DNA of 32,431 nt from Chloroflexota bacterium (GTDB lineage Bacteria > Chloroflexota > Anaerolineae > Anaerolineales > Villigracilaceae), in assembly GCA_016208355.1 (NCBI GenBank), contig JACQYE010000080.1, positions 1 to 32,431 of the forward strand. Reading direction: 5' to 3'. Every line of letters starts with the position of its first letter. Position 1 is the first letter of the stretch. Below the pieces are notes generated by a model that did no database searches, had not been told where the DNA came from, and worked only from the letters and a program-made list of their open reading frames with translations. Positions 1-32,431 of this stretch are shown here, in pieces. A program made the position numbers and the translations under genes.

Positions 1-1203
1 GGCGCCTGCCCCGGAAAATCCAGCCGCGACCTTTTTGTGGACGCCTTCCAGGAATTGCTTGGCTCCGTGCACAATGGTTTCGACGCCAAAGACATCGAAG
101 CGCTTTACATCGGCAACTTCAGCAGCGACCTGTTCGAGAACCAGGGACACACGGCCCCCATCATGGCCGACTGGGTCGGGCTGACGCCTCGTCCAGCTAC
201 GCGGGTGGAGGACGCCTGTGCCAGCGGCGGCGCGGCCCTGCGCCAGGGATTGATCGCCATCGCCTCCGGGCTGTACGACATCGTCCTGGTCGGCGGCATC
301 GAGAAGATGACCGACCTGCCGATCGAACGCGTGACTGATACCCTGGCCACCGCTGCGGACGCCCTGTACGAGGTCCCGGCCGGGTTCACCTTCCCCGGTC
401 TGTACGCCTCGATGGCAACTGCCTATATGGCCCAATATGGGGCGGACACAGATGTGTTCCTGAAAGTCGGTTACAAGAATCATGAAAATGGCTCGCTCAA
501 CGACAAGGCGCAGTTCGGCCAGCGCATCGCCAGCATCATGGAAGCCCGCAAGGCCAGCGCCGTCAAGAAGGGACTCCCCGTCCCGACCTGGGCGAATGAG
601 ATGGAATTCCTGAAGGATGACCGCGCCAACCCGATTATCGCCTGGCCGATGCGTCTCTACGATTGCTCGCCCGTCTCCGACGGCGCGGCCGCCGTGCTGC
701 TCGTCAGCGAAGAGATCGCCAAGCGCTTTACCGACAAACCGCTTTACATCATCGGTTCCGGCCAGGCCAGCGACGGCGCTACCCACAGCCGCCCGACCAT
801 GACCTCCCTGCCTTCAGCCAAGATTGCCGCCAACGAGGCCTATGAGATGGCTGGCGTCAAGCCAGCCGACATCAAAGCCGTGGAAGTGCACGACTGCTTC
901 ACCGTGGCCGAGATTATTGCCAGCGAAGACCTGGGCTTCTTCGAGCCCGGTGAAGGCTGGAAAGCTGTGGAAGAAGGCAAGACAGCCCGTGACGGTGTCC
1001 GCCCGATCAACACTTCCGGCGGCCTGAAATCCAAGGGACATCCCGTCGGCGCCTCCGGTGTCGGCCAGGTGCTCGAGATCTGGAAGCAGTTGCGCGGCGA
1101 GGCTGGTCAGCGCCAGTTGCCCGGCGACCCAAACCTGGGTCTCACGCACAATGTCGGCGGCACCGGCCAGACCTGCACGGTCCACATCTTTGAACGGAGA
1201 TAA
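1..1203 (+). CDS. Thiolase family protein (SCP-x / archaeal-type acetyl-CoA acetyltransferase-like), 5' end truncated by window
   Basis: Frame 1 is open from base 1 (GACPGKSSRDLFVDAF...) through the listed GTG at 37. Motifs: DACASGGAALRQG (nucleophilic Cys), VEVHDCFTVAEI, GGLKSKGHPVGASG, NVGGTGQTCTVHIF. Confidence 0.9.
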   Translation, partial: GACPGKSSRDLFVDAFQELLGSVHNGFDAKDIEALYIGNFSSDLFENQGHTAPIMADWVGLTPRPATRVEDACASGGAALRQGLIAIASGLYDIVLVGGIEKMTDLPIERVTDTLATAADALYEVPAGFTFPGLYASMATAYMAQYGADTDVFLKVGYKNHENGSLNDKAQFGQRIASIMEARKASAVKKGLPVPTWANEMEFLKDDRANPIIAWPMRLYDCSPVSDGAAAVLLVSEEIAKRFTDKPLYIIGSGQASDGATHSRPTMTSLPSAKIAANEAYEMAGVKPADIKAVEVHDCFTVAEIIASEDLGFFEPGEGWKAVEEGKTARDGVRPINTSGGLKSKGHPVGASGVGQVLEIWKQLRGEAGQRQLPGDPNLGLTHNVGGTGQTCTVHIFERR

Positions 1204-1206
1204 GCC

Positions 1207-1620
1207 ATGAGCGACATGGAATTCACCAGCACCGCCCATTACAAAGCCCTCGGCGAACGCAAACTGGTTGGCAGCCGCTGCAAGTCCTGCGGAAAACTGT
1301 TCTTCCCGGCCCGCCCAATGTGCCCGGAATGCCACGGCAAGAATATGGAAGCCACTGAACTTTCCGGTAAGGGCAAACTGACCGCCTACTCGGTCATCTA
1401 CATCGCCACCACCGCCATGATCCAGGCCGGCTTCGACCGCAAGAACCCCTACTGTGCCGCGGTTGTCCAACTCAATGAAGGCCCGAGCATCTGCGCCCAG
1501 GTCATCGGCGCGGACGTTGCCCATCCCGAGACCATCAAGATCGGTTCACCGGTCATCGCCACCTTCCTCGACCGTGGTGAAGGTGAAACCAAGAAGACAT
1601 TTCTTGGCTTTCAGATTTAG
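1207..1620 (+). CDS. Zn-ribbon / OB-fold (DUF35) protein, thiolase partner
   Basis: CKSCGKLFFPARPMCPECHG four-Cys zinc ribbon followed by an OB-fold-like C-terminus; immediately downstream of the thiolase. Confidence 0.9.
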   Translation: MSDMEFTSTAHYKALGERKLVGSRCKSCGKLFFPARPMCPECHGKNMEATELSGKGKLTAYSVIYIATTAMIQAGFDRKNPYCAAVVQLNEGPSICAQVIGADVAHPETIKIGSPVIATFLDRGEGETKKTFLGFQI

Positions 1621-1636
1621 TTCATAAAGAAAAACC

Positions 1637-2434
1637 ATGCCAACCACCCAGGTCAACGGGACGGAACTCTACTACGAACTGCACGGGCCGGAAGATGCCG
1701 AGGTGCTGGCGCTCTCCAACGGCGTGCTGATGAGCACGGCCAGTTGGGGCCTGCAAACTCCCGCCCTGGCAAAGCGTTACCGCGTGCTGCTTTACGACTG
1801 CCGCGGCATGTGGAAGTCGGCGCACCCCAAAGGTCCGTACACGATGGAACTGCACGCCGACGACCTGGCTGCGCTGTTGGACGCCTTGGACATCAAGACT
1901 GCCCACATCGCCGGGATTTCCTACGGCGCGGAAGTGAGCATGGCTTTTGCCCTGAAATACCCGCAGCGGGTGCAGACCCTGTTCCTGTCCTCCGCGGTGA
2001 GCGAGTCGGATCCCGTCTTGCGCGGATTTATCGGGACGTGGGCCGCCGCCGCCCGGTCACGCGACCCGCAGAGGCTGTTCGAAGTCAGCTACATGCTGAA
2101 TTTCTCAGACGCCTACATCACCGCCAACCGCGCCGCCATCGAAGCCGCCGCTGCTCGCTATGCCCAACTGGACATGGATGCCGTGCTCGAACTGTTGGAC
2201 TGCTTCGACCGTCTCGACCTGACGAAGGAACTGCACCACATCACCGCGCGGACCCTCGTCCTGGTCGGTGAGAACGACATCCTCAAGCCCCGCAAGTACA
2301 GCGAGCGCATCGCCCGTGAAATCCCCGGCGCGGACCTGGTCGTCGTGCCGGGCGCAGGTCATGCCATTTGTCTCGAAAAACCGGCGCTCTTCAATGCCAT
2401 CCTGCTTGGCTTCCTGGCAGCGGATCAAAACTGA
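1637..2434 (+). CDS. Alpha/beta hydrolase
   Basis: GISYGAEVSMAFALKYPQRV (G-x-S-x-G nucleophile elbow), VLVGENDILKP, PGAGHAICLEKP catalytic Asp/His regions. Confidence 0.88.
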   Translation: MPTTQVNGTELYYELHGPEDAEVLALSNGVLMSTASWGLQTPALAKRYRVLLYDCRGMWKSAHPKGPYTMELHADDLAALLDALDIKTAHIAGISYGAEVSMAFALKYPQRVQTLFLSSAVSESDPVLRGFIGTWAAAARSRDPQRLFEVSYMLNFSDAYITANRAAIEAAAARYAQLDMDAVLELLDCFDRLDLTKELHHITARTLVLVGENDILKPRKYSERIAREIPGADLVVVPGAGHAICLEKPALFNAILLGFLAADQN

Positions 2435-2564
2435 CCTACCTGGAAGCGCCCTTTGCAAAAATGGAAAATCACAATAAGAAAAGGAGGTGGTCCCTGCAAG
2501 AACATATCCAGTTTTGTTATTCAAGATCAAACCAACCCTATCTACTCTAAGGAGGAGTAATCTC

Positions 2565-3920
2565 ATGAAAACAGCTCGTTTCTTTTTGATGATCGGCGTT
2601 GCTCTCTCGCTGATCCTCTCGGCCTGCGGCCCCACTGCAACCCCCACTGCTGTCGTGACGGAACCGCCAGCGACTGAGCCGCCTGCCACCGATGTCCCCG
2701 GCTTCACTTGCGCTGAACCCATCAAGGTCGGTCTCATCACCGATGCTTCCGGCGCGCTGGCCATTTACGGCCAGATGATCCTGCGCTCGTTCATGCTTGG
2801 CATGGAATATGCCACTGGCGCTCCCGGCACGGCTGGCGATGTCTTTGATTTCACCACGGTGCAGGAAAACACCTTCATGCTTGGCGACTGCCAGATCATC
2901 GTCTACGTAGCCGATGACCAGAGCACCCCCGACACCACCGCCACCATTGCCCGCGAGATGATCGAAGTCAAGGGTGTGGACATTTTAGTTGGCACGGTCT
3001 CCTCGGGCGCGACAGCCACCCTGCAAGGGATTGCTGCCGAGAACCAGATCCCACTGATCGTGGCTCCGGCTGCGGCCAACGATATCACCGGTGTCAACTT
3101 CAACGAGTACACCTTCCGCGTCAGCCGCAACAACTACCAGGACGCCATGAACCTGTGCGCCTACCTGCCCACGCAGTACAGCACCTTCGTCCAGATTGCC
3201 CCGGACTACGCCTTCGGGCGCGGCTCGGCGGCGGCTTTCCGCGATTCCTGCACGCTCAATGGCGGCACCTTCGTGGCTGATGACATCTTCGCTCCTGCTG
3301 ATACCACCGACTTCACCCCCTACATGGAGCAGGTGAAAGCCTCTGGCGCTGAGTCTTGGATCGTGACCTGGGCTGGCGGCGGTTTCATCGCCATGATGCA
3401 AGCGGCGGCCGATCAGGGCGTCAATGAGACTATGTTCCTTGGATCGACCTTTATTGACAATGCCTTGATGCCGATCTTCTTCCCGAACGCGGTCGGCTCC
3501 ACCTCTGGCATCCTGTATCACTACACCGCCCCGGATAACCCGGTCAATGGCTGGCTGGTCTTTGAGACCGAAGCCCGCTACGGCCTCCCGCCTGATCTAT
3601 TCGACGCGGATGGCATGAACGCGGCCATCATGCTGGTGGAAGCCATCAAGGCGACCAACGGCGACGTGACCGGTTCTGCGTTGGTGGCCGCCATGGAAGG
3701 CATGACCTTCGAAGGCCCCAAGGGCACTGTCTACATCCGCCCTGAGGATCACGTGGCAATCCAGGACATGTACATCCTGACCCTGACCAACGTTACCGAC
3801 CCGGAGTTCAAGTTCTACGAATACGTCAGCACCAACCGCCCGGAGCCTCCGTGCTTGCTGCCTGAGGCTCTCAAAGATCGCTGTGGCACCTTACCTTATG
3901 GGAGCCTTGGCGGTCAGTAA
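2565..3920 (+). CDS. livK: Branched-chain amino-acid-type ABC transporter substrate-binding lipoprotein (periplasmic-binding type I)
   Basis: AAGGAGGAG RBS just before ATG 2565; lipobox LILSACG; IKVGLITDASGALAIYGQ; followed by livG/F/H/M-type genes. The ORF-track start at 2487 is probably too far upstream. Confidence 0.88.
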   Translation: MKTARFFLMIGVALSLILSACGPTATPTAVVTEPPATEPPATDVPGFTCAEPIKVGLITDASGALAIYGQMILRSFMLGMEYATGAPGTAGDVFDFTTVQENTFMLGDCQIIVYVADDQSTPDTTATIAREMIEVKGVDILVGTVSSGATATLQGIAAENQIPLIVAPAAANDITGVNFNEYTFRVSRNNYQDAMNLCAYLPTQYSTFVQIAPDYAFGRGSAAAFRDSCTLNGGTFVADDIFAPADTTDFTPYMEQVKASGAESWIVTWAGGGFIAMMQAAADQGVNETMFLGSTFIDNALMPIFFPNAVGSTSGILYHYTAPDNPVNGWLVFETEARYGLPPDLFDADGMNAAIMLVEAIKATNGDVTGSALVAAMEGMTFEGPKGTVYIRPEDHVAIQDMYILTLTNVTDPEFKFYEYVSTNRPEPPCLLPEALKDRCGTLPYGSLGGQ

Positions 3921-3937
3921 ATAACCATCCGTTCGTT

Positions 3938-3971
3938 GGGGCGGGCGCAATCATTGCGCCTGCCCCGTTTT
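3938..3971 (+). terminator. Strong GC hairpin in the livK-livG intergenic region (terminator/attenuator-like)
   Basis: GGGGCGGGCGCAA-tca-TTGCGCCTGCCCC followed by gtttt. Confidence 0.65.
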
Positions 3972-4019
3972 GCTATTATTATTTCATTATCTTGAAAGCC
4001 AACCCTGCGAGAAAAATCT

Positions 4020-4802
4020 ATGGATGGTTCAATCATTCTTGAAACGAAAAACCTGCGCAAGGAATTCGGCGCGTTGGTTGCCGTGGACAATGTTGACTTA
4101 CGCGTGCAGGCCAATACGGTCCATGCCATTATTGGGCCCAACGGCGCGGGGAAGACCACCCTCTTCAACCTGCTGAGCAATGCCTTCGAGCCAACCGCCG
4201 GGAAAGTGTTCTTTCAGGGGCGGGATATCACTCACTTGCCGACACACCGTATCATTCATCTTGGTATCGGGAGATCCTTCCAGATCACCAATCTGTTCCC
4301 CAACCTGACCGCGCTGGAAAACGTCCGCCTGGCGGCGCAGGCGCTGGGAAAGGACAATTTCCGTTTCCTGCGCGCTGCCAGCCACTTCAAACGCTACGAG
4401 CAGCGCGCTTGGGAGGCGCTCAATTTGGTAGGGCTGACGGACCGCGCCCTGATGCCAGCGCGCGCCCTGCCGCACGGCGATCAGCGTAAACTCGAACTGG
4501 CCATAATCCTTGCCCCCGATCCCAAACTACTCCTGCTCGATGAACCTACTGCCGGCATGGCTGCCGAACAAGTCCCTGAGATGATGAACCTTATCAGTCA
4601 GATCAACAAAACCAGCAGTAAAACCATCATCCTTGTGGAACACAACATGAGCGTTGTCATGAATATTTCAGACCGCATCACCGTCATGCACTTGGGACGC
4701 GTCCTGGCAGAGGGGACGCCGTCAGAAATCGCGGCCAATCCCGAGGTCCAGAACGCTTACCTGGGAAAACTATATGGCGACATGAAAAAGAGGGAGGCCT
4801 AG
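4020..4802 (+). CDS. livG: Branched-chain amino-acid-type ABC transporter ATP-binding protein LivG
   Basis: Walker A GPNGAGKTT, GIGRSFQITNLFPNLTALENV, Walker B LLLLDEPTAGM, LVEHNMSVVM. Confidence 0.93.
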   Translation: MDGSIILETKNLRKEFGALVAVDNVDLRVQANTVHAIIGPNGAGKTTLFNLLSNAFEPTAGKVFFQGRDITHLPTHRIIHLGIGRSFQITNLFPNLTALENVRLAAQALGKDNFRFLRAASHFKRYEQRAWEALNLVGLTDRALMPARALPHGDQRKLELAIILAPDPKLLLLDEPTAGMAAEQVPEMMNLISQINKTSSKTIILVEHNMSVVMNISDRITVMHLGRVLAEGTPSEIAANPEVQNAYLGKLYGDMKKREA

Positions 4803-4808
4803 CCGGGA

Positions 4809-5513
4809 ATGGAAACCTTACTCGAAGTTCGCGACGTCCACACCTTCATCGGCCAATATCACATCCTCCAGGGAGTCAGCCTGAAGGTGCGCAAGGGCGG
4901 TATAACCGCTCTGCTGGGACGCAATGGCGCCGGGAAAACCACCACCCTCAAGACCATCCTCGGTCTCACCCCGCCCCGGCAAGGGGAGGTGATTTTCGCA
5001 GACCAGCCTATCCACGAAATGCGCAGTTTTGACATCGCTGCCCTCGGTATTGGGTTTGTCCCCGAACAACGTGCCATTTTTCGTGACTTGAGCGTCGAGG
5101 AGAACTTGAAGATAGCCGAACGGAAACGAGGCGACCTGCGCCGGAAACAGGAGATGATCTTCAGTCTTTTCCCGGACCTCCAGCGGCTGATCCACCTGCC
5201 CGGTACCCACCTCTCTGGCGGGCAGCAGCAGATGCTGGCGATTGCGCGTGCACTGGTGGCGGATAACCGGCTGCTGTTGATTGACGAACCCAGCGAGGGG
5301 CTTGCCCCGGTTATCATCGAGCAACTCATCCTTGCCATCCGACAACTTTCCGCCGAGACCACCATCCTGCTCGTGGAACAGAATTTCATTGTCGCTGGGC
5401 AGCTGGCCGAAGATTATGTCATCATTGAAGAAGGGCAATCGGTTAAGACCGGTAAAATGGCCGCGCTGGTCAAGGATGAGCAGATTATTCATCGCTATCT
5501 CGGCGCGGCTTAG
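4809..5513 (+). CDS. livF: Branched-chain amino-acid-type ABC transporter ATP-binding protein LivF
   Basis: Walker A GRNGAGKTT, LSGGQQQMLAIARAL, LLIDEPSEGLAP, VEQNF. Confidence 0.93.
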   Translation: METLLEVRDVHTFIGQYHILQGVSLKVRKGGITALLGRNGAGKTTTLKTILGLTPPRQGEVIFADQPIHEMRSFDIAALGIGFVPEQRAIFRDLSVEENLKIAERKRGDLRRKQEMIFSLFPDLQRLIHLPGTHLSGGQQQMLAIARALVADNRLLLIDEPSEGLAPVIIEQLILAIRQLSAETTILLVEQNFIVAGQLAEDYVIIEEGQSVKTGKMAALVKDEQIIHRYLGAA

Positions 5514-5522
5514 GAGGATTGC

Positions 5523-7094
5523 ATGACTTCATTTGTACTCTACTTACGCAAAAATCGGACGCTGTTGATCACTGCGTCCGTTCTCCTGCTTCTGTTGCTA
5601 TTGGCCATTCAAGGAATGGAAACCCAGGATTGGGTGGTGACAGTGTTGCGCAGCCTTTCGGTGGCTGCGGTGACTTTTTTGGTAGCCTCCGGCTTTTCGC
5701 TTATCTTTGGCCTCCTTGACGTTCTCAACCTGGCGCAGGGGACGTTGTTCATGATCGGCGCCTATGTGGCATGGACTGTCTATATTCGTCCTGATACATT
5801 CATTGATATTCTAACCCCCTTCTGCTTTCTGATTGCCGGTTTCACTCTCCTGCCGTTGTGGGATTTTCTCGCCAGCCGCTTGACTGGCAAGAAAATCTTG
5901 GTGCGGCTCTGGCCCTGGGTAGGATTGCTGCTGGCGGGTTTTGTGCTTTTATTTGCCTTGCGCGCCTATCCGATCACCATTTGGAACCCGGGTGTTTATT
6001 CCCAGAGTCCGGGCACCTACTCGCTGTTCGCGGATACCGGTACGCGCCTGATTCCCCCGGCGGAAACGTTCGGCGATGGGAGCGCCGTGCTGGTCCTGGG
6101 TGGGATTCTATTGGGTAGTTTCCTGCTGGCTTTCAGTCTGGCGGGTTTGCAGAATAACCGCAACGCTGCGCGGGTGCGCAAGAGCCTGCGCCTGCCGTGG
6201 GCTTACAGCGTGGCTTTCCTGGCTGTGTTCCTGGTTGGTTTGCTAGTACACCTATTCAATACCCCATTGACGACAGCCATCGTTGGTCTTGGGTCAACCT
6301 GGTTATTTTTTATCGCCATCCTCGTTGCCCTGCTAACCGGTGTCCTGCTCGGTAGTCTTATCGAGTCAACCCTGATTCGACCATTGTATTCGCGCCCCAT
6401 CTACCAGTTGATGATCACACTTGGCTTGAGTGCAGTAGGCATCGAGTTGGTGCGGGCGATTTGGGGACGTCCTGAGTTCACCATGCCGAAACCGGAAATC
6501 TTCAACGGGGCAGGCGTCAATTGCCCGGCGACCACGCTGGCAGGTGTGTTCCAGGATCATTGTTCCACCATCCTGTTCATGGACAGCCGCATCCGGGTCT
6601 ATAACGAAATATTTATCCCGCTTGTTGGGCTGATCGTCCTGATCGGAATCTGGCTGTTACTCCAGCGCACCCGTATTGGAATGATCATCCGCGCCGGGGT
6701 CCAAGACCGGGAAATGGTGGAAGCCCTGGGGATTAACGTCCGGCGCGTGTTCACCTTCGTCTTTGCCCTTGGGGTGGGTATGGCTACTTTGGGCGGTGCG
6801 TTGGCTGGACCCTCAATGGGAATCTCCACTGCCATGGGCGAGAGTCTGCTGCTAAATGCGCTCATTGCCCTGGCGATAGGCGGTCTCACCAGTTTCCCGG
6901 GGGCAGCGGTCGGTTCGCTGCTGGTCGGACTAATGCAGCAATTTATCATCAAATATGGACAGATTGGTATTCAATTGCCATTTCTGGCCGAACCGTTTAA
7001 GCCTACCCCGCCGCTTGTCCCGGCTTCAACCGTACTATTGATGGTTATCATCCTGTTGGTCATGCCGCGCGGCTTGCTCGGACGGAAGGAATAG
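5523..7094 (+). CDS. livH: Branched-chain amino-acid-type ABC transporter permease LivH (with extended internal region)
   Basis: Multi-TM; SGFSLIFGLLDVLNLAQGTLFMIGAY, RAGVQDREMVEALGINVRRVFTFVFALGVGMATLGGALAGP. Confidence 0.92.
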   Translation: MTSFVLYLRKNRTLLITASVLLLLLLLAIQGMETQDWVVTVLRSLSVAAVTFLVASGFSLIFGLLDVLNLAQGTLFMIGAYVAWTVYIRPDTFIDILTPFCFLIAGFTLLPLWDFLASRLTGKKILVRLWPWVGLLLAGFVLLFALRAYPITIWNPGVYSQSPGTYSLFADTGTRLIPPAETFGDGSAVLVLGGILLGSFLLAFSLAGLQNNRNAARVRKSLRLPWAYSVAFLAVFLVGLLVHLFNTPLTTAIVGLGSTWLFFIAILVALLTGVLLGSLIESTLIRPLYSRPIYQLMITLGLSAVGIELVRAIWGRPEFTMPKPEIFNGAGVNCPATTLAGVFQDHCSTILFMDSRIRVYNEIFIPLVGLIVLIGIWLLLQRTRIGMIIRAGVQDREMVEALGINVRRVFTFVFALGVGMATLGGALAGPSMGISTAMGESLLLNALIALAIGGLTSFPGAAVGSLLVGLMQQFIIKYGQIGIQLPFLAEPFKPTPPLVPASTVLLMVIILLVMPRGLLGRKE

Positions 7095-7100
7095 GACACG

Positions 7101-8192
7101 ATGAACCAAGCATCCATCTCACCTTCTAAATTCAGCAGCCGGTTCAAATCATTTTTCCGCGGCAATCTGGGCGGTTGGATTGTAATTCTGGCGATGGTCC
7201 TGTTGCCTTTTATCACCTCGCTGATTAGCGGGCAGTCTATTTCCAACTTGCTGGCCAATGAGTCTGGCATGGCCAAGTTCGTACAGGGGCTGGCAATCGA
7301 AATATTCATTCTGGCCCTATATGCCCTCAGTTATGACCTGATCCTGGGTGTGACGGGCCTGCTCTCCTTCGGCCACGCCATGTTTTTCGCCGTCGGCGCT
7401 TACCTGACCGGTATCCTGCTTAAAAGTTTTGGCTGGTCGCTATGGGCTACCCTGGGGATGGTGCTCGTCGCCGCCATCATTCAGGCTATCTTGTTCGCCG
7501 TTGTCTTGCCGCGCGTTCAGGGCGTGACCTTTGCCCTGGTTACGCTTGGCATCGCCTCCGTCTTTTACATTGTCATCCAGTCGCACGAAATGAGCGCCTA
7601 TGCCGGCGCGGATGTCGGTCTACAGGGTGTGGTTGCCCCGGAATTCATCAACGCTGCCGACCACAGGATGCGCTTTTATTTCGTTACCCTGGGCTTGTTG
7701 ATAGGGATGTACCTTTTATACAAACGCTTCGTAAACTCTCCCACCGGGCGCGTTTGTATCGCCATCCGCGAGAACGAGAAACGCGCGCTCATGTTGGGCT
7801 ACAACACTTTCTATTTCAAGTTGATCGCCCTGACGCTCGCCAGCATCACAGCGGCGTTGGCTGGCTGCCTGCATGCCCTCTTCCAGCCAATCGTCAGTCC
7901 GCACACAGCCAGCATGGGTTTTACGATTGCCGCCTTGTTGATGACCCTGATTGGTGGTGTAGGCACGTTGAGTGGGGCGCTGGTCGGCGCGGCCATCTAC
8001 CGTCTGCTGGAATATGGTCTGAAGAATATTTTCGGAGAGCAGGCTACGTTCCTGCTGGGTGTCGTCTATGTGCTGATTGTGCTGTTCCTGCCTTACGGAA
8101 TCATCGGTACCTGGAAATTAAGAGCCTTGCAAATCCGTTCCGGGTGGCAAAGATTGATCGGGCTTGTCACAGGGAAACCCAAGCAGGCATAG
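7101..8192 (+). CDS. livM: Branched-chain amino-acid-type ABC transporter permease LivM
   Basis: YDLILGVTGLLSFGHAMFFAVGAYLTG, AIRENEKRALMLGYNTFYFKLIALTLASITAALAG; follows livH. Confidence 0.92.
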   Translation: MNQASISPSKFSSRFKSFFRGNLGGWIVILAMVLLPFITSLISGQSISNLLANESGMAKFVQGLAIEIFILALYALSYDLILGVTGLLSFGHAMFFAVGAYLTGILLKSFGWSLWATLGMVLVAAIIQAILFAVVLPRVQGVTFALVTLGIASVFYIVIQSHEMSAYAGADVGLQGVVAPEFINAADHRMRFYFVTLGLLIGMYLLYKRFVNSPTGRVCIAIRENEKRALMLGYNTFYFKLIALTLASITAALAGCLHALFQPIVSPHTASMGFTIAALLMTLIGGVGTLSGALVGAAIYRLLEYGLKNIFGEQATFLLGVVYVLIVLFLPYGIIGTWKLRALQIRSGWQRLIGLVTGKPKQA

Positions 8193-8266
8193 AAAGTCAG
8201 GTTTATTGGGTAAGGAAGATCGCACACAGGGCTGCTCAAAAGCCGCCTGCAAGTCTTCCACGATTA

Positions 8267-8823
8267 GTCCTCTTGCATAAGTGAGAAGTGTGCCATAATT
8301 GGCACATGAGATACGAGACGATCAAATCACTGAGAGATGAAGAATTCAAGCGACTGACTGGCGTTAGCCGGGAGACATACGAAAAGGTGCTGACGGTGGT
8401 CCAGAGAGACCTGCGAGAATTTGGTCGGCGGCCGAAGGTGAGCCGATCAGACCAACTGCTGATGACTTTGATGTACTGGCGAGAATATCGCACTGAGTTT
8501 CATATTGGGATCACCTATGGTGTCAGTGAGTCGACGGTATGCCGGACAATCAAGAAAATTGGCCCAACTCCATGCCAACAGCCAAACACCTGCCAAGAAT
8601 TCAAAGCATCATCCGCTCACACCGGAACAGAAAGCCGCTAATCGCGAACTGGCTCGCAGGCGCATTCTCGCAGAACATGTTATTCGCAAGTTAAAGATCT
8701 TCCGCATCCTGAGTGAGAGATATCGCAACCACCGTAAACGTTTCAAACTGCGCTTCAACCTGATTGCGGCCATCTATAACGTGGAACTCAAATCCGATGT
8801 TCCATAGACTTTTGCAAGAGGTC
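8267..8823 (+). mobile_element. Internally deleted IS5-like insertion element (~557 bp)
   Basis: Terminal inverted repeats GTCCTCTTGCATAAGT (8267-8282) and the reverse complement of GACCTCTTGCAAAAGT (8808-8823), 14/16 match; flanking TA at 8265-8266 and 8824-8825; transposase remnants inside. Confidence 0.8.
8306..8807 (+). pseudogene. Disrupted IS5-like (HTH_Tnp_4/DDE_4-type) transposase
   Basis: N-terminal fragment RYETIKSLRDEEFKRLTGVSRETYEKVL...GVSESTVCRTIKKI reads in one frame. The C-terminal fragment LHANSQTPAKNSKHHPLTPEQKAANRELARRRILAEHVIRKLKIFRILSERYRNHRKRF...NLIAAIYNVEL reads in another. The catalytic core between them is missing. Confidence 0.85.
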
Positions 8824-9161
8824 TATTATAAGACTTGGTTCGGACTTGGGATCTTAATGGAATTGGCTCTCGTTTCAGAATCAACCTCCTGAACCACACC
8901 CAATTATAGATTGAATCTCAATCCCACCGTACAACCTAAAATCCTCACCAAACCATATGTTGCCAATAGATATGCATATTCGCATTCATGGAGCCCGGGA
9001 GCAAAATTATCAGGGTATGTGATGTGGACTTCCACGAGAGCCTGTCAACCATGACGGGAGCCTCGGGCTCCGGCATGACCTCGCACAAGGGTTGCACGGA
9101 ATCACACTGGTTTCTCGTCATGGGGGTATCAAGAGCGCAGAACAAGTCATATAATAGACGT

Positions 9162-9548
9162 ATGGTCAAGTTCAAAACTGTCGCCTCCGTGGCCGCTATC
9201 CTCACCTTCATCAATGCCATGTTCTTTCTTATTTTGCCTGCATTCAGTTTATCCCTGCTCGGGATGCTCGCGGACGATACCGGGGTCCTGGTGACTCGCA
9301 TGTCCGGGGCCTGCGCCCTGGGCCTGGCCGCCATCACATGGAGCCTGCGAAAAACGGCTCTCCCCGAACATAAGTTTGGGATAACGGTTGGAAACCTGGT
9401 AAGTTTTGGCGCGCTGATCTTTGTCGATCTGGAAGGACTAATTCGAGGAGTGATCAATCCCCTGGGTTGGTTAATTCTTGCGGCGGATGTGCTGTTGTTT
9501 GTGGGATTCACATTGACAATCATAACTGGCGGGGGGCAACGGCGCTGA
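9162..9548 (+). CDS. Small four-TM membrane protein of unknown function
   Basis: Hydrophobic segments from ATG 9162 (MVKFKTVASVAAILTFINAMFFLILPAFSL...). The upstream portion of the listed ORF (from 8988) is not obviously protein-like. Confidence 0.6.
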   Translation: MVKFKTVASVAAILTFINAMFFLILPAFSLSLLGMLADDTGVLVTRMSGACALGLAAITWSLRKTALPEHKFGITVGNLVSFGALIFVDLEGLIRGVINPLGWLILAADVLLFVGFTLTIITGGGQRR

Positions 9549-9685
9549 CTCCCCCACCCCTGGGGGGAAAACCAAGGATGTTGCCTAACAAAAACGTTAA
9601 GCCTTCATGCGAGATTTGCAATCTATTTCGTACTCCCCTCTCTATATACTTATTATAGAAATGAGATATAGAAAGGAGTATTTGA

Positions 9686-9832
9686 ATGAATCTACCTGAA
9701 ATTAGCGACTTCGTTTCGGAAACCCAGGAGAATGCGAATTTCCTCAAAAAACTATTCTACCCGCGCATTAAGATCTTTCTCTGGGTTGGACTCCTGGGCT
9801 TGCTCGTCGCGATCCGCTTGATTGTCGTGTAA
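9686..9832 (+). CDS. Very short (48 aa) single-TM protein, not in the supplied ORF track
   Basis: AGAAAGGAG RBS then ATG 9686: MNLPEISDFVSETQENANFLKKLFYPRIKIFLWVGLLGLLVAIRLIVV*; followed by its own terminator. Confidence 0.6.
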   Translation: MNLPEISDFVSETQENANFLKKLFYPRIKIFLWVGLLGLLVAIRLIVV

Positions 9833-9858
9833 ACCCCAGCTCTATTCTGCCATCCAAT

Positions 9859-9889
9859 CCTCACGACTGGCCCTGTCGTGGGGTTTTTT
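9859..9889 (+). terminator. Rho-independent terminator
   Basis: CCTCACGAC-tggccct-GTCGTGGGG followed by TTTTTT. Confidence 0.85.
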
Positions 9890-9967
9890 GGCGTGCAAGG
9901 GGGATAGAAATTAATCCTGTGAAGCCCCTTTATTATTAATCATGTTTTATAATGGTTGGAATAATAG

Positions 9968-10720
9968 GTGTCGAAACAAATGGGCCCTGAAACAGTGAAA
10001 CCAAGCGATTCGGAAGTCATTGAAGTCTTCACAGAACTTGCACCCAGATACGCCCAGGTGGTCAATAAAGAATTGAAGCGTTTCTGGGGATGGGGGTACC
10101 AGGACTTCATCGAGCGAGTGCTTCATTGCATCCCTGCCACGCACGAAGCGATTCTCCTGGACATCGCAACAGGCACGGGGAGCATTCCGCTTGGCCTCCT
10201 GGAGAAGGGTTTTGATCCCCGGAACATCCACGGATTGGATATCACGTACGCCATGCTCTCGCTCGCAAAACGAATTATGGGAAAAAACTATACTGGGATT
10301 CACCCCCCAAACCTAGTGTGCGGATCTGGAATGATGCTGCCCTACCGGGATGCCGCTTTCACGAATATCATCTGTGGGCTGGCCACTCACCATATGCAGG
10401 TCAGGGATCTCGTCGCTGAATGTTCCCGGGTGTTACAGGAAGGGGGGACGCTTCTGGTAGCGGATGCGGGTGGTTCTCTGTATTGGAAAATCCCTGGTGT
10501 AAAGCTCCTCCTGCGGGTTGCCGCTTACATATACTTTTCTCTGAATGAAAATCGGAAAAGGGCGTGGGCTGAAGCGAAGGCAGTATCGAATGTTCTCTCC
10601 CCGGAGGAATGGGGTTCGATGCTTGCCGGAGCACATTTTCACAGGATCACGATCGAGAAGATGAAATCACGCTTCTTTTTTGTTCCATCCCCACTCATAA
10701 TTCAAGCGAGCAAGGCATAA
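9968..10720 (+). CDS. Class I SAM-dependent methyltransferase (UbiE/Methyltransf_11-like)
   Basis: ILLDIATGTGSIPLGLLEKG (SAM-binding motif I), IHGLDITYAMLSLAKR, LPYRDAAFTNIICGLATHHM, SRVLQEGGTLLVADAGG. The start may be ATG 9980. Confidence 0.85.
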   Translation: MSKQMGPETVKPSDSEVIEVFTELAPRYAQVVNKELKRFWGWGYQDFIERVLHCIPATHEAILLDIATGTGSIPLGLLEKGFDPRNIHGLDITYAMLSLAKRIMGKNYTGIHPPNLVCGSGMMLPYRDAAFTNIICGLATHHMQVRDLVAECSRVLQEGGTLLVADAGGSLYWKIPGVKLLLRVAAYIYFSLNENRKRAWAEAKAVSNVLSPEEWGSMLAGAHFHRITIEKMKSRFFFVPSPLIIQASKA

Positions 10721-10734
10721 AGGAGCAGCGTCAG

Positions 10735-12330
10735 ATGAATAACTCCTATAAATTAATCGAAGAAGGCAGAAAAGACGAGCTGTGGAAGAAACACTGTGGG
10801 TTTCTTGGATTGAGCAGGGAAGAATTCAAAGAGATCCAGGAACGGCTCATGCGTGAGCAGTTGCAATTGCTGGGAGGCTCCAAGCTAAGCCAGGCGATCT
10901 GGAAAGGAATCATCCCATCCAGCATTGAGGAATTTCGAAGAATCACGCCGTTGACGACCTATGCAGATTATGAGAAATTCCTCAAGGACAAGAACGAAGA
11001 AGTCCTGCCTGTAAAGCCGTTCACCTGGGCGCGTACATCGGCCCGAAGCAGCCAGGATCCAAAGTGGATCCCGTATACCCAGACCATGTACAACCACCTG
11101 AGTGATCCGGTCATCGGCGCCATGTTGATGAGTTCTTGTTCTGAACCCGGAGACGTGCGCCTGGAGAGGAATGACAAATTCCTCATGGCAACGGCACCCC
11201 CTCCATATGCTTCCGGCTACATCAGCCGGTCCACCAAGGACAATCTGGAGGTGATCTTCCTGCCGAAACTGGAAGACGGGGAGAAGATGTCTTATGGCGA
11301 ACGTGTTGCCACTGGTTTTAAATTGGCCATGCGGGAAGGCCTGGATTATTTCATGGGCATCTCGGTTGTGCTCGCCAGGATGGGAGAGCAATTCGAACAG
11401 CAATCCCAAAATTCAAAACCATCCAAAGCCCTGCTCAATCCGGTGGTTTTATGGAGAATGCTGAAGGCGCTGTTCATCTCAAAGATCAACAAACGGGGTA
11501 TCCTCCCCAAGGATATCTGGCACCTGAAAGGCATCATGTCGGGAGGCACCGATACGGAGATCTACCGGGACCGGATCGAACATTACTGGGGCAGGAAACC
11601 GCTCGAGGGATTTGCCTGCACGGAAGCCGGGAACATGGCCATGCAAGCCTGGAATTATAAGGGCATGATCTTCTTCCCGGACAATGCTTTCCTGGAATTT
11701 ATTCCCATGGTCGAGGTGGAAAAGAACAAAGCAGATCCTGCTTATACACCAAGCACTGTCCTGTACAACGAATTAGATCTGGGCGTCTATGAACTGGTCT
11801 TTTCGAGCTTCCATGGTGGAGTTCTGATGCGCTACCGGATTGGCGACCTGTTCGAAGTCATCGCCAACGAGGACGCGGAGATCGGTTCAGGATTACCTCA
11901 GATGAAATTCTTTTCACGCGCGGACGACCTCATCGATATTGGCTCCTTTTTCAGGTTGACCGAGCGGGATATATGGAAAACCATCGAAGCCAGCGGGGTT
12001 GCTTATGTGGATTGGATCGCTCGAAAGGAAATCCAAGCCGGAAATCCTGTTCTCCATCTCTATATCGAACCCAAACCGGCAAATACCCAGACTGCCGAAG
12101 AAATCCATGCGGCGCTCGATCGGGCTTTCGTCTCACGGTTTGCGGATTATCAGTCGTTGAAAGATATGCTTTCAATTAACCCCTTGCTGGTCACCCTGAT
12201 ACCAGTCGGCTCGTTCACGGCGTATATGCAGGCGAAAATCAAGGCCGGGGCAGACCTGGCTCACTTGAAACCGCCCCATATGAAACCGTCCGATGCGGTC
12301 TTGAAGCTGCTACTTTCTGCGGATCAATAA
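10735..12330 (+). CDS. GH3 auxin-responsive-promoter family protein (acyl-adenylate/acyl-amido synthetase-like)
   Basis: RTSARSSQDPKWIPYTQTM (GH3 motif region), FACTEAGNMAMQAWN, YELVFSSFHGGVLMRYRIGDLFEV, FFSRADDLIDIGSFFRLTE. AAGGAGC RBS before ATG 10735. Confidence 0.8.
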   Translation: MNNSYKLIEEGRKDELWKKHCGFLGLSREEFKEIQERLMREQLQLLGGSKLSQAIWKGIIPSSIEEFRRITPLTTYADYEKFLKDKNEEVLPVKPFTWARTSARSSQDPKWIPYTQTMYNHLSDPVIGAMLMSSCSEPGDVRLERNDKFLMATAPPPYASGYISRSTKDNLEVIFLPKLEDGEKMSYGERVATGFKLAMREGLDYFMGISVVLARMGEQFEQQSQNSKPSKALLNPVVLWRMLKALFISKINKRGILPKDIWHLKGIMSGGTDTEIYRDRIEHYWGRKPLEGFACTEAGNMAMQAWNYKGMIFFPDNAFLEFIPMVEVEKNKADPAYTPSTVLYNELDLGVYELVFSSFHGGVLMRYRIGDLFEVIANEDAEIGSGLPQMKFFSRADDLIDIGSFFRLTERDIWKTIEASGVAYVDWIARKEIQAGNPVLHLYIEPKPANTQTAEEIHAALDRAFVSRFADYQSLKDMLSINPLLVTLIPVGSFTAYMQAKIKAGADLAHLKPPHMKPSDAVLKLLLSADQ

Positions 12331-12341
12331 GTAAACCGCTT

Positions 12342-14300
12342 ATGCACTGGAATGCGGGCACGCTGATTTCCCTGGTTTCAACCGTTCTCTATGGGGCGAT
12401 CTTTGGTTTGGTTGCCTTTTCAAGGCCGCGCAATCAACTGCGCAGGATATTTGCTCTTTATTTATTGGCGATGGTGCTGTGGTCGAGCAGCGCTTTCCTG
12501 ACCACCTCCGGCCTCGTGAACGTCCTGACCTGGTTCAAAATCATGGCGGCCTCCCCGATCGCGATGATGGTGGGGATATTCTACTTCGTGCAAACGTTGT
12601 TCGGTTTGAGACGCAAGTGGGCGCCTCTCACCGTTTTCTATGCAATCCTGGCCGTTGCATTCACGGTCTTCTCGGACCTCGTGGTACTTTCCGCGTCTCT
12701 CTCCCCCTCCGGCGAGTTGCATTACGAGTTGAACACCCCTGTTATAGTTTTGCTGGCCGGGGTGGGATATTTCCTGATCGTCGTCAGCCTGGTGGACCTG
12801 ATCAAAGGCTTGAAACATACCCAGGACGCCAATCACCGCCAACGACTGAGATACCTGGTCATTGGCCTATCCATCACCATCGTGTCGACAGCAGCAAACT
12901 TTACAGAACTGGGAAAATATCCGATCGATGTGGCGGCCAATGTCCTCACGGCCATTCTGATTGCCTACGCCATCCTCCGCCATAATTTACTTGACATCAA
13001 GGTTGTCGTCCGTTTGGGGATCCTCTATTCCGTTATCACCGCGATATTGGGCTCCATTTATTTTCTGGTCATATCGCTGGTGTTGAACATATTCAACCTC
13101 CTTGCGGGGGAAGAACTCCTCCTTATTTCGATCCTCGTTGGCGCCCTCTCCGGGTTCATCCTGACCCCGCTCCGAAACCTGACCCAAACCTCGGTTGACC
13201 GTTTGTTCTACCGGGAAAAATATAATGCCGGGCTCATGCTCCAGCGACTCAGCCAGACGACTGTATCCGTCCTGGATCTGGACGCGGTCGCAGATCTTGT
13301 GCTCTCGGAAATAATCGAAACCCTTCACATCAACCATGGAGCAATCATGGTTAAAAGCATGAAAGGTGGATATTTCCGGGCGCTTGCCCAGCGCGGAGAG
13401 ACTCATGGAATGAATTTGGCGTTTGAGGCTGACCACCCGATCGTTCGATGGATGAAACTACAAAACAGAATCCTGACCAAGCATGACCTTTCGATTCATC
13501 CAACCTTCAAGGCCTTGTGGGGAAAGGAACGTCAGGATCTGGCGAGATTCCAGATCGAATTATTCATTCCTCTCCTGTTCAAAGGCGACCTGGTTGGTTA
13601 TATTGTTCTCGGTCCGAGGCGATCCGGACAACCTTATACCAGTGATGATCTGGTGTTCTTATCCACGCTGTCCAACCAGACGGCAGTCACTGTCGAGAAC
13701 GCCCGCCTGTTTGATGAATTGGAAGAGACATTTGTTCAAACCGTGAGCGCCTTGGCAAATGCCATTGACATTCGCGACTCATATACAAGCTCACATAGCC
13801 AGGAGATTGCCGGTTGGGCGGCGAAAATTGCCGAAAAGATAGGCTGCAGACCCGATCAAATAAAATCCGTCTATTGGGGGGGTGTGCTTCACGACATCGG
13901 CAAGATCGGCATTCCTGACGAGATCCTTAGAAAAAAGACATCGCTCGATAGGCCTGAGTGGGATATTATTTACCAACACACGCGGCGGGGAGCGGAGATC
14001 ATCGCCCCAATCAAGAAGCTGGAAGCCGTAGCGCCAATCATCGCCAGCTCCCATGAACGCTACGATGGGCTGGGGTATCCCATGGGCATCAAAGGGGAGG
14101 AAATCCCGCTGGGTGCGCGCATTGTGGCGGTGGTAGATTCTTTCTCCGCGATGATTAGTGAACGGCCGTATAAAAAACCGTATACGGTAAACAAAGCCAT
14201 CCATGAGTTGAAACGAAATATCGGAAAAATGTACGACCCCGCGGTCGTCCAGGCTTTCCTGGAAGTCCTCGAAATCGATGCTTCCCAGATCGATTCGTGA
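12342..14300 (+). CDS. 7TM (HisK_7TM-like) + GAF + HD-GYP cyclic-di-GMP phosphodiesterase-like protein
   Basis: N-terminal multi-TM; GAF region (VADLVLSEIIETLHINHGAIMV...TVENARLF); HDIGKIGIPDEIL and SHERYDGLGYPMGIKGEEIPLGARIVAVVDSF. Confidence 0.88.
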   Translation: MHWNAGTLISLVSTVLYGAIFGLVAFSRPRNQLRRIFALYLLAMVLWSSSAFLTTSGLVNVLTWFKIMAASPIAMMVGIFYFVQTLFGLRRKWAPLTVFYAILAVAFTVFSDLVVLSASLSPSGELHYELNTPVIVLLAGVGYFLIVVSLVDLIKGLKHTQDANHRQRLRYLVIGLSITIVSTAANFTELGKYPIDVAANVLTAILIAYAILRHNLLDIKVVVRLGILYSVITAILGSIYFLVISLVLNIFNLLAGEELLLISILVGALSGFILTPLRNLTQTSVDRLFYREKYNAGLMLQRLSQTTVSVLDLDAVADLVLSEIIETLHINHGAIMVKSMKGGYFRALAQRGETHGMNLAFEADHPIVRWMKLQNRILTKHDLSIHPTFKALWGKERQDLARFQIELFIPLLFKGDLVGYIVLGPRRSGQPYTSDDLVFLSTLSNQTAVTVENARLFDELEETFVQTVSALANAIDIRDSYTSSHSQEIAGWAAKIAEKIGCRPDQIKSVYWGGVLHDIGKIGIPDEILRKKTSLDRPEWDIIYQHTRRGAEIIAPIKKLEAVAPIIASSHERYDGLGYPMGIKGEEIPLGARIVAVVDSFSAMISERPYKKPYTVNKAIHELKRNIGKMYDPAVVQAFLEVLEIDASQIDS

Positions 14301-14339
14301 ATCGTGAGCACACAGGGGCCTGCCATCTGAAAGAAGGCA

Positions 14340-14495
14340 ATGAGCATGACACAAAAACCAATTTCCAGAGGGGAAAATGCGGGGAAGCTGCTTGAAGAAT
14401 CTGAGATTCGCTACCAGCATCTGCTAAAAACGACCCTGGATGGAATACTCGTAGTAAAGGGCGATCCAGTCAATCCATTTTTCAGGATTTACTGA
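14340..14495 (+). pseudogene. N-terminal PAS fragment, out of frame with the downstream GAF-GGDEF gene
   Basis: MSMTQKPISRGENAGKLLEESEIRYQHLLKTTLDGILVVKGDPVNPFFRIY*: start of a PAS domain (ESEIRYQHLLKTTLDGILVV), which ends prematurely. The PAS C-terminal half (IRYSDISLRTKDGRLIHAELICTVYRVGRRKTIQCVLRDITEQRQA) continues in another frame. Confidence 0.55.
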
Positions 14496-14548
14496 GAAAA
14501 GAGACCATTCGTTATAGTGATATCTCCCTGCGAACCAAAGACGGCCGT

Positions 14549-15628
14549 TTGATCCATGCCGAACTGATCTGTACCGTTTATCGAGTGGGTCGTAGGAAAA
14601 CCATCCAATGTGTCCTTCGTGACATCACCGAGCAGAGGCAGGCACTAACTCTACAGGATGCAATCTACCGGATCGCTGTTGCGGCGGAGACAACCAAATC
14701 CTTGAATGATCTGTTCCCGGAAATCCATGAAATTATTTTATCGGTTATGCCTGCTGAAAATTTTTACATCACTCTGTACGACGAAAAACAAAACCTCCTG
14801 CGCTTCCCTTATTTCAAGGACGCTCTTGACGAGCCTTACATAGATGAGATTGAGCCTGGGAAAGGATTGACCGCCTACGTTCTCAAGACCGGGAAATCTC
14901 TGCTCTGCACCCAGGCGGTTCATGATGACCTAGAACGGCAGGGGAAAGTGGTCCTGCTCGGGGTGCCGTCTGCCATCTGGCTGGGTGTGCCGCTGATCAT
15001 TGAGGAGAAGACCATTGGCGCCATGGTAGTTCAGCACTATACCGATCCGCAGGCCTACGGGGAGCGGGAGCAGCACATGCTTGAGTTCGTCTCTTCCCAG
15101 GTTGCCCTGGCGATCTCCCGCAAGCAGGTCGAAGATAAACTGAGGCACATGAGCACCCATGACATGCTGACAGGCCTCTTTAACCGTACCTTTTGCGATG
15201 AAGAAATAGCACGCCTCCAACGAGGGCGTCAATTCCCAGTTAGCATCGTGATAGCGGATGTGGATGACCTAAAAAAGACAAACGACTTGCGGGGACACGC
15301 CGCCGGAGACGACCTGCTTATATCCGTTGCAAAGGTGCTGACCACTGCCTTTCGACGCGAGGATATGGTAGCGCGCATTGGCGGGGATGAATTTATCGTG
15401 CTCATGCCGAAGACAGCCGCGGCGGTGGCGGATGAAGCCCTTCGACGGGTGCGCGGCCTGTTAGTACTGTATAACGCCGCTCATGTAGAGACTCCGCTGC
15501 ATCTATCGCTTGGTGTTAGCACAGCTCAAAAAGGCACTCCCCTGGCAGAGGTGCTCAAGGAAGCAGACCGGAGCATGTATGCAGAGAAACAAAAACACTC
15601 CGGGCCAAATTCCCAAACAGCGCCGTAA
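14549..15628 (+). CDS. GAF-GGDEF diguanylate cyclase (with residual PAS C-terminus; possibly 5'-damaged)
   Basis: VLRDITEQRQ PAS end; GAF-like middle; DMLTGLFNRTFCDEEIARL, RREDMVARIGGDEFIVLMP (GGDEF with RxxD I-site). Confidence 0.85.
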   Translation: MIHAELICTVYRVGRRKTIQCVLRDITEQRQALTLQDAIYRIAVAAETTKSLNDLFPEIHEIILSVMPAENFYITLYDEKQNLLRFPYFKDALDEPYIDEIEPGKGLTAYVLKTGKSLLCTQAVHDDLERQGKVVLLGVPSAIWLGVPLIIEEKTIGAMVVQHYTDPQAYGEREQHMLEFVSSQVALAISRKQVEDKLRHMSTHDMLTGLFNRTFCDEEIARLQRGRQFPVSIVIADVDDLKKTNDLRGHAAGDDLLISVAKVLTTAFRREDMVARIGGDEFIVLMPKTAAAVADEALRRVRGLLVLYNAAHVETPLHLSLGVSTAQKGTPLAEVLKEADRSMYAEKQKHSGPNSQTAP

Positions 15629-15659
15629 CAAGGAGATGATTGAGAGTTCAATCGCTAAG

Positions 15660-15856
15660 CTAGACTTTATCCATTCAATTGTCCATATTCGGCCAGCTAA
15701 ATCGGCTGTTTCCCCGGTATTTATCGGTACTTGAGCCCTTTTTGCAATGTCGCTGCCCGTTTGGAAAGTCCGTAAATGTGTTTATTTCTCAAGGTTAAGC
15801 CAATTTCCCGGTGAATCTGCCGATAAATCCTTTTTCAAAGAATGGATAAAGTCTAG
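15660..15856. repeat. 197-bp element bounded by perfect 17-bp inverted repeats (MITE-like candidate)
   Basis: CTAGACTTTATCCATTC (15660-15676) and GAATGGATAAAGTCTAG (15840-15856). Can be read as 13-bp TIRs (ACTTTATCCATTC) flanked by CTAG target duplications. Confidence 0.6.
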
Positions 15857-15879
15857 GAAAGAACGGTTATACACTTCCC

Positions 15880-16755
15880 TTACCGCAGACAATGGTTCAC
15901 AATTCGTTCGGCAATATCGAAATGCGTCACCTGTTGCAACCCCTCCCAGGCGGGCATGCTGTTGACCTCCAGGATGAACAGGTCACCCGATGTACTGCGG
16001 AGCAGGTCCACACCACAATACTCCGCCCCAAGAATCTGCGCAGCCTTCAGGCTGGCTTCGCGCACATCGTTGGACGGTTTGTAAGCCACCGGCTGACCCC
16101 CTGCTGCAATGTTTGTTTTCCAACTATCAGCAATCCGTTCCATGGAGGCAACGCATTCCCCTCCTACAACCAGCACACGCAAGTCGCGGTTGCCATGCGG
16201 GATGAACTTCTGCAAATAATACACATAACTGCCGAGTTGCAGCGCTTTGAACACCCTGCCGGCAGTCTCAGCATCCGAAACACGCACCATCCCCACCCCA
16301 CGGCTGCCGAACAACGGCTTGACCACCACGTCGCCCCCCAGTCTATGGTAAGCGTTGAATGCTTCGTCTGTCCCTTCCATCACCAAAGTTTCAGGCACGG
16401 GCAAGCCAGCACTCTGCAGCAGGGAAAGTGTATAGTATTTATCCACCATCTTTTCGATGGCATAGGGGGAATTGAACACTTTCATCCCAGTGTTCTCGAG
16501 TTGGTGGAGCGCATCCATGCGGAAAATGATCTGCTCCAGGCTGCCTCCCGGCACTTCACGCACCAACGCCCTTTCAAAGCGGGAGAGAGGGATATTCTCC
16601 GACAATACTTCAAGCGGGGAGCCCAACCTGGCCTGCAGGCGATTAACATTTGCAAAGAGGGTTTCCACCTTTCGTTTCTTCAAAGCGCGCAGGAGCGCCC
16701 GGCTGTGCCAAGCCTCAGGGGTACCGAAAATGACCATCCGCGTCTTAGCCATCAC
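15880..16755 (-). CDS. RimK/MptN-like ATP-grasp ligase
   Basis: NSPYAIEKMVDKYYTLSLLQSAGLPVPETLV, GGDVVVKPLFGSRGVGMVRV, YLQKFIPHGNRDLRVLVVGGE, FILEVNSMPAWEGLQQVT. Confidence 0.88.
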   Translation of the reverse strand: MMAKTRMVIFGTPEAWHSRALLRALKKRKVETLFANVNRLQARLGSPLEVLSENIPLSRFERALVREVPGGSLEQIIFRMDALHQLENTGMKVFNSPYAIEKMVDKYYTLSLLQSAGLPVPETLVMEGTDEAFNAYHRLGGDVVVKPLFGSRGVGMVRVSDAETAGRVFKALQLGSYVYYLQKFIPHGNRDLRVLVVGGECVASMERIADSWKTNIAAGGQPVAYKPSNDVREASLKAAQILGAEYCGVDLLRSTSGDLFILEVNSMPAWEGLQQVTHFDIAERIVNHCLR

Positions 16756-17704
16756 TCGAGCCTTTCAATGCTTGTACCAGCCGGATCTGATCAATTTGCC
16801 CGGCATGGAAGACGTGACCGCTGGTCAGATCAACCAGCGTTGCTTCGGCCGGCGCGAATAGACCAGGATCAATATTATAAAACCCGCCTGCCTTTTTCAG
16901 GGTCTGGAGGAAAGGTTTCCCGTAACCGGGGCTTGTTGACGAGGGAAGAGCCTTTACCAACTCCGATAGTTCCTGATCCGTGGTTTCCTTGACGGACAAC
17001 CAGAAGCTGGAGGCGAAAATAACCATGTCATTCGTCTTGCCCAGCGAGGTCAAGTCGTCACCGGTAGGTGCAGCGACCGGGCAGCGTCCCACCCCACTGA
17101 TTGCCTTGTGCAGGTCGAATCCCAACTGGCGCAGTTTGTGCAACCCGGTCTCGACGGAACGTGCTGCAATCTGGGCTGAACCTGCCAGGCTGGAAGTAGG
17201 GGCTACCAGGACCGCGAGATGTTCAGCCTTGACCCCGCAGGCGGTTGCGAGGGAAATGCAGACGTCTTCGTCAGGCAAAGCAGGGGCCTCCAGAATCAGG
17301 ACAGCGCGTTCGGAAGTCTCACTGAAGGCGAACCCCTTTCCGACCTCCAACCTTTTGTTCAATAAACAGGCCGGACCCGAACCCATGGCGCGGTACTTCC
17401 CCATCTCCACCGGCCAGTGGGCAGCCTGGCTCAAGTAGCAGGCATCCAGGGGATGGTCGCTTTGGGTCACGACCCACACCCAGTGAATTCCTCCCACCTC
17501 TCCCATTTCCAGCCTGGCGCTCCCCAGGCCAGACATGCCGATTTTGGCCATCAACAAGCCTGCTTGTAATCCGCCAGCTGCCCTGACCCCGAAATCAAAG
17601 AGCAAGGTCCCACAATCCGCCTGATTGAAATGGATCCCGAACTGTTCTCTCCGGTCAATTGTTTGATGTAGTTCTTCCCAGGCACGCTCATTCAAATTCA
17701 TCAT
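16745..17704 (-). CDS. mch: Methenyltetrahydromethanopterin cyclohydrolase
   Basis: NLNERAWEELHQTID..., GVRAAGGLQAGLLMAKIGMSGLG, YRAMGSGPACLLNK, ILEAPALPDEDVC, GVGRCPVAAPTGDDLTSLGKTNDMVIFAS. Confidence 0.93.
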   Translation of the reverse strand: MMNLNERAWEELHQTIDRREQFGIHFNQADCGTLLFDFGVRAAGGLQAGLLMAKIGMSGLGSARLEMGEVGGIHWVWVVTQSDHPLDACYLSQAAHWPVEMGKYRAMGSGPACLLNKRLEVGKGFAFSETSERAVLILEAPALPDEDVCISLATACGVKAEHLAVLVAPTSSLAGSAQIAARSVETGLHKLRQLGFDLHKAISGVGRCPVAAPTGDDLTSLGKTNDMVIFASSFWLSVKETTDQELSELVKALPSSTSPGYGKPFLQTLKKAGGFYNIDPGLFAPAEATLVDLTSGHVFHAGQIDQIRLVQALKGSSDG

Positions 17705-18509
17705 AGACCAGAATCTCTCCTTTGCCCATTTCGAGGGGATCGCCCGTATAACGTTTTGGCGTCATCCGTGACCATTCCTCCGGAACATGGACGTTTATTT
17801 TTCCTAACATGACAAGACAGATCTTCAACCACTCGGTATCCGCCTCCCCGGCAGATTGAAAGCCGGGCAACATGCCGGATATCTTCCCGGCCACCAGGCT
17901 GCCGCGTTTCATACCGATCCCGGCGTATTTTCCCAACCGCCCTGCGCAAAGAAATGTACCGGCATTCATGCGCGCGGCGCAAAATTCACCGACATCCCCG
18001 GCCGCATAGATCAAACCGCGGCGCATCCCTGCCCCTGCTTCCCGCCCCGCATTTCCACCAATCAGAATTACCCCTCCAGTCATGCCGTCCTTCTCGCCGG
18101 GGGAATTCGCGCCGCACCAATCTCCCACATTGCCAGCGGCGCGGATCTGGCCTCCGTGCAGTGCGAGGCCGAGGCAGTCGGCGGCATTCCCCAGGATTTC
18201 AATCGTTCCACCGTTCATCTCTTCGCCCGTACCGTAACCCGCGTCCCCTTCGACCACCATCGTTCCAACACCCATGCACGTGCCGACGCGTTCCAGGTTG
18301 GAAGTCTCACCCCGCAAGCTCAGTCTGTCCTGACCTTTCGATGAACACCTCACGCGGCAAACATCCCCCAACCTGACCTGCCGCCCGGAGACAACCACCG
18401 GAAGGCGCTCGATCTCAGCCTTCGTCCGACCGAACACCGTCTCAGGCAAGATACCGGACAGGTCCACCTGGGATGAACCTACCGCCGGAAAATCGAGACA
18501 AACCCTCAA
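17688..18509 (-). CDS. fhcC: Formylmethanofuran dehydrogenase / Fhc complex subunit C
   Basis: GltS-C/FwdC-like glycine repeats: GDAGYGTGEEMNGGTIEILGNAADCLG...GGVILIGGNAGREAGAGMRRGLIYAAGDVGEFCAARMNAGTFLCAGRLGKYAGIGMKRG; PKRYTGD. Confidence 0.92.
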   Translation of the reverse strand: MRVCLDFPAVGSSQVDLSGILPETVFGRTKAEIERLPVVVSGRQVRLGDVCRVRCSSKGQDRLSLRGETSNLERVGTCMGVGTMVVEGDAGYGTGEEMNGGTIEILGNAADCLGLALHGGQIRAAGNVGDWCGANSPGEKDGMTGGVILIGGNAGREAGAGMRRGLIYAAGDVGEFCAARMNAGTFLCAGRLGKYAGIGMKRGSLVAGKISGMLPGFQSAGEADTEWLKICLVMLGKINVHVPEEWSRMTPKRYTGDPLEMGKGEILVYDEFE

Positions 18510-18511
18510 GG

Positions 18512-19402
18512 TCAGGTCTCCTCCAGAATTTTATGCAGGTACAGGTGGAACGGCCCCCACTTTCCGCCATAGTTCCCTGCCGTGATGCGAATCACACCCG
18601 GCTGGCAAGCTGTCAGGAGCGCTGCCCGCATGGCCTTCTTCACAACCTCCTCGCTCAACCCATCTATCACCACTTCGTAGACAGCCAAAGCGTCCGGGGA
18701 GAGTTGAGTAGCCACCCGGCTGCGCAGCGTGGGGCAGTAGACTTCGTTCGTAGAGGCGCGCACGTTTTTATACTGTGAACCGGGCTTGCTCGGGCTGCGG
18801 CAAATACCGCCGGGAAAGGGTGCGATGGCACCCGGTACGGAACGCACGGCCTGCACGGCGCTTTCCGCGGCGCCCAAAAGTACTGACCTTTCCCGGCCGA
18901 TAATGATCAGGTTCCCACCGCCCACGCCCAGACCCAAACCAAAAGACTCTTCCACCACAAACTCGCCGTCAGCGACCGGGATACGCCAATAGCGCTGGTC
19001 GCCAAATTTCTTGCTGGCCTGGAAGCCATCGCCGAAATAACGCAGGCGTCCACCCACTTTGACAAATTTTTCGACCTGTAAGCCGTTAAAACAGGCGGAA
19101 GTCGCCGAAGGGAGTATCGCCTGCCCGATGCGCAGAAACAGGTGCTCCTCCAGCTTTTCCGGCGAATGGCTGAACAACAGGACAGCCTGGCCGGGACGCC
19201 CATCCGGCGTCTGATCGGGTGGCAGTGCGCCCTCCAGGCCAGATTCACAGGCGCAGCCGATGATCGAAAAAGCCAGTCCAGCCGCCGCCTCCGCTGCCTG
19301 CAATGCCAGCCGAGGGGTATCGGCGGTAATGACCAAACGGCTGACCCACATGGGGAATGCCTCGGCGAACGTATCCTCAATCAGGACACCTTTGATCTGC
19401 AT
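18512..19402 (-). CDS. fhcD: Formylmethanofuran:tetrahydromethanopterin formyltransferase (Ftr/FhcD)
   Basis: MQIKGVLIEDTFAEAFPMWVSRLVITADT..., SIIGCACESGLEG, VPGAIAPFPGGICRSPSKPGSQYKNVRASTNEVYCPTLR. Confidence 0.93.
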   Translation of the reverse strand: MQIKGVLIEDTFAEAFPMWVSRLVITADTPRLALQAAEAAAGLAFSIIGCACESGLEGALPPDQTPDGRPGQAVLLFSHSPEKLEEHLFLRIGQAILPSATSACFNGLQVEKFVKVGGRLRYFGDGFQASKKFGDQRYWRIPVADGEFVVEESFGLGLGVGGGNLIIIGRERSVLLGAAESAVQAVRSVPGAIAPFPGGICRSPSKPGSQYKNVRASTNEVYCPTLRSRVATQLSPDALAVYEVVIDGLSEEVVKKAMRAALLTACQPGVIRITAGNYGGKWGPFHLYLHKILEET

Positions 19403-20985
19403 GGCACCTCCAACATCCCCGCTATCGGTCCAAGCCCCAGAGCATAATGCTCCGGCTGGACAGTGACGATTTTAGATAAATTCCGCTGGATGAGGGGCAG
19501 TCGTTCAAAATCCCAGGCAGGTCTCACGACCAGGATATCCCCCTCGCCCAGTTGAACGATCCTGCCCTCCCGGACAACGATTTTCCCGCCTTTCATAACC
19601 CAGGCAGGCTGGGAGAACATTGCCTGTATATCAGCCTGCCTGCGATAGCAGCGAATATCGGCCCGCGCCCCAACCCCGAGATGACCGCGGTCCGACAGGC
19701 CGAGTGCCCGGGCCGGGCCCCAACTGGTCATGGCGAAGATTTCGCCCAAGGTATATTCACGCTTCACGGCAGCCAGACCGGTCTTCTTCGTAGCCGCCCT
19801 GTGAACCTGTTTCAAAGCTTCCCGGCGAGCCGCGCTGCTCATCAGCCAGGCGATCACTTGCGGATAGGCTGTGAAAGGTCCCCCATTGGGATGGTCGGTC
19901 GTCAGGAACATCCGCGCCGGGTCCGGGAAGCGCAATAAAAGTTCCAGCCCGGTAGCCCACTGGACTGCACTCGCCGGGCTCTTGGCCAGGTAGGCCAGGG
20001 GCAGGACACTGTTCCCGCCTTCCCCTTCCACCTGGCGGCTGATCCACGGCTGCCCGGTCGCGTTGCGAAGGTGACTCGCCGCGCTGGTATCCGCGGTGAC
20101 AGCCAGCGCTGTTCCAAACAAAACCTGTCCCACATCGAAAGTAAGCTGATGGTAAGGCTCGATGCAGCGGACGACCTGCCCGGCTGCTGAAGAATATCCG
20201 CATCCATCGTCGTCGCCATAGGCATAAAACTGGATGTGGCACAGGTGGGCACGCTGGCCATCCAGCACTCGCACCGTCTCGCAGAATGAGGCGGAATTCC
20301 CCGGTCGGCCGAGCTGACCGGCATGCAGGTGGACCGGGTGAGGCAGGCCCATTTCGTTGACAAGTTCCACCACCATGCGGATGATCTTGCGCTGCGTCAG
20401 GTCGCCCAGCCCGATCGATTCGTCCAGGCCGGGAGTCGGCCGGTTCGCTTTCCAGGCGATCCCGCCCCCGGGGTTGACCAGCTTGACCGCATAACCGCCA
20501 GATACCTGTAACAACCAGGAAAGCGTATCACGGATATTCCCCCGGTCACCGGCTGCCAGCGCCTTGAGCAGCAACAAATGATCGCCCATCAGGGTGTAGG
20601 TGCCGCGGTCCAGAACCTGCATACTCTCCAAATCAGCAAGAGTGGAGCGGGCAAACAACGGCGAACTGGCCGCGTCGAAAACCGTGGTATATCCCAAGCA
20701 CAGATAACGCTCGGCGGCTTCTTTTGCCGGAGGTGTCAGCAGGTCCAGCGCGGCCGCGTCAGGAAGGAGGAATCGACGCGCCGCATTAAGGCCGTAACCG
20801 GCAACGTGGGCGTGAATCTCCACCCCGGCCGGAGCGACGATCATGCCGCGCCCATCAATAACCTGCGGCTCGGCCCCCTCTTGTGGAGGGGCAATAATAC
20901 GCCCATTATCCAGCCATAGATCGCGCACTTCTCCATCAATGCCGTGCGCCGGGTCGTAAATTTCAGCGCCTCGGATCAGGATCAT
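19381..20985 (-). CDS. fhcA: Formylmethanofuran dehydrogenase / Fhc complex subunit A (amidohydrolase)
   Basis: VAPAGVEIHAHVAGYG (HxH), GGYAVKLVNPGG (carboxylatable Lys), HPVHLHAGQLGRPGN, HLCHIQFYAYG, MFLTTDHPNGGPFTAYPQVIAWLM (Asp). Confidence 0.94.
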   Translation of the reverse strand: MILIRGAEIYDPAHGIDGEVRDLWLDNGRIIAPPQEGAEPQVIDGRGMIVAPAGVEIHAHVAGYGLNAARRFLLPDAAALDLLTPPAKEAAERYLCLGYTTVFDAASSPLFARSTLADLESMQVLDRGTYTLMGDHLLLLKALAAGDRGNIRDTLSWLLQVSGGYAVKLVNPGGGIAWKANRPTPGLDESIGLGDLTQRKIIRMVVELVNEMGLPHPVHLHAGQLGRPGNSASFCETVRVLDGQRAHLCHIQFYAYGDDDGCGYSSAAGQVVRCIEPYHQLTFDVGQVLFGTALAVTADTSAASHLRNATGQPWISRQVEGEGGNSVLPLAYLAKSPASAVQWATGLELLLRFPDPARMFLTTDHPNGGPFTAYPQVIAWLMSSAARREALKQVHRAATKKTGLAAVKREYTLGEIFAMTSWGPARALGLSDRGHLGVGARADIRCYRRQADIQAMFSQPAWVMKGGKIVVREGRIVQLGEGDILVVRPAWDFERLPLIQRNLSKIVTVQPEHYALGLGPIAGMLEVPCRSKVS

Positions 20986-22139
20986 ACTCGAGGTCCCTCT
21001 GAGGCCAGGTCTGCCAGGATTGCATTGGCTGTAGGTCGCTCCATCGGCATGATAGGCTGAAGTGCAATTGGGACACCGTCCAGGCGCTGAACCTGCCCCG
21101 AGACATCAATTCCCGCTTGAGCGACCGGTAACCAGTCATGCGGCCTCCAGGAGGGTGCCAGCGGGTCAAGCAGGATTGTCCTGTTCTTTTCAAGCCTGGC
21201 AAACGTCTGTTCGGAGAAGTGCCTGGGCCGCCCGATGAGCAGGCAGAGGTCAGGCCAATCCATCTGAATAAGCCTCTCTGCCTGCCATCTGCGCGGAGAA
21301 TAGCCGACACTCTTGGCCTTGAAGCGCACATTAGGAGGAAATCCGGTTGCAAACAGAAGTGTTTCCACCACTCCAGTATTATTGGATGCCAATGAAAGAT
21401 ATTGTGCATACCATCGTCCCGTGCGGTTGAGGTCATTCAGCCAGAGCAGGAATTCAGTCGTCACGGGTAAACCCGCTTCCAGCCACTTGGGACCGAAGAA
21501 GACCACCCCGGAAGTAGCTTTCTGGATCTGGGCGGCAATGTCGGTATAGAAGTCTGGAATATTCTCCCCCCTCTCCTCGTTCCCCAACCGGAGCCAGCGA
21601 ATGGCTTCGAGAGGGTCCGGCGGATCGAGAAAGATGGCCTGCGAGAGAAGGTTCTTTTGGATCATCTCGCCCAGGCGAGGGTGCGACTGTCCAGGTTCTA
21701 CCCCGCACAGCACCACCTGTTCGAGGTTGCGCAACTCGCCCAGAGTTCCGGTCAGGAAACCCGCCGTCTTCATAGCCAAAGCAAACATGCTGCCAGTGTA
21801 TTCCTCTGCGCAGGTCAAGATGGCGGAGAACTTTTTCGAGAATCGGATGGCGCCTTCAACCGCTTCCCGGTCCAAGTCAGCTGAGAGCACCACAAGCAGC
21901 CTGCTCGCTGCCTCCAATGAAAGACGCACCGCCTGTAAAGCAGTCCTTGTCTGGGATTGTTTCCTTGAGGCAGACAAACCTGAAATCGCATTTGCATAAC
22001 CCATCTGGCCTTTCTCGCACGGTGGGCTGAAATCGGCCAGCCGACCTCCGTCAATGGTCAGACGGAGGTCGGTGCAATGCAGGCTGCAGAATGGACAAGT
22101 TGTCCGCAGTTCTTCACCCATTGTTGATAAACTTCCCAA
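20982..22139 (-). CDS. fhcB: Formylmethanofuran dehydrogenase / Fhc complex subunit B
   Basis: RTTCPFCSLHCTDLRLTIDGGRLADFSPPCEKG; FLTGTLGELRNLEQVVLCGVEPGQSHPR; FATGFPPNVRFKAKSVGYSPRRWQAERLI; gene order next to fhcA/D/C. The start could be ATG 22121. Confidence 0.9.
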   Translation of the reverse strand: MGSLSTMGEELRTTCPFCSLHCTDLRLTIDGGRLADFSPPCEKGQMGYANAISGLSASRKQSQTRTALQAVRLSLEAASRLLVVLSADLDREAVEGAIRFSKKFSAILTCAEEYTGSMFALAMKTAGFLTGTLGELRNLEQVVLCGVEPGQSHPRLGEMIQKNLLSQAIFLDPPDPLEAIRWLRLGNEERGENIPDFYTDIAAQIQKATSGVVFFGPKWLEAGLPVTTEFLLWLNDLNRTGRWYAQYLSLASNNTGVVETLLFATGFPPNVRFKAKSVGYSPRRWQAERLIQMDWPDLCLLIGRPRHFSEQTFARLEKNRTILLDPLAPSWRPHDWLPVAQAGIDVSGQVQRLDGVPIALQPIMPMERPTANAILADLASEGPRV

Positions 22140-22144
22140 GTGCT

Positions 22145-23416
22145 TTAGGGTGTGACCTGGAATTGGGTCAGAATCGCATGATCAACGGATGCCTTTGCCT
22201 GATCAAGCGCCTCCTGGGGAGTGGCAACGCCCAGTTCGACCTGCTCAACGGCATTCCGCAGGGCAAGGTCGCTGTTTCCAAACGCTGAAAAAATCGGGAT
22301 TGAGAAGGCGTAGGGGAGCGAATCAAGCGCTGCCTGGCGCAACGGATTATCGGTGATCAGGCTCTCGATCTCAGGCCAATTCAGCGCATCCTCATAGATC
22401 GGGATGTAGCCAGTATGGCCTGTCAGGTAGATCGAACTATCCTCGGAAACCATGAATTTCACGAATTCCCAGGAGGCCGCAGTGAGACGTGAATCGTCAT
22501 TCTTGAATATTACCAGACTGCCTCCGCCCAACGGAACCTTGCGAACCGCGCCGACAGCCGGGAACATGGTCGTTCCCACCGAGAAGGTCGCGCCGGACTG
22601 TATGCTGCCGGCCAGGGAGGTCGAACCCAGCATCATCCCCAGCTTGCCAGCCAGGAAGTCGGAGAGAGCTTCTTCATGCTGGTTGATAGGCATGACCTTG
22701 TAGGTATTGACCCAATCACCCCACATCTGTAACATGGCGACCGCTTCTGGACTGTTATACAGGAAAAAAGTGCTCAAATACCAATGCGTATCATCGCGAG
22801 TATTCAAGCCCCATTGTGTAGGATCGCCACCGGTGTCAGGCCGGATGGTCAAGGCCTGGGCGGCAGCCAGAAGTTCTTCCACGGTCTGGGGTGGGGAGTC
22901 CGGATCCAACCCCGCAGCCATGAACAGGTCCCGATTGTAGTACAGGATTGGAACGGAGTTATTGAAGGGCATACTCCATAAGACCCCACCTGAAGTGTTG
23001 TAGTCCCAAAAAGCGGAACGAATCGCTTGTGAGGCGAAGCTTTCATCACTGGCAATAAAGTCACTCATCGGCAGGATGGCATCGCTGCCGCCCAAGAGCG
23101 GTGCGCCACCCAGTTGGGCGATGTTTGGCAGCGTTCCGCCAGCGATGGCGCTGTACACCTTGGCCATGGCAGTGGTGTAATCCCCCTGGTATGTCCCAAC
23201 GACTGTAATCCCCGGATGCCCGGCGTTGAACTGGCGGACAAGTTCCTCGATTGCCTCGCCGCTGTCACCTCCCAGCGCATACCAGAATTCCAAGGTGATA
23301 TTCCCATCCTCATCTACGCTACCACCCCCACCAGCGCCCGTCTGCTCCCCTCCATTGCTAGCGGAAAACAGCAGGACGGTCAGGAGCAGGAAAACCAACC
23401 AATGTCTGTTTCTCAT
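22145..23416 (-). CDS. Carbohydrate-type (UgpB-like) ABC transporter substrate-binding protein
   Basis: ITLEFWYALGGDSGEAIEELVRQFNAGHPGITVVGTYQGDYTTAMAKVYSAIAGGTLPNIAQLG; PFNNSVPILYYNRDLFMAAGLDP. Confidence 0.9.
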   Translation of the reverse strand: MRNRHWLVFLLLTVLLFSASNGGEQTGAGGGGSVDEDGNITLEFWYALGGDSGEAIEELVRQFNAGHPGITVVGTYQGDYTTAMAKVYSAIAGGTLPNIAQLGGAPLLGGSDAILPMSDFIASDESFASQAIRSAFWDYNTSGGVLWSMPFNNSVPILYYNRDLFMAAGLDPDSPPQTVEELLAAAQALTIRPDTGGDPTQWGLNTRDDTHWYLSTFFLYNSPEAVAMLQMWGDWVNTYKVMPINQHEEALSDFLAGKLGMMLGSTSLAGSIQSGATFSVGTTMFPAVGAVRKVPLGGGSLVIFKNDDSRLTAASWEFVKFMVSEDSSIYLTGHTGYIPIYEDALNWPEIESLITDNPLRQAALDSLPYAFSIPIFSAFGNSDLALRNAVEQVELGVATPQEALDQAKASVDHAILTQFQVTP

Positions 23417-23452
23417 CGTACACCTTGCCTTTCTACTCCAAAGCGCTAATAG

Positions 23453-24511
23453 CTACATGACCAGCGCCATGACTGCCTTCTGGACGTGAAGCCGGTTCTC
23501 GGCCTCATCGAAAGCAGCCGAAAGCCATCCGCTGCCGGTAGTCCTGTCAATTACTTCGTTGGCAACCTCGAAGCCGCGGTCGCATGGCAGGCAGTGCAGG
23601 TAAATGGCGTGTTTGTCGGCTGTGTCCATGATTCCGGGTGTGCATATCCAATCCTTGTGCTGATCGAAGATCGCCTGGGTCTTCTTGGAGTCTGATTCGC
23701 CCACCGGCGGCTGGAAGATCGGTGTGGCGCACCAGGCTTTCGGGTAGACCACATGAGCGCCCTGGATGCCGTCCTCGAAATCGTTGGTGATACGGAAGGA
23801 ACCACTGCTTGCTTCTGCGTATTGGTTGCACTGTGCCAGGATTTTGGAGTCCAGTTCCATTCCTTTTGGGTGCGCCAGGGTGACTTCCATCCCCATCATT
23901 GTGGCGTACAAGATGGCAGACTGGGGCACGGCGCGCGGCTTGTGCACGCTGGGCGAGTACGCCCAAGACATGGTGTATTTGATGCCCTTATAGCCGCCAA
24001 ACTTCTCCTTGACCGTCAAGGTGTCTGCCAATCCCTGGAAGGGGTGATAGATGTCATCTTCCATATTGAGTACCGGTACATCCGACCAGCGGGCGAATTC
24101 TTCCAGCATGGCATGCGCACCGCCATATTCCCAGTCAACCGGATCCCCATAGCAACGGATGGCGATGGCATCCCCCATTCGATCGAGAACACGCGCCACG
24201 TCTGAAACGCGCTCGGTTGAGTAGGCTACCTCACGCCCTTCCATGGCCGGACGGTAGATCTTGTCAGGGTCCAGGTAATGGGCATGACCGCCGAGTTGGG
24301 TCATTCCGGCTTCGAAGGAGTTGCGCGTGCGCAAAGATTGGTTGTAGAAGATCATGAAGAGGGTCTTGGCGCGCAGCAGATCATCGTGCAGCCTGCCTTT
24401 GGCGCGGTCCATCTTCAACTCTTGCGCCAGTTCCAACACTTGCTCGATCTCCTCACGGCTGAAATCGGTTTCCGCCAGGAAGTCCCGGCCACGAAAAGAG
24501 GTTGTCTTCAT
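23453..24511 (-). CDS. Carbamoyltransferase, N-acetylornithine carbamoyltransferase-like
   Basis: SLRTRNSFEAGMTQLGGHAHYL (SxRTR carbamoyl-phosphate motif with Leu), HPFQGLADTLTVKEKFGG, HCLPCDRGFEV, AAFDEAENRLHVQKAVMA. Confidence 0.88.
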   Translation of the reverse strand: MKTTSFRGRDFLAETDFSREEIEQVLELAQELKMDRAKGRLHDDLLRAKTLFMIFYNQSLRTRNSFEAGMTQLGGHAHYLDPDKIYRPAMEGREVAYSTERVSDVARVLDRMGDAIAIRCYGDPVDWEYGGAHAMLEEFARWSDVPVLNMEDDIYHPFQGLADTLTVKEKFGGYKGIKYTMSWAYSPSVHKPRAVPQSAILYATMMGMEVTLAHPKGMELDSKILAQCNQYAEASSGSFRITNDFEDGIQGAHVVYPKAWCATPIFQPPVGESDSKKTQAIFDQHKDWICTPGIMDTADKHAIYLHCLPCDRGFEVANEVIDRTTGSGWLSAAFDEAENRLHVQKAVMALVM

Positions 24512-24543
24512 AAATGTACTCCTTTACCTTGAAATGATGAAAT

Positions 24544-25434
24544 TTAGATGTCTTTTAACCCGGTGCTGGCCATGCTTTCCACAAAAGTTTTTTGCACCAG
24601 GAAATAAATCAGGATCACAGGAACAGAGATCAGCACTGCCGCAGCCATGTACAGACCCCACTGTGTCCCCCCCTCTCCACTGACAAAGTAACGCAGCCCG
24701 ATCTGCAGGGTGCGCATATCATCGCGGTTGGTGACGATCAATGGCCACAGGTAGGAATTCCAGTTGCCCATAAAGGCGAATAGCGCCTGGGAAGCAAGGA
24801 TGGGTTTACACAATGGCAGAAGGATCTGAACCAGAAAACGGAAACGACCGCAGCCATCCAAAATGGCAGCCTCTTCCAGTTCGCGCGGGACGGTCCGGAA
24901 GGATTGACGGATCATGAATACCCCAAAGGCATTGGCGAGAAACGGAACGATCAGTGCCTGGTAGTGGTCAATCCAGTTTAGGCTGCGCATGATAAGGTAA
25001 GAAGGCACCAGAGTAACCTGGCTGGAGATCATGGTAGTGCTCAGGAAAAGAAGGAACATGGTGTTCTTGCCTTTGAAATTCATGCGGGCAAAAGCGAAGG
25101 CAGCCAGGACACACGCGGTCAACTGCCCAATGGTTACCGATACGGCCACGATGGTACTGTTCAGGAAATAGCGTCCAAAAGGGGCCTCCTGCCAGACATC
25201 CAGGTAGTTTTCCCACTGCGGCTGCTGCGGAATCCACGTAGGAGGATAGGCGAAGACCTCGGTCTGGCCCTTTAGGGAGGTGACGATCATCCAAATGAAT
25301 GGGACCATGACAGCCAGTGCGAGTAAGATGACAACCACATACCAGAGCAGGTCCAAGGCAAGTTTCTGGAAACGCGGCCAGTTCATTTTTCCAGATTTTG
25401 AGAATCGGGAGGTCCGTGCAGAAGCGTCATTCAT
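24544..25434 (-). CDS. Carbohydrate-type ABC transporter permease (MalG/UgpE family)
   Basis: Multi-TM; EEAAILDGCGRFRFLVQILLPLCKPILASQALFAFMGNWNSYLWPL. Start reset to the internal ATG at 25434 (MNDASARTS). Confidence 0.9.
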   Translation of the reverse strand: MNDASARTSRFSKSGKMNWPRFQKLALDLLWYVVVILLALAVMVPFIWMIVTSLKGQTEVFAYPPTWIPQQPQWENYLDVWQEAPFGRYFLNSTIVAVSVTIGQLTACVLAAFAFARMNFKGKNTMFLLFLSTTMISSQVTLVPSYLIMRSLNWIDHYQALIVPFLANAFGVFMIRQSFRTVPRELEEAAILDGCGRFRFLVQILLPLCKPILASQALFAFMGNWNSYLWPLIVTNRDDMRTLQIGLRYFVSGEGGTQWGLYMAAAVLISVPVILIYFLVQKTFVESMASTGLKDI

Positions 25435-26377
25435 AATGCACCTTCCGGTCAATAAAGCGGAACTGAATCCAGGTCAGCAATAAAAGCATGATGAACAACA
25501 TCACAGCAATTGCCGAGGCCTTTCCCATTTGGAAGAACTGAAAGGCATTCTGGTACAGATAATAGGCCAGGGTTGTGGTGGAGCCGAGCGGTCCGCCCTG
25601 GGTCATAACGTCAATCTCGGTGAAGGCTTTGAGTGAATTGATCATCCCGACCGAAAGCACGTAGAAGAGAGTCGGTCCCAGCAATGGCCAGGTGACATGC
25701 CGAAAGAGCGAAAGTTGGTTCGCACCATCTATTTTGGCGGCCTCATAATAAGTGCGCGGGATGGACTGCAAGCCCGCCAGAAAAATGATGATGTTGTATC
25801 CCATCCCGTACCAGACCCCCATCCCGATCAGGCAAGGCATAGCGAGAAGAGGGTCGCGCAGCCAGCGTTGAATCGGCAAGCCCAGCTCGATCAACAGGCT
25901 GTTGAACAAACCGTATTGGGCGGGGTGAAACAACCACAACCAGACCACCGAGACAGCCGTCATAGAGGTGATGGCTGGGAGGAAGAATGTGGTTCGAAAA
26001 ATACCCACACCTCGCATCCGACGATTTAGCAGCAGGGCGATGAGAAGCGAGACAAATAGGTTAATCGGCACGCCCAGGGCAAAGTAAAAAGTATTCAGGA
26101 ATGATTTCCAGAAAATAGGGCCTTCAATGGCATCTGTAAATAAATATACATAGTTCTCGAAATCGAAACCCAAGAAGACCGGCTGCATAGGCATATTCCA
26201 ACGAAATAGACTGATCACCACCGAATAGACTGCCGGAAAGAAGGTGAAGGCAATGAAAATCACCAGGCTGGGCAGCAGGAACAGGTACGCAGCAAAGGTT
26301 TCTTCCCCCCAACGACGCCACCAGCGTCTTTTTTGCCCGGCAGGTAAGCGACCCTGTATCTTGGTTTTTGTACTCAT
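25427..26377 (-). CDS. Carbohydrate-type ABC transporter permease (MalF/UgpA family)
   Basis: Multi-TM; YYEAAKIDGANQLSLFRHVTWPLLGPTLFYV (EAA loop). Confidence 0.91.
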   Translation of the reverse strand: MSTKTKIQGRLPAGQKRRWWRRWGEETFAAYLFLLPSLVIFIAFTFFPAVYSVVISLFRWNMPMQPVFLGFDFENYVYLFTDAIEGPIFWKSFLNTFYFALGVPINLFVSLLIALLLNRRMRGVGIFRTTFFLPAITSMTAVSVVWLWLFHPAQYGLFNSLLIELGLPIQRWLRDPLLAMPCLIGMGVWYGMGYNIIIFLAGLQSIPRTYYEAAKIDGANQLSLFRHVTWPLLGPTLFYVLSVGMINSLKAFTEIDVMTQGGPLGSTTTLAYYLYQNAFQFFQMGKASAIAVMLFIMLLLLTWIQFRFIDRKVHYE

Positions 26378-27216
26378 TCCAACTCCATCGCAATCGCACG
26401 GATGCTGTCGGCCAGGGCCATTGGGATACGCTCAGGTTGCCAATCTTTCAACTGATGCCCTTTCAATTCCAACACAACGATCCCTTTCATCCAAACTTGC
26501 TTGATTGCCTGTAACCAGGCCTGATATGGAACATTTCCGTACACCAGCGGGTAATGGTCTGTGCCGGCCGTGTCAACATCATGGAGATGTACATGGACGA
26601 CCTGTGATAACCATGCCGGTTCAGGCTTTTTTCCTGACCCGTTCAGATAATCATGGCCCATATCCCAGCATACCCGTAACTGAGGGTGATGGAGTTCGGT
26701 GATAATTTTCAGCACGTCTTCACGCTCCACCCCCACCTTTATCTGGTTCCTGGTGGCCGGATGATTGTTCTCAAGTGCGAATAGCAGGTTGGGATAGGTT
26801 TCCAAAGCCCATTCCAGGAACGCGACCGTATCTGCAAACAAAGCGTCCCGCCCGGCGGGGGACTGTGCGGCTGCCGCATGGATAACGACCGTCTTCGGAC
26901 CCCCGGCCCGCCGCGCCCAGTCCGCGGCGATATCCAACAGTGGGCGATAATCCAGAACGATCTCTCCCCGACGCTGGCCGGAAAAACCTTCCAGGCTGTG
27001 CGGGGGGCGATACGGCGCGTGGAAACTCAACTCCATGCCGATTCCTGCCGCCTCTTCCATCAACGGTCCAAACTCAGCCCACAAGTCCAGGTGGTCATCC
27101 AATTCAAATTCCAGTGCCGACAAGCCTGCACAACGCAGGGGGGCGATAAAGTTACCCAGCCCTGTTCCTGTCACCCAGCGGGGATGCATACTAAAACCAA
27201 TTTTTATGTCGCGCAT
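26374..27216 (-). CDS. Sugar phosphate isomerase/epimerase-like TIM-barrel protein
   Basis: LEFELDDHLDL..., VIHAAAAQSPAGRDALF, LFALENNHP, LRVCWDMGHDYLNG, VVHVHLHDVD. Confidence 0.87.
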   Translation of the reverse strand: MRDIKIGFSMHPRWVTGTGLGNFIAPLRCAGLSALEFELDDHLDLWAEFGPLMEEAAGIGMELSFHAPYRPPHSLEGFSGQRRGEIVLDYRPLLDIAADWARRAGGPKTVVIHAAAAQSPAGRDALFADTVAFLEWALETYPNLLFALENNHPATRNQIKVGVEREDVLKIITELHHPQLRVCWDMGHDYLNGSGKKPEPAWLSQVVHVHLHDVDTAGTDHYPLVYGNVPYQAWLQAIKQVWMKGIVVLELKGHQLKDWQPERIPMALADSIRAIAMELE

Positions 27217-27222
27217 CGTCTT

Positions 27223-28218
27223 TTATTCCTGGCTCTTGATAATGTTCACCAAATGTGCCGCTTCAGCCTTGAGGTCAAGGTGATTGACCTTTTCAACCTC
27301 GGCAAGCATCTGCTGATCGATTGCAGCGATTCCCTGCCACGCACCGCAAATCGCACCGGAAATTGCCGCGATGGTATCCGTATCCCCACCAATATTGGCT
27401 CCGTAGAAAATTGCTTGCATGGGATCGCCCTTTGCAAGGGCAACCAACCCAAATGCCGTGGCAACTGATTCAGCTACCAGCAGATCCACTCCAACATAAC
27501 GATACAGATCTGCTAGCGCGGTTTCCGGTTGCGGAGCCTGTGAGACGATCTGCAAAGCCAGATCAATGCGACCTTCCAGCGGCGTCCCCCACATCCACTC
27601 GCCATGCTTGCGACCCGTGGCTGCGCCCTGTTTGGCTCCCAGGAAAATTCCTTCCAGGGTGCTGTCTTCGATCAGCGCTTTGGAAATCGCAGCCGCAACG
27701 GCGGCTCCACCAGAGATCGCCACGCAGGTCCCATGCGTAGGAAGGCAAGCCTCCACAACTTGTTCTATTAACCGGTCCAGGCGGTTGAAGTTCACCAATC
27801 CAACGATCACAGCCCGGTAAGAGGCGCCGTTCGTAGCGCCTTTCCTGCCTGTCTGGCGGGGGTCACCGCCCGATCGTAACTGCTCCAGTGCATGGCGAGT
27901 ACTCGGGCCAAGAACCAGAGGGAGGATCTCGCCGGTACTATCTGCCCATTCCAGCAACTCCCGGGCAACGGCTGCGGCAGTCAGCTGGCCATTGGGAAGA
28001 TAAGCGTGGGCGATGGCAAGAGCCTGGCCAGTATCATCGGTCATCTGGCCAGGAAGCAGTGCCCTGTGAGGATGACCCTCGGGAGCCAGAACAGGGCGGT
28101 CCACCCACCCATATTCCTGTTTGATCTGCTCCGGGGTTAGGAACTCGGTCGGCATACCCAAGCAGTCACCCAGGGCCAACCCAGCCAAGCAGCCGTGCAC
28201 CCTCTCGAATAAACTCAT
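27223..28218 (-). CDS. ADP-ribosylglycohydrolase family protein
   Basis: MSLFERVHGCLAGLALGDCLGMPTEF, MTDDTGQALAIAHAYL, NIGGDTDTIAAISGAICGAWQG. Start placed at ATG 28218, overlapping the upstream stop codon. Confidence 0.9.
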   Translation of the reverse strand: MSLFERVHGCLAGLALGDCLGMPTEFLTPEQIKQEYGWVDRPVLAPEGHPHRALLPGQMTDDTGQALAIAHAYLPNGQLTAAAVARELLEWADSTGEILPLVLGPSTRHALEQLRSGGDPRQTGRKGATNGASYRAVIVGLVNFNRLDRLIEQVVEACLPTHGTCVAISGGAAVAAAISKALIEDSTLEGIFLGAKQGAATGRKHGEWMWGTPLEGRIDLALQIVSQAPQPETALADLYRYVGVDLLVAESVATAFGLVALAKGDPMQAIFYGANIGGDTDTIAAISGAICGAWQGIAAIDQQMLAEVEKVNHLDLKAEAAHLVNIIKSQE

Positions 28219-28991
28219 TTCTCCAACCAGTCCGCGTATTGTGGTAATCGCGCCTTCCGCAAACCGATCAGGACACCGACACCAACAAAGGTCGAGACAA
28301 CGATGATTACCGTATCCACCATAATCCAGTACGGCAAAGTTGGCACCCAATATTGCCAGGAGAGATTGAACATCCAGTTCACCATGGTATTGGTCATCAT
28401 GAACTCCCCCGCATGCCCGACGCAGCACATTAGGAATACTGCCGGCCACAACCAAACCTTATGCAGGGTCAGGATGCTCGTACGCACCCAATCTCGCAGC
28501 GGTTTGATAAAGATCACCAATAGCGCAATCAGTGAATACGGCAGGGGAACCAGCCACATGCCTGTCTGCCAGGATTGCGGGTTGACGAACCATGACCCAA
28601 TGATCAAGATTTCCAGGATGCCGGCCAGGACCCATTTATTGGCAAAAAGCAGCCCGGCGACCAGGCCTCCCATTGTAACGGTCAGGAATCCCAGCGGCCC
28701 GGCCGAAAAACCGTAGGGATAAAGGATCATTGCGATAATCCCACCGGCTGCATTCGCAATCGCCGCGCCAGGTCCAAGGACCATACCGGAAATGGCTGTC
28801 ATGATCGCATTAATCGTGATCATTCCGGCCATCCCGGGGACGGGCAGTGCAGGGACAGCGCTGGCTGCAATATAGAGCGCGGCCCAGATGGCCAGGACCG
28901 AGATGGGCATCCCCAGGAGCCGGCCTCTCGATTTCCAGGTCCGCGGAGCGGCACGGATTTCAGGCTGGGGTTTCGGAGTAGATGTTGACAT
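28215..28991 (-). CDS. ECF transporter S (substrate-binding membrane) component
   Basis: Multi-TM protein with PGMAGMITINAIMTAISGMVLGPGAAIANAAGGIIAMILYPYG, adjacent to EcfT and EcfA genes. Confidence 0.75.
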   Translation of the reverse strand: MSTSTPKPQPEIRAAPRTWKSRGRLLGMPISVLAIWAALYIAASAVPALPVPGMAGMITINAIMTAISGMVLGPGAAIANAAGGIIAMILYPYGFSAGPLGFLTVTMGGLVAGLLFANKWVLAGILEILIIGSWFVNPQSWQTGMWLVPLPYSLIALLVIFIKPLRDWVRTSILTLHKVWLWPAVFLMCCVGHAGEFMMTNTMVNWMFNLSWQYWVPTLPYWIMVDTVIIVVSTFVGVGVLIGLRKARLPQYADWLEK

Positions 28992-29006
28992 TGTGTCTCC
29001 TTTCGA

Positions 29007-29813
29007 TCAAAGCGTCCCATACCCCAGGACGCGTAGAGCGACGCCGCCAAGCAAGAAGAGAATAGCCAAGATAAGGATGATGTAGTCAGTAGGGCAGAAA
29101 TGGCTTTCCAGCAGGAAGGTTCTCTTGACAGGCGCCCCAAACGCCCGCGAACTCATCGCCACGTCCAATGTCTGTGAATCCCGGAACGTACCGAGAATAA
29201 GCGGGACGAGTAATCCAGCGGTAGTGCGTAATTTGGTCAATAATCTCCCCGTTTCGAAATCCGTGATCCCGCGGCAGAGTTGGGCTTGCTGGATAATGGC
29301 TGAGTGTGATTGGATGGATGGCAGCAAGCTGAGCGCGGTGGTCATGATGAATGCAAAGCGGTAGGGAACCTTTAATTTGACCAATGCCAGCATGAATTCT
29401 GGCAACGGCGTCGTCAAAACCAGCAATGGAGCAACGATCATGATGACAACCAGGCGCAGCACCATGGCGATACCGAACATGATTCCCTCGAGCGTGATAT
29501 ATCCGCTGAACCCAATAAATCCAATTGGACCCGACAACCGAAAAAGGTTCGTTTCGCCGGGATAGAAGAATATCTGAACAACCAGAATGATTACTGCGAT
29601 AATCAAGAAAAATTTAAGGATATCTTTGATCAATTTCCACGGCAGCCTGGCGATCGCCCAGGTGGTCAGAACCAGCGCCAGCAGCCCTAAGATGTAATAG
29701 GGACTTGAGAACACCAGGGCAAGGATAAAGATTGTCAGCAGTGCAATCAGTTTCGTGCGCCCATCCAGCCCGTTCAAAGGCGTCCTTCGTGCGCCAGAAC
29801 TGATGCCAATCAT
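29007..29813 (-). CDS. ecfT: ECF transporter transmembrane component EcfT
   Basis: PLNGLDGRTKLIALLTIFI; AIIQQAQLCRGITDFETG...LVPLILGTFRDSQTLDVAMSSRAFGAP (coupling-helix region). Confidence 0.87.
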   Translation of the reverse strand: MIGISSGARRTPLNGLDGRTKLIALLTIFILALVFSSPYYILGLLALVLTTWAIARLPWKLIKDILKFFLIIAVIILVVQIFFYPGETNLFRLSGPIGFIGFSGYITLEGIMFGIAMVLRLVVIMIVAPLLVLTTPLPEFMLALVKLKVPYRFAFIMTTALSLLPSIQSHSAIIQQAQLCRGITDFETGRLLTKLRTTAGLLVPLILGTFRDSQTLDVAMSSRAFGAPVKRTFLLESHFCPTDYIILILAILFLLGGVALRVLGYGTL

Positions 29814-30664
29814 ATAAAATCTCCGATGGCTGCTCTTGGAGAAACCAAATATTCTGTTTCAAGCCAAGCGTACATTTGCCCGACATTTAGAATGGTTTGG
29901 TCTTTCGACCCCAGATTCTGGGCAAGCAGGGTTACCTGGGGAGAGCGAAGGGAGAGTCTGCGTAGCTGCTCAATCTGGCTGAATACGTCCCCTGGCGTTC
30001 CATCCAACGCAATCTGGCCCTGGTTCATCACAACCACCCTCCGGGCATGCTCCGCTACCAGAGGCATATCATGGGTGATAATGACAATCGTTTTACCTTT
30101 GGCATGGAGTTGGTCAATCAGCGACATGATGCTCTTCCCGCCAAAGTAGTCCTGGCCGGTGGTTGGCTCATCGAAAACGAATATTTCCGGGCTGAGCGAC
30201 AATACACATGCCACTGCCAGCCTCTGGCGGTCACCCAGACTGAGAGTGAACGGATGGGCTTCCCGTTGCGCCGCCAATCCAAGCTCATGTAAGATTTTTT
30301 CAACGTTTTCCTTGATTTCAACTTCTTCAAAGCCCAGCAGCTTCGGTCCGTAGGCGATTTCCTCCTCCACGCTGCTGCAAAAGAGCATGTCATCTGGATT
30401 CTGGAAAACATAGCCCACTTTCCGGGAGAGAGCAGAAACTTTTTTATCCCTGGTTTCCTCGCCAAACACCCGGATGCTTCCCCGAGTAGGCTTGAGCAAA
30501 CCGTTGAAATGCTTCACGAGCGTCGTCTTCCCGCTGCCATTCTGGCCGACAAAAGCAATATAATCGCCTCGATTGATGGAAATGTTGATATCGCACAAGG
30601 CTTGGACACCGTTGGGGTAGATGTAACTCAAGTTCTCACAGACAATCACACCAGTCTCAGGCAT
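29810..30664 (-). CDS. ecfA2: ECF transporter ATPase (EcfA type)
   Basis: GQNGSGKTTLVKHFNGLLKPTRG, YVFQNPDDMLFCSSVEEEIAYGP, LSLGDRQRLAVACVL, FVFDEPTTGQD. Confidence 0.9.
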   Translation of the reverse strand: MPETGVIVCENLSYIYPNGVQALCDINISINRGDYIAFVGQNGSGKTTLVKHFNGLLKPTRGSIRVFGEETRDKKVSALSRKVGYVFQNPDDMLFCSSVEEEIAYGPKLLGFEEVEIKENVEKILHELGLAAQREAHPFTLSLGDRQRLAVACVLSLSPEIFVFDEPTTGQDYFGGKSIMSLIDQLHAKGKTIVIITHDMPLVAEHARRVVVMNQGQIALDGTPGDVFSQIEQLRRLSLRSPQVTLLAQNLGSKDQTILNVGQMYAWLETEYLVSPRAAIGDFI

Positions 30665-31508
30665 GGTTTAATCCTTTGATCGTGGATACAGCTTCGTTCA
30701 TGGTAAGCGGGATATGCGGGATCAGGTATCCACGTTTGCGCAGTCCAAGGGATACTTCGCAAACTTGCGGCGGACGAATGCGGGCCTCATCGAGCAACGC
30801 ATTATTTGAAAATATCTCCTCCGGGGGACCATCTTTGATCAACCGGTGGTCGCTCAAGACGAGTGTCCGGGTGGCATATTTCGCCACGAATTCCATATCA
30901 TGTGTCACCAGGAATATTGTTTTCCCCAGCTCGCTGTTCATGCGTGCAATTACTTCCATTACCTGTTCCGAACCGATTGGGTCCAGTTCTGATGTGGGTT
31001 CATCCAGGACCAGAACATCCGGGTCCATCGCCAGGACACATGCAATGGCTACACGTTGCTGCTGGCCCCCCGACAGAGCAGAAGGCTCTCTTTCCTCGTG
31101 TCCGGAAAGGCCGACGAAGGCTAGCGCGGCCTGCACCCGTTCCAGTATCACATTGCGTGGCAGCCCCAGGTTTTCACAACCAAAACCAACTTCCTGCAAT
31201 ACTGTGACATTAAATAGCTGAGTCCTGGCATTCTGGACAACCAAACCGACATGCTGCGCCAGGACAGGGATTTCATCCTGATAAGTATTACATCCGGCGA
31301 CCTCGACAGTTCCCGTCATTGCGCCGGAAAACAGCTGCGGTACAGAGCCATTAAAGCAATAACACAGGGTAGATTTCCCTGCGCCAGTAGGGCCAATCAA
31401 GGCCACAAACTCCCCGGCATCAACCTCAAAACTGATATCCCTGATTGCAGGAACATCTGTGCGTGGATAGGAATATGTCACGCTGTTGAACTGAATAATA
31501 GGTTCCAT
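30657..31508 (-). CDS. ecfA1: ECF transporter ATPase (EcfA type)
   Basis: GPTGAGKSTLCYCFNGSVPQLF, LVVQNARTQLFNVTVLQEVGFG, LSGGQQQRVAIACVLAMDPDVLVLDEPTSELDPIG. Confidence 0.9.
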   Translation of the reverse strand: MEPIIQFNSVTYSYPRTDVPAIRDISFEVDAGEFVALIGPTGAGKSTLCYCFNGSVPQLFSGAMTGTVEVAGCNTYQDEIPVLAQHVGLVVQNARTQLFNVTVLQEVGFGCENLGLPRNVILERVQAALAFVGLSGHEEREPSALSGGQQQRVAIACVLAMDPDVLVLDEPTSELDPIGSEQVMEVIARMNSELGKTIFLVTHDMEFVAKYATRTLVLSDHRLIKDGPPEEIFSNNALLDEARIRPPQVCEVSLGLRKRGYLIPHIPLTMNEAVSTIKGLNHA

Positions 31509-31526
31509 AAATTCCTGGGTTGAGGT

Positions 31527-31561
31527 GGAAGGGTTGTAGAATATTCTTCTACAACCCTCCC
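31527..31561. promoter_or_regulatory. Long near-perfect hairpin between the lipoprotein gene and ecfA1
   Basis: GGAAGGGTTGTAGAA-TATTC-TTCTACAACCCTCCC; 14 of 15 stem positions pair; no obvious U-tract on the - strand. Confidence 0.75.
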
Positions 31562-31594
31562 ATTTCTAATTTGGCATTCGCATCGAAGAGTGGG

Positions 31595-32089
31595 TTACTT
31601 GAACTCTACAGAGACGACCCACCAGGCCCATTGTTCATCAGGGTATGTAGCCTTGGCATCATCCGGGTAGGCCACTTTTACAGGCCCGCCATTGCTCTCA
31701 TCCAGGAGATTGCCATCTACCCAGCGTGCCAGCATGATGTCATACTGTTCGGCATCGGCAATGGCGATGTCGAATGCCTTGCCGTCGGTGGCGATCAGGC
31801 TAATGATGGTGACATCTGCGGAGGGATCGACCAGACCAACCAAGTCGCTCAGCAGGATGCCTTTGTAATTCAGACCATCGCCCATCCAAGGATCGTTGTA
31901 GGTCAATTCCACCGAGAGCTCGTCAAAAGCAGCCTGGTCAAGGATGTAGTTGTCGCCGGAGTTGGTTTTACCGATGTCGCCCTTGACGGTGATCAGCGTA
32001 TCTCCGAGAGTTACATTCCCTCCTCCGCACCCAACCAGCAGGGTGGCGAATAGCGCTATTGCCATGACAATGTAAAGACTCTTCTTCAT
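31595..32089 (-). CDS. Secreted lipoprotein with an oxidoreductase-molybdopterin-binding-like (sulfite oxidase-fold) domain
   Basis: MKKSLYIVMAIALFATLLVGCGGG lipobox; short domain NYKGILLSDLVGLV...ATDGKAFDIAIAD...ARWVDGNLL...NGGPVKVAYPD...WAWWVVSVEF. Start ATG 32089 chosen over the ORF-track start. Confidence 0.6.
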   Translation of the reverse strand: MKKSLYIVMAIALFATLLVGCGGGNVTLGDTLITVKGDIGKTNSGDNYILDQAAFDELSVELTYNDPWMGDGLNYKGILLSDLVGLVDPSADVTIISLIATDGKAFDIAIADAEQYDIMLARWVDGNLLDESNGGPVKVAYPDDAKATYPDEQWAWWVVSVEFK

Positions 32090-32127
32090 CGTACACTCCT
32101 CCAGATCTAGATTCAGGATATGGCTTT

Positions 32128-32144
32128 GAACAGGTACCCTGTTC
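32128..32144. promoter_or_regulatory. Palindrome, candidate operator
   Basis: GAACAGG-TAC-CCTGTTC, a perfect 7-3-7 inverted repeat 39-55 bp upstream of the lipoprotein start and downstream of the SorC-type regulator. Confidence 0.45.
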
Positions 32145-32154
32145 GATTGGTAAC

Positions 32155-32169
32155 GAGGCAATATGCCTC
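32155..32169. promoter_or_regulatory. Second palindrome in the same intergenic region
   Basis: GAGGCA-ATA-TGCCTC, a perfect 6-3-6 inverted repeat. Confidence 0.35.
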
Positions 32170-32191
32170 CCCAAAAAAACGAATGCAAACA

Positions 32192-32431
32192 TCACCTCCT
32201 TTCCTGATTTTCGGCGAGCACTGCTCGGGCAGTGGCAGTATCAATGCTGAGTGTTTTGATATATCCCCCCCTTAATGCTCCGAGCAGCGCCCTGACCTTC
32301 TCCATCCCACCCGCGATAGCAATTACATGGGGGATGGCCCTGAGTTGTTCCAGGCTAATCCCAATTACGCCCATCTCCGGTAAAACCTGTTCTCCTTGAA
32401 TATTGAAAAACCTTGCGCAAATGTCTCCCAC
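32192..32431 (-). CDS. SorC-family sugar-binding transcriptional regulator, C-terminal part (5' end beyond window)
   Basis: VGDICARFFNIQGEQ..., VIGISLEQLRAIPHVIAIAGGMEKVRALLGALRGGYIKTLSIDTATARAVL. Confidence 0.85.
   Translation of the reverse strand: MGDICARFFNIQGEQVLPEMGVIGISLEQLRAIPHVIAIAGGMEKVRALLGALRGGYIKTLSIDTATARAVLAENQERR

Follow-up and report, generated by a model that had tools for sequence, protein, structure and literature searches.

What is a set of methanogen-type C1 enzymes doing inside an import and catabolic operon of a Chloroflexota bacterium? Bacterial mch and fhc genes are usually interpreted as formaldehyde oxidation. In the window analyzed here, a stretch of 32,431 nucleotides from a Chloroflexota MAG, six minus-strand genes (22139-15880) encode FhcB, FhcA, FhcD, FhcC, Mch, and a MyfB/MptN-like glutamate ligase, and the reading frames and overlaps given in an initial annotation were confirmed. 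We found that these six form the 3' end of a packed 16-gene run (31508 to 15880, gaps of -26 to +36 bp). Ten same-strand genes lie upstream of fhcB, with each gap at most 36 bp, and this start of the run had been overlooked. The run passes from an ECF transporter through an ADP-ribosylglycohydrolase homologue, a TIM barrel, ABC permeases, an ornithine-carbamoyltransferase-like enzyme, and a solute-binding protein to fhc-mch-myfB. The features are as follows, where C53 is a separate contig of the same genome and G217 is a genome whose gene array is described below.

29007-29813, 29810-30664, and 30657-31508, minus strand: ECF T component and two ATPases (PF02361, PF00005 twice)
28215-28991, minus strand: candidate ECF S component (substrate-binding), 30% to another S-like protein, encoded on C53
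27223-28218, minus strand: ADP-ribosylglycohydrolase homologue, likely starting at ATG 28218 (PF03747, 203 bits; 47% in the G217 array)
26374-27216, minus strand: xylose-isomerase-like TIM barrel (PF01261, 69 bits; 39% in the G217 array)
25427-26377, minus strand: UgpA-like ABC permease (PF00528; 53% in the G217 array)
24544-25452, minus strand: UgpE-like ABC permease (PF00528; 54% in the G217 array)
23453-24511, minus strand: ornithine/acetylornithine-carbamoyltransferase-like enzyme (81-86% identity across linked loci)
22145-23416, minus strand: UgpB-like ABC solute-binding protein, 5 bp upstream of fhcB (PF13416, 119 bits)
20982-22139, minus strand: fhcB, FwdB/FhcB-like scaffold subunit (TIGR03129, AF2 model)
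19381-20985, minus strand: fhcA, formylmethanofuran/methylofuran amidohydrolase (TIGR03121, 505 bits)
18512-19402, minus strand: fhcD (Ftr), formyltransferase (TIGR03119, 373 bits)
17688-18509, minus strand: fhcC, beta-helix scaffold subunit (TIGR03122, 201 bits)
16745-17704, minus strand: mch, methenyl-H4MPT cyclohydrolase homologue (TIGR03120, 296 bits)
15880-16755, minus strand: myfB-like RimK-family ATP-grasp glutamate ligase (NF040720, 249 bits, under cut-off)

The candidate S component had no Pfam match, and its relative on C53 is itself a weak ECF-S match. The carbamoyltransferase scored 148 bits with the YgeW model TIGR03316 (cut-off 500) and 275 bits with the acetylornithine carbamoyltransferase model (cut-off 288). 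The tetranucleotide profile of the window correlates with the rest of its contig and with C53 at r 0.92-0.93, and with loci of other Anaerolineae at 0.46-0.79. The contamination or chimerism that the initial annotation had allowed for is therefore unlikely, and we rejected it. The Chloroflexota-like bacterial context proposed there was borne out by same-class genomes (Anaerolineales E26_bin7 and Anaerolineae MAG-31).

NCBIfam and Pfam profiles support the identities first assigned to the six gene products, with FhcB divergent and the ligase under the MptN cut-off of 350 bits. FhcA, FhcD, FhcC, and Mch each score over the curated NCBIfam cut-off (393, 293, 131, and 229 bits). All the amidohydrolase motifs of FhcA (HxH, Lys, His, His, Asp) align as identical to those of 6s6y_A, the Methylorubrum extorquens FhcA, which is also its best solved relative (327 bits). 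FhcD is 52-54% identical to other Chloroflexota FhcD proteins. Mch keeps the catalytic Arg-x-x-Glu pair (R182, E185), carries C113 in place of the otherwise invariant Arg of GSGPAR, and gives a model with TM 0.94 to 1qlm/4gvq. The ATP-grasp ligase, which is 56% identical to its homologue at the same operon position in the related locus L067, probably adds the polyglutamate tail of methylofuran, as predicted from MyfB function (PMC8141765).

FhcB is a clear homologue at 114 bits, far under its cut-off of 328, and its AF2 model (pLDDT 87.6) best matches FwdB in the PDB (5t5m/5t5i, TM 0.83; FhcB 6s6y, TM 0.68). It retains the four-Cys Fe-S motif (C15, C18, C22, C41). The Cys or Sec that ligates W/Mo-bisPGD is absent: in the alignment, the VCHGPS column, whose ligand Cys other Chloroflexota FwdB-type subunits retain, reads EYTGSM. 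The complex should thus be a hydrolase, and a true formylmethanofuran dehydrogenase (Fwd/Fmd) was rejected on this ground. All genes of the 16-gene run are accounted for and none is FwdD, which several relatives have.

We then considered what feeds this module. In targeted searches of the 90.6% complete MAG, Fae and MtdA/B had no match, and MptG, MptA, and a DHPS-like protein were not detected. MfnB (PF04476) is also absent from the MAG, as it is from most relatives with the full cluster. Some relatives that carry MtdB and a fwd/fhc cluster likewise lack MptG or MfnB, which makes absence weak evidence. With Fae and MtdA/B not found, formaldehyde entry was rejected, in line with the earlier suggestion that C1 may enter other than as formaldehyde. 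Of the "complete" C1 module first described, the half from Mch to formate stands and the rest does not, and the proposed use of archaeal-type H4MPT carriers is left unsupported. The absence of biosynthesis genes from a complete genome had been named as grounds for abandoning that proposal; MptG, MptA, a DHPS-like protein, and MfnB all went undetected, in a MAG that falls short of complete.

The neighbors of related genes point to a different role. The closest operon, in Chloroflexi AS27yjCOA_192 (L067), occupies a single 10-kb contig and reads SBP-fhcB-A-D-C-mch-myfB-myfA-OTC-LLM, where the carbamoyltransferase (OTC) is 85% identical, LLM is an F420-type reductase, and the solute-binding protein (SBP) adjoining fhcB is a homologue (53%). 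The Clostridia sister L123 reads SsnA-DAO-fhcD-myfA-fhcB-fhcA. SsnA, OTC, LLM, or DAO relatives occur at just two of the 79 named fhcD loci, L067 and L123, which are the FhcA sisters of the window. In an unrooted tree, all three FhcA sequences lie together with proteobacterial Fhc to one side of a weakly supported branch (84); the FhcA and Mch branches are long, and tree placement is therefore uncertain. Genome G217 holds a one-strand array (contig C90, 35493 to 5401) of ADPRGH-TIM-UgpA-UgpE-SBP-SsnA2-OTC-AOR-Fd-AOR-mch-LLM-SsnA-GlcD-M19-ECF-PfkB-Xdh, in which mch is divergent and the solute-binding protein beside SsnA2-OTC is 43% identical to that of the window. In G126 (contig C54), GlcD(81%)-SsnA-PreA-SsnA2-AOR-ECF lies beside the fhc operon and mtdB.

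In the window's own genome, the purine-type half and the fhc half are on separate contigs. C53 holds XdhD/YgfM-, LLM-, SsnA-, HyuA-, GlcD-, and PfkB-type genes, with HyuA at 538 bits (TIGR02033, cut-off 393) and SsnA at 202 bits (TIGR03314, cut-off 455). An in-frame stop interrupts the LLM gene early on, and an internal segment of it is missing; in Xdh, a frameshift and a stretch of N break up the gene. From the sequence, these defects look like decay or assembly error. Rfam was searched for riboswitches that might hint at the substrate, and the window, C53, L067, and the G217 contig gave no match.

Together, the operon context and the missing partner genes suggest formate release during nucleoside-like breakdown and not growth on methanol. 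Our preferred reading, to which we give a probability of roughly 0.5, is that the Mch/Fhc module has been co-opted for breaking down an N-heterocycle, probably purine-nucleoside-like, with the C1 unit leaving as formate. As part of this reading, the module would comprise a redox-inactive Fhc-type formyltransferase/hydrolase, a cyclohydrolase, and a carrier-tail ligase. Its basis is in sequence: the operon anatomy, the FhcB without the ligand Cys, the catalytic motifs that are unbroken in FhcA and Mch, and the repeated co-location with genes for carbamoyltransferase, amidohydrolases of the SsnA/HyuA type, W/Mo enzymes of the XDH/AOR type, flavoenzymes (F420-type LLM or DAO), and transport and sugar handling of the nucleoside type. 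Li et al. (PMC12507026) reported a putative F420 luciferase-family reductase in SsnA clusters of Chloroflexota. The substrate would be imported, and its sugar part would pass to the ADP-ribosylglycohydrolase homologue, the TIM barrel, and the PfkB kinase. The base would be reduced and opened by XDH, LLM, SsnA, and HyuA, and the ureido carbamoyl removed by the carbamoyltransferase. A C1 unit, carbon 8 if the base is a purine with C8-H, would remain at the formamidine/formyl level. Mch would then open or pass this unit to give an N-formyl product, acting on either a pterin carrier or the catabolite itself; FhcD would move the formyl to a polyglutamyl furan carrier, from which FhcA would hydrolyze it to formate.

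A more specific version, which we regard as doubtful, is that F420-dependent dearomatization leaves ring carbon 8 as a cyclic formamidine (imidazoline), and that the Mch-family enzyme hydrolyzes this catabolite itself with no H4MPT, before FhcD passes the formyl to the furan carrier and FhcA releases it as formate. If true, methanogen-type C1 enzymes would have been repurposed for purine catabolism in anaerobes.

The C1 unit could instead be the N-methyl group of a heterocycle that is either a methylated base or of the creatinine/hydantoin type. Sarcosine-like products would arise through deaminase, hydantoinase, and carbamoyltransferase; a pterin would then be loaded by a DAO-like reaction or by methyl transfer, and Mch/Fhc would oxidize the C1 to formate. 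HyuA-, SsnA-, and OTC-type enzymes do suit hydantoin and carbamoyl-amino-acid steps, DAO genes (ThiO/sarcosine-oxidase-like) are neighbors of mch in G210 and of fhcD in L123, MtmB homologues lie near SsnA in G265, and G126 has MtdB. We consider this unlikely: the window and C53 showed no DAO or MtmB, the own genome has no MtdB to fill the methylene-level route, and a nucleoside-type purine is what the XDH, AOR, PfkB, and ADP-ribosylglycohydrolase genes suggest.

Ordinary H4MPT/methylofuran formaldehyde oxidation or detoxification, with Fae, MtdB, and the biosynthesis genes too divergent or in the ~9% unassembled, is similarly improbable. The fhcB-A-D-C-mch-myfB order matches that of Chloroflexota with MtdB and H4MPT biosynthesis, the catalytic residues are retained, and several MtdB-bearing relatives also lack a recognizable MptG. 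However, five markers (Fae, MtdA/B, MptG, MptA, and DHPS-like) are jointly missing, the genes sit in a tight operon with a carbamoyltransferase and transporters on long, accelerated branches, and the linked genes are absent from all 77 remaining named fhcD loci.

For amidohydrolases, hydrolysis is the expected favored direction, which counts against a module that runs biosynthetically. That use, or buffering of formate/formyl (formyl units made from formate, or formate supplying electrons to a reductive purine breakdown, so that purine-gene linkage reflects C1 need and not C1 release), is very unlikely: the Fwd A subunit does condense formate onto methanofuran in reversible chemistry (PMC11656701), and an Enterococcus requires formate for complete urate degradation (as noted in PMC12507026), but FhcB without a W/Mo site cannot supply CO2-derived formate, and a location beside importers and catabolic enzymes suits degradation.

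Returning to the preferred reading of C1 release as formate, the locus was compared with known systems. H4MPT/MF genes in Chloroflexi have already been noted (PMC5020050), and the literature has assigned Fhc to aerobic methylotrophs alone (PMC10100899). The M. extorquens-type Fhc (6s6y) shares FhcA-D, Mch, a RimK-like glutamate ligase, and an FhcB without the W/Mo ligand. In contrast to that system, Fae, MtdA/B, and H4MPT synthesis were not detected in the own genome, the window FhcB keeps a FwdB-like fold and the Fe-S Cys, and the genes look cotranscribed with transporters and a carbamoyltransferase. Fwd/Fmd clusters of archaea, other Chloroflexota, Synergistota, and Caldisericota share subunits A, B, and C, Ftr, often mch and myfB, and a similar order; they keep VCHGP(S/T/A) and often FwdD, MtdB, and H4MPT biosynthesis, none of which is found in the window. 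In Clostridium acidurici purine fermentation, formiminoglycine passes through formimino-THF and methenyl-THF to formate (PMC3519856). The proposed logic, in which purine C1 becomes formate by way of the methenyl and formyl levels, is the same, but C. acidurici relies on tetrahydrofolate and gains ATP through formyl-THF ligase, while Mch/Fhc-type enzymes would act here without that gain.

The module is found repeatedly alongside purine-type genes, in Chloroflexota and in a Clostridia MAG, and would be a concrete candidate for C1 disposal during anaerobic purine breakdown. If so, the metagenome annotation rule that equates fhc + mch with H4MPT methylotrophy would break, which bears on whether H4MPT/MF enzymes spread through reuse in other pathways or as inherited C1 metabolism.

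Across the class, an SsnA2 orthologue was found in 4 of the 6 mch genomes without MtdB and MptG and in 31 of 243 others (Fisher p = 0.004), a grouping drawn up after the data were seen. Co-occurrence gave p = 0.04 for LLM with mch and p = 0.07 for mch with SsnA2 over all mch genomes. Most genomes with LLM or SsnA2 have no mch (17/21 and 30/35, respectively), so the LLM/SsnA2 pathway generally needs none, and LLM as an obligatory Mch partner was rejected as a general rule.

The reductive uric acid pathway comprises XdhD-YgfM, YgfK/UacX or an F420 LLM (yanthine reductase), SsnA, HyuA, YgeW, YgeY, and YgeX, and as described it has no C1 enzymes (PMC12507026). C53 and the window carbamoyltransferase supply XdhD/YgfM-, LLM-, SsnA-, HyuA-, and carbamoyltransferase-type genes. 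The differences are that Mch/Fhc, AOR, and sugar-handling genes are added here, that the carbamoyltransferase is closer to acetylornithine carbamoyltransferase than to YgeW, and that YgeY and YgeX were not detected in the own genome (best 28 and 42 bits, far under the cut-offs); ArcC was not found there either. Replacement of YgeY by fhc fits the window genome and fails in G126, which carries fhc and also a YgeY.

Mch and Fhc may have been reused here in N-heterocycle catabolism with formate release, a reading to which we give a probability of about 0.5, with a putative substrate, and which is of more interest than use of H4MPT carriers. The six minus-strand ORFs initially annotated as FhcB, FhcA, FhcD, FhcC, Mch and a RimK-family ligase lie exactly at their given coordinates and keep their identities under curated models, FhcB being the weakest match (114 bits, cut-off 328). 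The fhc-mch genes are no isolated cassette and belong to a longer same-strand run, in which the solute-binding protein gene ends 5 bp from fhcB and gaps across the ten upstream genes range from -26 to +36 bp; the ADP-ribosylglycohydrolase ORF, listed with too early a start, likely begins at ATG 28218. From gene spacing and strand, one 16-gene operon from 31508 to 15880 would be the simplest reading. Loci that share genes with it are listed below.

Gene orders at loci sharing genes with the module (SBP, solute-binding protein; OTC, carbamoyltransferase-like enzyme; LLM, F420-type luciferase-like reductase; ADPRGH, ADP-ribosylglycohydrolase; SsnA, SsnA2 and HyuA, amidohydrolases; Xdh and AOR, W/Mo enzymes; DAO, flavoenzyme; UgpA and UgpE, ABC permeases)
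Window, minus strand, going upstream of fhcB: SBP, OTC, UgpE, UgpA, TIM barrel, ADPRGH, candidate ECF-S, ECF-T, two ECF ATPases
L067, Chloroflexi AS27yjCOA_192, single strand: SBP-fhcB-A-D-C-mch-myfB-myfA-OTC(85%)-LLM
G217, same class, other family, minus strand, C90:35493 to 5401: ADPRGH, TIM, UgpA, UgpE, SBP, SsnA2, OTC(81%); AOR2-Fd-AOR1, divergent mch, LLM, SsnA, AH2; GlcD, M19, ECF, PfkB, XdhB, XdhA
C53, contig of the window's own genome (G000): AOR, Xdh, YgfM-like, LLM, SsnA2, HyuA, SsnA, ECF, GlcD, CCG, ECF-S, PfkB
G126: fhc operon and mtdB adjoining M19, GlcD (81%), SsnA, PreA-like, SsnA2, AOR, ECF
L123, Clostridia: BMP-type binding protein, SsnA-like (45%), DAO, fhcD, myfA, fhcB (without ligand Cys), fhcA

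C53 carries the other half of the G217-type array within the window's own genome. The window operon is intact, in contrast to this half, where (L195:1024-5689) the LLM gene has a short N-terminus, an early in-frame stop and then a lost internal stretch, and a frameshift plus a gap of 45 Ns break up the Xdh gene; either this half is decaying in G000 or the draft is faulty. As a control, relatives of SsnA, OTC, LLM or DAO were counted at E<1e-25 in 79 named fhcD loci and found in two, L067 and L123; methylotroph-type loci have MtdB, FwdD or H4MPT synthesis genes in their place. Across 249 class genomes, SsnA2 occurs in 4/6 mch genomes without MtdB and MptG versus 31 of the 243 others (p=0.004), is weakly associated with mch overall (5/17, p=0.07), and LLM co-occurs with mch (p=0.04). 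These figures support coupling and are not decisive, because the grouping without MtdB and MptG was made post hoc, after inspection.

Urate yields two ureido groups on breakdown and no formyl-level one-carbon unit. For a purine with C8-H, carbon 8 would remain as formamidine. Methenyl-H4MPT has this functional group too, and there Mch opens it, a chemical parallel that we infer. Two adjacent carbamoyltransferases with a carbamate kinase, found in G262, G250 and G265, fit the pair of ureido groups, as that route would require; the window, L067 and G217 loci have one carbamoyltransferase and mch. Li et al. (PMC12507026) report a putative F420 luciferase-family reductase in SsnA clusters of Chloroflexota, which matches the LLM of the window's genome; no Mch or Fhc is described there. 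YgeY (28 bits), YgeX and ArcC were not found in the window's genome; replacement of YgeY by fhc as a general rule is ruled out by G126, which has YgeY. Near purine-type amidohydrolases of G265 (Chloroflexota) lie two uninterrupted MtmB (monomethylamine methyltransferase) family genes (L200:10568-11959, L201:10044-11435).

The window FhcA aligns best to Methylorubrum extorquens FhcA (6s6y, 327 bits), with FwdA behind, and its metal-site motifs are conserved. FhcB keeps four Fe-S cysteines and aligns EYTGSM to the FwdB tungsten-ligand motif VCHGPS, which is also lost in L067, its closest homologue; the other aligned Chloroflexota subunits from class genomes have VCHGP(S/T) or LCHGPA (6/6), with FwdD in several of those operons. 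Because of this loss and retention, and of FwdD, the window complex is, judged by its motifs, of the redox-inactive Fhc kind, whereas most Chloroflexota fhc/fwd operons look like true formylmethanofuran dehydrogenases. The AlphaFold model of the window FhcB (pLDDT 87.6) is closer to FwdB (TM 0.83) than to M. extorquens FhcB (0.68). A quick FhcA tree groups the window sequence with L067 in a deep clade (support 100), to which L123 attaches (96, long branches); on the unrooted tree, a branch supported at only 84 has all three on the same side as proteobacterial Fhc. Ligand-Cys FwdB-type and Cys-less FhcB-type complexes are adjacent in Gammaproteobacterial loci L084, L087, L094, L102, L114, L116, L117, L135, L136, L140, L142 and L076.

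The modelled Mch fold matches archaeal Mch (TM 0.94) and the Arg/Glu pair is kept; in GSGPAR, the otherwise invariant Arg is Cys in window and L067. The window's Mch sits on a long branch, and so do the mch-only paralogues in G103, G210 and G217. Homologues L031:18559-19554 (G112) and L038:4608-5690 (G034) have Ala for the catalytic Glu of R-x-x-E; within a few kb of its copy, G112 also carries a normal mch. In L041 and L042 (G210, G103), 7-11 kb separate two divergent paralogues of mch, of which one adjoins nucleoside-type ABC permeases and a DAO-type flavoenzyme; no fhc was found in the stretches read.

Use of H4MPT carriers, as the initial annotation proposed, is unproven: Fae, MptG, MtdA/B, MptA, a DHPS-like protein and MfnB were all not found in G000, which is 90.6% complete. 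The MptG and MfnB absences say little, because relatives with MtdB lack them too; joint absence of Fae, MtdB, MptA and DHPS-like says more, tempered by the ~9% of sequence missing, since such genes cluster. A carrier-free version of the reuse in N-heterocycle catabolism seems unlikely. G048 has a FolK-MptA (GTP cyclohydrolase) fusion within its fhc/fwd cluster (L030:9510-10961), and MptA/FolK-type genes adjoining fhcD in L068, L070, L095 and L097 are 64-75% identical to it. The record labelled Klebsiella pneumoniae (L145, CAMCBY010000042.1), which holds a methylotrophy fhc/mch cluster, is probably a mislabelled bin.

G000 comprises 2.76 Mb in 205 contigs with 0.67% contamination. Tetranucleotide usage of the contig's operon half correlates at r 0.92-0.93 with the other half and C53, and lower (0.46-0.79) with other Anaerolineae loci. 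Present in 17/249 class genomes and in none of 12 other sampled members of the window's family, mch is a sporadic, probably acquired trait. Elsewhere in the window, a methyltransferase and then a GH3-like acyl-adenylating enzyme (9968-12330) adjoin HD-GAF and GGDEF-GAF signalling genes (12342-15628), and a separate plus-strand cluster (1-8192) encodes a thiolase, a ChsH2-type OB-fold protein, a hydrolase and a branched-chain-type ABC transporter.
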